Source: an uncultured Bacteroidales bacterium (lineage in GTDB: Bacteria; Bacteroidota; Bacteroidia; Bacteroidales; P3). From it: a DNA stretch of 64,000 nt. Made by a program: the position numbers and the translations under genes. The stretch covers positions 54,510 to 118,509 of the forward strand of contig ONJY01000008.1 of NCBI GenBank assembly GCA_900318275.1, in the 5' to 3' direction. Shown here piece by piece: positions 1-64,000 of this stretch; the first letter of the stretch is position 1; every line of letters starts with the position of its first letter. The notes below the pieces were generated by a model. That model saw nothing but the letters and a program-made list of their open reading frames with translations. It did no database searches and was not told the origin of the DNA.

Positions 1-497
1 GGACGCGTCTTGGCGGCGCCATCGCCTATGAACATCATCTCTCTCCTATCCAGCCAATGGTCGTAGCAGTCCTCGGCGATAACCTCCGCCTGAGTGTCGC
101 GAAGGATGTTGAGACCGCGGTCCACCACCATCGTATAGCACTCCATGCGGCGTGCATCAATCATCGTGCACACAAGACCATGGTATTCCGGGTGCTGCGC
201 ATAGTAGAGTGCAGCCATCGAGAGCAGCGTGGGCACCGAGAGCAGCGGTATGCCGTATCCATAGCAAAGTCCTTTGGCGCTGCTCACTCCTATGCGCAGG
301 CCGGTGTAGCTGCCGGGGCCAGCCGAGACACACACGGCGTCGGGCCGTTGGGCGTCGGTGATTTCCTTGAGGAAGAGGGGCAGACGGGTAGAGTGGGCGT
401 CGGCATCGGCGCACTCGCGGAGCATAGTGACGGTGCCGTCGACGGCCATCGCCGCCGAACACACACGCGTGGCAGTTTCTATCAGCAGTATCTTCAT
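1..497 (-). CDS. tsaB: TsaB, tRNA threonylcarbamoyladenosine biosynthesis protein (C-terminus cut by window edge)
   Basis: TsaB is the non-catalytic, ASKHA-fold partner of TsaD in making the t6A37 modification of ANN-decoding tRNAs in the cytoplasm. The translation opens with MKILLIETATRVCSAAM and carries the family hallmark GPGSYTGLRIGVSSAKGL about 75 residues in, followed by the IPLLSVPTLLSMA stretch. About 165 residues are visible and the 3' end lies outside the window, so completeness cannot be judged. The ATG overlaps the stop of the upstream lolA-like gene (ATGA), which fixes the start and implies translational coupling. It is the last visible gene of the folE-lolA-tsaB run. Confidence 0.93.
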   Translation of the reverse strand, partial: MKILLIETATRVCSAAMAVDGTVTMLRECADADAHSTRLPLFLKEITDAQRPDAVCVSAGPGSYTGLRIGVSSAKGLCYGYGIPLLSVPTLLSMAALYYAQHPEYHGLVCTMIDARRMECYTMVVDRGLNILRDTQAEVIAEDCYDHWLDRREMMFIGDGAAKTR

Positions 498-1153
498 CGC
501 ATATCAATTACCTCGACATCAGGGTGCTTGGCAGTGTCGAAGGTAAACTGTGACGCTGCATTGGAGGCACGCTTGAAGTCGGTGATGTCGTAGTTTTCGC
601 GTCCGGAGTCGTATTTGTGCACCTCCATGCGGCGCAGCAGGCCGTCGTCCTCCTTGATGAAAAGGCGGATTTTGTGGTAGCTGCGTGTGGAACGCGGCTG
701 CAGATCGATGATGGCTGTGCCGTCGTCGTCGGTGCGTATATACTTAGCCTTAAAGCTCTTGCCGTAGCCTGCCAGCAGGCGGCCGGGGTTGAGCAGGTCG
801 ATGTCGTCATCCACCATGCCGCTTACGGTCACTTCCTTGGCGCTCTTGTTCCAGTGCCAGACGGTGGTGCCGTCGCTGATGAGTTCCTGGTCGGGCAGCG
901 TAAGGCGGTATTTACCTTTGTTGTAGCGCACCTGCGCGCTCTGGCGGGCCTTCTCCACCTTCTTGCCGTCGAGGACAGTCATTGTCACCGTGAAGCTCAC
1001 GTTCTTGTCGAAGCGTGCCGCGGCCTTGCCGAGCACCTCGGTGGCGTTGTCGTCGAGACGGCCCTGCGAGGCGTGGGTGATCTGCGCCCCGGAGGAGAGG
1101 GGTATGAAGATGATGGCGACAAACGCCAGCAATATCACTAAGGACTTTCTCAT
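494..1153 (-). CDS. LolA-like outer-membrane lipoprotein carrier protein
   Basis: A 219-residue exported protein. The N-terminus (MRKSLVILLAFVAIIFIPL, cleaved near SSGAQ) is a classic signal peptide, and the body has the LolA pattern of an antiparallel sheet with the DGTTVWHWNKSAKEVTV strand pair. In Bacteroidota such proteins are thought to ferry lipoproteins across the periplasm or bind other lipids; the exact cargo is inferred from the family. The start at 1153 is chosen because the signal peptide begins there; an upstream in-frame ATG would only add residues overlapping folE. It lies 2 bp after folE and overlaps tsaB by 3 bp. Confidence 0.85.
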   Translation of the reverse strand: MRKSLVILLAFVAIIFIPLSSGAQITHASQGRLDDNATEVLGKAAARFDKNVSFTVTMTVLDGKKVEKARQSAQVRYNKGKYRLTLPDQELISDGTTVWHWNKSAKEVTVSGMVDDDIDLLNPGRLLAGYGKSFKAKYIRTDDDGTAIIDLQPRSTRSYHKIRLFIKEDDGLLRRMEVHKYDSGRENYDITDFKRASNAASQFTFDTAKHPDVEVIDMR

Positions 1154-1155
1154 AA

Positions 1156-1764
1156 TCAATGCAGTTTCATGCCTATGATGTTCATGAACTCCTCGCGGGT
1201 CTTGGGGTCTTTCATGAAGGCGCCGGTGAAGTCGGAGGTGGTGGTGACGCTGTTCTGCTTCTGCACACCGCGCATCGACATACACATGTGCTGCGCCTCG
1301 ATGACCACGGCCACGCCAAGGGGGTTGAGGGTCTCCTGGATGCAGTCCTTGATCTGCTTGGTGAGGCGCTCCTGCACCTGCAGACGGCGTGCATAGGCAT
1401 CGACCACCCGCGGTATCTTGCTCAGACCCACGATGGTACCATTGGGGATATAGGCCACGTGGGCCTTGCCAACGAAGGGCACCATGTGGTGCTCGCAGAG
1501 CGAATAGAGCTCGATGTCCTTGACGACAACCATCTGCTTGTAGTCCTCGTGGAACATCGCCGAACGCAGTATCTCCTTGGGCTCCACGTCGTAGCCGTTG
1601 GTGAAGAAGAGCATGGCCTTGGCTATGCGCTCAGGACTCTTGAGGAGGCCTTCGCGGTCAGGGTCCTCGCCCAGCAGGCGGAGGATGGCCTTGTAGTGTT
1701 TGGCCATCTCGCCGACGCACTGCTCGTCGTACTTGTCTATTTTCTGGTATCCTAATTCTGCCAT
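1156..1764 (-). CDS. folE: GTP cyclohydrolase I
   Basis: FolE converts GTP to 7,8-dihydroneopterin triphosphate, the first step of folate (and queuosine) synthesis. The 202-residue length is normal. The zinc and catalytic signature is intact: [20 protein letters not shown] supplies Cys and two His, and [14 protein letters not shown] supplies the second zinc Cys. [20 protein letters not shown] is also family-typical. It heads a three-gene minus-strand run with the lolA-like gene and tsaB. No clear TAnnTTTG promoter was found immediately upstream; that region instead holds an 11-bp repeat array. Confidence 0.97.
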
Positions 1765-1893
1765 TGTTGTCTTTTAGTATGTCAAGTGGGGTTATTATTG
1801 CGCCAAAAGGCTGATTTTCTGAACTCGCTACGCCCTCCCGACGGTATCGGTACCGCCCCTCCACGGCCACTCTATCGCATCTGCGGTATGCAT

Positions 1894-1937
1894 GGCCGAA
1901 GAAAGGCCGAAGGAAAGCCGAAGGGGGACCGAAGAGG
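1894..1937. repeat. Array of four 11-bp tandem units between folE and the FGE-like gene
   Basis: Four consecutive 11-bp units of the form ggccgaagaaa are present, starting at 1894, 1905, 1916 and 1927. The GCCGAAG core is constant and the last 3-4 bases vary. The array occupies the 233-bp gap (1765-1997) upstream of folE, where no gene is visible. It belongs to the same 11-bp-period class as the elements at 14957, 34070 and 50357. Confidence 0.75.
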
Positions 1938-1997
1938 CTGCGACGAAATGCAGAGCCAACAAGGGTTTCAAAAAATCACACATCAGTAAGAGACTCA

Positions 1998-2987
1998 TTA
2001 CAAATCCATTACAACACGGAATCCGATGGTGCTGTCGCAGGTGAAATTGAAGGGTGAAATCTCATGCGGGAAGCGGTAGGTGAGACGGCTGTGACGTTCG
2101 TCGTCGTTCCATGAGCCACCACGGCGTATGTAGGCGTGGTATAATTCATGGTGGCCGTCGGGGTGCACGGTCACGGTGTCGAGGCCGACAGGGTCTGTCT
2201 GGTCGGCGGCGGTGTAGTAGTTGAAGTAGTCGCGGCACCACTCCCAGACGTTGCCGCAGAGGTCATAGACGCCGATGACGTTGGGCTTCTTGCCACGCAC
2301 GGGCATGATATGCTTGTACCTCAATGTGTCATAGTATGTGGTGTCGTCGAATTCATCATAATTGGAAATAATCACGGAGTCGCGCGGGGTGTTGACCTGG
2401 TACCAGCCCACGGAGTCGAGACGGTCGTTGCCGGCGAAGATGGTCTGCACACGGCGCGCAGCATGTCCGCCGCGGGCCACATACTCCCACTGTGCCTCGG
2501 TGGGGAGCGAGAAGGTCTTGCCCGTCATGGAGCTGAGTCGGCGGCAGAACTCGATGGCATCCTCGTATGTGACCCACACGATGGGCTTGTCGGCGCCGAG
2601 GAAACCACGCAGCCATGGGTGCGATTCGGCCCAGGTCTGGACGGGGTTGGTATCCATGACAGCCGCATAGAGAGCCTGTGTGACAGGCACCTCGGCAAAG
2701 GCGAAGTCACGCGAGATGGTAACCTTGTGCTGGGGCTGCTCGTAGCTGTAGGCACCAGGGTCGAAATAGTCGGCGCCCATAGTGAACTCACCTTTGAGGA
2801 TGACGATGAGGTCCACCGTCTGGTCGGTGCCGGGGACAGGTATGTGCTGCTTCATGATTCGGACGGCCTCGGTGTCGCGGTTGACGTCAAGGACTTCGTC
2901 GATGAGGTAGGTGCTGTCCTTGGCGCAGGCGTTGAAGAGGACGGCGAGCGCGAAGGCGGCGATGAGCATAAGACTGTTTTTTTTCAT
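1998..2987 (-). CDS. SUMF1/FGE-fold lipoprotein, probably non-catalytic
   Basis: A 329-residue protein with a lipoprotein signal (hydrophobic run, then FNACAKDS with the lipobox Cys at about residue 21) followed by a formylglycine-generating-enzyme fold. Visible landmarks are GEFTMG, SLPTEAQWEYVARGG, YDLCGNVWEWCRDYF and RRGGSWNDDE, ending with GFRVVMDL. True FGE enzymes have two active-site cysteines a few residues after the GGS motif; here that stretch has none, so sulfatase activation is unlikely. Gliding/type IX accessory lipoproteins (GldJ/GldK type) use the same fold, but that assignment is not supported specifically. It ends the yggS-rpe-rlmI run, 30 bp after the methyltransferase gene. 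Confidence 0.82.
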   Translation of the reverse strand: MKKNSLMLIAAFALAVLFNACAKDSTYLIDEVLDVNRDTEAVRIMKQHIPVPGTDQTVDLIVILKGEFTMGADYFDPGAYSYEQPQHKVTISRDFAFAEVPVTQALYAAVMDTNPVQTWAESHPWLRGFLGADKPIVWVTYEDAIEFCRRLSSMTGKTFSLPTEAQWEYVARGGHAARRVQTIFAGNDRLDSVGWYQVNTPRDSVIISNYDEFDDTTYYDTLRYKHIMPVRGKKPNVIGVYDLCGNVWEWCRDYFNYYTAADQTDPVGLDTVTVHPDGHHELYHAYIRRGGSWNDDERHSRLTYRFPHEISPFNFTCDSTIGFRVVMDL

Positions 2988-3017
2988 TGTCGTTGCTGTT
3001 ACATTCTGTTTATTGAA

Positions 3018-4205
3018 CTATTCCACCTGGAGCAGCAGTCCCTTGAGGTATTCGCCCTCGGGGTGATAGATGCTTACGGGGTGGTCGGCGGCATGGGGAA
3101 GCTCGCGCACCACGCGCACACGGCGGCGTGCGTTGGCGGCGGCGGTGAACACCATGGTGCGGAAGTCGTCCTTGGAGACGGCCTGCGAGCAGCTGAAGGT
3201 CATCAACATGCCGCCGGCCGGCAGTGCCTCCATGGCACGCTGGTTGATGGAGCGATAGCCTTTGAGGCCCTGCTGCAGGGCGCGATGGTTCTTGGCGAAA
3301 GCTGGAGGGTCGAGGATGATGAATGAGAATTGCGAGCTATGGTTCTTGTGTTCGGCAAGGAACTGCAGGACATCGGCCACGGTGCCTTGGTGGCAGGCCT
3401 CAGGACCGAAGTTGAGGGCCACGTTGCGGTTGCAGAGCTCGATGGCTTTCTTGGATATGTCGACGGTCTCCACGAAGGCGGCACCGCCGCGGAGGGCGGA
3501 GAGGGAGAAACCGCCGGTGTAGCCGAAGCAGTTTAGCACACGCTGGCCTTGGGCAAGCTGTTGCACAAGGGCGCGATTCTCGCGCTGGTCGACGAAGAAG
3601 CCTGTCTTCTGGCCTTCGTAGAAGTTGATGAGCATGCGGTTGCCGTGCTCGCATATCTCCCACTCCTGCGGTTCGTCGCCCCAGAGGTAGCCGTCGGCTG
3701 CACCGCCGGGGACAGTGGCTGAGCTCTTGTCGAAGACGGAGCAGATGCCGTAGGACTTCAATGTCTCGCGGAAGGCGGCGGAAAGAACGGGGAAGAGGCG
3801 GTGCATACCCAGAGAATGGGCCTGGAGGACGAGGACACCGTTGTACCAGTCGGCCACCAGCCCCGGGAGGAAATCGCCCTCGGCGTGGACAAGACGGAAG
3901 ACGTTGGTGTCGGCACTGCGGAAGAAGCCGAGACGCTCGCGGTAGGCGACAGCGGAGCGAATGCACTCGCGGAAGAAGTCGTCGTCGACCTGCGGCGTGT
4001 CGAAAGACAGGACCTTGCAGATGATGCTCTCGGGCTGATAGTGGCCTGTCGCCATCCAACTGCCATCGGCAGACACAACATCGACGAGGTCACCCTCCTT
4101 GGGGTCACCTGCGATGCGCTTCACGGCCCCGGAGAATATCCAGGGATGACGGCGCAAAAGGGCTTTTTCTTTGCCTGGCGCTATTATCAGCTGCGGGCGT
4201 GTCAT
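3018..4205 (-). CDS. RlmI-like class I SAM-dependent rRNA methyltransferase (PUA domain)
   Basis: A 395-residue protein of the RlmI/YccW group, which methylates cytosine C5 in 23S rRNA. An N-terminal PUA domain (roughly residues 1-75, starting MTRPQLIIAPGKEKAL) precedes an RlmI-type middle region and a Rossmann methyltransferase domain with INFYEGQKTGFFVDQRENR, LNCFGYTGGFSLSALRGGA, ILDPPAFAKN and FSCSQAV. The start at 4205 overlaps the stop of rpe as ATGA; longer in-frame extensions run antisense through rpe and are rejected. The target nucleotide is inferred from the family only. Confidence 0.88.
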   Translation of the reverse strand: MTRPQLIIAPGKEKALLRRHPWIFSGAVKRIAGDPKEGDLVDVVSADGSWMATGHYQPESIICKVLSFDTPQVDDDFFRECIRSAVAYRERLGFFRSADTNVFRLVHAEGDFLPGLVADWYNGVLVLQAHSLGMHRLFPVLSAAFRETLKSYGICSVFDKSSATVPGGAADGYLWGDEPQEWEICEHGNRMLINFYEGQKTGFFVDQRENRALVQQLAQGQRVLNCFGYTGGFSLSALRGGAAFVETVDISKKAIELCNRNVALNFGPEACHQGTVADVLQFLAEHKNHSSQFSFIILDPPAFAKNHRALQQGLKGYRSINQRAMEALPAGGMLMTFSCSQAVSKDDFRTMVFTAAANARRRVRVVRELPHAADHPVSIYHPEGEYLKGLLLQVE

Positions 4206-4846
4206 TGTTTGAGGTCGTGTATCGTCTGCTTGGGGTCGGGGCTCTTGAAGACGGCGTTGCCGGCAACGAGCACGTCGGCGCCGGCCCCGTAGAGCAACGG
4301 TGCGTTCTGAAGGTTGACGCCGCCGTCGACCTCGATGAGGCACTGCGGGTTCTTGCGGTCGCAGAGGGCGCGAAGCTGGCGCACCTTGTTGTAGGTGTTT
4401 TCTATAAACTTCTGGCCACCGAAGCCGGGATTGACGCTCATCAGCAGCACTAGGTCGCACTCCTGCACGATGTCTTCGAGCAAACAGACGGCGGTGTGTG
4501 GATTGAGCACCACGCCGGCCTTCATGCCGTAGTCGTGGATGGCGTGGATGGTGCGGTCGAGGTGCATGCAAGCCTCATAGTGCACGGTCAGTATGTCGGC
4601 GCCGGCCTCCTTGAAGTCGGCAACATAGCGGCCCGGGTCCATAATCATCAGGTGCACGTCGAGGGGCTTTTGCGCGTGGCGCTTGATATGCTTGACGATG
4701 GGCTGTCCGAAGGATATATTGGGCACGAATATGCCGTCCATGACGTCGACATGGAGCCAGTCGCACTCTGACGCGTTAAGCATCTCGATGTCGCGCTGCA
4801 GGTTGCCGAAGTCGGCGCTTAATAACGATGGGGAAACAAGTTTCAT
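4202..4846 (-). CDS. rpe: Ribulose-phosphate 3-epimerase
   Basis: Rpe interconverts ribulose-5-phosphate and xylulose-5-phosphate in the pentose phosphate pathway. The 214-residue TIM barrel has all the landmarks: SPSLLSADFGNLQRDIEML, WLHVDVMDGIFVPNISFG, LDVHLMI, LLMSVNPGFGGQKFI and IEVDGGVN. The metal-binding His and Asp residues of the HVD, DVH and VDGG motifs are all present. The start MKLVSPSLL at 4846 is the family start; a 14-codon upstream extension is not needed. It lies 10 bp after the YitT gene and overlaps the RlmI-like gene by 4 bp. Confidence 0.97.
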   Translation of the reverse strand: MKLVSPSLLSADFGNLQRDIEMLNASECDWLHVDVMDGIFVPNISFGQPIVKHIKRHAQKPLDVHLMIMDPGRYVADFKEAGADILTVHYEACMHLDRTIHAIHDYGMKAGVVLNPHTAVCLLEDIVQECDLVLLMSVNPGFGGQKFIENTYNKVRQLRALCDRKNPQCLIEVDGGVNLQNAPLLYGAGADVLVAGNAVFKSPDPKQTIHDLKQ

Positions 4847-4856
4847 AACGTCAGGA

Positions 4857-5741
4857 TTAAAGCTTGAGTTTCTCGAAGTTCTTGCCATACACGCCCTCGG
4901 CCTTGCTAACTGAGATGAAGGCGTTTTCGTCGATGCGGTGTATTATCTGCATGACGTGGGGCTTGTCGGTGCGGTGCACCATCATTAGGAGCACCTTCTG
5001 GTTATTCTTGGTGTAGCAGCCTTCGGCATCGAGGAGCGTGGCGCCGCGGCCCACTTCCTTGGTCACAGTCTCGCCGATTTCGTCGTTCTTGGACGAGAAG
5101 ACCATCACCTGATAGGACTGCTTGTTGCCGTCGAGCACCATGTCGAGGACATAAGTCATAACGACCATGACCACATAGCCGCAGATAACGTTGTCGAGCT
5201 TGTGGCTGACAAAATAGGAGCAACCAATGATGACGACATCAATGAGCATTATGACACGGCCAGGCGAGACATTGTGGTGCTTGCACACTATCAAGGCGAT
5301 GATGTCTGTACCGCCGCTGTTGCCACCCATGATGAAGCTCATGCCTATGCCGGCACCACAGCAGGCACCGCCAAGGACGGCGCACATGAAGACGCCGAAA
5401 TGCTCCACGTCGAACCATGTATCTACATGCAAGACCTGCTGCCACAGGATGAAGCAGAGTGACGACATGATAATGCCGTAGATGGTGTTGGCGCCGAACC
5501 TGGAACCCAGGACCTTAAAGCCTATGGCCACAAGGATGGCGTTGAAGATAAAGTTGAGCACGCCAATGGGCACATGGATGCCGACGGCGTAATAGAGGAT
5601 AGCCGACATACCGCTCACGCCGCCGCCGACAATCTTCATGGGCAGCATGAAGGCCGACCAGCCGAAGGTATAGAGCATCAGACCAAGCGTGATGACGATG
5701 TAGGACATTACTATCTGCCTGCTTTTCTTGAATATCTGCAT
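4857..5741 (-). CDS. YitT family membrane protein with C-terminal DUF2179
   Basis: A 294-residue inner-membrane protein. The first two-thirds show about five to six hydrophobic segments with glycine-rich joins (GGGVSGMSAILYYAVG, GGACCGAGIGMSFIMGG). The last 80 or so residues form the soluble DUF2179 domain (VFSSKNDEIGETVTKEVGRG through AEGVYGKNFEKLKL). This domain order is standard for YitT/YpjC proteins, whose transported substrate is unknown. It sits between yggS (6-bp gap) and rpe (10-bp gap), so it is probably co-transcribed with them. Confidence 0.9.
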   Translation of the reverse strand: MQIFKKSRQIVMSYIVITLGLMLYTFGWSAFMLPMKIVGGGVSGMSAILYYAVGIHVPIGVLNFIFNAILVAIGFKVLGSRFGANTIYGIIMSSLCFILWQQVLHVDTWFDVEHFGVFMCAVLGGACCGAGIGMSFIMGGNSGGTDIIALIVCKHHNVSPGRVIMLIDVVIIGCSYFVSHKLDNVICGYVVMVVMTYVLDMVLDGNKQSYQVMVFSSKNDEIGETVTKEVGRGATLLDAEGCYTKNNQKVLLMMVHRTDKPHVMQIIHRIDENAFISVSKAEGVYGKNFEKLKL

Positions 5742-5747
5742 TGCTGT

Positions 5748-6422
5748 CTATCTTTTAAGTTTGCTGTAATCGCGTTCGCCGAATATTGAGGTACCGAGAC
5801 GCACAAGGGTGCTTCCCTCGGCGATGGCAATGTGGTAGTCGTGGCTCATACCCATGGAGAGCTCACGAAACTCGGGGTGGCCGGCAAAGGGGCCGGACTG
5901 AAGGGAGTCAAAGATGTGTTTAAGCTCGCGAAACTCGCGGCGCACCTGTTCCTGGTCGGTGGTATTGGTCGCCATGCCCATTATGCCACACACGCGCACG
6001 TGAGGCAGCGAAGCGGCAGAAGACTGGATGCCGGCAAGCTCCTCTGGCGAGAAGCCGAATTTGGTTTCCTCGCGGGCTATATGGCACTGCAACAGCACAT
6101 CGACCACACGGCCAGCCTTGGCGGCGGCACGGTCAATGTCCTCAAGGTGATCTATGGTGTCGACACCATGGATCATGCTCACGAAGTCTATGTAGTATTT
6201 GATTTGCTTGGCCTGCAGATGGCCTATGAAATGCCACTGGATGTCGGCCGGAAGGACGGCATGCTTGTCGCGCAACTCGGTGGCATAGTTTTCTCCAAAG
6301 AGGCGCTGACCTGCATTGTAGGCCTCCAGAATGTCCTCCACGGGCTTTATCTTGGACACGGCGACAAGCCTCACTCCTTGAGGCAGGGTGGCCTTGATAC
6401 GCGCTATGTTTTCTGCTATCAT
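5748..6422 (-). CDS. YggS/PLPBP family pyridoxal-phosphate homeostasis protein
   Basis: A 224-residue single-domain alanine-racemase-fold protein that binds PLP without known catalysis and buffers vitamin B6 and amino-acid pools. Landmarks are RLVAVSKIKPVEDI (with the PLP-binding Lys), GQRLFGENYATEL, QWHFIGHLQAKQIKY, LQCHIAREETKFGF and LSMGMSHDYHIAIAEGSTLVRLGTSIFG. It is the first gene of a five-gene minus-strand run (yggS, yitT, rpe, rlmI-like, FGE-fold lipoprotein). No convincing TAnnTTTG box is visible upstream, only AT-rich sequence shared with the terminator of the preceding gene. Confidence 0.92.
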   Translation of the reverse strand: MIAENIARIKATLPQGVRLVAVSKIKPVEDILEAYNAGQRLFGENYATELRDKHAVLPADIQWHFIGHLQAKQIKYYIDFVSMIHGVDTIDHLEDIDRAAAKAGRVVDVLLQCHIAREETKFGFSPEELAGIQSSAASLPHVRVCGIMGMATNTTDQEQVRREFRELKHIFDSLQSGPFAGHPEFRELSMGMSHDYHIAIAEGSTLVRLGTSIFGERDYSKLKR

Positions 6423-6467
6423 GCTATATTTAACGCCGCTTTTTGTAAAATATTATATATATGCAAT

Positions 6468-6501
6468 AAAAAAATGCCCCCATGTGGTACATGAGGGCAT
6501 T
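6468..6501 (-). terminator. Rho-independent terminator of the type IX cargo gene
   Basis: A 12-bp stem with one mismatch (aatgcccccatg against catgagggcatt, 6473-6501) is followed on the minus strand by a run of seven Ts (A-run 6468-6474). It lies 18 bp beyond the stop of the 1047-residue secreted protein and separates it from yggS. Confidence 0.85.
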
Positions 6502-6518
6502 GTCTTGGTGTGTAAGCC

Positions 6519-9500
6519 TTACTTTATCACCTCCACGGCGCCGTTGTGCTCAATGTTGCCGTTGTAGCCGCGGGCTGAGAAGCGATAGAAGTAGGTGCCT
6601 GCCGGTACATCGACTGGATCCCAGAAGTCTTCCTCTGCGGTGATGTTCTCACGATGGAAGATGCGGGTACCCCACTTGTTGTAGATGTCAAGGGTATTGA
6701 CCGGATAGGCCATACCACCGATGAGGTTGGAGATAACGAACTTGTCGTTGATACCGTCACCGTTGGGTGTCACAACGTTGGGGAACTGCAGGAAGTCGTT
6801 GACCAACATGATGGTGCTCTCGGTTGTGTCGCGGCAATAGATGATATTACCCGAGGGGGCCATATTGTCGGTGCGGGCGATGAGGCGGGCCGTATAGGTA
6901 CCTGCCAGCTCGTCGGGTGCGGCAAACTGCGAGAAGTCAAAGAGCGGACTTTCATCGGTAAGGGTCTGGACCGAGAGCAGGTTGTTGCGGTCATACTGCA
7001 TCTCCCAGAAGAACTTGGTGTCAGCAGTACGGTTGGCCGTGGTGTTGGTGAGCAACGCCACAGGGTGCAGCACCGACGGATAGATGGGATCCCAGGCAAA
7101 AGATGCCTTCGGTGAAGCATAGACGGCGATGACACTGTCATAGATAAGCGAGTCTTTACAACCATCGCCCGACGTGACATAGTATTTCAGATCATATACG
7201 CCTTCGGTGTAGGTATGCGTGGGGCTGGCTTGCTCCGACGTGACACCGTCGCCGAAATCCCAGAAGTGTTTCTCTGCATCTACGGTCTGGTTGTCAAAGG
7301 TCAGCGTCAGCGGGCTGCACCCCTCCAGAGTAAAGGGTGTCGGCACAAAGCTCGGGTAAGGCTGTGTGCGCAACTTGACGTTAATGGTATCACGTGTGAC
7401 GCACACTGTAGAGCGCTGAGTATTGGTCACCTGCGCAATATAGCGTATATCGCTGCCGGGCTCGTACTTGGTGGTAATCTTGCTGGAGTCCTGACCAAAG
7501 GGTTCCCAAAGGTAGGTATAGTTCTCTGTGGCGGCATGACGGTCGGTAGCGTCAAGCAGCGTCGTGGTGACACCGCAGAGGGTGGTGTCGTTGCCGAGCG
7601 TAGGCTTCGGAGTCCAGTAGGTGGTAATCTTGGTATTGGTATCCCACACGCATCCGAACTCGTCGTATATCTTCACGTTGATGGGGAAGGTACCAGCAGT
7701 GTCTGGAGTCATCACATAAGACTCCAAGTCGTTGTGGCGGTGCACCTCAAGGCCGCGGTAGTGACCGAGTTCATAGTCATGGTACTGCGCCGAAGTATCT
7801 GGTTCCCAAATAAGGCTATCGATGTCGACCTGATACTTACAGTCGCTCTGACTCACACCACATATATCCACACTGAAACTGAACACCCAGCCATTATCTG
7901 TACCCAAGAAATCACATATCTGGATTTTCCATTCGCCATTAAGCGGACATCCCACAAGCTGGGAGAAATCATCGGCAGGGGTATAATAATTGGTCTTATT
8001 CAAATGATCTGACGAATCAAGAGTCGTAAGAGTAACTGGGCCTGCCCCCTGCCCTGCTCTCGCAAATCCCGGAGGAACTGCATGCTGCTGGTGTGTTGTG
8101 TTCACAGTAGGGGCGGAAGCCATGCCTGCTCCCGTAGGGTTAGGAGTGTCGGCAGGCTGACCATTGACAAGCATATAGTCTTTGTTGCGCGAGAAACAGT
8201 AGTTCCACCCAAACCCATACGGGTTCTGCAAGCTATCACATTTGTCACCATTTATAGCATCCCAGTTGTTGATTGCCGTCGAACGATCACCACCATAAGG
8301 TATGCCTGCCAAACGCGAGACACCACCATACGTTCCGTTGGGGATAGTCCGGCCCTGCGGGGCATCTTTGTATTTAAGGACGGCCTTATTACCGTTCGGG
8401 CAAATAATAGACAAATCGTAGTCTCCCATGTAAGTGTGCTCATAACTCACACAAACCGAACAGATGTCTCCCTGACTCTGAACCGTCCTTCCGTTAGGAA
8501 ATTCACTAAATACAACAGAGGCTTCGTGACAGTTGGAACCACAAGTGCTGGTGCTGGAACCATCAGGGATAAATGCTCTTACATGGTTAGTTTTAGATGT
8601 TCCGTCTTCATACCTAATAGAGTCAAGGAGCAGCGTGGCATTGTCACCACTATAACCGATATTGACCAACAGACTGTCGCGATTGCAAATATCCTGTAGC
8701 GTAAACACCGTCTTCAATGGGTTCTTGGCCACACGCACACGAACCTGTGGATGGATGGATGACGTACATCCCCGTTCATCTGTCACACTAAGAATCATCT
8801 CATTGCATGCTACCTTAAAATACTCGTCATAATACACGCTAGTCTGCCCAACGCCCTCAATGGTATCGCCATTGCCCATATCCCACAGGAATGTAGTTGT
8901 AGCATCCGACGGAGTATACCAACCGGTAGACAGCGAGTATTCGCAGTGTGCGGTGAAGATAACGCCGTCGCCCATGCAGAGGTTAACGCCCTCGAAAGGT
9001 TGGGTGTCTATAACTGGCACCGAGTCATTAAATATAGAATCCCATGCCACAGCATGAATAGTATCGAAAAGATGCTTTATCGTACCATACTCATATACAA
9101 CGCCGTTGCGTGTCTTGTAGAATATACTGTCGAGTATCGGCGTAAACTGCTCACACGGCTTTCTGCAGTCCGCCAAGATTCGGAATCCGATACCAGTCTC
9201 GTGGTTCCACGGGCCACAATCGCCGCACACTTTGAAACGCAACGTCAGCGCTTGCAGCGGATTGTTGGGGCCGGCAAATATTTCTTTCACGGCCGGTACA
9301 CGCATATTACCTGTGGCATACCATTTCAATGGTGCTGATGTATCGATACCGTCATATATGAATACTGTGTCGGCACAAGGTGTTCCTGAGGAACTAAAGC
9401 GAAGATCCAAGTCCTCGATAACAAAAGCCATCGCATTTGAATCCATACAGTCGCCCAATACCGTGACCCAATAGTCATAGCCCCTACCAACGCTTCTTGT

Positions 9501-9662
9501 GCTGTCGACACCAAGGCAATAGATACGCGTGCCGACACCAGCCTTGTTGATTACCTGACCATGCAGGTTCTCATTCAATTCATACTGCTCAATATTCTGG
9601 GCCATAGCAGGGGATGCCAACCCCAATACGAACAGTGCCAATAAAATACGACACCTCTTCAT
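6519..9662 (-). CDS. Secreted multidomain protein: CUB-like, P-domain, PKD, type IX/gliding C-terminal domain
   Basis: A 1047-residue extracellular protein. The signal peptide MKRCRILLALFVLGLASPAMA is followed by a CUB-like region (about residues 30-140), a proprotein-convertase-like P-domain (about 370-600, including the closing LNGEWKIQICDFLGTDNGW), and a PKD domain (about 770-840: HFWDFGDGVTSEQASPTHTY). The C-terminus holds the gliding-motility-associated sorting domain with FPNVVTPNGDGINDKFVI and IYNKWGTRIFHRE. That domain marks type IX secretion (type B CTD) and probable surface attachment. P-domains often accompany proteases, but no protease domain is visible here, so an adhesive or scaffold role is inferred. 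It follows the 146-residue secreted protein with a 2-bp gap. Confidence 0.88.
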   Translation of the reverse strand: MKRCRILLALFVLGLASPAMAQNIEQYELNENLHGQVINKAGVGTRIYCLGVDSTRSVGRGYDYWVTVLGDCMDSNAMAFVIEDLDLRFSSSGTPCADTVFIYDGIDTSAPLKWYATGNMRVPAVKEIFAGPNNPLQALTLRFKVCGDCGPWNHETGIGFRILADCRKPCEQFTPILDSIFYKTRNGVVYEYGTIKHLFDTIHAVAWDSIFNDSVPVIDTQPFEGVNLCMGDGVIFTAHCEYSLSTGWYTPSDATTTFLWDMGNGDTIEGVGQTSVYYDEYFKVACNEMILSVTDERGCTSSIHPQVRVRVAKNPLKTVFTLQDICNRDSLLVNIGYSGDNATLLLDSIRYEDGTSKTNHVRAFIPDGSSTSTCGSNCHEASVVFSEFPNGRTVQSQGDICSVCVSYEHTYMGDYDLSIICPNGNKAVLKYKDAPQGRTIPNGTYGGVSRLAGIPYGGDRSTAINNWDAINGDKCDSLQNPYGFGWNYCFSRNKDYMLVNGQPADTPNPTGAGMASAPTVNTTHQQHAVPPGFARAGQGAGPVTLTTLDSSDHLNKTNYYTPADDFSQLVGCPLNGEWKIQICDFLGTDNGWVFSFSVDICGVSQSDCKYQVDIDSLIWEPDTSAQYHDYELGHYRGLEVHRHNDLESYVMTPDTAGTFPINVKIYDEFGCVWDTNTKITTYWTPKPTLGNDTTLCGVTTTLLDATDRHAATENYTYLWEPFGQDSSKITTKYEPGSDIRYIAQVTNTQRSTVCVTRDTINVKLRTQPYPSFVPTPFTLEGCSPLTLTFDNQTVDAEKHFWDFGDGVTSEQASPTHTYTEGVYDLKYYVTSGDGCKDSLIYDSVIAVYASPKASFAWDPIYPSVLHPVALLTNTTANRTADTKFFWEMQYDRNNLLSVQTLTDESPLFDFSQFAAPDELAGTYTARLIARTDNMAPSGNIIYCRDTTESTIMLVNDFLQFPNVVTPNGDGINDKFVISNLIGGMAYPVNTLDIYNKWGTRIFHRENITAEEDFWDPVDVPAGTYFYRFSARGYNGNIEHNGAVEVIK

Positions 9663-9664
9663 AA

Positions 9665-10105
9665 TTATTCTTTGTTTATAAGTTTCTCGGCAAATGCATA
9701 AGTATCATCTATCGACCGTAGTACCAAGTAGCGATGTTCCGACGCGGGTGTGGTGAAATATATTGTCACGTTGCCACGTGGATAACGCAGTTGAAAGTCA
9801 TGGAAATCATAGGCATAAAAACTCAATTCGTCAAGATTTACACGATAGTTGACCGGCAGGTACTCACCACTTTCTAAGTCCATCACTTCGGTTATGGAGT
9901 ACACTTCGGCACCTGTCGGCACGGTGTCGCTCACATAAAATGCGGCACGGGCAAATGCGCAACGCCACTCGAATTTCTCCTGTGGATAAGCATCCATGGC
10001 TTCATGATTGCCACCGAAGAATGGCAATACAATAAGTTCACAGTTCTGGGCTTTCAGCCCCATGACGGACGCCATCATGGCGACAATAAGAACTATCTTT
10101 TTCAT
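9665..10105 (-). CDS. Small secreted protein of unknown function
   Basis: A 146-residue protein with a signal peptide (MKKIVLIVAMMASVMGLKAQ, cleavage after KAQ likely). The mature part is about 126 residues, aromatic-rich and strand-like (FYAYDFHDFQLRYPRGNV, VTIYFTTPASEHRYLVL). No family is recognised. It is 2 bp upstream of the large type IX cargo gene and very probably co-transcribed with it, so it may be a partner or periplasmic accessory of that protein; this is inference from context. Upstream, only 64 bp separate it from rnfE, where rnfA would normally be found. Confidence 0.75.
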   Translation of the reverse strand: MKKIVLIVAMMASVMGLKAQNCELIVLPFFGGNHEAMDAYPQEKFEWRCAFARAAFYVSDTVPTGAEVYSITEVMDLESGEYLPVNYRVNLDELSFYAYDFHDFQLRYPRGNVTIYFTTPASEHRYLVLRSIDDTYAFAEKLINKE

Positions 10106-10169
10106 AACTCCATTTTTGGGCTTCTATATATATGACGAGAAAGTACCGAAAAAGTATCAAACTTTAACG

Positions 10170-10766
10170 TTATTTAACTTTTTTCTTGCTGCGAAGGTGG
10201 ATAATCAGCGCCATGAGGAGGCCCAGAGCGAGGAATCCTCCCGGAGGCAGGATCATCATCAGCATGCCGTCGGCACCGCCGATGAGGCTATGGCCGAAGA
10301 AGCAGCCGGTGCCAAGCAGCTCACGCACCATGCCCACAAGGGTGAGAGCCCACGTGAAGCCCAAGCCCATGAAGAGGCCGTCGAGGAACGACTGGCCCAC
10401 GTTGTTCTTCGAGGCGAAGGCCTCGGCGCGGCCCAGCACGATGCAGTTGACGACGATGAGGGCGATGAAGAGGCCCAGGCTGTCGTAGAGAGCAGGCAGG
10501 TAAGCCTTCATGACCATCTCCACCATAGTCACGAAGGTGGCAATGATGACGATGAACGCCGGTATGCGCACCTTGTCGGGTATGACGTTCTTGAGCAGCG
10601 AGATGACCATGTTGGACATCATCAGCACGAAGGTGGTGGCCAGGCCCATGCTCATGCCGTTGATGGCCGAGGTGGTGGTGGCCAGTGTGGGGCACATGCC
10701 CAGCACGAGCACCCATGTGGGGTTCTCCTTGATAAGGCCGTTCTTGATAATATCTTTAGTCTTCAT
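10170..10766 (-). CDS. rnfE: Rnf electron transport complex subunit E
   Basis: RnfE is one of two homologous integral membrane subunits (E and A) of the ferredoxin:NAD+ oxidoreductase that couples electron flow to Na+ or H+ transport. The 198-residue protein has about six membrane segments and the E-type signatures ENPTWVLVLGMCPTLATTTS and VVNCIVLGRAEAFASKNNV. These, rather than A-type motifs, identify it as RnfE. The start MKTKDIIKNGL overlaps rnfG by 11 bp; a longer extension into rnfG is rejected. It is the last gene of the block, and no rnfA follows. Confidence 0.93.
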   Translation of the reverse strand: MKTKDIIKNGLIKENPTWVLVLGMCPTLATTTSAINGMSMGLATTFVLMMSNMVISLLKNVIPDKVRIPAFIVIIATFVTMVEMVMKAYLPALYDSLGLFIALIVVNCIVLGRAEAFASKNNVGQSFLDGLFMGLGFTWALTLVGMVRELLGTGCFFGHSLIGGADGMLMMILPPGGFLALGLLMALIIHLRSKKKVK

Positions 10767-11343
10767 AATCCGTGGTATTTGCGTTGTTAATCTGAGCGAA
10801 GACCGCCGAAGCGTCGTTGACGATGCCGAGGAAGGCGCGCGAGGTAATGGTGGAGCCGCTGATGGCATCCACGTCGCCGCCGTCCTTCTTGACGGTCAGT
10901 TCACCGTCGGCAGGCTTGCGTCCCACGACGCAGCCCTTGCCGTCCCTCTGGAACCACTGGTCGGCCTTGGCGCCGAGACCTGGGGTCTCGTGGGTCTCCA
11001 GTATCTGGTAGCCGCTGATGTTGCCTTCGTTGTCGAAGCCCACCATAAGCTGCAGGTGTCCGCCGAAGCCTTTGTCGTTGCCGGCCTCGATGGCGGCGCC
11101 TACCATGTTGCCGTCGGCGTCGAGGCCCACGTGGCACACATGGCCGTCGACGGTGCGGTCCTCAAGCGATGCAAACGCCGGCAGCACAGCGCCGATGGCG
11201 TTCTCCACCTTGGCCTGCTGGGCCTGGGCTATGGGTTCCTTGGTCACTCCGTTGAGGGCTGCCAGCGCCGCAGCGGCCACGAGGGCTATCGCCGTCAGCG
11301 AGAGCAGCATATTGGGTAATGTCGATTGTGCTTTCTTTGCCAT
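10756..11343 (-). CDS. rnfG: Rnf electron transport complex subunit G (covalent FMN subunit)
   Basis: A 195-residue subunit with one N-terminal membrane anchor (LLSLTAIALVAAAALAAL) and a periplasmic FMN-binding domain. The flavinylation site is visible near the C-terminus as DAISGSTITSRAF, where the second Thr of the SGSTIT stretch is the expected phosphoester-linked residue (family SGAT-like motif, here with Ser replacing Ala). LETHETPGLGAKADQWF is also typical. The start MAKKAQSTLPN at 11343 follows a gap filled by a repeat patch; upstream in-frame codons antisense to rnfD are rejected. Confidence 0.94.
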   Translation of the reverse strand: MAKKAQSTLPNMLLSLTAIALVAAAALAALNGVTKEPIAQAQQAKVENAIGAVLPAFASLEDRTVDGHVCHVGLDADGNMVGAAIEAGNDKGFGGHLQLMVGFDNEGNISGYQILETHETPGLGAKADQWFQRDGKGCVVGRKPADGELTVKKDGGDVDAISGSTITSRAFLGIVNDASAVFAQINNANTTDYED

Positions 11344-11346
11344 AAT

Positions 11347-11376
11347 GTTGATACGTTGATACGTTGATTGTTGATA
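11347..11376. repeat. Degenerate gttgata repeat patch in the rnfD-rnfG gap
   Basis: Four near-identical units (gttgata at 11347, 11355 and 11370; gttgatt at 11363) are spaced 7-8 bp apart and fill most of the 43-bp gap between rnfD and rnfG. This is a slightly irregular member of the heptad-patch family. Confidence 0.7.
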
Positions 11377-11386
11377 TGTTAATGCG

Positions 11387-12346
11387 TCAGCAGGCGAAGC
11401 GTTGGGGCTTGCACCAGCGGTTGAGCAGCGGGGTGACACTGTTCATGATGAGGATGGCGAAGCTGACACCTTCGGGGTAGGAGCCCCAGTTGCGGATGAT
11501 GATGGTCAGCAGGCCGCAGCCCACACCGAAGATAAGCTGGCCGCTCTTGGCCATGGGGCTGGTGACCATGTCGGTGGCCATGAAGCAGGCGCCGAGCATG
11601 ATGCCGCCGGTGAGGATGGTCATCAGGGGGTCCATGAAGCTCTCGGGGTCGATGAGCCACAGGATGCCGCTGAAGACGAAGGCCGTGCCTATGAAGGCCA
11701 CGGGTATGTGCCAGGTGATGACCTTCTTCCAGAGCAGGTAGCAGGCGCCGAGCAGAATGGCTATGGCGCTCACCTCGCCCATCGAGCCGCCTATGTGGCC
11801 CAGGAAGGCGTCCATGAAGGTGACACCCTCGCCGAGGACGCCCTCCTTGAAGGCTCCCAGGGGCGTGGCGCCCGTAGGCACGTCGAAGGACATGGGGAAC
11901 AGGCCGCCGGCCACAGGCCACGTGGTCATCTGCACGGGGAAGGAGATGAGCAGGAACACACGGCCCACCAGGGCGGGGTTGAAGGGGTTCTTGCCCAGGC
12001 CGCCGAAGCTCATCTTGCCTACGCCGATGGCCACGAGGGCTCCTATCACCACTATCCATAGCATCTGTGCCGTGGCAGGCACGTTGAAGGCCAGCAGCAG
12101 ACCCGTGACTACGGCCGAGCCGTCGCCTATGGTGCTGGGCACCTTCATGATAAACTTCTCTATCAGCCACTGGAACAGCACGCAGGCTGCCACCGACACC
12201 AGACTCACCAGCAGGGCCGGCAGGCCGAAGTAGGCTATGGCGCAGAGCAAGGCAGGCACCAAGGCCATGTTGACGCGCCACATGATCTTTTTCGTCGACT
12301 CGTCGCTGTGCACGTGGGGCGAGCCCGATATATTCAGTAAATTCAT
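11387..12346 (-). CDS. rnfD: Rnf electron transport complex subunit D
   Basis: A 319-residue integral membrane subunit with about eight to nine hydrophobic segments. It carries the second covalent FMN site, visible as FDVPTGATPLGAFKEG (the Thr of TGAT). The N-terminus MNLLNISGSPHVHSDES is typical of RnfD/NqrB-like proteins. It sits between rnfC (81-bp gap containing two repeat patches) and rnfG (43-bp gap). The start at 12346 is preferred because upstream in-frame codons translate the repeat patches. Confidence 0.94.
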   Translation of the reverse strand: MNLLNISGSPHVHSDESTKKIMWRVNMALVPALLCAIAYFGLPALLVSLVSVAACVLFQWLIEKFIMKVPSTIGDGSAVVTGLLLAFNVPATAQMLWIVVIGALVAIGVGKMSFGGLGKNPFNPALVGRVFLLISFPVQMTTWPVAGGLFPMSFDVPTGATPLGAFKEGVLGEGVTFMDAFLGHIGGSMGEVSAIAILLGACYLLWKKVITWHIPVAFIGTAFVFSGILWLIDPESFMDPLMTILTGGIMLGACFMATDMVTSPMAKSGQLIFGVGCGLLTIIIRNWGSYPEGVSFAILIMNSVTPLLNRWCKPQRFAC

Positions 12347-12357
12347 ATAATTATTAT

Positions 12358-12426
12358 TTCTGGTTTTTGATTTCTGGTTTTTGAGTGGCCTTACGCCCAC
12401 TCATAACTCATAATTCATAACTCATA
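12358..12426. repeat. Two heptad patches in the rnfC-rnfD gap
   Basis: Patch one has four 7-bp units alternating ttctggt/ttttgat (12358-12385). Patch two has four units of actcata (12399-12426; third unit attcata). Together they make up most of the intergenic gap, and the second ends one base before the rnfC stop codon. Unit length is 7 bp in both, although the unit sequence differs. Confidence 0.8.
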
Positions 12427-12427
12427 A

Positions 12428-13756
12428 CTACTTCTTGGCCGCCATCATAGCGCGCACGCGGTTCTTGCCGAGGCGTATCTCGTCGGTGAGCGGCTTGTTG
12501 GCCGGGCAGCTGAAGAAGCAGCATCCGCACTCTATGCAGTCCAGTATGTTGTGCTCCTTCGACTCCTCGGTGCGGTTGTTCTTCACCAGCAGCGAGAAGA
12601 GGTAGGGCTCCAAACCCATGGGGCAGGCGCTGGCGCACTTGCCGCAGCGTATGCAGTTGGTCTCCGGCTGGCGGCGGGCCTCGCCCTCGTCCATCACCAG
12701 CACGCTGGCGTTACCCTTGACGGTGGGGGCATCGAGGTTCACCACAGCCTTGCCCATCATGGTGCCACCGCTGATGACCTTGCCTGTGGTCTCGGGCAGC
12801 TCGCCAATGGTGTGGCTGATAATCTCGTTGTAGGTGGTGCCGATGCGCACTATGCAGTTGTGCTGGCTCTTGAGTTTCTTGCCCGTGACGGTCAGTATGT
12901 TCTCGATGAGGGGCTTGTTCTTCTGCACGGCCTCGTAGACGGAGAAGCAGGTGCCCAGGTTGCTCACCACGCAGCCCACGTCGATGGGCAGCTTGCCGCT
13001 GGGGACGCGGCGGCCGGTGACGGCATTGATGAGTTGCTTCTCGGCGCCCTGCGGGTACTTCACCTTCAGCGGCTCAATGACAATGCCCTCGAAGGTCTTG
13101 GCCATCTCCTGCATCTTCTTGATGGCAAGGGGTTTGTTGCTCTCGATGCCAATGTAGGCGTTGGGTACACCCAGAGCCTTGCGCAGTATGCTCACGCCGA
13201 TGCACACCTCCTCGGCGTGCTCCATCATGACGCGGTAGTCGCTGGTCAGGTAGGGCTCGCACTCGGCGGCGTTGACAATCAGGTATTCGGCCTTCTTGCC
13301 CTCGGGTATGCTGTACTTGATGTGCGCGGGGAATGTGGCGCCGCCGAGGCCCACGATACCCATCTCCTTGAGCTTGGCAACAATCTCCTTGGGCTCCAGC
13401 GTGCACTCGCGTTTGATGTCGGGTGTGCGGTCGATGGTCTCCATCCACTCGTCACCCTCGACGTTGATGTAAACGGCGGGCTTGCTGATGCCGAAGGCGT
13501 CCTTGCAGGGCTCCACCTTTAGCACCGTGCCGCTCACAGGCGAATGGACGTTGGCGCACATGAAGGCCTGGGCCTCGCCTATCAGCTGACCCACCTTCAC
13601 CTTGTCGCCCTTCTGCACCACCGGCGTGGCCGGCGCACCGAGGTGCTGGTTCATCAGCACCACCATCTGCTTGCCAACGGGCACCACCTCGATGGCGGCG
13701 TCGTTGGATATCTTATTCTCTTCGGGGTGTACACCACCCATGCGGAATGTCTTCAT
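12428..13756 (-). CDS. rnfC: Rnf electron transport complex subunit C (NADH-side, two 4Fe-4S)
   Basis: A 442-residue peripheral subunit that carries the NAD(H)-reactive flavin site and two 4Fe-4S clusters. It shows GVHPEENK near the N-terminus, the NuoF-like IVGLGGATFPAHIKY, NAAECEPYLTSDYRVM, and the two cluster motifs CIRCGKCASACPMGLEP and CIECGCCFFSCPANKP near the C-terminus. The length is typical for the Bacteroidota version without the long C-terminal repeat tail of enterobacterial RnfC. It is separated from rnfB by a 27-bp gap made of heptad repeats. Confidence 0.96.
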   Translation of the reverse strand: MKTFRMGGVHPEENKISNDAAIEVVPVGKQMVVLMNQHLGAPATPVVQKGDKVKVGQLIGEAQAFMCANVHSPVSGTVLKVEPCKDAFGISKPAVYINVEGDEWMETIDRTPDIKRECTLEPKEIVAKLKEMGIVGLGGATFPAHIKYSIPEGKKAEYLIVNAAECEPYLTSDYRVMMEHAEEVCIGVSILRKALGVPNAYIGIESNKPLAIKKMQEMAKTFEGIVIEPLKVKYPQGAEKQLINAVTGRRVPSGKLPIDVGCVVSNLGTCFSVYEAVQKNKPLIENILTVTGKKLKSQHNCIVRIGTTYNEIISHTIGELPETTGKVISGGTMMGKAVVNLDAPTVKGNASVLVMDEGEARRQPETNCIRCGKCASACPMGLEPYLFSLLVKNNRTEESKEHNILDCIECGCCFFSCPANKPLTDEIRLGKNRVRAMMAAKK

Positions 13757-13791
13757 CAGTGTTCAGTGTTTTGTGTTCAGTGTTCAGTTCT
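13757..13791. repeat. Heptad patch in the rnfB-rnfC gap
   Basis: Five consecutive 7-bp units (cagtgtt, cagtgtt, ttgtgtt, cagtgtt, cagttct) fill the gap between rnfC and rnfB and run over the rnfB stop codon. Confidence 0.8.
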
Positions 13792-14701
13792 TTACCTCCA
13801 CTTTCTCGGCCACGGGAATCTCCACCTTCTCAGCGGCAGGGGCTGCCGGAGCCTCGGCGGGTTTGGGGGCCGGCTTGACAGCGGGTGCGGGGAAGCCCAC
13901 ATCCTTGATGGCCTTGGTGGGGCACTCGGTGACGCACTTGCGGCAGGCAATGCACTTCTTGTAGTCTATGTACGACAGGTTGTCCGTGACAGTGATAGCC
14001 TCCATGGGACACGCTTTGGCGCACTTGCCGCAACCTATACAGGCGTTGGCGCAACTCTTCACAGCTACGGCGCCCTTCTCCTTGTTGACGCAGCTCACAT
14101 ACACGCGGCGCTCTTTCTTGCCCTTGTTACGCAGCTCTATGATGCGGCGCGGACAGGCTTTGGCGCAGGCACCACAGGCCGTGCACTTGTCGGCGTCGAC
14201 CACCGGCACGCCGTTCTCGCCCATGTGGATGGCGTCGAACTGGCAGGCTGCCACGCAGTCGCCACAGCCAAGGCAGCCGAACGGACAGCCGCTCTCGCCG
14301 GTATAAACGGTGTTCTCGAAAGCACAGGAACGCAAACCGTCGTAGTTGGAGCGGCGCTTCTCACCGCAGTTGGCAGGGTTGCAGCGCACCACAGCCACTT
14401 GGGGCTCGCCCTGTTCGACGGCACATCCCAGCAGCTCGGCAATCTTCGCCGCCACAGCGTCGCCGCCGGGGGCGCAACGCAGACCATCGAGACTATGCTG
14501 AGCCACGCAGGCCTCGGCGAAAGCACGGCAGCCGGCCTTGCCGCAACCACCGCAATTGGCGCCGGGCAGTACCTCGGCCACTTCGTCAATCAACGGATCC
14601 TCGACCACCTTGAACTTCTGGGCCACAATGTAGAGCACTACGGCAAAAATGATGCCCAGCGCGCCGAGCACCATCACCGCAATCAAGATTTGTTGTGTCA
14701 T
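13784..14701 (-). CDS. rnfB: Rnf electron transport complex subunit B (ferredoxin-like)
   Basis: A 305-residue ferredoxin-type subunit with one N-terminal membrane helix (residues 5-26), the four-Cys cluster ANCGGCGKAGCRAFAEAC, and then several CX2CX2CX3CP ferredoxin motifs (for example CTACGACAKACPRR, CIGCGKCAKACP, CIACRKCVTECP). The last 35 residues are a Pro/Ala/Lys-rich tail. It is first in the rnfB-C-D-G-E block and has its own well-formed promoter about 120 bp upstream. Confidence 0.96.
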   Translation of the reverse strand: MTQQILIAVMVLGALGIIFAVVLYIVAQKFKVVEDPLIDEVAEVLPGANCGGCGKAGCRAFAEACVAQHSLDGLRCAPGGDAVAAKIAELLGCAVEQGEPQVAVVRCNPANCGEKRRSNYDGLRSCAFENTVYTGESGCPFGCLGCGDCVAACQFDAIHMGENGVPVVDADKCTACGACAKACPRRIIELRNKGKKERRVYVSCVNKEKGAVAVKSCANACIGCGKCAKACPMEAITVTDNLSYIDYKKCIACRKCVTECPTKAIKDVGFPAPAVKPAPKPAEAPAAPAAEKVEIPVAEKVEVKN

Positions 14702-14821
14702 ATTGTTGTTTTTGTTTTAGGATTACCTACTTCATATCGTCTCGCAAAGTGCACCATCACACTGTACCACACACACTTGCACCGCCACACAGGTAGCGTT
14801 GCACCTCTTCGTTAAACTTTG

Positions 14822-14852
14822 CAAAGATATGTAAATAATATAAAACAGCAAA
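14822..14852 (-). promoter_or_regulatory. Bacteroidota-type promoter of rnfB
   Basis: Read on the minus strand, a TTTG -33 box (14849-14852) and a TATCTTTG -7 box (14822-14829) are separated by 19 bp, matching the Bacteroidota consensus TTTG-N19-21-TAnnTTTG. The predicted transcript has a leader of about 115 nt before rnfB. Confidence 0.8.
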
Positions 14853-14956
14853 ATTTTTTTTTCCACACCCCGTGGAAAACTTCCATCACCCTCTCGCGAC
14901 ACTCCCTCCTCCACCCCAACGACACACCGCCCCACCCCTCCGGCACCCTTCCCATA

Positions 14957-15046
14957 CGGAGCCGGTACGGCCTTTCTTCAGTAGTTCTTCAGTTAGCACT
15001 GAAGAACTACTGAAGAACGATGGTCGAACGGCCGTACCAACTCCGG
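14957..15046. repeat. Long cruciform built from 11-bp units between rnfB and uspA
   Basis: A perfect 20-bp inverted repeat (14974-14993 against 14998-15017, loop tagc) is made of two 11-bp-phased ttcttcagtag-like units per arm. It is extended by outer arms ggtacggcc (14964-14972) and ggccgtacc (15030-15038), and by cggag against ctccg. There is no T-run, so it does not look like an ordinary terminator for either flanking gene. Confidence 0.85.
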
Positions 15047-15098
15047 TGGGAAGCCGATGGTGGAAAAGTGGCGAAAAAGGGCATCGAAGAAAGATTTT

Positions 15099-15129
15099 TT
15101 TGTCATGTCGAAAAAATTTTGTATTTTTG
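15099..15129 (+). promoter_or_regulatory. Bacteroidota-type promoter of uspA
   Basis: TTTG (15099-15102), a 19-bp spacer and TATTTTTG (15122-15129) lie 26 bp before the ATG, giving a short leader of about 20 nt. Confidence 0.8.
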
Positions 15130-15155
15130 CACTCGGAATCACAAACAAAAAACAC

Positions 15156-15977
15156 ATGAACAGAGTTGTCGTTGGATTTGATTTTTCGTCGGGTTCGGCC
15201 TATGCTGTCGACCTGGCCATAGACATTGCAAACCGCTGGAAGAGCGACATCAGGCTCGTCTACGTGAAGGAGAAGAACGAGGCCGAGGGTCCCATCCGCG
15301 AGGAGATAGAGCGCCGCAACGCCGCCGTCGAACCGCTGCTGCAGGGCATCAAACTGGAGTATGTGCTGCGTCAGGGCAACCCCGCCGACGAGCTCACCAG
15401 GCAGGCCGCCGAGGACAATGCAGCCCTGCTTATCGTGGGCACCCACGGCATGAGCGGCATGAAGACCAACATGCTGGGCCGCAACAGCTATAAGACCATC
15501 GAGCAGTCGCCGGTGCCCGTGCTCATCGTCCGCGAGGACTTCAATTTCAGCAAGTCGCTGGACACCATCGTGGTGCCCCTCGACAACAGCGACGACACAC
15601 GCCAGAAGGTGAGCGTGGCTGCCATGTTTGCCAAGACCTTCGGCTCCACAATCCACCTGCTGGGCCTCTACACGGCCACGGCGGCCGACGTGCGCGGCAT
15701 CGTGGACAACTACGTTAAGATGGTGGAGAAATACCTGGACAAGAACGAGATAGAGCACGTGACGAAGTTCATCAACGTGAGCAAGAACGTCACCGCCGAC
15801 ACCCTCGACTACGCCAACGCCGTGCAGGCCGACATGATTGCCATCATGACCGAGCAGGAGAAGAACCTCTCGAGCCTAATACTCGGCACCTACGCGCAGC
15901 AGATGATCAACCAATCGACGATACCCGTGCTGACGGTGCGTCCCAAAGACGTGCAGACGACAAACGCAAACTATTGA
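15156..15977 (+). CDS. Universal stress protein, tandem UspA domains
   Basis: A 273-residue cytoplasmic protein with two Usp domains (about 1-137 and 140-273). The first has the nucleotide-binding pattern VGTHGMSGMKTNMLGRNS followed by SPVPVLIV; the second ends with the similar STIPVLTVRP. Such proteins bind ATP and modulate survival under stress; the specific target is unknown. The start MNRVVVGFDFSSG follows a well-placed promoter, so longer in-frame extensions are rejected. It overlaps the next gene by one base. Confidence 0.9.
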   Translation: MNRVVVGFDFSSGSAYAVDLAIDIANRWKSDIRLVYVKEKNEAEGPIREEIERRNAAVEPLLQGIKLEYVLRQGNPADELTRQAAEDNAALLIVGTHGMSGMKTNMLGRNSYKTIEQSPVPVLIVREDFNFSKSLDTIVVPLDNSDDTRQKVSVAAMFAKTFGSTIHLLGLYTATAADVRGIVDNYVKMVEKYLDKNEIEHVTKFINVSKNVTADTLDYANAVQADMIAIMTEQEKNLSSLILGTYAQQMINQSTIPVLTVRPKDVQTTNANY

Positions 15978-16408
15978 TGAAGAGAACTCTCATAACCTTG
16001 GCGCTGCTCGCCGTGTGTGGCGCCCTGCAGGCGCAGGTGCGCGTGGTGGGCGACGTGGCGGTGGAGCAGATGGTGGCCAAGCATGTGGAACTCAACAACA
16101 AGTCGAAGACCATCCCCGGCTACCGCGTGCAAATAGCCTCCTTCTCGGGCACCAGCTCCAAGGCCAACGCCTTCGACCTGCGCGACCGTTTCAGCGCTGA
16201 CTACCCCGAGGTGCAGGTCTACATCGTCTTCGACGAGCCCAACTTCAAGGTCAAGGTGGGCGACTTCCGCACACGCCTTGAAGCCTATGCATTCCTGCAG
16301 AAAATCAAGGAGTTCTACAAGGGATACATCACCAAGGACAATATCTGCCCCGAGCCGCCGCAGCAACTTGAGTTTGCCCCCGACGACCTGGAGGCCGGCG
16401 AAGAGTGA
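15977..16408 (+). CDS. Exported SPOR-domain-like protein
   Basis: A 143-residue protein with a signal peptide (MKRTLITLALLAVCGALQAQ) and a SPOR-like fold (GYRVQIASFSGTSSKANAF through VKVGDFRTRLEAYAFLQKI, about residues 48-122). SPOR domains bind peptidoglycan denuded of stem peptides, so the protein probably acts in the periplasm at the cell wall. The ATG at 15977 shares its A with the uspA stop codon; an alternative TTG just upstream is not needed. It ends 6 bp from the convergent hemW-like gene with no visible terminator. Confidence 0.8.
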   Translation: MKRTLITLALLAVCGALQAQVRVVGDVAVEQMVAKHVELNNKSKTIPGYRVQIASFSGTSSKANAFDLRDRFSADYPEVQVYIVFDEPNFKVKVGDFRTRLEAYAFLQKIKEFYKGYITKDNICPEPPQQLEFAPDDLEAGEE

Positions 16409-16414
16409 CACAAA

Positions 16415-17494
16415 TCAGACGAAAAGGGCCGCGGCAATGCCGTCGGCGTGCAGAAGACCCTCGGCGGTAGGCACATAGTGACCTGCACTAAAGACAATCC
16501 AACCACAATCGACATAAGGCTGCATTCCACGGTGCAGCCTTTCTCTTTGCCCTTCGGACACGACGGCGACGGCGAGGCCGGCGGTGGTGCGCAAGGCCGT
16601 CATCAGCAGTTCATTGTAGGCGTCGGCCTCTGTGAGGCTCTCAGACTGCGGCGCTGCGCCTTGACAGTAGGCCACGGTGTCGGCGACATTCCACTGGCGA
16701 CGGTGTCCGTCGAAGCTGTGCGCCGCGGGGCCGAGGCCGAGATAGGGCGTGCGGTCCCAGTAGCGGCTGTTGTGACGGGAGCGGTAGCCCGGGCGGGCGT
16801 AGTTGCTCACCTCGTACTGCTCGAAGCCTTCGGCGGCAAGCCACTGCCCGACAGCGTGATACTGCCGCACGACCTCCTCGTCGCCGGGCAGCGCAACCCT
16901 CCCCTGCTCCACCTGCACGGCCAGCGCGGTGCCGGGCTCGACGGTGAGGGCATAGGCGGAGACGTGGGTGACGTAAGGCGGGAGGTGAAGGGTGAGCGGC
17001 GGAAGGGCGGGCAGGCCGTAGATGAAGTCGACGCTGATGTTGTCAAAGCCTGCGGCATGGGCGTTCTCGATGGCGTCGAGGGCCTGTCGGGCCGTGTGGC
17101 GGCGGTTGAGCATGCGGAGCATGCCGTCGTCAAGGCTCTGCACGCCGACACTCAGACGGTTGAAGAAGTGCAGCTCAGCAAGACCGCGCAGGTATTCGGG
17201 CGTCAGGTCCTCTGGATTAGCCTCGATAGTGGCTTCCTGCACGTGCGACACGTCGAACCAACGCCGCAGTCCGTCCACGATGCGGGCCAGCTCGGGCAGC
17301 GGAAGCAGCGAAGGAGTGCCACCGCCGAAGTAAACGGTCTGTATCCCATGCGGTTGCTCGCCGTGACGCCGTTCCATCTCACGCAACAGCCCATCGACAT
17401 AACGCTCCAATCTCAACTCACCGCTCTCCACTCTCGAGTAGAAGGCACAGTAGGTGCACTTGCGGTGACAGAACGGTACGTGTACGTATATCAT
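16415..17494 (-). CDS. HemW-like radical SAM protein (coproporphyrinogen III oxidase-like)
   Basis: A 359-residue radical SAM protein of the HemN/HemW family. The cluster motif is VPFCHRKCTYCAFYS (CX3CX2C), followed by VYFGGGTPSLL, EANPEDLTPEYL, RLSVGVQSLDDGMLRMLNRRH and ISVDFIYGLP. Family members lacking HemN-specific N-terminal residues act as heme chaperones (HemW) rather than oxidases; that is the likelier role. The start MIYVHVPF overlaps the meaB stop (ATGA). A 28-bp heptad patch is translated in frame at about residues 20-30 (the SGELRLE segment). Confidence 0.9.
   Translation of the reverse strand: MIYVHVPFCHRKCTYCAFYSRVESGELRLERYVDGLLREMERRHGEQPHGIQTVYFGGGTPSLLPLPELARIVDGLRRWFDVSHVQEATIEANPEDLTPEYLRGLAELHFFNRLSVGVQSLDDGMLRMLNRRHTARQALDAIENAHAAGFDNISVDFIYGLPALPPLTLHLPPYVTHVSAYALTVEPGTALAVQVEQGRVALPGDEEVVRQYHAVGQWLAAEGFEQYEVSNYARPGYRSRHNSRYWDRTPYLGLGPAAHSFDGHRRQWNVADTVAYCQGAAPQSESLTEADAYNELLMTALRTTAGLAVAVVSEGQRERLHRGMQPYVDCGWIVFSAGHYVPTAEGLLHADGIAAALFV
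17407..17434. repeat. Heptad patch inside the hemW-like gene
   Basis: Four consecutive 7-bp units (ccaatct, caactca, ccgctct, ccactct) are in phase, inside the coding sequence about 25 codons from the start. The sequence style matches the patch at 27975. Confidence 0.65.
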
Positions 17495-18576
17495 GCCAGC
17501 AACTGGTCGGCCGCAGCATAGGGGCTTATCTTGTTGTCGAGGATGTCCTTCTTGAGGGCCTCGATGCGTTCCTCTATGCCGGGAGTGTTGTAGAAGCGCT
17601 CGCGCAGGCCGTTCTCCAGCGCCTCGGTCATGATACGCAGGTTCTGCTGCTGGCGCTTGTGGTAGAAGTAGCCGTTCTGCTTGGTGAAGGTGACATATTC
17701 CATCACTGAGTTCCACAACTCATCGATGCCCTCGTGGGTGTAGGCCGAGCAGAGGGTGACCTTGACGGTCCAGCCGCTTTCGGGCATGGGGAAGAGGTGC
17801 AGCGCGTTGCGGAACTGGGCGGCGGCGAGTTCGGAGCGTTGCTTGTCGAGCTCACATTTGTTGATGCTTATCATGTCGGCCATCTCCATGATGCCGCGCT
17901 TTATGCCCTGCAGCTCATCGCCTGTGTTGGCGAGCTGCAGCAGCAGGAAGAAGTCTACCATGGAATGCGCGGCCACCTCGCTCTGGCCCACGCCGACGGT
18001 CTCCACAATCACCACGTCGAAGCCGGCCGCCTCGCAGAGGGTTATGATCTCGCGTGTCTTGCGGGCCACACCGCCCAGCGAACCGGCCGAGGGACTGGGA
18101 CGTATGAAAGCGTTGGGGTCTACGCTGAGCTCCTCCATGCGGGTCTTGTCGCCGAGGATGGATCCCTTTGAGCGTTCGCTGCTGGGGTCGATGGCCAGCA
18201 CAGCCACCTTGTGGCCATGGGCGGTGAGCATCTTGCCCAGCGCCTCGATGGTGGTGCTCTTGCCCGCTCCCGGCACGCCGGTGATGCCGAGGCGCACGCT
18301 CTTGCCGCTGTATGGCAGGCAGCGCTCAATCACCTCCTGGGCCTGCTGCTGGTGGGCGTAGAGCGAACTCTCGACGAGGGTTATGGCGCGGCTCAACAGG
18401 GTGCGGTCGCCATGCAGTATGCCGCTGATAAGTTCCTCGGTCGTAGGACCTTGGCGCCGTTTGGCACGCATACGCTCCACATAGCTGTTGTTGACTTGTT
18501 CCGGCTGCTTGACACCCTCCTGCACACTCAGCGCCGAGTCATATTCAAAGTTGCTGTAAAGATGCTTGTCGTCCAT
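17491..18576 (-). CDS. meaB: MeaB/ArgK GTPase, methylmalonyl-CoA mutase chaperone
   Basis: A 361-residue G3E-family GTPase that protects and reloads B12-dependent methylmalonyl-CoA mutase. It shows the P-loop GITGVPGAGKSTTIEALG, AIDPSSERSKGSILGDKTRM, VIVETVGVGQSEVA and the base-recognition motif ISINKCELDKQ (NKCE in place of the more common NKAD). The mutase genes are not in this window. It lies 5 bp after the glycosyltransferase gene and overlaps the hemW-like gene by 4 bp. Confidence 0.93.
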   Translation of the reverse strand: MDDKHLYSNFEYDSALSVQEGVKQPEQVNNSYVERMRAKRRQGPTTEELISGILHGDRTLLSRAITLVESSLYAHQQQAQEVIERCLPYSGKSVRLGITGVPGAGKSTTIEALGKMLTAHGHKVAVLAIDPSSERSKGSILGDKTRMEELSVDPNAFIRPSPSAGSLGGVARKTREIITLCEAAGFDVVIVETVGVGQSEVAAHSMVDFFLLLQLANTGDELQGIKRGIMEMADMISINKCELDKQRSELAAAQFRNALHLFPMPESGWTVKVTLCSAYTHEGIDELWNSVMEYVTFTKQNGYFYHKRQQQNLRIMTEALENGLRERFYNTPGIEERIEALKKDILDNKISPYAAADQLLA

Positions 18577-18581
18577 AGACT

Positions 18582-20078
18582 TTACTCGGGTTTCCTGTAT
18601 GTTATTATTTCTTGCTGCTGGAAAGATTCCACTCCCTGCTGCACGTATCCATTGTTCTCAAGCATTGACGTCCACTCTTCAACAGGATACCATTGCTCGC
18701 GAACTATATGCACCACAGGTCTTTCCGGCATACTGACGCTGTTGCAATAGAGGTATCCCCGCGGTGCGAGATAAGGCTCAAAGACCTGCTGCTCCACGCG
18801 TCCTTCTGTTAAAAAAGCCGTATGGGCTGTGTCGAAGTAATAGACTAATTGCTTATCTATCCATTCCGGCGCAATAACTATATTACAAGGCTCAGCTTGT
18901 TCCAGTTCAAGCATACGCTGTGCCGTAGCACTGACATTTCCCTTCCATCCAGCATAACGCAACCGAGTATCGTCGGGCTTGCACGAGAGCGCCATAAGCA
19001 ACACCATGACACCGCACAAATAATAATAGAGCCTAACCTTATCACCAGCCAGCCTGCGACAATAGGCCGACAAGGCAAGCAGATAGGCTGGAAGCGCAAA
19101 GTAGAAATAACGGTCGAGGAACATGCCCACAAAGAACGATACAACGAACGAGACCATCAAAGGGATTAACCATGCAGCGGTCAACAACGTAACATTGCTC
19201 ACACGGAAACGCTTGCGCACCATAGCAACCACAGTCATAACCAGAACGCAGAGCGACAATACTAGGAACAGTATTGTTGGCACAGGCGAATTGGTCAAGT
19301 GGCAGAACATGAAGTACAACGTGTCGAAGCCCTCGGTTTTGGCTATCCACGTACCATGTACGCCTGAGTCCATAAAGCGCGCATACAGTACTGCCCACAT
19401 AGGGATATAGCACAGAATCAATACCGCCGCATGGACAAGACCATGTTTCCACAAACGTCGCAGGGCTCCAGGGACAAACAACAACGATACAGCTTCGACA
19501 ACAATAACCCAGAAAGCCATATAATGGCTGTACATTATTAGGACATTGACCACTGCGAGCCATACCCAGGCAGAGCGGCCGCGATAGTTTTCATCGAGGA
19601 CTGTAAGAAAGAAATATAGAGACCAGGCCGCCAACATACCCAAAAGGCTATAGATGCGGCCATCGTGGGAGAGGAATATTGACATCGTCGAGAAGGCATA
19701 CATCGTCGACGCCAGAAGGCCTACATGCCGTCCGACATAACGCTCGCCGGTGAGCCATATCGGTATTACAGTCAACACGCTGAAAACAAGAGATAAGATC
19801 CTTAGAGACAGTACACTGACACCAAATAGCATCACCCAAAAATGGAGCAACAACTCCCATAACGGCGGATTGTCGTAGGCGGAAAGGCCTACCAATATGT
19901 CAGCAAGCGACCGGCTGGCGTAAAACAAAGAGAAACATTCGTCGTTCCCTATGTCGGCCTTGCCAACATAAAGACAACGAATAATTGCCGCTACAGCCAC
20001 AACGGCACCACACTCGACATAACGCCATATGGACATGTATGCTTTACCGGTCTTCTCAAACATATAAAGAAAACGCAA
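18582..20078 (-). CDS. GT39/ArnT-like polyprenyl-phosphate-dependent membrane glycosyltransferase
   Basis: A 498-residue protein with about ten to eleven predicted membrane helices and the family's first-loop acidic motif (GNDECFSLFYASRSLADILV, followed by DNPPLWELLLHFW). PMT_2/GT-C enzymes of this type transfer sugars from undecaprenyl carriers to lipids or proteins in the periplasm; donor and acceptor cannot be read from sequence. The C-terminal 110 residues are soluble. Two possible starts (20078 and the Met at 20063, MFEKTGK) lie close together. It leads the meaB-hemW run and is downstream of the tRNA terminator. Confidence 0.82.
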   Translation of the reverse strand: MRFLYMFEKTGKAYMSIWRYVECGAVVAVAAIIRCLYVGKADIGNDECFSLFYASRSLADILVGLSAYDNPPLWELLLHFWVMLFGVSVLSLRILSLVFSVLTVIPIWLTGERYVGRHVGLLASTMYAFSTMSIFLSHDGRIYSLLGMLAAWSLYFFLTVLDENYRGRSAWVWLAVVNVLIMYSHYMAFWVIVVEAVSLLFVPGALRRLWKHGLVHAAVLILCYIPMWAVLYARFMDSGVHGTWIAKTEGFDTLYFMFCHLTNSPVPTILFLVLSLCVLVMTVVAMVRKRFRVSNVTLLTAAWLIPLMVSFVVSFFVGMFLDRYFYFALPAYLLALSAYCRRLAGDKVRLYYYLCGVMVLLMALSCKPDDTRLRYAGWKGNVSATAQRMLELEQAEPCNIVIAPEWIDKQLVYYFDTAHTAFLTEGRVEQQVFEPYLAPRGYLYCNSVSMPERPVVHIVREQWYPVEEWTSMLENNGYVQQGVESFQQQEIITYRKPE

Positions 20079-20105
20079 TTAGATCTTTTTTATTGCAGCA
20101 AGCAT

Positions 20106-20139
20106 AAAAAAAGGCATCACCGACGATGGATGATGCCTT
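20106..20139 (-). terminator. Terminator of the tRNA(CAU) gene
   Basis: A perfect 9-bp stem (aaggcatca 20111-20119 against tgatgcctt 20131-20139) with an 11-nt loop is followed on the minus strand by a T-run (A-run 20106-20112). It begins 8 bp after the tRNA 3' end. Confidence 0.88.
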
Positions 20140-20146
20140 GTGTTTG

Positions 20147-20220
20147 TAGCGGGAATCAGACTTGAACTGATGACCTCCGGGTTATGAATCCAGCGCTCTA
20201 ACCAGCTGAGCTATCCCGCC
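20147..20220 (-). tRNA. tRNA with CAU anticodon (elongator tRNA-Met most likely)
   Basis: A 74-nt cloverleaf. The acceptor stem GGCGGGA pairs with TCCCGCT (G-U at the first pair), the D-arm is GCTC/GAGC, the anticodon loop is TTCATAA, the variable loop is AGGTC and the T-arm is ATCAG/CTGAT around TTCAAGT. The anticodon stem has a U-G pair and an A31-C39 mismatch next to the loop. The CCA end is not encoded (A73 is followed by CAAAC). A CAU anticodon could also belong to tRNA-Ile2 (lysidine), but body features resemble elongator Met; initiator features (C1-A72 mismatch, three G-C pairs in the anticodon stem) are absent. Confidence 0.93.
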
Positions 20221-20255
20221 ATCCTCTGGGCCTCTCGCGGCCTCAAAAGCGGGTG

Positions 20256-20287
20256 CAAAAGTACTAACATTTTCCGATATGGCCAAA
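20256..20287 (-). promoter_or_regulatory. Promoter of the tRNA(CAU) gene
   Basis: On the minus strand, TTTG (20284-20287), a 20-bp spacer and TACTTTTG (20256-20263) match the Bacteroidota consensus and lie 36 bp upstream of the tRNA 5' end. Confidence 0.75.
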
Positions 20288-20348
20288 TTATTTTGCAAAT
20301 AATTTCGCAATAACGTAATTATCAAATCGAAAGGAATATGATGCAGCG

Positions 20349-21419
20349 TTACTTCGACGGCATCATACCGGACAAAACACCCCCAACCGAGTCGCATTTG
20401 GCACCCGTCACAGATGCCAACGTGTTCACCTTCCCGGTGAGACGCAGATACCCCAGAAGGGTGAAGATGATGGCTTCCTTGTAATTGACGGTCAGCTCGT
20501 CGGGAACGGTAATAGCAGTCGACGGGCGGTATTCACCGATCTGCTCTATCAGGTAACTGTTCCACGCCCCTCCGCCAGTCACCAGCAGAGTGCCTATACC
20601 ATGCGCCTCAAGCACCCGACCAATCTGCATGGCAATATGTGCCGACACGGTGGCCAATGCGTCGCGCACTTTCGATAACGATGGTACTACGCCTATGAAA
20701 GCCTTCACCAACGGCCAGAACTGGTCGACAAACCACTCTTTGCCCAGCGACTTTGGACCCACAGTAGCATAATATTGTAGCGCGTCGAGCTCGTGCAGCA
20801 GACAAGTATGCACCTGACCTCCGCGAGCGTTGACGCCACCCTTGTCGTAGGGATAGCCAAGCAACGCCGCCAAACGGTTCAGCGCCATGTTGCACGGGCA
20901 GATGTCAAACGCTACACGCTTGCCATCGGCACGGTACGAGATGTTTGCAATACCTCCGAGGTTAAGGCACGCATCATATTGCCCAAAGAGCATCTCGTCG
21001 CCAATAGGCACCAACGGCGCTCCTTGTCCTCCTAACGCCACATCCAACGTGCGGAAGTTCGATACCACCGGCAGGCCAGTCTCGGCGGCTATAGCGTCGC
21101 CGTCGCCAATCTGTGTGGTGAGACCCAGATGCGGCTGATGGAAGATAGTATGTCCATGCGATGCAACAGCATCGGTCTCAAGGTTATGCTTCAAAAGGAA
21201 GGAATTGATTGTACGGCCATACAGATGCCCAAGCTCAACGTTGGCGAGCGCATACTCGTAAGCAGAAGCATGCTCTAGTGTAGAAAGGCGCTTCCGCCAC
21301 TCTTCATAATAGGGCATGGTCTCCGCAGCCACAACGCTATAGCCGCTCTCGTTGATGTCACAGAGGGCAAGGTCAATACCGTCGAGCGACGTGCCCGACA
21401 TGAGGCCAAGTATACGCAT
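20349..21419 (-). CDS. anmK: Anhydro-N-acetylmuramic acid kinase
   Basis: AnmK phosphorylates and hydrolyses 1,6-anhydro-MurNAc to MurNAc-6-phosphate in peptidoglycan recycling. The 356-residue ASKHA-fold protein opens with the signature RILGLMSGTSLDGIDLAL and has AVASHGHTIFHQP, TQIGDGDAIA, VSNFRTLDVALGGQGAPLVP, CLNLGGIANIS, DKGGVNARGG and LLVTGGGAWN. It is 3 bp after ackA, so the two are probably one transcript. The recycling partner MurQ is not in the window. Confidence 0.95.
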   Translation of the reverse strand: MRILGLMSGTSLDGIDLALCDINESGYSVVAAETMPYYEEWRKRLSTLEHASAYEYALANVELGHLYGRTINSFLLKHNLETDAVASHGHTIFHQPHLGLTTQIGDGDAIAAETGLPVVSNFRTLDVALGGQGAPLVPIGDEMLFGQYDACLNLGGIANISYRADGKRVAFDICPCNMALNRLAALLGYPYDKGGVNARGGQVHTCLLHELDALQYYATVGPKSLGKEWFVDQFWPLVKAFIGVVPSLSKVRDALATVSAHIAMQIGRVLEAHGIGTLLVTGGGAWNSYLIEQIGEYRPSTAITVPDELTVNYKEAIIFTLLGYLRLTGKVNTLASVTGAKCDSVGGVLSGMMPSK

Positions 21420-21422
21420 AAT

Positions 21423-22625
21423 TTACAGTTGCCCAGTGACAATCTTGTAGGTATCCACAGCTATGGCCAGCTCCTCGTCGGTGAGCACCACCGCCGTCGT
21501 CACCCGCGCGCCGGGCTTGCTGATGACAGCGTCGACGCCGGCCGTGCGGTCGTTGAGCTCCATATCCACCTCTACGCCAAGCCAGTCCATGTTTTCAAGT
21601 ATGGCGTGGCGCATGAACCAGGCGTTCTCGCCTATGCCGCCGGTGAAGATGAGCAGGTCGCAGCCGTTCATCTGCGCCATGAAAGCGCCTATGTATTTCT
21701 TGCAGCGCTGGGCGAAGACCTCGAAGGCCAGTGTGTTGCGCTTGTCGCCGCGCTGCACGCCGGCCCAGATGTCGCGCATGTCGGGCGAAGCGCCCGTCAG
21801 ACCCGTAAGGCCGCTCTTCTTGTACAGTATATCGTTGATTTCCTGTGGGCTGATATGAGCTTTGTCCATCAGATATAGCACTGCGCCCACGTCAATGTCG
21901 CCGCAGCGCGAACCCATGGTGAGGCCCTCGAGCGAGGTCATACCCATCGAGTTGTTGACACTCTTGCCGTGGTCTATGGCGCAGATCGAGGCGCCGCTGC
22001 CCAAATGACAGGTAATGATCTTCAGGTCTTTCCAGTATTTGCCAATCATCTTGGCACCGCGTTTGGCAACGAAGCGGTGACTCGTGCCGTGGAAGCCGTA
22101 GCGGCGTATGCCGTACTGCTCGTAGAACTCGTAGGGGATGCCGTAGAGGTAGTTCTTCGGTTCTATGCTGAGGTTGAACGAGGTGTCGAACACCGCCACC
22201 TGCGGCACGTCGGGCATCACGTTGTTGATGGCTTCGGCACCCATAATGTTGCCCGGTATGTGCAGCGGTGCCAGGTCGATGAGCGACTCCTCCTTGTTGA
22301 TGACATCGCGCGTAATCTGCACGCTCTTAGTAAAATACTCGCCGCCGTGCGCAAAACGGTGTCCCACGGCGCCAACTTCCTTGATGCTCTTGATGACGCC
22401 CGTCACGGGGTCGGTCAACGCCTCCATCACCAAGCGCAGGCCTTCCGTGTGGTTCGGTATCGGGCACTCCGTGGTGTGCTTCTCGCCGTGAGCTGTGTAG
22501 CTGAAGATGCCGCTCGGCAACCCGATGCGCTCCAGCAGGCCTTTGGTCATGACGGTACGCGTATCTACGTCAATCAGCTGATACTTTAGCGACGAGCTGC
22601 CGCAATTGAGAACCAAGATCTTCAT
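21423..22625 (-). CDS. ackA: Acetate kinase
   Basis: AckA makes ATP and acetate from acetyl phosphate in fermentation. The 400-residue protein has KILVLNCGSSSLKYQLID, YGFHGTSHRFVAKRGA, CHLGSGASICAIDHGKSV, NNSMGMTSLEGLTMGSRCGD and FTGGIGENAWFMR, all as in active enzymes. The usual neighbour pta (phosphotransacetylase) is absent; the upstream gene is a divergent small membrane protein and the downstream gene is anmK. Confidence 0.97.
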   Translation of the reverse strand: MKILVLNCGSSSLKYQLIDVDTRTVMTKGLLERIGLPSGIFSYTAHGEKHTTECPIPNHTEGLRLVMEALTDPVTGVIKSIKEVGAVGHRFAHGGEYFTKSVQITRDVINKEESLIDLAPLHIPGNIMGAEAINNVMPDVPQVAVFDTSFNLSIEPKNYLYGIPYEFYEQYGIRRYGFHGTSHRFVAKRGAKMIGKYWKDLKIITCHLGSGASICAIDHGKSVNNSMGMTSLEGLTMGSRCGDIDVGAVLYLMDKAHISPQEINDILYKKSGLTGLTGASPDMRDIWAGVQRGDKRNTLAFEVFAQRCKKYIGAFMAQMNGCDLLIFTGGIGENAWFMRHAILENMDWLGVEVDMELNDRTAGVDAVISKPGARVTTAVVLTDEELAIAVDTYKIVTGQL

Positions 22626-22695
22626 AAGGCGTGTAAGTTAATTTATGCAAATAACGGCGTAATGCGCCTTTTATTGTGCCCCGGCGGAAAAGAAT

Positions 22696-22728
22696 TTTGT
22701 CCCATGTCGATAAAAAAACGTATCTTTG
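22696..22728 (+). promoter_or_regulatory. Promoter of the 128-residue membrane protein gene
   Basis: TTTG (22696-22699), a 21-bp spacer and TATCTTTG (22721-22728) lie 32 bp before the ATG. Confidence 0.78.
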
Positions 22729-22760
22729 CACCCGAAAACAAACCCTAAAAAAACATCGTC

Positions 22761-23147
22761 ATGGCAATGTCACGCAAAGCAAAAATCATCACAATCATCT
22801 CACTCATAGCGGTTCTCGGCCTCACACTCTTCATCTTCTTCCGCTTCTTCTTCGTCTACAGCACAGGCGTCAACGCCGGCGACCTCAACTATTTCCAGAA
22901 GGAAGGCGTCATATTCAAGACCTACGAAGGCAAGATGATACAAAGCGGCTTCCGCTCCACCGGTAAGACCACCGAAGGGCTGCACAGCAACGAGCTCAAG
23001 TTCTCAGTCACCGACAAGGCCGTGGCCGACACGCTGATGCGCGCCTCCGGCCGCCGCGTCGAGCTGCGTTGGAAACGCTACATGGGCACCCTCCCCTGGC
23101 GCGGCAACAGCCAATACGTGGCCACCGAGGTGCTCTCGATAGAGTAG
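22761..23147 (+). CDS. Conserved Bacteroidales single-pass membrane protein, function unknown
   Basis: A 128-residue protein with one N-terminal membrane helix (about residues 9-31, IITIISLIAVLGLTLFIFF) and a small soluble domain with AGDLNYFQKEGVIFKTYEGK, SNELKFSV and LRWKRYMGTLPWRGNSQYV. I recognise this domain as widespread in Bacteroidales, sometimes carrying the misleading label 6-phosphogluconate dehydrogenase; it has no Rossmann fold and cannot be that enzyme. It stands alone, divergent from ackA, with its own promoter. The second ATG (22767) is an alternative start. Confidence 0.8.
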   Translation: MAMSRKAKIITIISLIAVLGLTLFIFFRFFFVYSTGVNAGDLNYFQKEGVIFKTYEGKMIQSGFRSTGKTTEGLHSNELKFSVTDKAVADTLMRASGRRVELRWKRYMGTLPWRGNSQYVATEVLSIE

Positions 23148-23266
23148 AAGCACCTTCTACCGCTGCGCTTGTTATCAAGCACATATACAATACCAGTTTC
23201 TCCAAACCCTTGCTGCTACCGAGTTTGTTCCATAGTGGGACCGTAGGGGCAAGAACCAACGAGCAC

Positions 23267-23297
23267 AAAAAAGGAGGCCGACAATCCATCGGCCTCC
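23267..23297 (-). terminator. Terminator of pepD
   Basis: A perfect 9-bp GC-rich stem (ggaggccga 23273-23281 against tcggcctcc 23289-23297) is followed on the minus strand by six Ts. It lies 20 bp beyond the pepD stop. Confidence 0.9.
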
Positions 23298-23316
23298 GTA
23301 ACATAACAAGCCACTG

Positions 23317-24765
23317 TTATTTCAGCTTCTTGAGGATTTCAAGAGTCTGGTTCCAGAACATCGCAACGGTCTTGATCTCGATGCGCTCGTCGGGGCTGTG
23401 CACACCGCGCAGCGTGGGGCCGTAGCTTATCATGTCCATGTTGGGGTACTTCTCGCCGATGAGACCGCACTCCAGTCCGGCGTGGATGGCGCGGACCACG
23501 GGCTCCTTGCCGTACATCTTCTTGTACACGTCGACACCCACCTTCAGCACGCGGCTGTCGGGGTTGGGAGTCCAGCCGGGGTAGCCGTCGCTGTGCTTCA
23601 CGCGGCAGCCTGCCAGGCGGAAGGTGCTCTCCAGCTTGGCGGCGGCGGCCACGGAGCTGCGCTGGCTGGTGGCGATATGTATCACGCCATCCTTCATCTT
23701 GATGGAAGCCAAGTTGGTACTGGTCTCCACAAAGTTCTCAATCTCACGGCTCATGGCCAGCACACCGTGAGCGCAGGCGTAGAGCAGGTTGACGAGACGC
23801 TCCTGGGTCTCCTTGTCGATGAGCTTCTTGGGCATGTCGACGTCGCGGAGCTCGAACTCCATGTCAGGCTCGGTGGAGCGGAACTCGAACACCATGGCCT
23901 TGCCCATCTTAGTGACCATTGTCTTGAAGGCGCGCACGTTGGCTTCTGGCACGGTGACCACGGCCTCGGCCTCGCGGGCTATGGCGTTGCGCAGGTTTCC
24001 GCCGTCGATGGAGGCCAGACGCATGGAGTGCTTGTAGGTGCCCTCCCAGAGGATGCGGTTCAGGAGCTTGTTGGCGCAGGCGCGGCCTCGGTTTATGTCG
24101 TCGCCGCTGTGGCCACCCACCAGGCCGCTCACCTTCACGCGGAAAGCCTTGTGGCCTTTCACTGCAGGCACCAGCTTGTAGTCCATCTCGGCGGTGGTGT
24201 CTATGCCACCGGCGCAGCCTATGCAGTACTCACCCTCGTCTTCGTCGTCGAAGTTGAGCAATATCTCGCTCTTGAGCCAACTCTTGCTGAGACCGTTGGC
24301 GCCGGTGAGGCCGGTCTCCTCGTCCACGGTGATGAGGGCTTCCAGCGCCGGGTGGGCAATCTTTTTGTCTTCGAGGATGGCTAGGATGGCGGCGACGCCG
24401 ATGCCGTCGTCGGCGCCGAGGGTGGTGCCGTCGGCGGTGAGCCACTCACGGTCCAACACGGGCTGGATGGGGTCTTTCATGAAGTCGAACTTCTTGCTGC
24501 TGTTCTTCTCACAGACCATGTCCATGTGGGCCTGCAGGCACACGCCGGCACTCTTCTCGTAGCCCTTCGAGGCGGGCTTGCGGATGAGCACATTGCCAAG
24601 CTTGTCGCTCTTGGTCTCAAGGCCGTGGTCTTTGCCCCACTTGACGAGGTAGGCGCTGATGCGCTCCTCGTGCTTAGACGGGCGCGGAATCTGCATAATC
24701 TCTCCAAACCAGTGCCATACGCGCTCTGGCTTGAGTCCTTTCAGTATGTCTTTCTGCTGTTTCAT
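23317..24765 (-). CDS. pepD: Aminoacyl-histidine dipeptidase (M20 family, PepD-like)
   Basis: A 482-residue cytosolic di-zinc peptidase of the Xaa-His dipeptidase group. Metal and catalytic landmarks are LQAHMDMVCEKN (His, Asp), GTTLGADDGIGV (bridging Asp), LITVDEETGLTGANGL (catalytic Glu pair) and INRGRACANKLLNRILW in the lid domain. The length matches the family. It is a single-gene unit with a strong terminator. It carries no signal peptide, so it acts on peptides already in the cytoplasm. Confidence 0.93.
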   Translation of the reverse strand: MKQQKDILKGLKPERVWHWFGEIMQIPRPSKHEERISAYLVKWGKDHGLETKSDKLGNVLIRKPASKGYEKSAGVCLQAHMDMVCEKNSSKKFDFMKDPIQPVLDREWLTADGTTLGADDGIGVAAILAILEDKKIAHPALEALITVDEETGLTGANGLSKSWLKSEILLNFDDEDEGEYCIGCAGGIDTTAEMDYKLVPAVKGHKAFRVKVSGLVGGHSGDDINRGRACANKLLNRILWEGTYKHSMRLASIDGGNLRNAIAREAEAVVTVPEANVRAFKTMVTKMGKAMVFEFRSTEPDMEFELRDVDMPKKLIDKETQERLVNLLYACAHGVLAMSREIENFVETSTNLASIKMKDGVIHIATSQRSSVAAAAKLESTFRLAGCRVKHSDGYPGWTPNPDSRVLKVGVDVYKKMYGKEPVVRAIHAGLECGLIGEKYPNMDMISYGPTLRGVHSPDERIEIKTVAMFWNQTLEILKKLK

Positions 24766-24807
24766 AGGTATGTTGTTTGATTTGTTGTATTTCTTATAGA
24801 GAATGTT

Positions 24808-25638
24808 TTACTCCACGGAGCAGCCGGGGCCGAAGAGGCGCTTGGCATAGGGAGTGAGGGGGACGTGCTTGGAGAGCCAGAAGATGGGCAGCACGACGCT
24901 CTGGATGCCGCAGGCGTAGGGGGCTATCTCGTAGAGGCTGTAGACGACGGTGATGCTGTTGCGAGCGCTGTCGACGACGAAGTTGTCGGGCATTGGCATG
25001 CGCGCCACATCGCGGAACTCATCGAAAAGGCACTCGCGAATGTCCTTATTGACGTCGAGGTCTTGTATGGCACGTGCCACGGCCTCGCAGAGGAGGTTGG
25101 TGTCGGTGACGAGGTCGTCGATATGGATGGTGTTGCCGGTTGCCTTGTCGATGGTCAGGTATTCAACCGAGTACATGCCGTGGGCGGCACCTACGACGAA
25201 ACTCTCGGACGTGACGGTGAAGACGGCCAGCGCGCTGTCTTGCGTGCAGCTGCTCTCGAGGTGCATGTAGCCGTATTCTTCGTTCTTGTCGATGGCTTCT
25301 ACCGGCTTGCGCTCGCTGTCGTATTCGTCTTCGTAGGAGAACGGCAGGGCGAGCCATCGCTGCGCCGCCTCGTCGAAGTTGGTGGCTGCACTGTCCATGA
25401 AATACAGCAGCAACAGTTCCCGCTCGGCCTCGGCCGACATAGCACCTTTGGCGGGCCACTCGAGTTTGTAGTCCGTCTTGGTGAAGAAGTCGGTGCCCCA
25501 GGGGGCTTGTTCCTTGTCGAATACCACTTGGTAGCACTGTTCGCCGCTGATGGTGCGTGTGGCGAATCCGTTGGTTTCGTGTTTGCAGCCTGCCAGCAGC
25601 AGTGCGGCAAGGGCGATAAGGAGTGTTGTACGTTTCAT
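24808..25638 (-). CDS. DUF3298-type lipoprotein
   Basis: A 276-residue lipoprotein: MKRTTLLIALAALLLAGC gives a clean lipobox. The C-terminal half has the DUF3298/RsiV-like pattern (HGMYSVEYLTIDKATGNTIH, YSLYEIAPYACGIQSVVLP). RsiV homologues bind lysozyme, but no sigma factor is adjacent here, so function is unassigned. The ATG overlaps the TfoX-like gene stop (ATGA), implying coupled translation. Confidence 0.78.
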   Translation of the reverse strand: MKRTTLLIALAALLLAGCKHETNGFATRTISGEQCYQVVFDKEQAPWGTDFFTKTDYKLEWPAKGAMSAEAERELLLLYFMDSAATNFDEAAQRWLALPFSYEDEYDSERKPVEAIDKNEEYGYMHLESSCTQDSALAVFTVTSESFVVGAAHGMYSVEYLTIDKATGNTIHIDDLVTDTNLLCEAVARAIQDLDVNKDIRECLFDEFRDVARMPMPDNFVVDSARNSITVVYSLYEIAPYACGIQSVVLPIFWLSKHVPLTPYAKRLFGPGCSVE

Positions 25639-25958
25639 CTCTTCTTGTTTTTGGGTTTAGGGGCTGGCAGCTCGGCGCAGGTGACTTTCACCAATGCCGA
25701 CAGGTAGTCGCGGTCGTCGACATCCTCGATGTAGAAGTGCGGTTTTGCTTCTTCGTATGGCGGCCGCATATCCTCTACGCGGAGCATCTTGCGGCCAGCT
25801 TCGGTAGGCTTCACGTAGAAGCCGTTGTCGCACACCAGGGCGAAGGGTTTGCCGTTGCAGTAGACGCACCAGTCGCCAAACATCTTACGGGCTGTGATCT
25901 CGCCGGCACCGCAGCACTGGTCAATGATATACTGCACAAAGTCAGGGTTGCTTGCCAT
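25635..25958 (-). CDS. TfoX/Sxy N-terminal-domain protein
   Basis: A 107-residue protein consisting only of the TfoX N-terminal domain: ITARKMFGDWCVYCNGKPFA, LVCDNGFYVKPTEAGRKM and PHFYIEDVDD. Full-length TfoX/Sxy activates competence genes in Gammaproteobacteria, but stand-alone N-domain proteins like this are common and uncharacterised, so no competence role should be assumed. The start MASNPDF is placed downstream of the TATCTTTG box at 25983-25990 (minus strand); a longer frame would begin inside the divergent gene. Confidence 0.85.
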   Translation of the reverse strand: MASNPDFVQYIIDQCCGAGEITARKMFGDWCVYCNGKPFALVCDNGFYVKPTEAGRKMLRVEDMRPPYEEAKPHFYIEDVDDRDYLSALVKVTCAELPAPKPKNKKR

Positions 25959-25982
25959 ATTCTGATTGCTGTTTGTCGGGTG

Positions 25983-26029
25983 CAAAGATACGAAATAAAT
26001 GAGAATTACAGAAAAAAAATGTATCTTTG
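25983..26029. promoter_or_regulatory. Divergent promoter pair between the TfoX-like and GH97 genes
   Basis: A minus-strand -7 box (TATCTTTG, read from 25990 to 25983) serves the TfoX-like gene, and a plus-strand -7 box (TATCTTTG 26022-26029) lies 24 bp before the GH97 GTG start. The -33 elements are degenerate in both, so both may be weak or activator-dependent. Confidence 0.6.
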
Positions 26030-26053
26030 CAGCGAATTTCAATACATTGAACA

Positions 26054-28057
26054 GTGAAAAAGATTCTGCTGATAATGATGGCGCTGGCTCTGGGTATGAC
26101 AGCCGCCGCGCAAAAAAAGACATACACGCTGGCCTCGCCCGACGGGCGGCTGGTGACGCACATCACCGCCGACTGGGAAGGCATGTCTTATGATCTCGTA
26201 TACGATGGCAAACCGCTGATGTCGCCGTCGCGCAGCGCCCTCTACTGTTCATCGCCCAAACGCGCGGTATATGGGACAATGTCGGTTAAGCGCGCCTTGC
26301 AACGCACCGTCGATGAAACCATAGCCTCGCCTTTCACCCGTCAGACTACGATGCGCAACCACTGCAACGAGCTGACGCTAAAACTGTATGAGGGCTTTTC
26401 TGTCGTCTTTCGCGCCTACAACGAGGGTGTGGCCTATCGCTATGTGTGGGATGGCATTCCGGGGGTGGTTACATACGAAGAGGTGCAACTAAACTTCACC
26501 AGCGACTGGACTGCCACCGCACCCTACGTCATCAGTTTCGACTCCACACGCCACGAGATACAGTACAGTACCTCGTTCGAGAACCACTACACCACAAAGC
26601 CCCTCTCGCAGCTCGACCCACGGCGCCTCTGCTTCCTGCCGTTGATGGTGCATTGTGACGGAGGAGTGAAGGTCTGCATCACCGAGTCGTCGCTGTGCGA
26701 CTACCCCGGCCTCTACCTGCACGGCACCGACGAGAGCGGCATTCTTGTGGGCGAGCACGCCCCGCTGCCCCGTCGTGTGGAGCAGGGAGGCCACAACAAC
26801 CTGCAGCTGATTGTCATGGAGCGCGAGGACTATATTGCCGAGATGGACCGCAGCAAGGTGTTCCCTTGGCGCATCATGATGGTGGGCACCGCCGAGGAGA
26901 TTGCGATGAACAACATGAGCTACCTGCTTGGGGAGCCCTCGAGGGTAGACGATATCAGCTGGATCAAGCCCGGCAAGGTGGCTTGGGATTGGTGGAATAA
27001 CTGGAATATCGGCAATGTGGATTTCAATGCCGGTATCAATAACGACACCTACAAGCACTACATCGACTTCGCTTCGCGCTACGGCATTGAATACGTCATC
27101 CTTGACGAGGGCTGGTCCGTGAACGGCAAGGCCGATCTCTTCCAGGTGGTGCCGGAGATAGACCTTCCGATGCTGGTGCAGTATGCCAAGGAGCGCAATG
27201 TCGGCATCATTCTCTGGGCCGGCTACTATGCCTTCGACCGCGAAATGGAGCATGTCTGTCAGCACTACAGCCAGATGGGTGTCAAAGGGTTCAAGGTTGA
27301 CTTCATGGACCGCGACGACCAGATAGTCACCGACTTCTACCGCCGCACAGCCGAGATGTGCGCCCGCTACCACCTGGTGGTGGACTTCCACGGCGCCTTC
27401 AAGCCTGCGGGCCTCAACCGCACCTATCCCAACGTGCTCAACTTCGAAGGCGTCTTCGGCCTCGAGCAGATGCGTTGGGCAGGGCTGGAATGGGACCAGA
27501 TGCGCTACGACTGCGAGATACCCTTCATCCGTCAGGTCGCCGGCCCGATGGACTACACCCAAGGGGCGATGCTCAACGGCTGCCGCAACAGCTTCCATCC
27601 TTCGTGGAACGAGCCCATGAGCCAGGGCACCCGCTGCCACCAGCTGGCGCTGTACATCGTGCTGGAGTCGCCGCTCAATATGCTGTGCGACTCACCGACC
27701 AACTATGAGAAGGAGCCAGACTACACACGTTTTGTGGCTGAGATACCCACGGTGTGGGACGAGACGCGTGTGCTGCAGGGCGAGGTGGGCGAGTATATCG
27801 TCACCGCCCGACGCAAAGGCGATACCTGGTACATAGGCGGCATCACCAACTGGACGGAACGCGATGTGGAAATTGCTCTGCCGGTTGTCGACCTGAACAT
27901 CGGTGGCAAAACGACAATTGAGTTGTATACCGACGGCACAAATGCCAATCGGCGGGGCAGCGACTACCGACACGCAACTTTCAACTCTCCGCTTTCCACT
28001 CTCCACTTGCACCTCGCCCCCGGTGGCGGCTTCGTGGCAAAGATTACAGCCGAATAA
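26054..28057 (+). CDS. Glycoside hydrolase family 97, retaining (alpha-galactosidase-type) clade
   Basis: A 667-residue exported GH97 enzyme (signal peptide MKKILLIMMALALGMTAAAQ; GTG start). GH97 has two mechanistic clades. Here the retaining signature is present: the nucleophile Asp in GFKVDFMDRDDQ (residue 416), and HGAFKPAGLNRTYPN with Gly where inverting enzymes have their Glu base. The later Glu of NFEGVFGLEQ is the acid/base candidate. Alpha-galactosidase is the known activity of this clade; the substrate here is inferred. A heptad patch is translated near the C-terminus (ATFNSPLSTLHLH). The 3' end overlaps the convergent EEP gene by 14 bp. Confidence 0.9.
   Translation: MKKILLIMMALALGMTAAAQKKTYTLASPDGRLVTHITADWEGMSYDLVYDGKPLMSPSRSALYCSSPKRAVYGTMSVKRALQRTVDETIASPFTRQTTMRNHCNELTLKLYEGFSVVFRAYNEGVAYRYVWDGIPGVVTYEEVQLNFTSDWTATAPYVISFDSTRHEIQYSTSFENHYTTKPLSQLDPRRLCFLPLMVHCDGGVKVCITESSLCDYPGLYLHGTDESGILVGEHAPLPRRVEQGGHNNLQLIVMEREDYIAEMDRSKVFPWRIMMVGTAEEIAMNNMSYLLGEPSRVDDISWIKPGKVAWDWWNNWNIGNVDFNAGINNDTYKHYIDFASRYGIEYVILDEGWSVNGKADLFQVVPEIDLPMLVQYAKERNVGIILWAGYYAFDREMEHVCQHYSQMGVKGFKVDFMDRDDQIVTDFYRRTAEMCARYHLVVDFHGAFKPAGLNRTYPNVLNFEGVFGLEQMRWAGLEWDQMRYDCEIPFIRQVAGPMDYTQGAMLNGCRNSFHPSWNEPMSQGTRCHQLALYIVLESPLNMLCDSPTNYEKEPDYTRFVAEIPTVWDETRVLQGEVGEYIVTARRKGDTWYIGGITNWTERDVEIALPVVDLNIGGKTTIELYTDGTNANRRGSDYRHATFNSPLSTLHLHLAPGGGFVAKITAE
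27975..28009. repeat. Heptad patch near the 3' end of the retaining GH97 gene
   Basis: Five 7-bp units (caacttt, caactct, ccgcttt, ccactct, ccacttg) are translated in frame about 16 codons before the stop. Confidence 0.7.
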
Positions 28058-28871
28058 CTATCTCTATCGGGTAGTGGTCGGAAATGTAAGGCACGCCGTA
28101 GTCGCCGTTGAGCGTGCGGAAGCTTACCACCTCGACATCCTTCACAAAGAAGTGGTCGATGACCGAACCCTCAGCTTTGCCGTAGGCGTTGTAGGTGATG
28201 GCGTTGCTGGTGCTGTCGGTGAGTGTGCGGGCATCTTGGAGGCCGACGTTATATAAGGCACGGAAAATGGTGTCGTCGATGGTGGAATTCATGTCGCCAC
28301 CCAAGATGACGGGAGAGCCTTCAGCCTCGGATGTAAGCGAGGCGAGATACTTTGCGGATTCGGCCCGGGCCACAGTTCCCATGTGGTCGAGGTGGGTGTT
28401 GTGATAATAGAACGACTGCCCGCTTATCTTGTCGGTGAAGAACACCGATGTGACCGTACGGTAGCAAGCGGCATCCCATCCTTTGCTCGGTTCCATAGGC
28501 GTTTCGCTCAACCACGAAGTGCCCACTCTATGGGCTGTCAAGCGCGTGGTGTCGTAGTAGATGGCCATGAACTCACCGCCCTCTTTGCCGTCGTCACGTC
28601 CCACGCCGATGCGGCGATACTGCGGCAGGCAGCTGTCGAGGTACAGCAGTTGGTCAATCAGCGCTTCCTGCAGGCCGATGGCAGCGGGACGCTCCTCGTT
28701 TATCATGCGCACCACAGCATTCTTGCGGTATGGCCAGCCGTTCTCGCCGTCGATATTGTTCCACGAATTGTAGCGGATATTGAAGGAGATGATCTTCAGC
28801 TCGTCGGCATGCTTGCCACAGCCGCTGGAGAGCAGCACAACGAGCGCAAGGAGCAATGGTAAACGTTTCAT
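28044..28871 (-). CDS. Endonuclease/exonuclease/phosphatase-fold lipoprotein
   Basis: A 275-residue lipoprotein (MKRLPLLLALVVLLSSGC) with a complete EEP fold: IISFNIRYNSW (metal Asn), AIGLQEALIDQL (metal Glu), YYHNTHLDHMGTVARAES, VILGGDMNSTIDD, and the terminal SDHYPIEI (catalytic Asp-His). EEP lipoproteins of Bacteroidota are often found in polysaccharide loci and may act on phosphodiesters or sugar phosphates; the substrate is unknown. It lies 11 bp after the intact GH78 gene. Confidence 0.85.
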   Translation of the reverse strand: MKRLPLLLALVVLLSSGCGKHADELKIISFNIRYNSWNNIDGENGWPYRKNAVVRMINEERPAAIGLQEALIDQLLYLDSCLPQYRRIGVGRDDGKEGGEFMAIYYDTTRLTAHRVGTSWLSETPMEPSKGWDAACYRTVTSVFFTDKISGQSFYYHNTHLDHMGTVARAESAKYLASLTSEAEGSPVILGGDMNSTIDDTIFRALYNVGLQDARTLTDSTSNAITYNAYGKAEGSVIDHFFVKDVEVVSFRTLNGDYGVPYISDHYPIEIVIRL

Positions 28872-28882
28872 TGTATCGGTTT

Positions 28883-31714
28883 TTATTTAAGAATGCTTGT
28901 GAGGTGATGGCGGCCGCTGCCGAGACTATGTGCCTCCCAACCGCAATGGCTTGTGGGCAGCATCACGGTGGCCGTAGTGTTGGGGGGAATGACGATGTCC
29001 CACTCGAAGCGGTTACCCTTGTGACGCCAGTTGCTTTCTATACGCCCATATACAGAGTTGTATGAGCAGTTGACGTTGTAGAGGCCTTCGAGGGGATAGG
29101 GTTGCAGCCAGAATGAGTTGTTGCCCGATGTGCTACGTATGCCGCCGAGGTATTGGTAGTACCAGATGATAAGGTCGCCAAGCAGCATCACATGGTTACC
29201 GCTGTTCATCGACGGGTCGCCCGTGTCGCCGTTCCAAAGTTCCCAGATGGTGGTGGCACCCCGCTTGACCATATACCCCCAAGAGGGGTAGGTGGTGTCA
29301 GTGGTGAGTTTCAGAGCAAGATCACCCCTGCCGTATTCGGTGAGGGTACGCATAAGGTGCTGGATGCCGACGACACCCGTAGCGACGTGACCGCCGAAGT
29401 CGTTCTCTATTTTGTCGACGATGTTGTCGAACACCTTGTGTTCGAGCCTCTCCGAGGGTACCATGCCGAATGCCAGCGGCAGGAGGTTGGCGGTGGCGGT
29501 GTTGTTGCTGTAACAGCCGCGAACGGTGTCGAGGTAGCGGGCGTTATAAGCGTTTCTGACGAAGTCCATCTCTTCCCGGAAATATACTGTGTCGGCATAT
29601 TTGCCAATCTTGGCCGCAAAGCCTTTCATTATCTTGCAGTATTGATAGTAGTAGGGCGTGGAGAGGTTGGCGGGCCAGGTCATGCGGTTGGTGTCGCGGG
29701 TGTGTATCAATTCGGGACTCTCGGGCGGCACGCACCAGTCACCATAGGTGTCGCGTATCAGTATGCCATCCTTGAGGTAGTATTTCCTCATGTGGAGCAT
29801 CCAGCGCTTCATAGCGTCGTAGTGCTGCTCGACGGGACGCATATCACCATAGCGCTGGAGGAGCATATCGGCCACGGTGATGAAAGCGCCCGGCCAGGTC
29901 ATATTGTCGGTATAGTTGCGCCAGTAGGCGGGTGCGACGTCGGGCAGCGAGCCGTTCTCCCACTGGCTGTCTTCGAGGTCCTGCAGCCACTTGGCGTAGA
30001 GGCGGTGGTTGTCGAAGATGAAGCTCTCGCCGTAGCATCCGGTGGTGCGGTCACCCGTCCATCCCATGCGCTCGTCGCGCTGGGGGCAGTCGGTGGGCAT
30101 ACTGCGGTAGTTGCCACGGATGCCCCAGTATGCGTTGCGGTGCACGGCGTTGATGACGTCGTTGTCGGTCTCGAAGGTGGATGTGGAGGCCATCTGGTCG
30201 TAGAGGACGAGGCCTGTGAAGTCGCTGAGACTGGGCTTGCTGCCTTCGGGCAGGCCGCTGATTTCCACGTAGCGGAAGCCGTGGTAGACAAATTGAAAAT
30301 TGAGAATTGAAAATTGAGATTTGTCTGCCGCGATGTAGCGGTCTGTGCATTCGGCGGAGCGCAGGTTGTCGGTGTAGAGGGCGCTGTCGGCGGTGAGCAG
30401 TTCTGCATAACGGAGGGTTATGGTGTCCCCGTTTTTCAATTTTAAGTTTTCAATTTTCAATTCAAGTGTACCCACCATATTCTGCCCCATATCGAGAATC
30501 CATTTGTCGCCCTTGCGGAAGATGGCCTTGGGGGTGAGGTGCTCCATCACGCGGATGTTGGGGTTGGGCTGCGGCGTCAGTTCGTATTCCAAACGCTGGG
30601 CTGCGATCTCGACGCTGTCGGGAAAAGGCATGGAGGCGTCGTACTTGTCGTCGCGGCGTTTCCAGCGGGGGTTGAAGCGGTCCTCGAGGTTCATGTTCTG
30701 ACGGTCGTAATCGACTGTCACATCGTCCCATTCGCTGTCGTCATAATGTGGCATCGTCCAGTCTCCAAGGTCGAGGCGCGCGTCGTAGGTCTCGCCGTCG
30801 AACTCGTTAGCCTTGCGTATGGGACCCCGGTTGGTAATCTTCCATCCTCCTTTGCAGCTGGTGAAGGTATCCGACGTGCCATCCTTATAAAACACCTCCA
30901 GCTGCATCAGCAGCTGCGGACGGCCGTAATGGGCGGCGTGGTTGATACCGCACCATTCCAGGTAGTTGGTGTCGTGGCGCACGGTGGTGAAGCGGCCGGG
31001 GGCAAGGATGACACCCACGGCGTTATGCACGCTGTGGTTCAACATGTCGGTCACATCGTAAGCGTTGAAATAGACGCGCCGGGTGTAGTCGCTCAGCGCC
31101 GGCTTCAGCAGCTCGTCGGGGGCCACTTCGCGACCATTGATATAGGCTGAGTAGACTCCTAATCCGCTGATATAGAGTCGTGCCCGCTCGATATACTTCT
31201 TGTCGAGTGGAAACTCTGTGCGCAGATAGCGGGCGGCCACCACGGTATGACCCTCTATCTTGTCGTCCGCATAGTCGCGCCCTATCCAGTGGGCGCGCCA
31301 GTCGCTACTGTCGAGCAGGCTGAGCTCAAAGTACTGCACCGGGCTCTTGAGCTTTTTGCTCCTGCCGTTGCCGTAGGTCACAGTGGTGTAGACACGCCAC
31401 CAGCAGCGGTCGCGGCTCTTCAGCGTCTTGCCGGCGTAGGGGATGTATAGCATCTGCGAAGTGTCGACGCTATGCGAGTCCCACAGGTCGCCCTCGCCGC
31501 GGCGGGCCTTCTCCTCGCTGCTGGCCACGATGACGCGGTAGCTCGTCTGCATGACATTATCCACACGGGCCTCATAATTCCAACTGAAGCGCGGCGTAGC
31601 GGTGGCTAACGGCATACTTCCGTCCTGCATCTCAACGGTGAGGTTTGTGATCTCCACCTTGCTGCCGCAGGCGGCAAGAATCAATGTGAACAGTATAGGA
31701 ACAAGATGTTTCAT
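28883..31714 (-). CDS. Glycoside hydrolase family 78 lipoprotein, probable alpha-L-rhamnosidase
   Basis: A 943-residue lipoprotein (MKHLVPILFTLILAACGSK) with the full GH78 domain order: an N-terminal fibronectin-like region, jelly-roll domains (WRAHWIGRDYA, NGREVAPDELLKPALSDY), the (alpha/alpha)6 barrel with TDCPQRDERMGWTGDR, and a C-terminal beta domain. The general-acid Glu of RDERMGW is residue 548, and a Glu candidate for the base lies in TTIWELWNGDTGDPS. It removes terminal rhamnose if it follows the family. Two heptad patches are translated in frame (KIENLKLKNG and SQFSILNFQF). It is 4 bp downstream of the frameshifted GH78 paralogue. Confidence 0.93.
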   Translation of the reverse strand: MKHLVPILFTLILAACGSKVEITNLTVEMQDGSMPLATATPRFSWNYEARVDNVMQTSYRVIVASSEEKARRGEGDLWDSHSVDTSQMLYIPYAGKTLKSRDRCWWRVYTTVTYGNGRSKKLKSPVQYFELSLLDSSDWRAHWIGRDYADDKIEGHTVVAARYLRTEFPLDKKYIERARLYISGLGVYSAYINGREVAPDELLKPALSDYTRRVYFNAYDVTDMLNHSVHNAVGVILAPGRFTTVRHDTNYLEWCGINHAAHYGRPQLLMQLEVFYKDGTSDTFTSCKGGWKITNRGPIRKANEFDGETYDARLDLGDWTMPHYDDSEWDDVTVDYDRQNMNLEDRFNPRWKRRDDKYDASMPFPDSVEIAAQRLEYELTPQPNPNIRVMEHLTPKAIFRKGDKWILDMGQNMVGTLELKIENLKLKNGDTITLRYAELLTADSALYTDNLRSAECTDRYIAADKSQFSILNFQFVYHGFRYVEISGLPEGSKPSLSDFTGLVLYDQMASTSTFETDNDVINAVHRNAYWGIRGNYRSMPTDCPQRDERMGWTGDRTTGCYGESFIFDNHRLYAKWLQDLEDSQWENGSLPDVAPAYWRNYTDNMTWPGAFITVADMLLQRYGDMRPVEQHYDAMKRWMLHMRKYYLKDGILIRDTYGDWCVPPESPELIHTRDTNRMTWPANLSTPYYYQYCKIMKGFAAKIGKYADTVYFREEMDFVRNAYNARYLDTVRGCYSNNTATANLLPLAFGMVPSERLEHKVFDNIVDKIENDFGGHVATGVVGIQHLMRTLTEYGRGDLALKLTTDTTYPSWGYMVKRGATTIWELWNGDTGDPSMNSGNHVMLLGDLIIWYYQYLGGIRSTSGNNSFWLQPYPLEGLYNVNCSYNSVYGRIESNWRHKGNRFEWDIVIPPNTTATVMLPTSHCGWEAHSLGSGRHHLTSILK
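30291..30318. repeat. Heptad patch inside GH78 (aattgaa units)
   Basis: Four exact or near-exact units (aattgaa, aattgag, aattgaa, aattgag) lie in coding sequence just before the YHGFRYVEI strand. Confidence 0.8.
30436..30463. repeat. Second heptad patch inside GH78 (tcaattt units)
   Basis: Four units (tcaattt, taagttt, tcaattt, tcaattc) lie 118 bp from the previous patch, in the same reading frame. They code for a Lys/Leu/Asn-rich stretch before GDTITLRYAELL. Confidence 0.8.
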
Positions 31715-31718
31715 ATAT

Positions 31719-33943
31719 TCAGCGTTTAATGTTCAATGTCCATTGTCCGGCACCGAGCGTGCGCTCGTCCGGGGTGTCTGGGAACGCGGTGGCTGTGGTG
31801 CCTTCGGGGACGGTGACCTTCAGCGTGTCGCCGCTGACTTCCACACGTATGTCGCCGTATTGTGTCGGCTTGGTGCAGCGAACCCACTCTACACCCTCGC
31901 ATGGCTGCGGGTCGATGAAGAAATGCTTGTATCCCGGCTTTTCAGGGTCGGGGCGTATGCCGGCCAGCGCCTGGTAGAACCAGATACCGATGCCATTGTA
32001 GCAGTTGTGCACACGACTGCGGTCCTCCTTGCCGGGACGGCCGCAATCCCACGACTCCCAAGTGGTGGTGGCACCTTGGTTTATCATGTTGAGGTAGCCG
32101 GGATAATCCTCCTGCCGTAATATGGTGGCCATAAGGTCTGTCTGCCGTTCGCGGATGCACCACTCCGTGAATATGGGCACGCCCATGAGGCCGGCGGCGA
32201 TATGGTCGCGATACTTCCCGTGACAGTCCTGGATAAGCCGTGCCTTCACCGCAGCGGCGGTGGCGCTGTCGGGCGGTATGCCCACCAGCAGGGCGTAGCA
32301 TTGGTCGAGCGGCGTGCCGTTGGCGTAGGTGTGGCTTTCGGGGTGGTAGAAATGGCGGTGGATGGCATCGTTGAGGTTCTGCCGCCATTCAGCATAATGC
32401 CGAGCGTCGTCGGGATTTCCTGTCATGCGGGCCATCTGCACCATATCGGCCAGGCAGTCGCTGATGAAGCAGCTGCTGGCGTGCAGCACGCTCTCGCCAC
32501 CTTTGTCGACCCCTTGGCTCCACGAGGTCGCCGACCACAGTTCGGGGACAGCCCAGTCGCCGAGAAACCAAGAGTGCCGCTCATTGTCGGGCCAAGGCTG
32601 CAGGATATAATCCTCGCTGTGCCGCTCGATGTACTCCAGCCAGCGCCTCATGTCGTCGTAGTGGCGGTAGATGAGCGAGCGGTCACCATAGTTAAGGTAG
32701 GTGCGCCACGGGGCTTTGACAATGAAGCCCTGCCAATAGGGACCGCCGCCCGTGCGGAATCGCCGTCGGGCTGCATGGCGTCGGCCCAGGCCTGCATCCA
32801 GTTGGCATAGGTGGAGCGCACATCCCAAAGGGTCTGCAGGGTGTTGGTAGAGGAGTTGCCGTCGCCGCCATAGCCCATGCGCTCGATATGCGGGCAGTCG
32901 ACCATATAACCGCTGAAGGTGAGGCAGCTGAGGGTATATTTCACCATATCGTGAATGGCGTTCAGGCGTGGGTCGGAGCATTCGAAGGTGGCGCCGCTGT
33001 AGGGGTCTATAGTGCTAATCTGCAAGGCGCTGGCATGTCCCACACCGGCCCCTTTCACTCTCACATAGCGGAACGAGTGCATCTGGAAGCGGTTGCGGAA
33101 GATATTGTACGGGGCGCGGTCGGAGACGAAGATGTCGGTCTCGGTGAAAGGAGGCTTTGCCTCCAGATGGTCGAGGTACTCCATTGTCACCGCCTGCCCC
33201 GAATCCATCAGGCCATATACGGCATAGAACCATCCAGTCACCACGCGGCCGAAGTCAATCAGCGTCGAGCTGTCGGACAACTTCATTTGCACGACGGGAT
33301 CAAGGGTGTCGACAATGCGGTTGCCCTCAAACTCTTGCCACGAGACGATGATGTCCTTGGCGTCATATACAGTTGCCGGGCGCCAACGCTCACGTATCCG
33401 CGCGTCATATCGCTCGCCGCCGAACTGCATCGGCTGCCAGCTGCCCGTGTAGCTGTAAGGGCTGGGCGATGCCTCCCAAGTGCTGTCGGTCTTGAGTATT
33501 TCGTATATCAATCCGCATTCGCCATCGGATATACTCTTTTCTACAACTGCTTTTACAACCGCCGAAGTGCCGTAGATGCGCCCCCACCCCTGCCCCAACC
33601 ACAGCATCAGCTCGTTGTCGCCCTCGTGGATGAGGTTGGTGATGTCGTAGGTTACCTCCAGCGCACGCTTGTCGAGCTGCGACACAGCGGGTTGCATCAC
33701 CCGGTCGCCCACCTTCGTGCCGTTGACATACACCTCGTGGTAACCCAGCGAGGCAACGCCAACAGAGTAAGTGACCTGTTGGAGAGATGTCTGCCGCAAC
33801 TCACCGACATCCACATGGAACGTCTTCCGCAGCATAGGTGTCTCCGCCCACCCACTGTCGGTGCGGCAGCCGATAAACACTTGCGCCTGTGACGTCAGAG
33901 CCGTCAGGACCAGCATCCAGAATATGACCGAAAACCTCTTCAT
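31719..33943 (-). pseudogene. GH78-type rhamnosidase paralogue broken by a frameshift
   Basis: Two overlapping reading frames together encode one GH78-like exported protein (signal peptide MKRFSVIFWMLVLTALTSQA; start 33943). The first frame covers the jelly-roll domains and the barrel start (VDCPHIERMGYGGDGNS, then WADAMQPDGD). The second resumes with TGGGPYWQGFIVKAPWRTYL and runs through TTTWESWDCG to the C-terminal domain. The break lies in the sequence around 32757-32765, where one missing base would restore a continuous protein of about 740 residues. No other stops are visible, so either the lesion is recent or it is a sequencing or assembly error. The conserved Glu of the HIERMG motif is retained. 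Confidence 0.85.
31724..31751. repeat. Heptad patch at the 3' end of the GH78 pseudogene
   Basis: Four 7-bp units (gtttaat, gttcaat, gtccatt, gtccggc) form the last codons of the frameshifted GH78 gene, ending 5 bp from its stop codon. Confidence 0.65.
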
Positions 33944-33983
33944 TTCCGACTGCAAAGATACACATTTCCGACTGCAAAGATAC
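33941..33983 (-). promoter_or_regulatory. Duplicated 22-bp leader carrying the -7 box and start codon of the GH78 pseudogene
   Basis: The 21-bp sequence at 33941-33961 (containing, on the minus strand, TATCTTTG and the start ATG) is repeated at 33963-33983, giving a 22-bp period. As a result there are two TATCTTTG boxes (ending at 33953 and 33975) and two ATGs, the upper one out of frame. No clear -33 TTTG is visible for either. Confidence 0.75.
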
Positions 33984-34250
33984 GCATATTTTTCGAGATG
34001 CGGAAAGAATATCTCTGCCAGCCGCCAAAAAGCCGATAACAAGCCTTTTCTACCGCCACATCGACGATACTTCAACGATACTTCAACGATACATCAACGA
34101 TACGCATCGTCGAAATATCGTTGAAGTATCGTTGAAGTATCGTTGAAATGAAGGTGCTAGGAGTGCGGAAAGAGCCGTATACAAGCAACCCCACACGACG
34201 CCTCTTGGCATTGTGCGGGGTTGAATACGGTTCGGTTGTCGGGCGGTTGG
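33944..34250. other. Intergenic region upstream of the GH78 pair
   Basis: This 307-bp region has no gene. It holds the duplicated -7 box/leader at its left side, the 34070-34148 hairpin in the middle, and a second loose palindrome around 34181-34240 (gccgtatacaagcaacccc near ggggttgaatacggttcgg), which may terminate transcription from the SusB-type GH97 gene. Confidence 0.6.
34070..34148. repeat. Mirrored array: three 11-bp units facing three inverted 11-bp units
   Basis: Left arm units cttcaacgata start at 34070, 34081 and 34092 (third begins cat). Right arm units tatcgttgaag start at 34116, 34127 and 34138. The arms are reverse complements over about 27 bp and would form a long hairpin. 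There is no T-run on either side, and the unit length equals one helical turn. Confidence 0.88.
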
Positions 34251-36641
34251 CTACCGCTCGCGGATGCTGACGGCGAAGCCGCCGCAGGGGGCCATCTTGA
34301 GCTTGAGGACGGTCTTGCTGGTGACGGTCTTCTTGGTGATGGTGTAGGCTTTGGGGTTATAGCCTTCTTTGCGGGCGGCCTCCCATCCCATCTTTACGTC
34401 CGACACATAGCCGCTGGCGTCCTTGGCGTCGGCATAGATGGTGGCTTCGTATTTGACGCCGGGCTTGAGGAAGTCGAGGCGGACGGAGAACTCGCGGGCG
34501 TTCTCGTCGGTGACGCCGCCGATGTACCACGTATCCTTAGGTTGATAGGTTGATAAGTCGATATGCTGCACGGTGTCGGGGAGGGCATAGACGAAGCGTG
34601 CGGTGTTGCTGATAACGCCTTTCATGCCGTCGGGTAGCGTCCCTACCCCTTCAGCGGCCTTGTTCAGCGAGGAGAGCTTGGGTCGGCGGGCGGTGACGAT
34701 GTAGTCGCCCGGCTCGGCGTAGAGGTAGATGCTGGTATCCCAGTCGACGGCAACGTCCTTGATGAACTGGAAGGCGTCGAGGTGGGGCTCGTAGTGCTCG
34801 GGAAAATCGGCGGCCATCTGGAGCGGCGAGTAGAAGGTGACGTAGAGGCCCAGCTGGTTGCAGATGGTGTGGCGCATGAGGTCGTGGTTCCATGGGGCGT
34901 TCTTCTCCATGTCTGTCTCGAAGATGCCGGGTGTGTAATCCATGGGGCCGCCCTGCAGGCGTGTGAAAGGCAGGATGGTGGTGTGGCCGGGATTGATGCG
35001 TCCGCGGAACTCGGTACCCATAGCGCTCTCGTTGCCAATCATATTTGGCCACGTGCGGCAGAGGCCCGTGGGGCGCACAGCCTCGTGGGCGTTGACCATG
35101 ATGTGGTGCTTGGCAGCCTCGACGATGGCGCGGTGGTAGTGGTTGATGATGGGCTGGCTGTAGTGGTGTTCGCCGTGGGGGACGATGTGGCCGACATAGC
35201 CGCTCTTGACGGCGTCGTAGCCGTACTGGTTCATGAGGTTGTAGGCGCGCTCCATGAAGCGCTCGTAGTTGGTCACCGACGAGCTGCTCTCGTGGTGCAT
35301 TATGAGGCGGATGCCTTTGCTGTGGGCGTATTCGTTGAGAGCCGGCAGGTCGAAGTCGGGATAGGGGGTGAGGAAGTCGAAGACATAGTCCTTGTCCTTG
35401 CCGTACCAGTCTTCCCAGCCGATGTTCCAACCCTCGATGAGGAGGGCGTCGAAGCCATGCTTGGCAGCGAAGTCTATGTAGCGGCGCACGTTGGCGTTGT
35501 TGGCTCCGTGACGGCCATGGGGCTTGGCTTTGCTGTAGTCGGTGATGGCGCCCTGCAGCGACGGCGGCAGCGACGGGTCGCCGGGCAGGCGCACCGAGGG
35601 GAAGTCGTTGGTGTAGCCCCATGTGCTGTGGTCGCTGATCATTTCCCACCACACGCCCATGTACTTGACAGGATGTATCCAGCTGACATCCTCCAAGGCA
35701 CAGGGCTCGTTGAGGTTGAGTATGAGGCGCGAGCGCAGCACGTCGGTGGCCTTTTCACAGACCTGCACGGTGCGCCAAGGAGAGTAGCAAGGCGAGGTGA
35801 GGCGGCCGACATAGCCGGTGGCATCGGGCGTGAGGTGCACCTTCAGCGTTGAGCGGTCGGGGTCAAGGTCGAGGTTCATGGTTGGGAAATCCAGTACCGC
35901 AGCCTCATGGATGTTGACATACAAGCCGTCGTCTGTCTTCATCTGCAAGGCGGTCTGCAAACCGGTGTCGGAGAAGCTCTTCCAGGGCCAACCGCCGCTT
36001 ATGTGAGGGCTGTCGTGCAGCTCGCGCACTTGGCTGAGGCGGCTCTGGGTGTAGTTGAACTCCTGCGTGTCGTAGTCGCCGGGTATCCACCAGGCCATAT
36101 GGTCGCCAGCCATTCTGAACTCCGTCAGCTCGCCGGTGAGCCAGAAGGTGACGAGGGAATTTTGAATTCTGAATTCTGAATTCTGAATATCCTGCGGGAA
36201 CTCGTAGCGGAAGCCCAGGCCGTCGTCGTAGAGACGGAAGCGGACGACCATCACCGTCGGCTTGTCGACACGCTTGCCTTCGTGGTCGAGGTAGAAGTCC
36301 TGCATCAAGGTGACCGCCAACTCGTTGTAGTGGTTGCGTATGTTGGCCTCCTCGCCCCACACGGGCTGCCACACTTCGTCGAAGCTGGTGGTATCCACCC
36401 TCGCGATGCGGAAACGGCTGGCCAAGTCGCTCTTGCGCCACTCAAGTGTGAAGCCCATGCGTGAGGGCAGCACCACATGCTTGCCGTCGCGCTTCAGTTC
36501 GTAGTGAGGCACTCCGTCGCGGAGGTAGAACGTGGCCTCCATGCGCCCGTCGGGGCTCTTCAGTCGCTCGTCTGCCGACTGGCCATAGGTGGCGGAAAGG
36601 GCCATCAGGCCTATCAAAAGCGTGAAAAATAAGCGTTTCAT
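34251..36641 (-). CDS. Glycoside hydrolase family 97, inverting SusB-type alpha-glucosidase clade
   Basis: A 796-residue exported GH97 enzyme (MKRLFFTLLIGLMALSATYG). Inverting-clade residues are all present with the right spacing: the Glu of IMHHESSSS (residue 451), the Glu of NAHEAVRPTGLCRTWPN (520) and the Glu of ESAMGTEF (544), spaced as in SusB E439, E508 and E532. The retaining nucleophile position is Gly (KSGYVG). It should act on alpha-glucosides. A perfect 7-bp tandem repeat is translated in an N-terminal loop (QNSEFRIQNS). It is directly downstream of the purL terminator, and no separate promoter is evident. Confidence 0.93.
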   Translation of the reverse strand: MKRLFFTLLIGLMALSATYGQSADERLKSPDGRMEATFYLRDGVPHYELKRDGKHVVLPSRMGFTLEWRKSDLASRFRIARVDTTSFDEVWQPVWGEEANIRNHYNELAVTLMQDFYLDHEGKRVDKPTVMVVRFRLYDDGLGFRYEFPQDIQNSEFRIQNSLVTFWLTGELTEFRMAGDHMAWWIPGDYDTQEFNYTQSRLSQVRELHDSPHISGGWPWKSFSDTGLQTALQMKTDDGLYVNIHEAAVLDFPTMNLDLDPDRSTLKVHLTPDATGYVGRLTSPCYSPWRTVQVCEKATDVLRSRLILNLNEPCALEDVSWIHPVKYMGVWWEMISDHSTWGYTNDFPSVRLPGDPSLPPSLQGAITDYSKAKPHGRHGANNANVRRYIDFAAKHGFDALLIEGWNIGWEDWYGKDKDYVFDFLTPYPDFDLPALNEYAHSKGIRLIMHHESSSSVTNYERFMERAYNLMNQYGYDAVKSGYVGHIVPHGEHHYSQPIINHYHRAIVEAAKHHIMVNAHEAVRPTGLCRTWPNMIGNESAMGTEFRGRINPGHTTILPFTRLQGGPMDYTPGIFETDMEKNAPWNHDLMRHTICNQLGLYVTFYSPLQMAADFPEHYEPHLDAFQFIKDVAVDWDTSIYLYAEPGDYIVTARRPKLSSLNKAAEGVGTLPDGMKGVISNTARFVYALPDTVQHIDLSTYQPKDTWYIGGVTDENAREFSVRLDFLKPGVKYEATIYADAKDASGYVSDVKMGWEAARKEGYNPKAYTITKKTVTSKTVLKLKMAPCGGFAVSIRER
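34538..34561. repeat. 8-bp tandem patch in the SusB-type GH97 gene
   Basis: Three 8-bp units (taggttga, taggttga, taagtcga) are translated in frame (STYQPK segment). The core resembles the gttgata patch in the rnf operon. Confidence 0.55.
36163..36190. repeat. Heptad patch (tgaattc units) in the SusB-type GH97 gene
   Basis: Three perfect tgaattc units and a fourth tgaatat unit occur in coding sequence about 155 codons from the start, in a loop just before VTFWLTGELTEF. This is the least diverged patch in the window. Confidence 0.88.
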
Positions 36642-36653
36642 AGTGTCGTTTTT

Positions 36654-36687
36654 CAAAAAAACGGGAGTCCCTTGCGGGTGCTCCCGT
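36654..36687 (-). terminator. Terminator of purL
   Basis: A 7-bp stem (acgggag 36661-36667 against ctcccgt 36681-36687) is followed on the minus strand by seven Ts (A-run 36654-36660). It lies 28 bp beyond the purL stop and only 13 bp before the GH97 start. Confidence 0.85.
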
Positions 36688-36714
36688 CCTTGTTACTTGT
36701 TGTTGATGCTTGAC

Positions 36715-39700
36715 TTACATGAAGTATTGGACGCCCGACTCGAAGATGAGCTGGTCGTCGTTGCCGTAGATGTTCATGGCGCTACCCTTGCTGCGACGCT
36801 CCGAGTGGCCCATCTTGCCGAAGACGCGGCCGTCGGGGCTGGTGATGCCCTCGATGGCCATGTAGGATCCGTTCATGTTGTACTCCTCGTCCATAGTGGG
36901 GTTGCCGCTGAGGTCGACATACTGCGTGGCCACCTGGCCGTTCTTGAAGAGGCGGTCGATCCACTCCTGCGGAGCCACGAAGCGGCCCTCGCCGTGCGAG
37001 ATTGGAATGACGTATGTGGCACCCAGCTCGGCCTTGCGGAGCCACGGGCTGAGGTTTGATGTGACACGGGTGTAGGCCATCTTGCTCTGGTGGCGGCCGA
37101 TGGTGTTGAAGGTGAGCGTTGGTGCGTCGGCGGCCTGCGGACGTATCTCGCCGAAGGGTACGAGGCCGAGCTTCACCAGAGCCTGGAAGCCGTTGCAGAT
37201 GCCGAGCATCAGGCCGTCGCGTTTGTTGAGGAGCTCCATCACGGCGTCGGCGATGCGCTGGTTGCGGAAGACGCTGGTGATGAACTTGGCGGAGCCTTCG
37301 GGCTCGTCGCCGGCGCTGAAGCCGCCGGGAATCATGACAATCTGACTGCGCTTGATGGCTTCGACATAGGCGTCCACGCTCTCGCGTATCTGCTGGCCGT
37401 TCTGGTTGCGGAAGACTATAATCTCGCTATCGGCACCGGCTCGGTTGAAGGCGCGGGCGCTGTCGTATTCGCAGTTCGTTCCTGGGAAGGCGGGGATGAA
37501 GACGTGGGGTTTGGCAACCTTGTGCGAGCAGATGTGGATGTCCTTGAAGTCGGTGGGATTGATTGGCTGAATGGGACTGACGGGCGAAGTGCTGCGTGTG
37601 GGGAAGACACCCTCAAGGGTCTTCTGCCATGCGGCGAGGGATTCCTCAAGACTAATCTTCTCACCTGACACCTCAAATACAGGCTCGGCGGTAACCACAC
37701 CAATCTCGGCGCAATGGAACGGCAGTTTGTCTGAGTTCTCAACCTCAACGACAATCCAGCCGTAGTGCTTGGCTGTGAAATCGGCGGCTGTGGTGAGCTT
37801 CACGCCGAGCATGTTGCCGAAGGCCATCTTGCTGACAGCCTCGATAATGCCACCGAAACCGAGGGCATAGGTGCTCTTGACCTGTCCGGCCTCTATGGCT
37901 TTGCGCAGGGCGGCATACTGACAGAGGGCATCTTCGTAGTCGGGCATGCCGAACTCCTTCTCCTTGATGTCGAGCAGCACAAGCTTGTTGCCGGCCTGCT
38001 TCAGCTCGGGGGTGACGACATGCTTGAGGTCGCTGATGCCCACGGCGAAGGAGCATAGGGTCGGCGGCACGTCGATGTCGTTGAAGGTGCCGGACATGGA
38101 GTCCTTGCCACCGATGGCAGGCAGCTTGAGGCCCATCTGGGCGTTGTAGGCTCCCAGCAGAGCGGCGAAAGGCTCGCCCCAGCGATACGGGTCATTGCCC
38201 AATTTCTTGAAATATTCCTGGAAGGTGAGGCGCACACGGCTGGCATCGCCACCGGCGGCGGCAATCTTGGCCACAGAGCTCAGCACCGCATAGACGGCGC
38301 CGTGGAATGGGCTCCACGAGGTCTGGTAGGGGTCCATGCCGTATGACATGATGGTGACGGTATCGCATTTGCCGTCAAGCAGCGGCAGTTTGCCGACCAT
38401 GCTCTGTGTGGGTGTCAGTTGGTAACGGCCGCCGTATGGCATCACCACGCTGCCGGCGCCGATGCTGCTGTCGAACATCTCCACCAGACCTTTCTGCGAG
38501 CAGACGTTGAGGTCGGCGAGGGTCTGCAGCCAGAGGTCCTTGGTGTTATTGGGCTTAGCGGGCTCTGTGGGTTTACTGGGCATGGTGACCGAGACCGTGG
38601 TCTCCTGATGGGCACCGTTGGTGTCGATGAAGCGACGGCTGAGGTTGACTATCTCTTTGCCACGCCAGCTGATGACCATGCGTGGTTCCTTGGTGACTGT
38701 GGCCACGACTGTAGCCTCGAGGTTCTCTTCGTCGGCATACTTCAGCATGAGGTCCACATCCTTGGGGTCGACCACCACGGCCATACGCTCCTGGCTTTCG
38801 CTGATGGCCAGCTCGGTGCCGTCCAAGCCGGCGTACTTCTTAGGTACGCGGTCGAGGTTTATCTGCAGGCCGTCGGCCAGCTCGCCTATGGCTACGCTGA
38901 CGCCGCCGGCGCCGAAGTCGTTGCACTTCTTGATTATGTGGGAGACCTCCTCGCGGCGGAAGAGGCGCTGTATCTTGCGCTCGGTGGGGGCGTTGCCTTT
39001 CTGCACCTCGGCGCCACAGGTGGTGAGACTCTTGGTGGTGTGGCTCTTGGAGGCGCCTGTGGCACCGCCGATACCGTCGCGGCCGGTGCGGCCACCCAGC
39101 AGGATGATGACATCGCCGGGGTCGGAGGTGAGGCGCTGCACGGCACGACGCGGGGCGGCAGCAATGACGGCGCCAATCTCCATGCGCTTGGCCACATAGT
39201 TTGGGTGGTATATCTCGTTCACCAGGCCGGTAGCCAGACCAATCTGGTTGCCGTAGCTGCTGTAGCCATGGGCAGCAGTGGTAACAATCTTGCGCTGCGG
39301 CAGCTTGCCGGCAAGGGTCTCGTTGAGGGGCTTGGTGGGGTCGGCGGCGCCGGTGACGCGCATAGCCTGGTAGACATAGGTGCGGCCACTCAATGGATCA
39401 CGGATGCAACCACCCAAACAGGTGGCGGCACCACCGAAGGGCTCAATCTCCGTGGGGTGGTTGTGGGTCTCGTTCTTGAAGTTGATGAGCCATTCCTCCT
39501 TGTTGCCGTCGATGACCACAGGCACCACGATGGAGCACGCATTAATCTCGTCGCTGGGCTCCTGGTCGTCGAGGATGCCGGCTTTCTTGAGACGCTTGGC
39601 AGCCAGCGTGCCGATGTCCATCAGGCAGACAAACTTGTCGTTACGTCCTACATACTGCTCTTTGTGGTCGGCGAGATACTGCTGGAAGGCGCCCTCGATA

Positions 39701-40437
39701 AGCGGACGGTAGTAGCCTTCGTCAAACTTCACGTCCTTCAGTTCGGTGGCGAAGGTGGTGTGACGGCAGTGGTCGCTCCAGTAGGTGTCGAGCACACGAA
39801 TTTCCGTCATGGTGGGGTTGCGCTTCTCCTCGTCGTGGAAATAGCGCTGTATGTGCTTAAAGTCGGCGAAGGTCATAGCAAGACCCAGGCTGCCGTAGAG
39901 CTCTTTCAGCTGCGGCTCAGCCATGTCCTTGAAGCCGTCGAAGACAATCACGTCGGCTGGCTCGTCGAAGTGGTCCTCCAGCGTGGCAGGCTTTGGTTCG
40001 TCGGTGACGCGGCTGTCCACAGGATTGACACAGTGCTTCACCACAGCTTGGCGCTGCTCGTCGGTAAGGCGACCGCTGATGACGTATGTGGTGGCACTCT
40101 TGATGATAGGTTCTTCGCTGTCGTTGAGCAGCTTGACGCACTGCTCGGCACTGTCGGCACGCTGGTCGAACTGACCGGGGAGGTACTCCACTGTGAAGCA
40201 GAAATCACCATCCTTATGCGGAAAGTTCTCCTCGTACACATCGTCCACCGGCGGCTCGCTGAACACCGTCTGCTTGGCCTGGGCAAAGGTCTTGTCGCTG
40301 ACGTTCTCAACGTCATAACGTATAAGCACGCGCACCTCTTCGGCCTCGATGCCGAGGTATTCGCCCATTTCGTTCTTCAGTTCCTTTGCCTTCACGGCGT
40401 AGGGAGCCTTCTTCTCAACAAAGATTCTTCTAACCAT
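36715..40437 (-). CDS. purL: Phosphoribosylformylglycinamidine synthase, single-chain PurL
   Basis: A 1240-residue enzyme that converts FGAR to FGAM in purine synthesis using glutamine and ATP. It has the large-form layout: an N-terminal PurS-like region, a linker, a duplicated AIRS-type synthase core (ETHNHPTEIEPFGGAATCLG, CNDFGAGGVSVAIGELADG) and a C-terminal glutaminase domain with the nucleophile in FIPAFPGTNCEYDSARAF and the His/Glu of PISHGEGRFVAP. The slightly short length compared with about 1295 residues in E. coli is usual in Bacteroidales. It follows the acyltransferase gene by 14 bp. Confidence 0.97.
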   Translation of the reverse strand: MVRRIFVEKKAPYAVKAKELKNEMGEYLGIEAEEVRVLIRYDVENVSDKTFAQAKQTVFSEPPVDDVYEENFPHKDGDFCFTVEYLPGQFDQRADSAEQCVKLLNDSEEPIIKSATTYVISGRLTDEQRQAVVKHCVNPVDSRVTDEPKPATLEDHFDEPADVIVFDGFKDMAEPQLKELYGSLGLAMTFADFKHIQRYFHDEEKRNPTMTEIRVLDTYWSDHCRHTTFATELKDVKFDEGYYRPLIEGAFQQYLADHKEQYVGRNDKFVCLMDIGTLAAKRLKKAGILDDQEPSDEINACSIVVPVVIDGNKEEWLINFKNETHNHPTEIEPFGGAATCLGGCIRDPLSGRTYVYQAMRVTGAADPTKPLNETLAGKLPQRKIVTTAAHGYSSYGNQIGLATGLVNEIYHPNYVAKRMEIGAVIAAAPRRAVQRLTSDPGDVIILLGGRTGRDGIGGATGASKSHTTKSLTTCGAEVQKGNAPTERKIQRLFRREEVSHIIKKCNDFGAGGVSVAIGELADGLQINLDRVPKKYAGLDGTELAISESQERMAVVVDPKDVDLMLKYADEENLEATVVATVTKEPRMVISWRGKEIVNLSRRFIDTNGAHQETTVSVTMPSKPTEPAKPNNTKDLWLQTLADLNVCSQKGLVEMFDSSIGAGSVVMPYGGRYQLTPTQSMVGKLPLLDGKCDTVTIMSYGMDPYQTSWSPFHGAVYAVLSSVAKIAAAGGDASRVRLTFQEYFKKLGNDPYRWGEPFAALLGAYNAQMGLKLPAIGGKDSMSGTFNDIDVPPTLCSFAVGISDLKHVVTPELKQAGNKLVLLDIKEKEFGMPDYEDALCQYAALRKAIEAGQVKSTYALGFGGIIEAVSKMAFGNMLGVKLTTAADFTAKHYGWIVVEVENSDKLPFHCAEIGVVTAEPVFEVSGEKISLEESLAAWQKTLEGVFPTRSTSPVSPIQPINPTDFKDIHICSHKVAKPHVFIPAFPGTNCEYDSARAFNRAGADSEIIVFRNQNGQQIRESVDAYVEAIKRSQIVMIPGGFSAGDEPEGSAKFITSVFRNQRIADAVMELLNKRDGLMLGICNGFQALVKLGLVPFGEIRPQAADAPTLTFNTIGRHQSKMAYTRVTSNLSPWLRKAELGATYVIPISHGEGRFVAPQEWIDRLFKNGQVATQYVDLSGNPTMDEEYNMNGSYMAIEGITSPDGRVFGKMGHSERRSKGSAMNIYGNDDQLIFESGVQYFM

Positions 40438-40451
40438 ATTGTTTGTTTTAT

Positions 40452-41045
40452 TTATTTTCTTTCGTCCTGTGGAGCGACGTCAGCGTCGTCCACTTCAATG
40501 AACCGCTCCGGATATTTCGCCAGCTCTTTCTTGTACCGGCGCCGCACCTTCAGCAGGTCGGCATCGTAGTCGTCTGTGGTCCAGATGGTCTCGCCGAGGC
40601 CTATCTCCTTATTGCGGAAATCTATAAACGCCGGCACTATCGGCACGCCCGCCTGGTGTGCAATCTCCCAGAAGCCACGCTTCCAGCGATGTACAGGCTT
40701 GCGTGTAGCCTCCGGAGTGATGGCGATGGTGAATGTGCCGCCCTTGGCAAACTCCCTCACGGCAGACTCTATCATGCCGTTGTGGCGGTTGCCACGGTCG
40801 ATGGGGATGCAGCCGTTCTTAAGCATCAGCCCTTTCAAAGGCCAGCGGAAGAACTCCTTTTTGATGAACACATGCCCGTTCACGTCCATCGACCAAAGGT
40901 ATGCCGCACCGATAGTGAAGTCGGCAATAGCCGTATGCGGGGCCACCACGAAGATGCACCGCCGCAGTTCCGGGCGTTTGTCCAGGTCCGGCAGATGGAA
41001 CTTCCAGCCTAATAGCCTTACTATTGCAATCCAGATACGTCTCAT
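40452..41045 (-). CDS. PlsC-like 1-acylglycerol-3-phosphate acyltransferase family protein
   Basis: A 197-residue acyltransferase with the HX4D catalytic motif in VAPHTAIADFTIGA and the acceptor motif ITPEATRKPVHRWKRG (PEATR in place of PEGTR). There is no membrane helix beyond a short hydrophobic patch, as in soluble or peripheral members of the LPLAT family. The start MRRIWIAIVRLLG at 41045 lies about 10 bp after a minus-strand TATCTTTG box (41055-41062); an upstream in-frame Met would fall across that box. The acceptor lipid is unknown. It is probably co-transcribed with purL. Confidence 0.85.
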   Translation of the reverse strand: MRRIWIAIVRLLGWKFHLPDLDKRPELRRCIFVVAPHTAIADFTIGAAYLWSMDVNGHVFIKKEFFRWPLKGLMLKNGCIPIDRGNRHNGMIESAVREFAKGGTFTIAITPEATRKPVHRWKRGFWEIAHQAGVPIVPAFIDFRNKEIGLGETIWTTDDYDADLLKVRRRYKKELAKYPERFIEVDDADVAPQDERK

Positions 41046-41215
41046 TTCAGATTGCAAAGATACAAACATTATTACAAACCACATAAAAAAATATTAAACA
41101 TTATATCAACACCCACGGATACCACTGCATCTCAGACAATAAACGCAGAAGCCACTAAAAAAGATTGGCTCGCAATATTTTGTGCCATACTCCAAACTAC
41201 TTGTGGCCTTACAAT

Positions 41216-41246
41216 TTTGCCATATTCTAAATTGTTTGTATCTTTG
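41216..41246 (+). promoter_or_regulatory. Promoter of the LRR lipoprotein gene
   Basis: TTTG (41216-41219), a 19-bp spacer and TATCTTTG (41239-41246). The predicted transcript starts only about 5-15 nt before the candidate ATGs, so the mRNA is nearly leaderless. Confidence 0.75.
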
Positions 41247-41256
41247 CAGCACCAAA

Positions 41257-42327
41257 ATGAAAATGTACATGAGACCTAAAAAAAGTATTCTTACTGCCAT
41301 AATTATTTTATCATGCATAATATCAGCCTGTAATAAGGACAATTCTAATGAGCCCCAACCCACTCCGACTGAACCAGAGACCTTCTCTTTGTCGGGCGAG
41401 TGGTATTGCCCTAGCATTGATTGGATGTCAGAGATGCTTCAATACAATCTTGGATACAACCAAGCCTCCATGTATAAGACCATCCGATTCATAGAAGGCG
41501 GCAATCTATCTGAGCATTGGCAAGGTTGCTTCATCTGGAACCAAATGATTATCAATCCTACTACCGGAGAGTTTAACGCACCCGACACGGTTTACTTTAA
41601 TACAAATGACGACTATACAAGCATTACGCTTTATGTTGTAACCCGCGACTACCTGCAACAAGCACCATTGCAAGTTATTTCCCCTTCCGAAATGATTATC
41701 AACGATGAAACATACCTCCGCCCCCAACAAAACCCAACACAGATGGTTTCTCTACCCAGTCGCAACTGGCACTATGACTTTTCAAGTAATGGTTTTTTCT
41801 ATCGAGGAGAGATGGGGAGAGGCCAACTTGACCTAAATAATCCCATTTACGGAGAGCGCAATGGTGAACTATGGGTTACATACAACATGTTTAAATGCCA
41901 AGTAGTACGGCCATATTCTGACTATAACGCACTAAGCGAACAACCACATGGATTATTCTTTTGCGCTGGTTCTGACAGTTCATTTGAACAAAGACTCATT
42001 GATTATAATGGAGTAGCACGAATGGCTAACGTACAGAACAACGGCGGACAATGGTGTGACACAATCTGTGAATATGCATTTGCCGGCTGTAATTTATTAG
42101 AAGAGGTTGTACTTGGCATGCAAGTGATTGAAGACTACGCTTTTCATGGATGCTCACTGAGAGGCATCTTCCTATGGTTTGTGCCACAATCGGTTGCACC
42201 GACAGCCTTTGACGAATGGCAATATGAGCATACAGCAGTTCATGTATCCAAAAATCATCCAGAAATCTTACAAACAACACCGTGGAACCGCTTTAGACAT
42301 GCTTACGCAGACTTAGAACGCCCATAA
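41257..42327 (+). CDS. Lipoprotein with a C-terminal BspA-type LRR repeat, function unknown
   Basis: About 356 residues. A lipoprotein signal (KKSILTAIIILSCIISAC) is followed by a Pro/Thr/Glu linker, an unrecognised region of about 200 residues, and one or two BspA-like LRR_5 units (CEYAFAGCNLLEEVVL, IEDYAFHGCSLRGIFL). Three in-frame ATGs (41257, 41263, 41269) follow the promoter; the first is used here, and the true one is uncertain. Base composition is visibly more AT-rich than neighbouring genes, suggesting horizontal transfer or a recently acquired surface protein. It lies 6 bp before the radical SAM gene. Confidence 0.72.
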   Translation: MKMYMRPKKSILTAIIILSCIISACNKDNSNEPQPTPTEPETFSLSGEWYCPSIDWMSEMLQYNLGYNQASMYKTIRFIEGGNLSEHWQGCFIWNQMIINPTTGEFNAPDTVYFNTNDDYTSITLYVVTRDYLQQAPLQVISPSEMIINDETYLRPQQNPTQMVSLPSRNWHYDFSSNGFFYRGEMGRGQLDLNNPIYGERNGELWVTYNMFKCQVVRPYSDYNALSEQPHGLFFCAGSDSSFEQRLIDYNGVARMANVQNNGGQWCDTICEYAFAGCNLLEEVVLGMQVIEDYAFHGCSLRGIFLWFVPQSVAPTAFDEWQYEHTAVHVSKNHPEILQTTPWNRFRHAYADLERP

Positions 42328-42333
42328 ACAACC

Positions 42334-43989
42334 ATGAAAATATTGCTCATAACACCGCCGTTGACTCAGCTCAACACACCCTACCCTGCAACAGCGTACC
42401 TCAAAGGCTTTTACAGCGCCGAAGGGCATGAGGTGCGACAGGTAGACCTCGGCATCGAGGTTGCCGACCGTGTTCTGTCACAGGACTTTCTGTCAAGCAT
42501 CGGTCTCACAGGGCAGGCTCGGCTGATAGAGCCCGTCAAGCACTTCCTGCGTGGGCAGGACGACACCCTGGGACCTCGCATAGCCAACCGCTCGCTACTC
42601 CCTGAGGGCAAGCGCTTCGAGCCACTGGACGAGGACAACCTTGAGTGGTCGTTCGGCGTAAGCGGCACCACCGACAAGGCCATGCACCTCGCCACCCTAT
42701 TCATCGAAGACATAGCCGATTACATACGCGAACATGTCGACCAACACTTCGACCTGGTACGCTATGCCGAATACCTATCCAACGACGCCCCTACGTTCGA
42801 CCCTCTCTACGACGAACTGCAGAATGAGCCCTCCGCCATTGACAACATAATGCTGCAGCTCTTGGCAACCATCGTCAATGACTTTCATCCCGACAAGGTG
42901 TGTCTCACCGTGCCCTTCCCAGGCTGCCTCTACGGCGCCCTGCGCTGCGGCCAGTGGCTGAAAGCCAACACCAAAGCCACCGTCGAGATAGGCGGCGGCT
43001 TCCCAAACACGGAATGGCGTCAGTTGAGCGACCAGCGCATCTACGAGTTCTGCCACGAGGTGAAAATCGACGGCTGCAAGGATGCCGACAACCACTGCCC
43101 CGATTTCAGCGACCTGCCGTTAGACAAGTACCTCTCGCTCACCGAGATAACAAACCCCATGCACCGCCTCTGGAACCAAGGACGCTGGAACAAGATGGTG
43201 ATGGCCCACGGATGCTACTGGCACCGCTGCGCCTTCTGCGACACCTCGCTCGACTATATCGGCAACTACCACGCTCCCAAAGCCTCCTCGGTGGTGGACC
43301 ACATGGAGCGCATCATGGGGCAGACACGCCGCACAGGCTTCCACTTCGTTGACGAAGCCCTGCCCCCCAAGCTGCTCCAAGAGGTAGCCGAGGAGATACT
43401 GCGGCGCGGCCTGGCCGTCAGCTTCTGGGGCAACATACGCTTCGAGAAAGCCTATACCGCCGAGCTGTGCGACCTGCTGGCCGAGGCCGGCATGGTGGCC
43501 GTGAGCGGTGGCCTCGAGGTAGCCAGCGACCGTCTGCTCAAACTGATAGACAAGGGTGTCACCATACACCAGACCGTCGAGGCCTGCCGCCACCTGCGCG
43601 ACGCCGGCATCATGGTGCACACCTACCTCATGTACGGCTTCCCCACCGAGACGCTGCAGGAGAGCGTCGACGCCCTTGAGACCGTACGGCGCATGTTCGA
43701 CGAGGGCATCGTGCAGAGTGCTTTCTGGCACCGCTACGCCATGACCTGCCATTCGCCCAGCGGCCTCAACCCCGAACGCTACGGCGCACACCGCACCACG
43801 CTGGAGCCGAATCCCTTCTGCAATAACGAAGTTGACTGGGAGCCGCAATTCCCCTATGACATCGAGGCCGTAGGCGCAGCCCTGCGTCTGGCCACCTACA
43901 ACTACATGAACGGCCTCGGCCTCGACCAGCCCGTGCGCTCGTGGTTCCCCATCAAGGTACCCAAGCCCTCACCCTCTATTCAATACTGA
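42334..43989 (+). CDS. B12-binding-type radical SAM protein with an atypical cluster motif
   Basis: A 551-residue protein with an N-terminal cobalamin-binding-like Rossmann region (MKILLITPPLTQLNTPYPAT onward; no DXHXXG motif seen) and a radical SAM barrel. The cluster motif at residues 293-301 is CYWHRCAFC, which is CX4CX2C rather than the usual CX3CX2C. It is followed by HFVDEALPPKLLQ, VSFWGNIRFEKAYT, VSGGLEVASDRLLKLIDKGV and YLMYGFPTET. The product and substrate are unknown. It ends in a 14-bp convergent overlap with a BtuB-like receptor gene. Confidence 0.85.
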   Translation: MKILLITPPLTQLNTPYPATAYLKGFYSAEGHEVRQVDLGIEVADRVLSQDFLSSIGLTGQARLIEPVKHFLRGQDDTLGPRIANRSLLPEGKRFEPLDEDNLEWSFGVSGTTDKAMHLATLFIEDIADYIREHVDQHFDLVRYAEYLSNDAPTFDPLYDELQNEPSAIDNIMLQLLATIVNDFHPDKVCLTVPFPGCLYGALRCGQWLKANTKATVEIGGGFPNTEWRQLSDQRIYEFCHEVKIDGCKDADNHCPDFSDLPLDKYLSLTEITNPMHRLWNQGRWNKMVMAHGCYWHRCAFCDTSLDYIGNYHAPKASSVVDHMERIMGQTRRTGFHFVDEALPPKLLQEVAEEILRRGLAVSFWGNIRFEKAYTAELCDLLAEAGMVAVSGGLEVASDRLLKLIDKGVTIHQTVEACRHLRDAGIMVHTYLMYGFPTETLQESVDALETVRRMFDEGIVQSAFWHRYAMTCHSPSGLNPERYGAHRTTLEPNPFCNNEVDWEPQFPYDIEAVGAALRLATYNYMNGLGLDQPVRSWFPIKVPKPSPSIQY

Positions 43990-45988
43990 CACGCAAGCCT
44001 GTAGTGACGCCTGGCTGCGGCACACCGCCGTGGTCACGGTAGTGGCGGTCGGTGAGGTTATAACCGCGCACATATATCGTAGTTCTGCACCATGTGTATT
44101 CCGCCCCGGCACCCACAAGCAGCACACCTCCGTAGGCGCACACATTGCCGTCGCTGTCGGTATAGCGCCCTTCACGGTAGCGGTAGGTGGCGTCGGCTTT
44201 CAGCACCAGCCCCTTAACAGGCTCCACAGCCAGCAGCAGCGTGCCCTTGTGGCGCAGGTACTCCAGCGCCGAGCCGCTGATCCACTCACCGGCATCCTGC
44301 ATCACGCGGCACCACGAGTAGGCTGCGTTCAGCGTCATGATGCCGACTCTCGCTGCGGCCGTAGCATCCACGCCCACAGCGTCCACCTGGGTGTGGTTCA
44401 TCGAATACCACACCTCTTCGTCGGGCTTGCGCACCCAGTCGATGATGTCGCTGCCACTGCGGTAATAGGCCGTCAACCCCGCCGACAGAGCCTTGCCACG
44501 CGCCACGACGCCAGCCTCGGCGTTGAGGCTGCTCTCGGCACCGAGGGCGGCATTGGCACGCTGGTTGACACTCTGATAGTATAAATCGGTGAACGACGGC
44601 ACCCTGAAGGTACGCGACAGCGACACGCGCCACATCAGCCGCCCAACGCTGTACGATGCGTCGGCAGCGAAGCCGTAGTTGAGGCCGAAGCGCGTATTGT
44701 ATAACCCCAGCGCTACTGCCTGCGCATCCCAGCGGCCGGGCGCCAAGTGATAGCCGCCGAACAGCGACAGACCCGTGCGCGACGCCGCCTTGGTGTAGGG
44801 CGATGTCAGCGTGCTGTCGGGCTCGCCGAGCACATTGCTCCTGATGCCCTCACGGCGCACGTCGACGCCGCCAAGCAGCTCTCCCCTGCCCCACTGCACC
44901 GTCGCACGGCTGCGCACTCCAGCCGTCGAGCCTATATGGTGGTTGTGTCCTGTGTACCAGGCCGGAGCATCCACCATACCGTCGCGGAACAGCTCAAAGC
45001 GGTCGCCATGCAGACGCCCATATAGCGCTGTCTCCAAGCGCGCCGTACGCCATCGGTGCACATTGTAGGCCGACGCCACCAGCGTGCGCGTGGCCTCGTA
45101 CTGGTCGGGATAGGTGGTACTATAGAAGCCCGCACCGCCGAAACCTTTCATCTGGCCACCCACCTGCAGCTGCCAGTCGTCGCGCTCGGCGTGGCGGTGG
45201 GCCTGCAGGAAGAGGCTCCCGTGGCGGTAGTCGGTGTTGTGCATGTAGCCGTCGCTGCGGTGGTACGAGCCCGCCGCCGTCAGCGCCCACTGGCCGGCAC
45301 GCCAGGTGGCCAGCAGCGCGGCATTGGCGGTGCCGTAGCTGCCGCCGCTGACTTCCGCCAGCAGACGCTCGCGGTACTCCTCGCACACCACGATGTTCAC
45401 GCCGCCGCTGAAAGCCACCACGCCGCGCGCCATCATCTGCGACGGCGTCAGCAGCTCCACGCGCTCCACCATCGACACGTCGACAGGCAGGTCCATGTTG
45501 TGGTGCCCCGTCTGCGCGTCGCTGATGTTGATGCCGTTGAGCATGACGACCATCTGGTCGAAGGTACCTCCATGCACCGACAGGTCGGCCTGCACGTCAC
45601 CCACACCGCGCGTACGCACATCGACGGCAGGCAGCAGGGCGAGGATGTCGCCCACGGTACGGACAGAAGAATGTTGTAAATCCTCGGCGGTAAACACCGC
45701 CGCAGGCTCGGGCGTGCCGAACAGACTGTCGGCAGCCATCATCACCTGCACTTCCGGCAGGGTTCGCGTCTCTCGCTCCTCGTCGGCCTGCGCCATGGCG
45801 GTGCCATGTGCCAGCACCACGGCAACGGCGGCAACGGCCACCGACTTGCGCAACTGGCGGTCGGCGATGTACGTGGCCACACACCCTATCGTCACCTCGC
45901 GGTGCAGCGAGTTGAATGCGGCGTAGGCAGCACGGCAATAGCGCCGGAAGCGGAACGCTTGTGTCTGGTTGTGTGTTTGTTTATACAT
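43976..45988 (-). CDS. TonB-dependent outer-membrane receptor, BtuB-like, with extended signal region
   Basis: A 670-residue receptor with plug (about 85-200: VRTVGDILALLPAVDVRTRG, VVMLNGINISDAQTGHH) and 22-strand barrel ending in GVTTGLRVSIE. Before the signal peptide (KSVAVAAVAVVLAHGTAMAQ) is a 45-residue basic/aromatic extension (FRFRRYCRAAYAAFNSLHRE, then VTIGCV) typical of a Bacteroidales subset of TonB receptors, which supports the long start. Size and plug resemble cobalamin receptors, and the neighbour is a B12-type radical SAM protein, but no cobalamin riboswitch is visible upstream, so the ligand is inferred only. Confidence 0.85.
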   Translation of the reverse strand: MYKQTHNQTQAFRFRRYCRAAYAAFNSLHREVTIGCVATYIADRQLRKSVAVAAVAVVLAHGTAMAQADEERETRTLPEVQVMMAADSLFGTPEPAAVFTAEDLQHSSVRTVGDILALLPAVDVRTRGVGDVQADLSVHGGTFDQMVVMLNGINISDAQTGHHNMDLPVDVSMVERVELLTPSQMMARGVVAFSGGVNIVVCEEYRERLLAEVSGGSYGTANAALLATWRAGQWALTAAGSYHRSDGYMHNTDYRHGSLFLQAHRHAERDDWQLQVGGQMKGFGGAGFYSTTYPDQYEATRTLVASAYNVHRWRTARLETALYGRLHGDRFELFRDGMVDAPAWYTGHNHHIGSTAGVRSRATVQWGRGELLGGVDVRREGIRSNVLGEPDSTLTSPYTKAASRTGLSLFGGYHLAPGRWDAQAVALGLYNTRFGLNYGFAADASYSVGRLMWRVSLSRTFRVPSFTDLYYQSVNQRANAALGAESSLNAEAGVVARGKALSAGLTAYYRSGSDIIDWVRKPDEEVWYSMNHTQVDAVGVDATAAARVGIMTLNAAYSWCRVMQDAGEWISGSALEYLRHKGTLLLAVEPVKGLVLKADATYRYREGRYTDSDGNVCAYGGVLLVGAGAEYTWCRTTIYVRGYNLTDRHYRDHGGVPQPGVTTGLRVSIE

Positions 45989-46049
45989 ACTGTCTAAAAA
46001 AGTATTTCTGTGAATAACGCATACACATGAGTTAAATTGCGCCTACGGC

Positions 46050-46089
46050 AGAAAAAAGTGTGGCGCCGCAAGATTGCGACGCCACACTT
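46050..46089 (-). terminator. Terminator of the FGE-like lipoprotein gene
   Basis: A perfect 10-bp stem (aagtgtggcg 46056-46065 against cgccacactt 46080-46089) is followed on the minus strand by a T-run (A-run 46052-46057). It lies 20 bp past the stop codon. Confidence 0.9.
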
Positions 46090-46109
46090 ATCAGAGAATA
46101 CACAAAATA

Positions 46110-47048
46110 TTATTCCGTAACGGGTCTTACCGAACGGCCACCGGTACGAGTGGCGTTCCAGGTAGTAAAGCCTTCATTATTGAAGAAGAAGCAGTATGAC
46201 TCGTCGTTGTCATAGTGAGATGCCGACCAGTAGCCGCCAGATTCACCAAACTGGTAAACCGACACGCTGCTCCAGCCCGTGCTGAAGCCGGTGGCAGGAA
46301 GGAACAACGCACCGGCGTTCTCCATCTGACCCCACTGCTCAAGAGTATAGATGTTATTGTCCCATGCATTGCAGTCTGTGTTGAGTGCAAGACCACTGGG
46401 AGCTGTCCAGGCGTCAGGCAGGATTACCACACCAGCCATATCACCCACTGTGGCCAAGCCACACTTGGCGGCGGCATCGGGGCGCGTCTCGGTCAGGTAC
46501 ATCCACTCCGCACCGGTCAGCGTGCGCCACTTGTGCGTCTGGTTGCCACCGTTGCTGATAGCGTTGTGCCAAGCCCAGTCGGCTTCAGCATAGTCGCCGG
46601 TGAGGTCGTTGTCCGCAGAGCCACCGGGGTAGTTGCCGTCCCATGGTAAAGCAGTAAGCTGCCACGGTTGATAGGTCGTGGCACCACTTTCCCAGCCGCT
46701 CGTTCCCCAGCTGAAATTGTCAATCCAGCCATCGTAGGTCTCCGAAGCGCCCTGGTTACCCATGCCAATGCAGTCATACTGGTTCTCGGCGAAGCGCCAT
46801 GTGCCGGTAGATGCCTGATACTGCAGGTTGCCACGCGAGAAACGCACCTGACGTCCCTCGGCGACAGTAAAGAGGGCGTTGCTCGCTCCGTCTTCGCGGA
46901 AACCGCCGACTGAAGCTGCAGGGCTACCACCGTTTCCACCATTTCCACCGTTGTTGTCATTCGGTTTGTTGTCGTCTTTCTGACAGGCGGTAAACATCAT
47001 GCCAGTCATCATGGCTGCAAAAGCCAGTGCAATGTACTTTGTTTTCAT
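46110..47048 (-). CDS. FISUMP/FGE-like lipoprotein of Bacteroidales
   Basis: A 312-residue lipoprotein (lipobox MMFTACQKD), a Gly/Asn linker (about residues 28-42), then a compact domain with VRFSRGNLQYQAS, WRFAENQYDCIG, WIDNFSWGTSGW, WRTLTGAEWMYL, GVVILPDAW and the closing GGRSVRPVTE. I recognise this domain as abundant in Bacteroidales and related to the C-type-lectin/FGE fold (F. succinogenes major paralogous domain). It probably acts as a surface binding protein. It has a leader of about 240 nt containing nested helices. Confidence 0.78.
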   Translation of the reverse strand: MKTKYIALAFAAMMTGMMFTACQKDDNKPNDNNGGNGGNGGSPAASVGGFREDGASNALFTVAEGRQVRFSRGNLQYQASTGTWRFAENQYDCIGMGNQGASETYDGWIDNFSWGTSGWESGATTYQPWQLTALPWDGNYPGGSADNDLTGDYAEADWAWHNAISNGGNQTHKWRTLTGAEWMYLTETRPDAAAKCGLATVGDMAGVVILPDAWTAPSGLALNTDCNAWDNNIYTLEQWGQMENAGALFLPATGFSTGWSSVSVYQFGESGGYWSASHYDNDESYCFFFNNEGFTTWNATRTGGRSVRPVTE

Positions 47049-47112
47049 TTTTGTGTTTATTTAATGGGTTAATAAAAAGAGCCGTGAACTTGTTTCTGTT
47101 CATCGTTGAGGT

Positions 47113-47203
47113 TCTCGACTACCTATCATTACGAACAAGAAAAGCCAACGGGTTCGTGAGCGATTCTCTTTCCTTGTGTAATGATAGCTTGAAATTGTCG
47201 AGA
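47113..47203 (-). promoter_or_regulatory. Structured 5' leader of the FGE-like lipoprotein mRNA
   Basis: Three nested complementary pairs lie within the untranslated leader: tctcgac/gtcgaga (47113-47119, 47197-47203), ctatcatta/taatgatag (47123-47131, 47179-47187) and acgaac/gttcgt (47131-47136, 47152-47157). An alternative inner pair acaag/cttgt competes with the last. The element lies between the promoter (47300-47330) and the start codon (47048). It matches no riboswitch family I can recognise. Confidence 0.6.
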
Positions 47204-47299
47204 TTTCAACGATACATCAGAAAAGCGAATGCGCCTATTTATATCCTATATATCTGTCTTTCTTCTTTTTCCGGTATTTATCTTTTACTGTTTACTTTG

Positions 47300-47330
47300 C
47301 AAATATACATTTTATTTCATACATTCACAA
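47300..47330 (-). promoter_or_regulatory. Promoter of the FGE-like lipoprotein gene
   Basis: On the minus strand, TTGTG (47326-47330) and TATATTTG (47300-47307) have a spacer of about 18-20 bp. It is just beyond the truncated queG stop and gives a leader of about 240 nt. Confidence 0.6.
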
Positions 47331-47346
47331 CTTTTTTCACAGAATC

Positions 47347-48060
47347 TCACGGCAGCACCCTGTTGTACGGGCAGGCCAGCTGGCAGAGGTCGCAGCCTTG
47401 CGTGTAGCCGCGGGCGTCGACGTCGGGCGGGAGCTCGCGGGTGTGGTGGGTGGTGTAGTAGGCGGTGCAGCGACGCACATCGATCATATTCTCGCCGATG
47501 GCGTGATTGGGACAGGCCTCGACGCAGAGGTTGCAGTCGGTGCAGCCCGATGCCAGCGGCGTGTCGTAGGTGTCGCATTCCTCGGTGGTGACTATCTCGC
47601 CGAGGTTGACCCACGAGCCCCACCGACCGGTGACGAGCAGCGTATGACGCCCTATCCACCCAAGGCCGGCACGCGCCGCCCAATGCTTGTCGCTGATGGG
47701 CACGGTGTCGCAGCATACCTTGCCGTCGATGCCGAGCTTCTGCCTCAGCGCGAAGAGCATGTCCTTGACTACCTTATGGTATTCGCGTGTGCGTGCATAT
47801 GCCGCCACGCCCCCCGTCGTCTCTGGCGGCGGGTATGCGCTCACGCAGCATATAACGCTCCGTGCACCCGGCAGTAATTGCCGCGGGTCCATACGTTTGT
47901 CAACGTTGCGTTCCATGTAGTCGAGGCCACCGTGCCAGCCTTTGGCCAGCCACTCGCGCAGCGGATACTCGCCGTCCGTCAGCGCGTCGGCACGCGCCAC
48001 ACCGCAGGCGTCAAAGCCTACAGCCAACGCCGCCTCTTTAATTTCTGCACTACTCAGCAT
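47347..48060 (-). CDS. queG: Epoxyqueuosine reductase QueG, C-terminally short
   Basis: QueG reduces epoxyqueuosine to queuosine in tRNA using cobalamin and two 4Fe-4S clusters. The 237 residues include MDPRQLLPGARSVICCV, ISDKHWAARAGLGWIGRHTL, the first cluster motif CTDCNLCVEACPNHAI and the second CDLCQLACPYNR. The protein stops four residues after that second motif (VLP then TGA), whereas most family members continue for 70 or more residues. The missing tail is not found in another frame downstream, where a promoter for the next gene begins. The start MLSSAEIKEAAL overlaps the RlmL-like gene by 11 bp. Confidence 0.85.
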   Translation of the reverse strand: MLSSAEIKEAALAVGFDACGVARADALTDGEYPLREWLAKGWHGGLDYMERNVDKRMDPRQLLPGARSVICCVSAYPPPETTGGVAAYARTREYHKVVKDMLFALRQKLGIDGKVCCDTVPISDKHWAARAGLGWIGRHTLLVTGRWGSWVNLGEIVTTEECDTYDTPLASGCTDCNLCVEACPNHAIGENMIDVRRCTAYYTTHHTRELPPDVDARGYTQGCDLCQLACPYNRVLP

Positions 48061-49276
48061 CCTGCTGGTACTTCGCCTTCTTCGAGCCGTCGTAGAGCTC
48101 AAAGTGCAGGAAGCGGCAGTCGAGGGAGCCGTTCTGCACGGGTATCTTGCGCGAGGGGTGCAGACCTATGTGCTTCATAGCCTCGAAGTCGCTGGTGATG
48201 AGCCACACGTCGCAGTCCTTGCCGTAGCGCTGCTTGAAGGTGTCGCCCAACTTCTCGTACATGGCGTTGAGGTCCTCCACTTTGATGCGCTCGCCGTAAG
48301 GCGGGTTGGTGACTATCAGGGTCTTGCCCTCAGGCGGCTCCTGGTCGGCGAAGTCGCCTATGTGCAGCATCACGTCGTGGTGCAACTTGGTGTACTCCAG
48401 GTTCTTCTCGCATTGCTGTATGACCTGCTCGTCGATGTCGTTGCCCCATATCTCGCCCTCGAAATCGAGAGCGCCTATCTTGCGGTCTTCCTCGTTCTTG
48501 ACGCTCTTCCACTCGCCGAGGTTGAATTCTTTCCAGCGCATGAAGCCGAAGCGGTTGCCGCGATAGTACTGCGCCGGTATGTTGTTGGCCATCATGGCGG
48601 CCTCGATGAGCATGGTGCCCGAGCCGCACATGGGGTCGTAGAAATTGCAGTCGCACTTCCATCCGGCGAGTTTCAGCAGGCCGGCGGCGAGCACCTCGTT
48701 GATGGGGGCAATGCCGACACCCTGGCGGTAGCCACGCTTGTGCAGCGAGTCGCCGCTGGCATTCATCAGCAGGGTGATGTGGTTGTCGCGTATGTGCAGG
48801 TTGAACTTGTAGTCGGGCTGCTCGGTGTCGATGCTGGGGCGCTTGCCGAAGTTGCGGCGGAAGCGGTCGACGATGGCGTCCTTGGTCTTCAGGGCAGCAT
48901 AGTAACTGTGCGTGAACACCTCGCCACTGGTCGTGGAGTCAATCATGAAGGTGCAGTCGCAGTCCAATATCTTCTCCCAGCGTATCTTGTACACCTGGTC
49001 GTAGAGTTCCTGGTCGTCGTTGGCGTCGAACTCGGCGAAGGGTTTCATTATGGCCAGAGCGGTGCGGCAGCAGTAGTTGGCGCGGTAGAGCAGACGCATA
49101 TCGCCCTCAAACTCAACGGCTCGGTTGAGCACGGTGACGTTCTCGGCGCCCATCTCGCGCAGCTCATCGGCGAGCACTTCTTCGAGGCTCACCATCGTCT
49201 TGGCCACCATCTTGAATTTCTCACGCGGCGCCGATGTGCCGGTCACCACCTTTCCACGGTTTTTCTCTATTATCAT
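48050..49276 (-). CDS. THUMP-domain RNA methyltransferase, RlmL/Trm-like
   Basis: A 408-residue protein with an N-terminal THUMP domain (about 40-170) and a Rossmann N2-guanine methyltransferase domain: NEVLAAGLLKLAGW, FYDPMCGSGTMLIEAAMMA, GNDIDEQVIQQCEKNL and the catalytic TNPPYGERI. The equivalent half of E. coli RlmKL methylates 23S G2445; the RlmK half is absent, as usual in Bacteroidota. It sits between nadC (9-bp gap) and queG (11-bp overlap). Confidence 0.92.
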   Translation of the reverse strand: MIIEKNRGKVVTGTSAPREKFKMVAKTMVSLEEVLADELREMGAENVTVLNRAVEFEGDMRLLYRANYCCRTALAIMKPFAEFDANDDQELYDQVYKIRWEKILDCDCTFMIDSTTSGEVFTHSYYAALKTKDAIVDRFRRNFGKRPSIDTEQPDYKFNLHIRDNHITLLMNASGDSLHKRGYRQGVGIAPINEVLAAGLLKLAGWKCDCNFYDPMCGSGTMLIEAAMMANNIPAQYYRGNRFGFMRWKEFNLGEWKSVKNEEDRKIGALDFEGEIWGNDIDEQVIQQCEKNLEYTKLHHDVMLHIGDFADQEPPEGKTLIVTNPPYGERIKVEDLNAMYEKLGDTFKQRYGKDCDVWLITSDFEAMKHIGLHPSRKIPVQNGSLDCRFLHFELYDGSKKAKYQQDAE

Positions 49277-49285
49277 AGCGTATTT

Positions 49286-50131
49286 TTATTTCTTTACCAA
49301 CGATATGTCGAGGCTCTTGATGTGGTGCGTCAACGCCCCCACGCTGATGAAGTCGACGCCCGTCTCGGCATAGCGGCGCAACGTGGCTTCGGTGATGCCG
49401 CCGCTGGCCTCGGTCTCGTAGCGGCCGCCGATGCGCTTCACGGCTTCGGCCAGCAGCTCGGGGGTGAAGTTGTCGAGCATGATGCGGTCGACACCACCGT
49501 GGTCGAGGACGCGCTGCAGCTCGTCGAGGTCGCGCACCTCAATCTCGATGCGGAGGTCTTTACCCTTTGCTTTCAGGTAGTTGCGTGTGCGGTCGATGGC
49601 AGCCTCGATGCCACCGGCAAAGTCTATGTGGTTGTCCTTGAGCATCACCATGTCGTAGAGGCCTATGCGGTGGTTGGTGCCGCCGCCGCAGTGGACGGCA
49701 TACTTCTCCAGCAGACGCATGTTGGGGGTCGTCTTGCGGGTGTCAAGGAGTTTGGTATTCAAGCCGTTGAGCATAGCCACCATGCGATGTGTCTCGGTGG
49801 CGATGCCCGAGAGGCGCTGCATGTAGTTCAGCGCCGTGCGCTCGGCGGTGAGTATGGAGCCGCTGTGCCCCTCGACGGTCATGATGATGTCGCCTTTGGC
49901 AACGGCGTCGCCGTCGTGCTTCAAAAGACATACTTTCAGACTGTTATCAACAATTTCAAACACTCTTCGGCCCACTTCGGCGCCACACAGGATGCCATCC
50001 TGTTTGGCCACCATCTTGGCCGTGCCCACAGCATCGGGCGGTATGCATGCCAGCGTCGAGTGATCACCGTCGCCGATGTCCTCGCGCAAGGCCATAGTTA
50101 TCAGTTCGTCAAGATTGTCCTTGTAGGTCAT
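49286..50131 (-). CDS. nadC: Nicotinate-nucleotide (quinolinate) phosphoribosyltransferase
   Basis: NadC makes nicotinate mononucleotide from quinolinate and PRPP in de novo NAD synthesis. The 281-residue length is standard. Signatures are AERTALNYMQRLSGIAT, LLDTRKTTPNMRLLEKYAV, CGGGTNHRIGLYDMVMLKDN and IEIEVRDLDELQ, ending in ASGGITEATLRRYAETGVDF. No nadA or nadB is adjacent. It leads the nadC-rlmL-queG run, with a TATCTTTG box 66 bp upstream. Confidence 0.97.
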   Translation of the reverse strand: MTYKDNLDELITMALREDIGDGDHSTLACIPPDAVGTAKMVAKQDGILCGAEVGRRVFEIVDNSLKVCLLKHDGDAVAKGDIIMTVEGHSGSILTAERTALNYMQRLSGIATETHRMVAMLNGLNTKLLDTRKTTPNMRLLEKYAVHCGGGTNHRIGLYDMVMLKDNHIDFAGGIEAAIDRTRNYLKAKGKDLRIEIEVRDLDELQRVLDHGGVDRIMLDNFTPELLAEAVKRIGGRYETEASGGITEATLRRYAETGVDFISVGALTHHIKSLDISLVKK

Positions 50132-50196
50132 AACCGTCTGGTTTTATGTTCTTAAAGTCACTTCCGCATGCCCTCGCGGCACGCGCAAAGATTTTA

Positions 50197-50204
50197 CAAA
50201 GATA
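50197..50204 (-). promoter_or_regulatory. -7 box of nadC
   Basis: TATCTTTG on the minus strand. A clear -33 TTTG at the right distance was not found. Confidence 0.5.
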
Positions 50205-50356
50205 CTAAAAAATCCGCATACGATTGATAAAAAATTGCCCATTATACCAAACACCATAGAATGAGCCACTTACGCATAACACACCCACAATACCGCTAAC
50301 TTACTGATTCCATGACACCTATACGGAACCACTACGGAGCCCCTACGGCATTTCAA

Positions 50357-50474
50357 CGATAGTTCTTCAGTAAACCACCGAAATACTACTGAAGAACTGT
50401 CGTAGGAGCGCCGAAGGGGCTTTCATGCGGTTTAGGACGGGTCTAGTAGCCGTTTAGGACGGGTTTAGGACGGG
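50357..50474. repeat. Hairpin plus three 11-bp direct repeats in the nadC-dNK region
   Basis: A 16-bp inverted repeat with one mismatch (50357-50372 against 50387-50402; core agttcttcagta) shares its core with the 14974 hairpin. It is followed by the 11-bp unit tttaggacggg at 50431, 50453 and 50464, all on an 11-bp lattice. Confidence 0.8.
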
Positions 50475-50594
50475 TGGTGGCAGGTGGAGACAACGGGAAA
50501 AGTTGGTGAGCGGACGGAGAGCAGACGGCGGAACGGACGAGGGAAAAAATGAAGTTTTTTTTGCAAAATATATAAATAATTCAAAAATATGTCG

Positions 50595-50602
50595 TATATT
50601 TG
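50595..50602 (+). promoter_or_regulatory. -7 box of the deoxynucleoside kinase operon
   Basis: TATATTTG lies 82 bp before the ATG. The nearest TTTG upstream (50560) is 31 bp away, too far for the usual spacing, so the -33 element is unclear. Confidence 0.5.
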
Positions 50603-50684
50603 CGTTTTGGAAAAAACATTGTAACAACAGCCATTATGCACTCTTTCAACGAGAAAGAACGCATGGTGGCATGAAGGAAAGTAT

Positions 50685-51302
50685 ATGCAGATAGCAATTT
50701 CGGGCAATATCGGAGCGGGAAAGACGGAGCTGACAAAGCTGCTGTCGAAACATTACGGCTACACCGCCATCTCGGGCACAACGGACGAAAACCCCTACCT
50801 CAACAGCTTTTACGAGGATATGCGACGCTGGTCGTTCAACATGATGGTGTACTCGCTGTATTCCAACATCAAACAACTGGACGAGCTGAACCGTAACAAC
50901 GTGAGTTTCATACGCGACCGGTCGCTCTACGACGACGCCTACATCTTCGCCCCCAACCTGCAGAGCATGGGCCTGATGACGACACGCGACCTGACGACCT
51001 ACACCGAGCTGTTCGAGATGACCTACTCGCTGCTGCCACAGCCCGACTTGCTGATATACCTCAAATGCGATGTGCCGACGCTGATACGACACATCCAGAA
51101 GCGCGGCCGCGAGTTGGAGACAAGCATCAGGCTCGACTACCTGACGAACCTCAACAACCGCTACGAGAACTGGGCGGAGAACTACGAGGGCAAGATGCTC
51201 GTGGTGGACATGGAGGAGTGCGACTTCGTGGAGAGCCGCGAGGACCTAGGTCACATCATCAACCGCATAGACGCCGAATTCAACAGCCTGTTCAAGGGAT
51301 GA
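50685..51302 (+). CDS. Deoxynucleoside kinase (dAK/dGK family)
   Basis: A 205-residue salvage kinase that phosphorylates deoxynucleosides. It has the P-loop AISGNIGAGKTELTKLL at the N-terminus, FIRDRSLYDDAYIFA (the DRS motif) and IRLDYLTNLNNRYENW near the lid. The exact nucleoside preference (dA or dG) cannot be read reliably. It overlaps kdsB by 4 bp (ATGA), an unexpected but tight pairing of nucleotide salvage with LPS sugar activation. Confidence 0.9.
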   Translation: MQIAISGNIGAGKTELTKLLSKHYGYTAISGTTDENPYLNSFYEDMRRWSFNMMVYSLYSNIKQLDELNRNNVSFIRDRSLYDDAYIFAPNLQSMGLMTTRDLTTYTELFEMTYSLLPQPDLLIYLKCDVPTLIRHIQKRGRELETSIRLDYLTNLNNRYENWAENYEGKMLVVDMEECDFVESREDLGHIINRIDAEFNSLFKG

Positions 51303-52066
51303 AAACGCTGATAGTCATACCTGCACGCTATGCGTCGACACGCTTCCCGGGCAAGCCCCTGGCCACGCTCGGCGGCGAGAGCATCATCGGGCGCGTGTGG
51401 CACACGGCGGCACAGATGGCTGGCGTGGGACGCGTGGTGGTGGCTACCGACGACGAGCGAATACTGACACATGTGCGCGGCATCGGCGGCGACGAGGCGG
51501 CCATGATGACGTCGACGGCACACCGCAGCGGCACCGACCGTTGCGGCGAGGTGTACAGACGCCTCAAGGAATGCGGCGAAGGGTACGACGTGGTGGTGAA
51601 CATACAGGGCGACGAGCCCTTCGTGGAGCAACGCCAGATAGAGACCCTCACGGCATGCTTCGCCGACAGCGGATGCGACATAGCGACGTTGCGCACGCCG
51701 ATACACAGCACCGGGGAACTGCTGTCGCCCAACAACGTCAAGGTGGTGTGCGGCGACAACGGCCAGGCGCTCTATTTCAGCCGCCAGCCTATCCCATACC
51801 GCCGCGATGTGGCGCAGGACGCATGGCTCGACGGGGTGGCATACTACAAGCATGTGGGCATCTACGCCTTCCGCGGCGAGGTGCTCGATAAGCTGTGCAC
51901 GCTGCCGCCGGCACCCCTCGAGGAATGCGAAAAACTGGAGCAACTGCGCTGGCTCAGCGCGGGTTACCGCATCACGGTGCGCGACACCGAACATGCCAAC
52001 ATAGGCATCGACACACCCGAAGACCTGGCCGAGGCCGAAGCCTGGCTGGCACAACACCAAAGATAG
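51299..52066 (+). CDS. kdsB: 3-deoxy-manno-octulosonate cytidylyltransferase
   Basis: KdsB activates KDO as CMP-KDO for lipid A inner-core synthesis. The 255-residue protein starts with LIVIPARYASTRFPGKPLA and has VATDDERI, HRSGTDRCGEV, VNIQGDEPFVEQRQIE, LYFSRQPIPYRRDV, YKHVGIYAFRGEVL and a closing NIGIDTPEDL. The start at 51299 is fixed by the ATGA overlap with the preceding kinase gene. The genome therefore makes a KDO-containing lipopolysaccharide or lipooligosaccharide. Confidence 0.97.
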   Translation: MKTLIVIPARYASTRFPGKPLATLGGESIIGRVWHTAAQMAGVGRVVVATDDERILTHVRGIGGDEAAMMTSTAHRSGTDRCGEVYRRLKECGEGYDVVVNIQGDEPFVEQRQIETLTACFADSGCDIATLRTPIHSTGELLSPNNVKVVCGDNGQALYFSRQPIPYRRDVAQDAWLDGVAYYKHVGIYAFRGEVLDKLCTLPPAPLEECEKLEQLRWLSAGYRITVRDTEHANIGIDTPEDLAEAEAWLAQHQR

Positions 52067-52087
52067 AAAAAAACAAAGTATATATAT

Positions 52088-54205
52088 ATGAACATTACTG
52101 ACCTGATTGTCGAATTGCTTGAAAATGGGCAGAAAGTAGAGATGCCCGGAATCGGAACATTGGACACCGTAGTGCGCAGCGCACACCACGACCCGAACAC
52201 GCGTACCTACTACCCCGCCAGCCGCGTCATTGACTACAGCGCAGAGACCACCGGCGACAACGGGATCGTCAAGACCATCGCCGAACGCGAATGCGTGAGC
52301 GAAGACGTGGCTAAGCAGATGTGGCTCAACTACATCGACGCCCTCACCGACAAGGTGAAGCGCAGCGGCCACCACAACTTCGGCAAGCTGGGTTCGCTGA
52401 CCTGCGACGACAAGCGCACCTTCGGCTTCAAGATGGCTGAAGGCTTTGTGCTCGATGCCGGCAACAAAGGCGAGATGCCCATCGAGGAGGTCAAGATATA
52501 CAACCACGACAACGAGGAAGACCCCTTCGCCCGCTTCGACGAAGCCGAGGCTGCTCCGACTACCGCCGAACCCGCAGCCGAACCTGCGGCCGAAGAGATG
52601 GCGGCACCCGAGCCCGCAGCCGAGACTCAACCCGAAGCCCAGGAGGAGCATTGGGACGAGAGCCTCCGTCAGCTCGAAGACCTCGAGAAAGAGAAGCCCG
52701 TCGTCGACCCCAAGGCCGAAGCACGTGCCGAGAAGGAGCGCCTGAAAGCCGAGAAGAAGGCCGAGGAAGAGCGCCTCAAGCGGGAGAAGAAAGCCGCCGA
52801 AGAGCAACGCTACGAAGAAGAGCTGCTGGCCAAGCAGCGCAAGGATGCCGAAAAGCGCGAGGCCGAGGAGAAGCGCAAAGCCGCCGAAGAGCTGCGCAAA
52901 GCCGAGAAACGCGCCGAAGAGGAGCGCATCAAGGCCGAGAAGAAAGCCGAAGCCGGCAGGCTGAAAGCTGAGAAGGAGGCCGAAAAGGAGCGCATCAAAG
53001 CCGAGAAGAAAGCCGCCGCATTGGCAGCAATGGCCGCCCACGAGAGCGCCAAAGCCGAAGCCGCAGCACGCAGCGAGGCCGAGAAAGAGGCCGCCAGGCA
53101 GGCCGCCATACAGGCCGCCCGCGAGGCCAAGGAGCGCAAAGAAGCCGAGAAGGAGGCCGCCCGCATGGAGAAACAACGCCGCAAGGAGGAAGCCGCCAAC
53201 GCCAAGGCCGAAGCCAAAGAGCGCAAACGCGCCGAGAAGGAAGCCGCCAAGCAGGCCAAGAAGAACAAAGAGCTGGCCGACAAGCTGACGGCACAGCCCG
53301 CCAACGAGGGCGAGGACAACGGCGAGAAGAAGCGCCGCAGCCTGTGGCCGATAGTGCTCATCCTGCTCTGCCTGCTGCTCTTGATAGGTGGTGGCTACTA
53401 CCTGCTGAGCGGCAAGAAGAACGCAGCCCCCACGACGACAGCCAAGAACACGACGCACATCAACGTCGGCGCGGTCAACGCCTTCACCTACAACCCCGAC
53501 ATGATCAACTACTCGGGCCGCGAGATAGAGCAGCAGAGCGACCTGGTGTGCCGCTTCATGAGCGACTACATCGGCCAGTATCTTGCCGACCGCAACTTCA
53601 GCGGCGCACGCGCACCGATGATGGACCGCATACGCCAGTATGCCAACGAGCGCCTCGGACAGATGCTCGGCGACCGCTTCGCCGTACAGCGCCTGATACC
53701 GTACAACGACTATATCTACAACTACAACGAGCCCTTCATGAAGGGTAGCTACGCCCGCAGCTGTCGCGGCAAGGTGCAGAGCGAACTGATGAACTACCGC
53801 TCGCTCGACGACATGCTCTACCGCCTGGCCGACGAGTTGGGCCTTCAGCCCGACGGCAACGGCCGCAAGACCGCAGCCGAGGTGCAGCAGGTTAAGGCCG
53901 ACGAGAAGAAGGCCATAGAGCGCCGCCGTCAGCAGGCTCAGAACGGCGAGGCCCCGACATACGTGTACGTGGAGAAGGGCAGCAAGTTGGGTTACGACCT
54001 GATAGCAGGCTTCTACCTGAACAAGACCACCGCCGCCAAGATGACCGCACGCCTGCACGAGATGGGCTGCGACGCCTACATCATAGAGTTCAGCGACATG
54101 TACTACGTCAGCATGGGCAGCGCCAACAGCCAGACGGCCGCCGAAGCACTCTACAAGCACGTGAAGAGCTGGTACGACGGCGATGTGGTGATAAAGAAGT
54201 GGTAA
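52088..54205 (+). CDS. HU-domain, coiled-coil, transmembrane, SPOR-domain protein
   Basis: A 705-residue protein with four parts. Residues 1-130 form an HU-CCDC81-type DNA-binding-like fold (MPGIGTLDTVVRSAHH, NFGKLGSLTCDDKRTFGF). A Pro/Ala/Glu linker follows, then a long Lys/Ala/Glu coiled coil (about 210-400). A single membrane helix at about 420-438 (PIVLILLCLLLLIGGGYYLL) leads to a periplasmic region ending in a SPOR domain (about 625-700: YVYVEKGSKLGYDLIAGFYL, DMYYVSMGSAN). The arrangement would link a cytoplasmic HU fold to septal peptidoglycan. It follows kdsB by 21 bp. Confidence 0.88.
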   Translation: MNITDLIVELLENGQKVEMPGIGTLDTVVRSAHHDPNTRTYYPASRVIDYSAETTGDNGIVKTIAERECVSEDVAKQMWLNYIDALTDKVKRSGHHNFGKLGSLTCDDKRTFGFKMAEGFVLDAGNKGEMPIEEVKIYNHDNEEDPFARFDEAEAAPTTAEPAAEPAAEEMAAPEPAAETQPEAQEEHWDESLRQLEDLEKEKPVVDPKAEARAEKERLKAEKKAEEERLKREKKAAEEQRYEEELLAKQRKDAEKREAEEKRKAAEELRKAEKRAEEERIKAEKKAEAGRLKAEKEAEKERIKAEKKAAALAAMAAHESAKAEAAARSEAEKEAARQAAIQAAREAKERKEAEKEAARMEKQRRKEEAANAKAEAKERKRAEKEAAKQAKKNKELADKLTAQPANEGEDNGEKKRRSLWPIVLILLCLLLLIGGGYYLLSGKKNAAPTTTAKNTTHINVGAVNAFTYNPDMINYSGREIEQQSDLVCRFMSDYIGQYLADRNFSGARAPMMDRIRQYANERLGQMLGDRFAVQRLIPYNDYIYNYNEPFMKGSYARSCRGKVQSELMNYRSLDDMLYRLADELGLQPDGNGRKTAAEVQQVKADEKKAIERRRQQAQNGEAPTYVYVEKGSKLGYDLIAGFYLNKTTAAKMTARLHEMGCDAYIIEFSDMYYVSMGSANSQTAAEALYKHVKSWYDGDVVIKKW

Positions 54206-54232
54206 GTGGGAAGTGATAAGTGAATAGTTGAT
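54198..54232. repeat. Heptad patch joining the HU/SPOR gene end to trmB
   Basis: Five 7-bp units (agtggta, agtggga, agtgata, agtgaat, agttgat) span from the stop codon of the HU/SPOR gene to the ATG of trmB. Confidence 0.8.
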
Positions 54233-54902
54233 GGGACACCACAAGCTACAGCGTTTCGCCGAGAACCTGACCTTCCCCAACCTGTTCCAGGTGGGCTTCG
54301 AGCAATTGGAACAGGAAGGCTTTGCCCTCAGGGGCAAATGGGCGGAGCATTTCGGCAACGGCAACCCCATCACGCTGGAGCTGGGATGCGGCAAGGGCGA
54401 CTACACGCTGGCGCTGGCACGCATACACCCCGAGCGCAACTACATCGGCGTCGACATCAAGGGGGCACGCCTGTGGCGCGGAGCCAAGACCGCCGTTGAG
54501 GAGCCACTGAAGAATGTAGCTTTCATTCGCACAAGGATAGAGCTTATAGACCGCTTTTTTGCCGAGGGCGAAGTAAGCGAGATTTGGATCACATTCTGCG
54601 ACCCGCAGCTGAAAAAGCCAAACAAGCGTCTCACAGCACCGCGCTTCCTCGACACCTACGCCCGCTTCCTTGCGCCGCAGAGCGTGATGCACCTCAAGAC
54701 CGACAGCCAGGAGCTTTACGACTACACCCTCAACGAGGTGCTTCCGACACGGAAGGTAGAGATTGTCGACAGCACAAATGACCTATACAACAGTGACTAT
54801 GAAGGCGAGGCCAAGCTGACGCAGACATTCTATGAAAAAATGTTCCTCGCCGAAGGCAAGCCGATAACTTATATTAAATGGAAAAACATCGTTGTTTCGT
54901 AA
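54231..54902 (+). CDS. trmB: tRNA (guanine-N7-)-methyltransferase
   Basis: TrmB forms m7G46 in the variable loop of many tRNAs. The 223-residue Rossmann protein has TLELGCGKGDYTLALARIHP, YIGVDIKGARLWRGAKTA, ITFCDPQLKKPNKRL (in place of the usual FPDPWPKKRH) and LKTDSQELYDYTL. The ATG at 54231 is preferred over a TTG one codon earlier. The gene begins inside a heptad patch. Confidence 0.94.
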   Translation: MGHHKLQRFAENLTFPNLFQVGFEQLEQEGFALRGKWAEHFGNGNPITLELGCGKGDYTLALARIHPERNYIGVDIKGARLWRGAKTAVEEPLKNVAFIRTRIELIDRFFAEGEVSEIWITFCDPQLKKPNKRLTAPRFLDTYARFLAPQSVMHLKTDSQELYDYTLNEVLPTRKVEIVDSTNDLYNSDYEGEAKLTQTFYEKMFLAEGKPITYIKWKNIVVS

Positions 54903-54944
54903 TAACGACAAACATAAACAATAACAAATAAAACATCAATCATT

Positions 54945-55685
54945 ATGTCAGGACACAACAAATGGTCTAAGATTAAGAGAGCCAAAGGAGCAGCCGATGC
55001 CAAGCGCTCGAAACAGTGGAGCAACATTCTGAAACAGGTCACCATCGCCGTGCGCGAAGGTGGTGCCGACCCCGACAGCAACCCCCGCCTGCGTCTGCTC
55101 ATCCAGAACGCCCGTGGCTGCAACATGCCCAAGGACACCCTGCAGCGCTCTATCAACAAGGCCAACGACAAGGACGCCGCCCAGATGATGGAGCTCACCT
55201 TCGAGTGCCACGTCAATCACGGCATAGCCCTCTTCATCGAGGCCCTCTCGGACAACAACAACCGCACCGTTGCCAACGTGAAGAGCATCATGAACAAGAA
55301 CGGCGGCACGCTGGAGACCAACGGCAGCCTCGCCTTCCTCTTCACCCGCAAGGGCGTCTTCGTGGTGCCCCGCAAGCCCGAGATGGACGTTGAAGAACTC
55401 GAGATGGAGCTCATCGACGGCGGCCTGGAAGAGATGGAGGTCGACGACGAGTACCTGACCCTCTACACCGCCTACGAGGACTTCGGCAACATGGTGAAGA
55501 TGCTGGAGCAGAAAGGCATCGAGTGCGAGAGCGCCGAGCTGCAGCGCATCCCCAACACCCTGCGCCAGGTCGACACCGAGACCATCCGCAAGGTCATGAA
55601 GATCATCGGCATCCTCGAGGAGGACGAAGACGTCACCAACGTCTACCACGACATGGAGATCCCCGACGACTTCGAGGAAGAATAA
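54945..55685 (+). CDS. YebC/PmpR family protein
   Basis: A 246-residue three-domain protein beginning SGHNKWSKIKRAKGAADAKR, the family hallmark, with DSNPRLRLLIQNARGCNMPK, FIEALSDNNNRTVANVK and a C-terminal acidic region. YebC proteins were long called transcription regulators; recent work on the family links them to ribosome function at proline-rich stalls. Which applies here cannot be decided from sequence. It is flanked by heptad patches and is between trmB and rsmI. Confidence 0.95.
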   Translation: MSGHNKWSKIKRAKGAADAKRSKQWSNILKQVTIAVREGGADPDSNPRLRLLIQNARGCNMPKDTLQRSINKANDKDAAQMMELTFECHVNHGIALFIEALSDNNNRTVANVKSIMNKNGGTLETNGSLAFLFTRKGVFVVPRKPEMDVEELEMELIDGGLEEMEVDDEYLTLYTAYEDFGNMVKMLEQKGIECESAELQRIPNTLRQVDTETIRKVMKIIGILEEDEDVTNVYHDMEIPDDFEEE

Positions 55686-55693
55686 AGTTTAGT

Positions 55694-55761
55694 GATTATG
55701 GGTTATAGGTTATAGACGCTTGCGCAACAGACACTATAACCTTTAACCCATAACCTATAAC
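55694..55761. repeat. Facing heptad patches between yebC and rsmI
   Basis: Left patch units gattatg, ggttata, ggttata (55694-55714); right patch units ctataac, ctttaac, ccataac, ctataac (55734-55761). The right patch is the reverse complement of the left in style, so the pair can fold into a hairpin (ggttatag against ctataacc). No T-run follows. Confidence 0.75.
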
Positions 55762-55769
55762 CAGAAATA

Positions 55770-56438
55770 ATGAAATTATTTCTTGTACCGACACCTGTAG
55801 GGAACCTCGGCGACATGACTTATCGTGGAGTCGAGGTTCTCCGCTCTGTCGACCTCATCCTGGCCGAAGACACCCGCACCAGCCGCGTGCTCCTGCAGCA
55901 CTACGGCATCGAGACACCGCTGCAGAGCTACCACATCTTCAACGAGCACCAGACGGTGGCAGGCCTCGTCGAGCGCCTGAAGGCAGGCACAACTATCGCC
56001 GTCGTCACCGACGCCGGCACCCCCGGCATCAGCGACCCGGGATTCCTGCTGGTGCGCGAAGCGGTGAAGGAGGGCATCGAGGTGGAGTGTCTGCCGGGCG
56101 CCACAGCCTTCGTGCCGGCGCTCATCGACAGCGGCCTGCCGTGCGACCGCTTCGTCTTCCTCGGCTTCCTGCCACATAAAAAAGGACGTCAGACGGCCAT
56201 CCACGCTCTCGCCGACGAGCAGCACACGATGATTATCTATGAGAGCCCTTACCGCCTCGTCAAGCTGCTCGAAGAGCTGCAGGAAGTGCTTGGTGCAGAA
56301 CGCCAGGTCAGCGTCAGCCGCGAAATCAGCAAGCTCCACGCCGAGACAGCTCGCGGCACCCTCGCCGACGTCCTCGCCCACTTTAAAGAGAAAGAAGTCA
56401 AAGGCGAAATCGTCGTAATCCTCTCCGGCAACCAATAA
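55770..56438 (+). CDS. rsmI: 16S rRNA (cytidine1402-2'-O)-methyltransferase
   Basis: RsmI methylates the ribose of C1402 in the decoding centre. The 222-residue tetrapyrrole-methylase-fold protein has LVPTPVGNLGDMTYRGVEVL, ILAEDTRTSRVLL, VTDAGTPGISDPGFLLVREA, CLPGATAFVPALIDSGLP and YESPYRLVKLLEEL. It lacks the long C-terminal extension of the enterobacterial protein, normal for Bacteroidota. Its stop codon lies inside a heptad patch. Confidence 0.96.
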   Translation: MKLFLVPTPVGNLGDMTYRGVEVLRSVDLILAEDTRTSRVLLQHYGIETPLQSYHIFNEHQTVAGLVERLKAGTTIAVVTDAGTPGISDPGFLLVREAVKEGIEVECLPGATAFVPALIDSGLPCDRFVFLGFLPHKKGRQTAIHALADEQHTMIIYESPYRLVKLLEELQEVLGAERQVSVSREISKLHAETARGTLADVLAHFKEKEVKGEIVVILSGNQ

Positions 56439-56463
56439 CCCAAAACTCATAACTCATAACTCA
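56436..56463. repeat. Heptad patch at the rsmI 3' end
   Basis: Four 7-bp units (taaccca, aaactca, taactca, taactca) begin in the rsmI stop codon and run toward the MgtC gene. The unit resembles actcata of the rnfC-rnfD gap. Confidence 0.78.
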
Positions 56464-56474
56464 AAACCGCCTCC

Positions 56475-56930
56475 ATGCCAATAAAGATCTTCGTCTTCCG
56501 TCTCGCCTGTGCACTCCTCGCCGGCATCATCATAGGCCTCCAGCGCGAGCTGAAACAGCGCCGCGCAGGCCTCACCACCAACTCGCTGGTGTCCGTCGGC
56601 GCCTGCCTCTTCATACTCCTCAGCGAGAGCGTCATCATGCACGCCATCGCCAGCGGCGGCCCCGTCAACAACGACAACCTGCGCGTGCTCAGCCAGGTGG
56701 TCACGGGCATCGGCTTCCTCGGCGCCGGCGTCATCATGAAAGACGGCCTCACCATCCACGGCCTCTCCTCGGCAGCCACCATCTGGTGCTCCGCAGCCGT
56801 GGGATGCATCTGCGGCTACGGCCTCTGGCGCGAATCACTCATAGCCGTAGGCGTCATCATCCTCATCAACTGGGGCCTGAAAAGCCTCGAGCCCTTCATA
56901 AAGAAACTATTCGGCAAAGGCGACGAATAA
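56475..56930 (+). CDS. MgtC/SapB family membrane protein
   Basis: A 151-residue protein with about four to five membrane helices and the MgtC-core pattern AGIIIGLQRELKQRRAGLTT, VVTGIGFLGAGVIMKDG and HGLSSAATIWCSAAVGC. It lacks the soluble C-terminal ACT-like domain of Salmonella MgtC. Short MgtC proteins are linked to Mg2+ homeostasis and acid stress in other bacteria; the role here is inferred from family. It is last in the plus-strand run and converges with the HEXXH membrane protein, 11 bp apart. Confidence 0.88.
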   Translation: MPIKIFVFRLACALLAGIIIGLQRELKQRRAGLTTNSLVSVGACLFILLSESVIMHAIASGGPVNNDNLRVLSQVVTGIGFLGAGVIMKDGLTIHGLSSAATIWCSAAVGCICGYGLWRESLIAVGVIILINWGLKSLEPFIKKLFGKGDE

Positions 56931-56941
56931 AAGCCGCCGCT

Positions 56942-57316
56942 TCATCTGTCGCCGGCAATGCACCTCACCCAGCCGAAGGCCATAGCCTTCCACGTGAGCC
57001 CCTCACGCTGCTCCAACAGGTAGGCCGACCGCTCGAACGGTATCTCGCGGTAGGCTCGGTTGGCATCCCTGTACCGCAGCAACCCCACAAGCCAGAACAG
57101 CAGATACAGCACATAGAACGGCACCACCAGCAGCAACGCCTGCTGCCACAGGTGCACCGTCTCGTGCCTCACCTCACGCGGCGTCAGACGCCCGTCCCGG
57201 TAGAAGACCACAGGGAACAGCGTGATGGCATGAAACCCCTTCGCGGGGAACCATCTGGTATGTATCGTGATGGGCTTCACCTCTTCGAGTCGCCGGCGAT
57301 AAGCAGTATTATCCAT
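56942..57316 (-). CDS. Small membrane protein with a HEXXH motif
   Basis: A 124-residue protein with RHETVHLWQQALLLVVPFYV: an HEXXH zinc-metallopeptidase-like motif at about residues 55-59 immediately followed by a membrane segment. Similar Bacteroidales proteins (RHExxHxxQQ followed by a helix) exist but are uncharacterised, and a third zinc ligand is not obvious. Peptidase activity is therefore only possible. The start MDNTAYRR lies within the 3' part of the next upstream gene (40-bp overlap). Confidence 0.68.
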   Translation of the reverse strand: MDNTAYRRRLEEVKPITIHTRWFPAKGFHAITLFPVVFYRDGRLTPREVRHETVHLWQQALLLVVPFYVLYLLFWLVGLLRYRDANRAYREIPFERSAYLLEQREGLTWKAMAFGWVRCIAGDR

Positions 57317-57507
57317 GTCAGCAACGGCGAGACGAGCAGCGACAGGAGTATCCACCCCAGCGGGTCGCGGTGCCGCCGCTTCGCCATCCGGCGGGTGATG
57401 CCTATATAAATCCAATAGACGAAGAACAATCCCGCCGCAACAAGCAATATCCCCAAGGGCACCTGCCACACCAGCGGGTCGACCACTATCTTTGCCATCT
57501 GCATCAT
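57277..57507 (-). CDS. Two-helix small membrane protein
   Basis: A 76-residue protein with two hydrophobic segments (about 15-33 and 52-68) separated by a basic loop (RRMAKRRHRD); PLDc_N-like in size and pattern. MAKIVVD at 57498 is an equally plausible start. It overlaps the HEXXH protein gene by 40 bp and is 6 bp after the FxLYD-like gene, suggesting a three-gene transcript of membrane proteins with unknown function. Confidence 0.62.
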   Translation of the reverse strand: MMQMAKIVVDPLVWQVPLGILLVAAGLFFVYWIYIGITRRMAKRRHRDPLGWILLSLLVSPLLTWIILLIAGDSKR

Positions 57508-57513
57508 CGTCCC

Positions 57514-58212
57514 TTATCTTGTCCTGTACGACTTCAGCTCGAACTTCACCTTATACTTGCGGCCGGGATTTGACGACCTAACATCGCTCTTATAGTAAGC
57601 ATAACTCTCGTCGTATCCATATCCCTTCAACTGGAAGCTCTTCACCAACCCCGGCTCTATGGTCACCGCCTTGGTGAAATCCTGGTAATCCAGCATATTG
57701 CCGCTCATGTCGTAGTATATCATGCGGCCCGTGACTTGGGTGACGGTCTTGTCGGTGTTGTTCTTCAAGGCCACCGTAGCATCCATCTTTACCCAGTCGT
57801 GACTGTATTTCGCCAGCGTGAGGGCGTTGGGGCTGTTCGCAGCGATCGTGCTCTCTGTTTTGGCTGGCGCCGATGATGTTTCGCGAGGCGTTGTGGCCAC
57901 CATCTCGCGAGGGTCTGAGGTCACTCTCTCGCGGGGCTCGCCGCCCGACTTCAGCCGATTCACCTCCTCGCGCAGCTGGCGCATCTCGTTCTGCATCGCA
58001 TGCCATTCACCCTCCGACACCATGATCGTGTCACCAGGCTCATCCGGCAGCGGCTCTTCCAAGTCTACCGCATGCTCCTCATCCGAGTCATGCGAGTCCC
58101 AGCGTATCAGGCCCGTCTCCAACAGCAGCGCCACCACAAGGCCCACAATAACAACCCAGAGGATAACCCTCAACAAACCACCGCTCTTCCGTTCATTCAT
58201 TTCGTCTTGCAT
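57514..58212 (-). CDS. Membrane-anchored FxLYD-like protein
   Basis: A 232-residue protein with one N-terminal membrane helix (about 13-33), an acidic segment, a short coiled coil (WHAMQNEMRQLREEVNRL), a Thr/Ser/Pro/Arg-rich linker, and a C-terminal beta domain (WVKMDATVALKNNTDKTVTQ, LVKSFQLKGYGYDESYAYY) resembling FxLYD-type beta-sandwiches. The start at 58212 follows the promoter; longer frames cross the -7 box. The role is unknown. Confidence 0.7.
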   Translation of the reverse strand: MQDEMNERKSGGLLRVILWVVIVGLVVALLLETGLIRWDSHDSDEEHAVDLEEPLPDEPGDTIMVSEGEWHAMQNEMRQLREEVNRLKSGGEPRERVTSDPREMVATTPRETSSAPAKTESTIAANSPNALTLAKYSHDWVKMDATVALKNNTDKTVTQVTGRMIYYDMSGNMLDYQDFTKAVTIEPGLVKSFQLKGYGYDESYAYYKSDVRSSNPGRKYKVKFELKSYRTR

Positions 58213-58241
58213 ATCTATAGCTGTTTTGTATCTTTCGACTG

Positions 58242-58273
58242 CAAAGATACGACTTTTCCGCGAAACGGCCAAA
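58242..58273 (-). promoter_or_regulatory. Promoter of the FxLYD-like gene
   Basis: On the minus strand TTTG (58270-58273), a 20-bp spacer and TATCTTTG (58242-58249). Confidence 0.78.
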
Positions 58274-58296
58274 AGTTTTTTTGATTGTTCTAGTAC

Positions 58297-58842
58297 TTAT
58301 CTACCCTCGGCGGCCATAGGCAGCTGGCCCTCCTCTTCTTCTGTAGCGTAAGGAACCGGTTTGTGGCGGTAGAGCGACAGCATGTTCTCTTCGAGCAGCA
58401 GCTCCACCTCTCGCATCGTGTGTTCCAGCCTCTTCGGCGTCAGCTGACATTCCCACACCACGATCACCTGCCATCCGTTCTCCTGCAGCACGCGGTAGTT
58501 CTCCCTGTCACGTTCCTGGTTGCGACGGATTTTGTTGACCCAGAACTCCCTGTTCGTCGTCGGAATCTTGCAGCACTTTGAACTTTGAACCTTGAATCCT
58601 GAATCTTGAATTGGTGGCTCCGCCACCCCGTGTCCATGCCAGAAACAGCCGTTGACGAATATCGCCGTCCTGTAGGTCCGCAGCACGATATCCGGCTTCC
58701 CGGGCACACTCTTGACATTCAACCGATACCGATACCCATGACTCCACAGCCACCGCCGCACCTTCAGCTCCGGCTTCGTCCCAGAGCCCTTGATATGCGA
58801 CATGCAGCTATGCCGCTGCTCCGCTGTCATCGTGTCGGTCAT
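58297..58842 (-). CDS. vsr: Very short patch repair (Vsr) endonuclease with a repeat-coded insertion
   Basis: Vsr nicks DNA 5' of T:G mismatches that arise from deaminated 5-methylcytosine. The 181-residue protein has DTMTAEQRHSCMSHIKGSGT, PGKPDIVLRTYRTAIFVNGC, FWHGH, FWVNKIRRNQERDREN and GWQVIVVWECQL. In E. coli Vsr, zinc is held by C66, H71, C73 and C117; counterparts of all four can be placed here, but about 18 residues, largely coded by a heptad patch, separate the second and third ligands. No cytosine methyltransferase is seen in the window. It is last in the rhuM operon (4-bp gap). Confidence 0.9.
   Translation of the reverse strand: MTDTMTAEQRHSCMSHIKGSGTKPELKVRRWLWSHGYRYRLNVKSVPGKPDIVLRTYRTAIFVNGCFWHGHGVAEPPIQDSGFKVQSSKCCKIPTTNREFWVNKIRRNQERDRENYRVLQENGWQVIVVWECQLTPKRLEHTMREVELLLEENMLSLYRHKPVPYATEEEEGQLPMAAEGR
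58579..58613. repeat. Heptad patch inside vsr
   Basis: Five 7-bp units (tgaactt, tgaacct, tgaatcc, tgaatct, tgaattg) are translated in frame as PIQDSGFKVQSS in the zinc-site loop. Confidence 0.85.
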
Positions 58843-58846
58843 AGTG

Positions 58847-59893
58847 TTATTCCTTCACGGATTGTTCAAGTTGGAGGAAGCGGTCGAAGTCGCTCTGGTA
58901 AAGTTGGTCTTGCACGATGCGGAATTTCTCAAACTCACTCTCGGCGTGAGCCTTGGCTAGTTCTGCGGAAATCCTTCCTGCATCTTTGAGTATGTCTTTG
59001 TCCCATAGCGTCAGGAATCCGTTGAGGCGTTCCTCCCAGTCTTCCATGGTCATGGGGATGTGACGCATGGCCTGCATCTCAGCCAGGTCAAGGTATGCCG
59101 AAACAATACGCGACAACTGCTGCAGTTCGTTTTCCGTCAGGTAGTTCTTGGCGACAGAGACATCGTATTTATGAATCTTGCCTTCTGGAGCACCCTCCCA
59201 CGAGGTCAGTCCCATGTGTTCTTTGTTGGCATCGGCACGTTCGTAGATGAGTTCCGCTGCGGTATGTTGATGGACAGAGTAATGCAGCTTGTTCTGCACG
59301 GCGGCAAAGAAACGTTTCGTGGCGGTGGCGGCGGGGTCATAGTCGATGCTGGTGGCATAGATATCTGTGATTTTCTGGTAGAAACGGCGTTCGGAAAGAC
59401 GTATTTCGCGGACCTTCTCCAACTGTTTCTCGAAGTAGTCCTTGGTAAGAATGGTACCGCCTTTCTTCAGACGCTCGTCGTCCATCACCCAACCCTGTAT
59501 GGTATAGTCCTTCACGATGGCGTTGGCCCACTTGCGGAACTGAACTGCTCGTTCGTTGTTCACCTTGAACCCCACAGCGATAATCATCTGGAGGCTATAG
59601 TGGTTCACCTCTCTTGCAATCTGTCGGTCGCCTTCGTTTTGAACTATTAAGTATTTCTTAACAGTTGCCCCTTTGTCAAGCTCGTTGTCGCTATAAATCT
59701 GCTTGATATGCTGGCTGATGGCAGGCACACTGACACCATAGAGCTCCGCCATCAGTCGCTGTGTCAGCCAGATATTCTCATCCTCATAACGCAGTTCCAC
59801 GCTCCCAGGTTGGTCTCCGACAGTGCTGACAAAAGTAAGATACTCCGCAGCCGCGCTGCGGATGGTTATTTCGTGTTTGGGTTTCTTCTGCAT
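58847..59893 (-). CDS. RhuM family protein
   Basis: A 348-residue protein of the RhuM (virulence-RhuM) family. The N-terminal part has IWLTQRLMAELYGVSVPAIS, REVNHYSLQMIIAVGFKVNN and QFRKWANAIVKDYTIQGWVM. A Fic/Doc-like region follows without a visible Fic catalytic motif, and the C-terminus is helical. RhuM genes recur in restriction and other defence islands; their biochemical role is not established. It lies between the DUF2357 nuclease gene (6-bp gap) and vsr (4-bp gap). Confidence 0.88.
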   Translation of the reverse strand: MQKKPKHEITIRSAAAEYLTFVSTVGDQPGSVELRYEDENIWLTQRLMAELYGVSVPAISQHIKQIYSDNELDKGATVKKYLIVQNEGDRQIAREVNHYSLQMIIAVGFKVNNERAVQFRKWANAIVKDYTIQGWVMDDERLKKGGTILTKDYFEKQLEKVREIRLSERRFYQKITDIYATSIDYDPAATATKRFFAAVQNKLHYSVHQHTAAELIYERADANKEHMGLTSWEGAPEGKIHKYDVSVAKNYLTENELQQLSRIVSAYLDLAEMQAMRHIPMTMEDWEERLNGFLTLWDKDILKDAGRISAELAKAHAESEFEKFRIVQDQLYQSDFDRFLQLEQSVKE

Positions 59894-59899
59894 GGTTTA

Positions 59900-62023
59900 T
59901 TAACCTAATTGATCAAGAGTTGTGTCAAAATATGTATATCGAATTAGCGGCTTTGATATTTTAATGTAGTCTTGCCGTAGTTGTCTACTATATTTTATGT
60001 CAAAAACAATACGCAGTTTGTCATCACTCTCCGATTTAGCCTTTGAAGCAGTATGGATTTTCGCTACTTCGTATAGGTCACGTACACCTTTCTCCGGTAT
60101 ATACGGGGCGAAGTAGTCGATACCGTCGAGTGGGATGGTGGTCGGGAAGGTGTCGCCAGAATAATAACTGGTGGCAGTGCCATTGAGGAAGTTGGCATAC
60201 TGCGGATTATCGGGCTTGACGACACCTATCAGGACACGGTTCTTGACTTCCAAGGTGGTGCCCTTCTGCGGGATTACCTGCTCCACGATTTCGACGGCAT
60301 GCTTGTTCAATAGCTCTTTGATGAAGTTGGCCAATAGTTCGTGCTGGTTGTCACCAGGACGCATGGGGAAGGCTCCGATGTTCACCTCGTCGATACTCTT
60401 GCGGAAGCGTGAGGTGTCGTCCATCTGGCCGGGGAAGAGAATATAGCCACCGATGACCTCTTTCTTTATCTTCTCATCCTGGTGTTTGCTGTTATAATAG
60501 ATAGCGTCGCGGTAGCGGTGCATCTGGTTGATGGCATCGTCGGGGGGCACATCGTTCGCACCATCTTTCTCCAACCGATATTTGGCATCGAAGAGATAGG
60601 TGAGTTTCATTCCCTCCTGCAGGTCGTCCTTGGTCAGCTGCAACACGATGTCGGGTTTCTGCGGCACGGTCTTCGACTCCAACTCACCAATACCTTTCAC
60701 GTCGTCTTTGTCACCATGCCGCGGATTGTAAACCAACTCAGCAAGCGTCACATCGTCTTTCTTGAAGATAATCTTCGAGTGTTCGCCTTTGCCGAGGCTA
60801 TAGGTGAAGAGACCGCTCATCTCCGTGCGGCTGTGCTGCTCGGGTTCGGTGCCGGTCAGCTCTTTGACCACCTTCTCCACCTGGATGAAGCACCATATCT
60901 CGTACAGGGTGGCGATGTCCTTGGTCTCCATGCGGTAGAGACCGTCGTTCAGGCTGAAGGACTTTTGCAGGATGGTGTAGATGCGGAATATTTTCGAGTA
61001 GTTTACATCCTTTTGCAAGATGAGCGACTCCTGCTTGATTCCGTCGAAGGGGCCCACGGTGCGGAAGAAGGGGTGTCGCGACAGGCGGTTCAGCTCGTCA
61101 CGGGTGCGGGCTATCCTGTCCCGATGGGTGTCGGCCATACGGGTGTCCTGCTGGAGAACTCTCTCAGCGAGGGTGGCATAACGTTTCTGAACCGTCAGCA
61201 GGGCATGCTTCAGGAAACGATTCTCTGGGGTGTTGTAGGTATTCTGCTGTTCCTCCACGCGGTACAGGCGGGCCTCTTCCGTGCGATGCTCGGCCAGTTG
61301 CTGTTCCAGCTGCGGTGTGAGGCGGCGTATCTGATCAGCCCGTTTGTAGGTCTCGATGGCTTTCAGCCTGTGACGTGGCCGGTCGATGATATTATGGACG
61401 GTACGCAGGAACTGCTCTTGCAGCCCGCCGAAGATGTTCCACCAGATGATGTCGTAATTCTCGCCCTGTTCCTCCTTGATGCCGTGATAGGTGCGCTTCA
61501 GGAAGTCTAGCGAGAGCATGCGGTATTCGGCCTCAATGTCCTGAAGGATGATTTTCCAGTCGTGGTGGTAGTCGAGCTTGGCCGAGATGACGTCGTAGGA
61601 GAAGACGAAGCGTTTCTGAATACCGTCGAGGGTATAGCATATCGGCATGTCGGCACGGCCTATCTCGTTACCATAGTTCAGATATCCTGCCAGCAGCTGC
61701 TTGCTCTCCTTCCACGAAAAACGGTCGTTGACATCCTTGCGCGTACTGTCGAACCAAGCCTTTGTCACCTTTTTCTTGAAATCCACCCACACGCTATAGT
61801 CCGTCTGCTCGAAGAACACAGCCTCATCGGCAGTGTCCTTTGCAATCTCCCGCTCTGCATTGTCATGCATCAACACCACATGCTCTACACCTTCGCACCA
61901 TCGATAGGAGGAAATCAACTTCTCGCCACCGAGCACACTCACCCCCTTGTCCCACATCCGTTGGAACTGGGTACTCTCCACCGTCAGCGTAAAGTCTTCG
62001 TGTTCGATGCGCAGGAGTTCCAT
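59900..62023 (-). CDS. DUF2357 protein with a PD-(D/E)XK nuclease-like C-terminal domain
   Basis: A 707-residue protein. The N-terminal two-thirds match the DUF2357 pattern (helical middle region RRLTPQLEQQLAEHRTEEAR, then ENRFLKHALLTVQKRYATLA and TKDIATLYEIWCFIQVEKVV). The next part has a nuclease-like core, KPDIVLQLT followed about 20 residues later by YLFDAKYRLEKDG, giving PD...DXK, then HRYRDAIYY. Such proteins are McrC-like partners of McrB-type AAA NTPases in DNA restriction. No signal peptide is present. The neighbouring AAA subunit, if any, is not visible within the window. Confidence 0.82.
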   Translation of the reverse strand: MELLRIEHEDFTLTVESTQFQRMWDKGVSVLGGEKLISSYRWCEGVEHVVLMHDNAEREIAKDTADEAVFFEQTDYSVWVDFKKKVTKAWFDSTRKDVNDRFSWKESKQLLAGYLNYGNEIGRADMPICYTLDGIQKRFVFSYDVISAKLDYHHDWKIILQDIEAEYRMLSLDFLKRTYHGIKEEQGENYDIIWWNIFGGLQEQFLRTVHNIIDRPRHRLKAIETYKRADQIRRLTPQLEQQLAEHRTEEARLYRVEEQQNTYNTPENRFLKHALLTVQKRYATLAERVLQQDTRMADTHRDRIARTRDELNRLSRHPFFRTVGPFDGIKQESLILQKDVNYSKIFRIYTILQKSFSLNDGLYRMETKDIATLYEIWCFIQVEKVVKELTGTEPEQHSRTEMSGLFTYSLGKGEHSKIIFKKDDVTLAELVYNPRHGDKDDVKGIGELESKTVPQKPDIVLQLTKDDLQEGMKLTYLFDAKYRLEKDGANDVPPDDAINQMHRYRDAIYYNSKHQDEKIKKEVIGGYILFPGQMDDTSRFRKSIDEVNIGAFPMRPGDNQHELLANFIKELLNKHAVEIVEQVIPQKGTTLEVKNRVLIGVVKPDNPQYANFLNGTATSYYSGDTFPTTIPLDGIDYFAPYIPEKGVRDLYEVAKIHTASKAKSESDDKLRIVFDIKYSRQLRQDYIKISKPLIRYTYFDTTLDQLG

Positions 62024-62141
62024 TGTTTAAGTTTAATACGAAAGAAAGGAGTATCTTGAAAGTTAGACAGTTATGTTTTTAAAGTAGTCGTTTTAAGTTT
62101 CATTATTGTTTTTTTTACCACAAAAATGAACTTAAAGAATA

Positions 62142-63770
62142 TCAGCAATAGTACTTCCGATATTTTCTTCCATTATCATGATGTATTTCACCATTTGTAG
62201 CCATTTTTCGAACCATCTTTTTAAGGTCATTAAAGTCAACATCTGGCAATCGTTTTGAAATGTCGTCCATGATACTCATGGGGTGAACCTTTAAATCCTC
62301 CAATACCAATGCTTTTAATCTATAAGGTTCAATCGTTTTAAGTGTGGTTTTCTTGTTGACTTTTGAATTGATTATCAATTTCGGGTTGACCTTATAAGAT
62401 GTTCCCTTCCCTCTTCCGTCTTTTGTTATTATTTCTTCTTTCAGTAGATTGTTGATATAACTGTGCAACCTTTCTTCATCGGACAATTGCAAATATTCTA
62501 TCAAGTCTATAGAACGTATCTTTTCCGCTTGTGCTATGGCGCCCAATGCAATAAAATTCTTTTGTGACAGACGGTAGTTTCGTTGTGCATAATCCAACAA
62601 AGGTATTATCTCGGCATTCTGTATTCCCGAATACACCGTTACTTTTGTCTCATTGAACGAGGATTCAATCACGGGTGGCCGCTTGGAATCCAACGATGTA
62701 ATCTCATAGATAAGGTCGTATCCCGAGCCCTCGCCTTCCATCAGTTTCAAGTCACTCATGATAGTGGTGAAGTGGGGGTTTCTACGGTGCCTTTGATGCA
62801 AGATATTGTCTTTTGTTACACCTAGGGGCAGGCCGCCAGGGCTGGAAATCTCCATCCTGTCTGGATATACACATATCAGGATATCGTTGGAAATGGTAAA
62901 ACAATGATGTGCAAAAGCATTCAAAAGTAGCTCTCGAATAACCTTCGGATGATAATGTCTGATTTGTTTTCTGAAAAGGCCGTCTGGGATCTCGTAGGCA
63001 TAGTTCAATTCTGTAGCAGTCTTTTCTATTTCAAGTAACAACTCTTTGGGATTCAGCGAATTGTCATGCCAATCTTCTTTTCTTACTTTTTGTTCAAGGC
63101 CGTCATACACAATATATTGTACTGTGATGGGATAAGATATCTTACTGCGCTGCTTGCTCGTACCCAGCCATAGAACACCCAAATTGGTGACACGCTCACC
63201 ATCCACCAGATTGTAATGTTCAATGATTTCATCGTCAGACATCTGTTTTACATGCACCTTAACACGGTCCGATTCGCGAATGTCATTGACAAAACGTTCT
63301 ATGTTGTCACGGGGTATGTCTTTAAATAATATAGTTGTTGGAAGCACTTCCCATTGATAGGCACCTTTCTCAATGGAAAGGCGTTGGATTTCATCATTTC
63401 TGACAGGCTCACATTTGTCTCCTATCCTTATATATATTTTGGCATCTGAAGTTGTGGCTATTGACTTGAGCGATGGCGCAACATATAGCTCAAAGTATTC
63501 CCCTTCGTTGGGGTGTACTTTAATGTCCGATGCAGATATGCCTACATTAAAACACAATCCACGAAGCCGCGATAACGTATCGTTAACTTCTTCAACGGTG
63601 ATATGTTGCCCTTGTTGCGGCTCCTTTGTTTTGTCCTCATAGCCGACAAATATTGTTCCACCTTGGGCATTTGCCAATGCCACACAGGTTACAGACAAGT
63701 CGCGGAATCCATTGTCGCCAGTCCGTATCTTGCGGATGCTTTTGTATTCTATTGTTTGATTCTCACTCAT
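62142..63770 (-). CDS. AlbA_2 (Schlafen-like) DNA-binding domain protein with HATPase_c_4-type domain
   Basis: A 542-residue protein. It begins with an AlbA_2 domain (QTIEYKSIRKIRTGDNGF, LANAQGGTIFVGYED, about residues 5-125). A middle region with the RecG/ATPase-like module follows (IRELLLNAFAHHCFTISNDI, IEISSPGGLPLG-type segment, EGEGSGYDLIYEI), then C-terminal winged-helix-like repeats. The ATG at 63770 is used rather than a TTG two codons upstream. The gene is more AT-rich than its neighbours, in line with an acquired element. It is 118 bp upstream of the DUF2357 gene and 15 bp after the incomplete gene. Confidence 0.85.
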   Translation of the reverse strand: MSENQTIEYKSIRKIRTGDNGFRDLSVTCVALANAQGGTIFVGYEDKTKEPQQGQHITVEEVNDTLSRLRGLCFNVGISASDIKVHPNEGEYFELYVAPSLKSIATTSDAKIYIRIGDKCEPVRNDEIQRLSIEKGAYQWEVLPTTILFKDIPRDNIERFVNDIRESDRVKVHVKQMSDDEIIEHYNLVDGERVTNLGVLWLGTSKQRSKISYPITVQYIVYDGLEQKVRKEDWHDNSLNPKELLLEIEKTATELNYAYEIPDGLFRKQIRHYHPKVIRELLLNAFAHHCFTISNDILICVYPDRMEISSPGGLPLGVTKDNILHQRHRRNPHFTTIMSDLKLMEGEGSGYDLIYEITSLDSKRPPVIESSFNETKVTVYSGIQNAEIIPLLDYAQRNYRLSQKNFIALGAIAQAEKIRSIDLIEYLQLSDEERLHSYINNLLKEEIITKDGRGKGTSYKVNPKLIINSKVNKKTTLKTIEPYRLKALVLEDLKVHPMSIMDDISKRLPDVDFNDLKKMVRKMATNGEIHHDNGRKYRKYYC

Positions 63771-63785
63771 CGTCAAATGCTTTTT

Positions 63786-64000
63786 TTATGCCCAGTAGCT
63801 GGTGAAGCCGGTGGCTTTCAGCTTGGCAAGCATCTCGTCTATCTTGGCGGCGGAGATACTTTCTGGGAGCGCATGGCGTGCCGTCGGCTCTGCCGACAAC
63901 GTCCCGTCTGCATTTTCTCCAATCTTGTCAACTATCTGCTCCTTGACAAGGGCGTTGAGACCTTCGAGGACTTTCTTGGTGCGCTCTTCGTCGCCTTCGA
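63786..64000 (-). CDS. C-terminal fragment of an unidentified protein (cut by window edge)
   Basis: The last 71 residues of a minus-strand gene are visible: an acidic/basic helix (EERTKKVLEGLNALVKEQIV), a spacer, and the closing segment SAAKIDEMLAKLKATGFTSY followed by WA. It is too short to assign. Its position at the head of the AlbA_2/DUF2357/RhuM run makes a restriction ATPase, methyltransferase or helicase subunit plausible, but that is inference only. Confidence 0.6.
   Translation of the reverse strand, partial: EGDEERTKKVLEGLNALVKEQIVDKIGENADGTLSAEPTARHALPESISAAKIDEMLAKLKATGFTSYWA

Follow-up and report, generated by a model that had tools for sequence, protein, structure and literature searches.

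The heptanucleotide STRR repeats of cyanobacteria are short tandem 7-mers in intergenic DNA. Heptamer repeats with the unit TAACTGA occur in marine Beggiatoaceae, Cyanobacteria, and five Bacteroidetes (MacGregor, 2015; PMC4679880), and slippage has been proposed for heptanucleotide long simple sequence repeats, in which length 7 is favored over neighboring lengths (Mrazek, 2007, via PMC4679880). A high density of short tandem repeats has been reported for Bacteroidota. Among palindromes, REP, REPIN, and BIME elements with RAYTs are short and dispersed, lying between genes and sometimes in-frame inside genes (PMC3733652; PMC6006769). Template-switch (quasipalindrome) mutation, in which one arm is rewritten from the other, comes with a proposed explanation for stem asymmetry, i.e. 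G-C over C-G and U-A over A-U (Monttinen and Loytynoja, 2022; PMC8794818). Reports of heptamer repeats in bacteria go back years, but have not come with an established cause.

The window, i.e. the whole 64-kb stretch analyzed here, belongs to a draft genome (2.28 Mb in 56 contigs; the own genome, G000), the RnfC of which is 78–92% identical in 11 named loci from uncultured gut Bacteroidales and one Candidatus Colimorpha, which probably places the genus among them. The arrays are short 7-base tandem stretches in the gaps of this group of gut bacteria, many of them arms of hairpins that come, go, and change fast between related species. A first-pass annotation of the window had described a family of period-7 patches and named a lack of excess over shuffled sequence as its refutation; the excess is real: segments with at least 16 of 21 lag matches numbered 11 at lag 7, compared with 0.03 per local dinucleotide shuffle, 0–2 at lags 4–6, 8–10, 12, and 13, six at lag 11, and seven at lag 14. 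A second detector found 12 lag-7 arrays in the window at a score of at least 9 (0.8 per shuffle) and 10 at a score of at least 11 (0.0 per shuffle; 10 shuffles). At a score of at least 12, 262 kb of other own contigs yielded 27 arrays (0 in one shuffle), with four, four, three, and four at lags 6, 8, 9, and 10 and 21 at lag 11; 140 kb of G022 yielded 24 and 20 same-genus rnf regions 43, none remaining after shuffling. Other families are poorer in arrays (17 in 361 kb; 35 in 1.12 Mb), which are concentrated in some genomes. The tandem 7-bp units are thus beyond chance, as in heptanucleotide simple sequence repeats. Arrays of 11-bp units are also present (window 34058–34147; L031 4517–4612; L033 14828–14895), in longer stretches of intergenic DNA; their units vary, and they often form inverted pairs side by side.

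The arrays of the window are as follows.

11347–11380, reverse strand: rnfD-rnfG gap, octad array of ACGTATCA type in gene sense, partly 7-bp, with a lag-8 score of 14 at 11347–11368
12356–12429, reverse strand: rnfC-rnfD gap, array at 12399–12429 adjoining the rnfC stop, a loop, and a 14-bp-unit array at 12356–12384 nearer rnfD
13756–13788, reverse strand: rnfB-rnfC gap, ACTGAAC-type array directly before the rnfC start
17417–17435, reverse strand: HemW-like gene, weak 7-bp array with a lag-7 score of 7.0 (previously annotated as the 17407 patch)
27975–28007, forward strand: 7-bp array close to the 3′ end of predicted gene 26054–28057
30290–30462, reverse strand: GH78 rhamnosidase gene, two inverted arrays (30290–30323 and 30433–30462) ~110 bp apart
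31724–31748, reverse strand: 7-bp array just 5′ of the GH78 gene, identical in sequence in G022
36157–36188, reverse strand: GH97 gene, in-frame ATTCAGA-type array, absent from G022
54197–54223, forward strand: tandem gap filled by an AAGTGAT-type array, longer in G022
55686–55769, forward strand: yebC-rsmI gap, hairpin whose loop is ACGCTTGCGCAACAGACA and whose arms consist of GGTTATA and TATAACC units
56430–56467, forward strand: rsmI-mgtC-like gap, AACTCAT-type array
58575–58611, reverse strand: ACTTTGA/CTTGAAT array inside ORF 58297–58842 or at its 5′ end

Pfam supports RnfG, RnfD, RnfC, RnfB, a radical-SAM/HemN-type protein, a GH78 rhamnosidase, a GH97 enzyme, YebC, a TP_methylase, and an MgtC protein at these positions. 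We read the radical-SAM/HemN-type protein as HemW and the TP_methylase as RsmI. An Rfam search of the window at the gathering threshold returned one tRNA only and no family matched by the arrays. Of the 15 patches originally counted, 12 reach a score of at least 9, whereas those at 11347, 12356, and 17407 do not. The 11347 patch, in a gap near-identical in G022, has mainly period 8, and this octad variant, already seen in the first-pass annotation, belongs to the same phenomenon. The 12356 patch, with its 14-bp unit, has 15 of 21 lag-7 matches; the halves of the rnfC-rnfD gap look like an imperfect hairpin, and its predicted fold is unexceptional (z −0.58). At the rnfB-rnfC gap G022 has a longer hairpin of different sequence, and the rsmI and mgtC-like genes overlap in G009, G022, G080, G008, and G035. 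The sole exceptional fold in the window is that of 55597–55857, containing the yebC-rsmI hairpin (z −8.07; others −2.31 to 1.88). A conserved patch length of 28–35 bp, as had been claimed, is not general: the 53 own arrays at a score of at least 9 span 17–120 bp (median 30), with 22 inside that range. The description of the patches as gap-filling stands in that array density in the own sample (score of at least 12) is far higher in noncoding DNA (595 per Mb, 24 arrays) than in coding DNA (42 per Mb, 12 arrays; split by our own simple gene finder), but 12 of these 36 arrays lie in predicted coding sequence. Inverted pairing, a shared unit frame, dispersed hairpin copies, and arrays inside coding genes were all absent from that annotation.

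Unit sequence varies between patches, as had been stated: 23 kinds were found among 31 own arrays, so that there is no one dominant genome-wide unit, and none of the 23 is TAACTGA. Aligned by rotation and strand, the units nevertheless have a common frame, [AC]A[CT]T followed by three free bases, with 5.02 bits of information over 138 arrays (3.98, sd 0.10, for composition-matched intergenic 7-mers) and 4.54 bits over 61 distinct units (3.86, sd 0.12). Sharing of units with at most one mismatch is only modestly higher within genomes (12.7%) than between them (8.0%; shuffled labels 8.6%, sd 1.1). Species range from array-rich (G022, G064) to array-free (G017, G028). Across the 59 genomes of the genus, AACTNNNAACTNNNAACT counts span 0 to 324 per genome, read against a backward-read control that is not a clean background, being itself common because TCAANNN heptads form another unit class. 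At least one AACTNNNAACTNNNAACT match is found in 185 of 296 genomes of the phylum, many with tens; single matches mean little, since ~0.4 per genome are expected at equal base frequencies. With at most three mismatches, AACTCATAACTCATAACT gave 321 matches in G000, 354 in G022, 375 in G002, 34 in G070, and 10 in G009 (controls 99, 53, 109, 8, and 29, respectively). Outside arrays, TATCTTTGC-type words, which are probably the Bacteroidetes promoter element, are the top over-represented 8-mers of noncoding DNA in the genus, e.g. AAAGATAC (74 vs 2.9).

Many arrays are paired. A reverse complement within 150 bp, scoring beyond all 40 flank shuffles, accompanies 39 of 191 arrays (~5 expected), and direct copies by the identical rule accompany 16. 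The pairing has a fixed polarity: the G-rich arm lies 5′ in 22 of 25 pairs from the reverse-complement scan (22:3), and a second scan found this order in 25 of 27 hairpins and the reverse in two. By context, with G009 and further loci included, the ratio is 20:0 in tandem gaps, 9:0 in coding sequence (not all independent), 4:2 in convergent and divergent gaps, and 1:1 at contig edges; other families give 7:2 with one tie, their single coding case being reverse. Inverted repeats without arrays are unbiased (47:42, 25 ties), and hairpins of 11-bp arrays lean the opposite way (4:14, 10 ties). The polarity may stem from shared descent rather than from 27 independent events. Selection at start codons is disfavored as its origin because the coding-sequence hairpins of the genus are also polar, albeit with the one reverse coding case in another family. 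Stem pairs comprise 177 G-C vs 26 C-G and 226 T-A vs 201 A-T. Stem mismatches in transcript sense are 15 of G.U type and 30 of A.C type (9 and 10, respectively, at the rsmI junction); with no G.U bias there is no sign of selection at the RNA level, and RNA-structure selection was rejected.

No universal conserved loop was found across 49 loops. At zero mismatches CTGCGTAGC occurs seven times vs 0.1 in shuffled noncoding DNA, and GCGTAGCC (3 vs 1.8) and GCGTCAGCC (1 vs 0.8) show no enrichment. The commonest 6-base words of the 49 loops, CGTCAG (8) and AGCCAC (9), lie far above their own expectations of 0.6 and 0.8 but no higher than the top word counts that shuffles reach (mean 6.7, maximum 9).

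Comparison of the gap 5′ of rsmI in 30 species (lengths are approximate where the rsmI start codon is) shows 0–11 bp in 13, 48 bp in one, and 59–183 bp in 16. Of these 16 long gaps, 12 have lag-7 arrays, two lag-8 arrays, and two neither; self-complementarity exceeds all 40 shuffles in 11, ties in G011, and does not beat the shuffles in G076, G033, G066, and G032. Near relatives carry mutually different, self-matching hairpins at this one junction, or none: for eight gap types, as assigned by us, mean self-complementarity is 23.1, and 7.3 between types (maximum 13.5; permutation p 5e-5, one row per type). On the flanking-gene tree, in which 14 of 27 inner branches are well supported, species with a hairpin gap pair with species lacking a gap (G022 89 bp/G009 0; G002 98/G069 0; G000 84/G070 0; G014 88/G008 0), and at least nine changes of presence and at least 12 of type are required. 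The hairpins of G000 and G002 are clearly related though their clades differ, so that an ancient hairpin lost several times, or exchange between lineages, is just as possible as several separate gains. An AATAA target duplication can be read around the G000 hairpin, but is not claimed because other species have merely similar A-rich flanks. Three species have a different common hairpin 5′ of rsmI (GTTGCGTCGGATT...AATCCGACGCAAC; L198, L200, L203), in two of them beside long octad arrays. Aligning orthologous gaps, a check suggested in the first-pass annotation, was done between species; presence or absence and change of unit are plain, but steps of 7 are weak, making up 29 of 770 indels within arrays and 119 of 4942 elsewhere (p 0.037). 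For octad arrays, the corresponding steps of 8 are not significant (4 of 217 vs 79 of 4942). In the gap 3′ of rsmI, G069 and G079 differ by one 7-bp unit.

Arrays within genes also differ between species, with array-coded loops in place of the ordinary loops of relatives. At the GH97 site (36157; 30 loci compared), heptads of several kinds are present in G000, G007, G065, and G024, and octads, on our reading, in G070; G022 and G009 have no array, and distant species have ordinary loops. The two GH78 sites, ~110 bp apart, pair within species: the pairing value averages 21.7 for the heptads of G000, G007, and G024 and is 19.2 for the octads of G077, compared with cross values of 4–8 (permutation over 22 species, p 5e-5). 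As is characteristic of template switching, both arms differ together between relatives, at the rsmI gaps as in GH78; the exceptions are G005 and G082, which have octads at one GH78 site and no partner at the other. Where the HemW-like gene of G016, G019, G020, G026, and G027 has an ordinary segment, that of G014, G002, G079, and G018 has array-coded peptides in its stead (the motif used for searching being present in 12 of 30 loci only). Among loci L268–L297, this loop has 9-bp repeats, by eye, in G035 and G009, and heptad arrays in G014, G002, and G079. All three enzyme loops show what looks like in-frame rewriting by repeat arrays.

With the G000 rsmI hairpin as query, matches were found in 28 of 59 genomes, several with tens each. 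GGTTATNGACGCTTGCGCA, a 19-base arm end plus loop, is exact at six places on six G035 contigs, at three in G002, and at one each in G000 and G018; with at most two mismatches there are 10 in G035, 10 in G002, and 34 in total in 12 genomes, vs three in 59 genomes for the reversed control. The copies read lie in different gene contexts, save one common to G002 and G069, and two of five G035 copies carry another heptad as their right arm. The first-pass annotation had described the patches as not one dispersed element copied around. Given the exact string on six contigs, this fails for at least this hairpin family. As for a dispersed conserved palindrome of REP kind, one arm-plus-loop string is dispersed, and the 49 loops have no universal sequence. 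The data show copying, loop included, for one hairpin family only.

We therefore favor, at a probability of about one half, the explanation that the patches belong to a family of palindromic elements dispersed through Bacteroidales genomes, which evolves fast and is copied at the DNA level. The full element would be a hairpin in which a GC-rich loop separates a G-rich arm, built of 7-bp or sometimes 8-bp units, from its C-rich complement, often spanning the gap entirely between stop and start codons or sitting in-frame in a protein loop; solitary arrays would be half-elements, or would have grown or been copied from other arrays. Spread might occur by ectopic template switching, gene conversion, or transposition, with arm complementarity maintained by local template switching and copy number set by slippage, and selection would merely filter the sites that tolerate elements; we think that no function is needed. 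Against this explanation are the restriction of observed copying to one family, the varied units, the 5 of 16 rsmI gaps not above shuffles, the lack of a universal loop, G005 and G082 being out of step, and the negative mover searches (Y1, RVT_1). More tentative is the proposal of a new class of mobile palindromes, with stems of 7- or 8-bp units, spread through Bacteroidales by a DNA-copying activity that also overwrites protein loops and rewrites both arms together. The hairpin form, polarity, dispersed copies, and joint arm turnover make of an odd repeat statistic a testable copying process, in a group whose near relatives differ at single junctions.

Independent local slippage, as proposed by Mrazek and colleagues, would have a polymerase prone to duplicating 7-bp stretches, with arrays born of local sequence. 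It accommodates a unit length that is fixed while sequence varies, the many unit kinds per genome, and the whole-unit difference between G069 and G079, but not the polar inverted arms, their joint difference, the dispersed arm-plus-loop copies, or a unit frame common beyond composition, and the between-species steps of 7 are weak. Because of the inverted arms and the dispersed loop, slippage as sole cause is disfavored, and we consider it unlikely. That the arrays are binding sites of a translational or transcriptional regulator 5′ of start codons, a role put forward earlier for TAACTGA repeats (MacGregor, 2015), would fit the many arrays ending a few bases from a start codon and the common [AC]A[CT]T-NNN frame. 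It appears improbable given that units turn over at one junction, where the gap is absent in 13 of 30 species, that arrays also occur inside enzymes, that start-adjoining arrays occur in both orientations (by eye), and that RNA-structure selection left no sign.

Movement of REP-like elements by a Y1 (RAYT/IS200-type) transposase could explain dispersed palindromes in gaps with a load varying by species, and the GTGG...CCAC ends of some tips resemble the ‘double foot’ REPs described for the Bacteroidetes-rich subclass 2.4. However, Y1 counts do not correlate with array load over the 59 genomes (rho −0.12, p 0.36), Y1 being present in 12 of 19 genomes with a load of at least 150 and in six of nine with a load of at most 10. 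No cognate Y1 was found in G000, G013, or G064, the latter two belonging to the eight genomes with a load of at least 150 and completeness of at least 96%, which argues against Y1 as a requirement. Array density beside Y1 genes (17.4 per 100 kb) is within the genus range (samples 10–17), and several of the Y1 genes at the 10 of 22 loci inspected carry their own, different palindromes, so that this route seems quite improbable. Such short palindromes in Y1 flanks (L341, L342, L345, L348), e.g. CCCCAGACTGCCGTCTGGGG or GACCCCGTAGGGGTC, are unlike the heptad hairpins. If G-rich heptads were added from a template, in the manner of telomerase, at both 3′ ends of a break that is then joined, this would yield the fixed polarity (25:2) and is in keeping with hairpins present or absent at one junction, yet the many units per genome do not suggest one template. 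Reverse transcriptase counts lean the other way from array load (rho −0.23, p 0.08; present in 6 of 19 genomes with a load of at least 150 and 4 of 9 with a load of at most 10), and an RVT_1 search had no hit in five of the eight richest near-complete genomes (load of at least 150, completeness of at least 96%; G001, G002, G022, G026, G064). These absences largely refute the telomerase-like route, which we regard as very remote, and reverse transcriptase, like Y1, is not supported as a required mover. Since neither tracks load, DNA-level copying by replication or recombination enzymes is favored.

The likeness in kind to other bacterial heptamer repeats, drawn in the first-pass annotation, agrees with what is in print. 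Like TAACTGA repeats (PMC4679880), the present arrays consist of 7-mers in tandem, lie for the most part between genes, and in many cases closely precede a start codon, and the TAACTGA unit itself fits the AACT-NNN frame; like the repeats of Mrazek (2007), they favor unit length 7 over its neighbors. The latter are described as direct, and inverted arms, dispersal, and joint turnover are outside that description. The present elements resemble REPs as short dispersed palindromes between genes, sometimes in-frame in genes (PMC3733652; PMC6006769), but differ in having arms with a period of 7 or 8 bp and a sequence that varies from copy to copy, and in not requiring a Y1 enzyme. With respect to the asymmetry of PMC8794818, G-C exceeds C-G (177:26) but T-A barely exceeds A-T (226:201), and periodic arms are not part of template-switch mutation as set out there. 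In our searches of the open-licence literature we found no description of heptad hairpins, or of the present combination, which is not proof of absence. TAACTGA repeats have one unit per genome and are mostly direct, with a single inverted case (PMC4679880), whereas the arrays described here have many units, pair into hairpins of fixed polarity with loops that are dispersed, and occur in coding sequence as well. Bacterial heptamer repeats, REPs, and template-switch hairpins are thus already known, and it is the hairpin form of the heptad arrays and its spread that look new.
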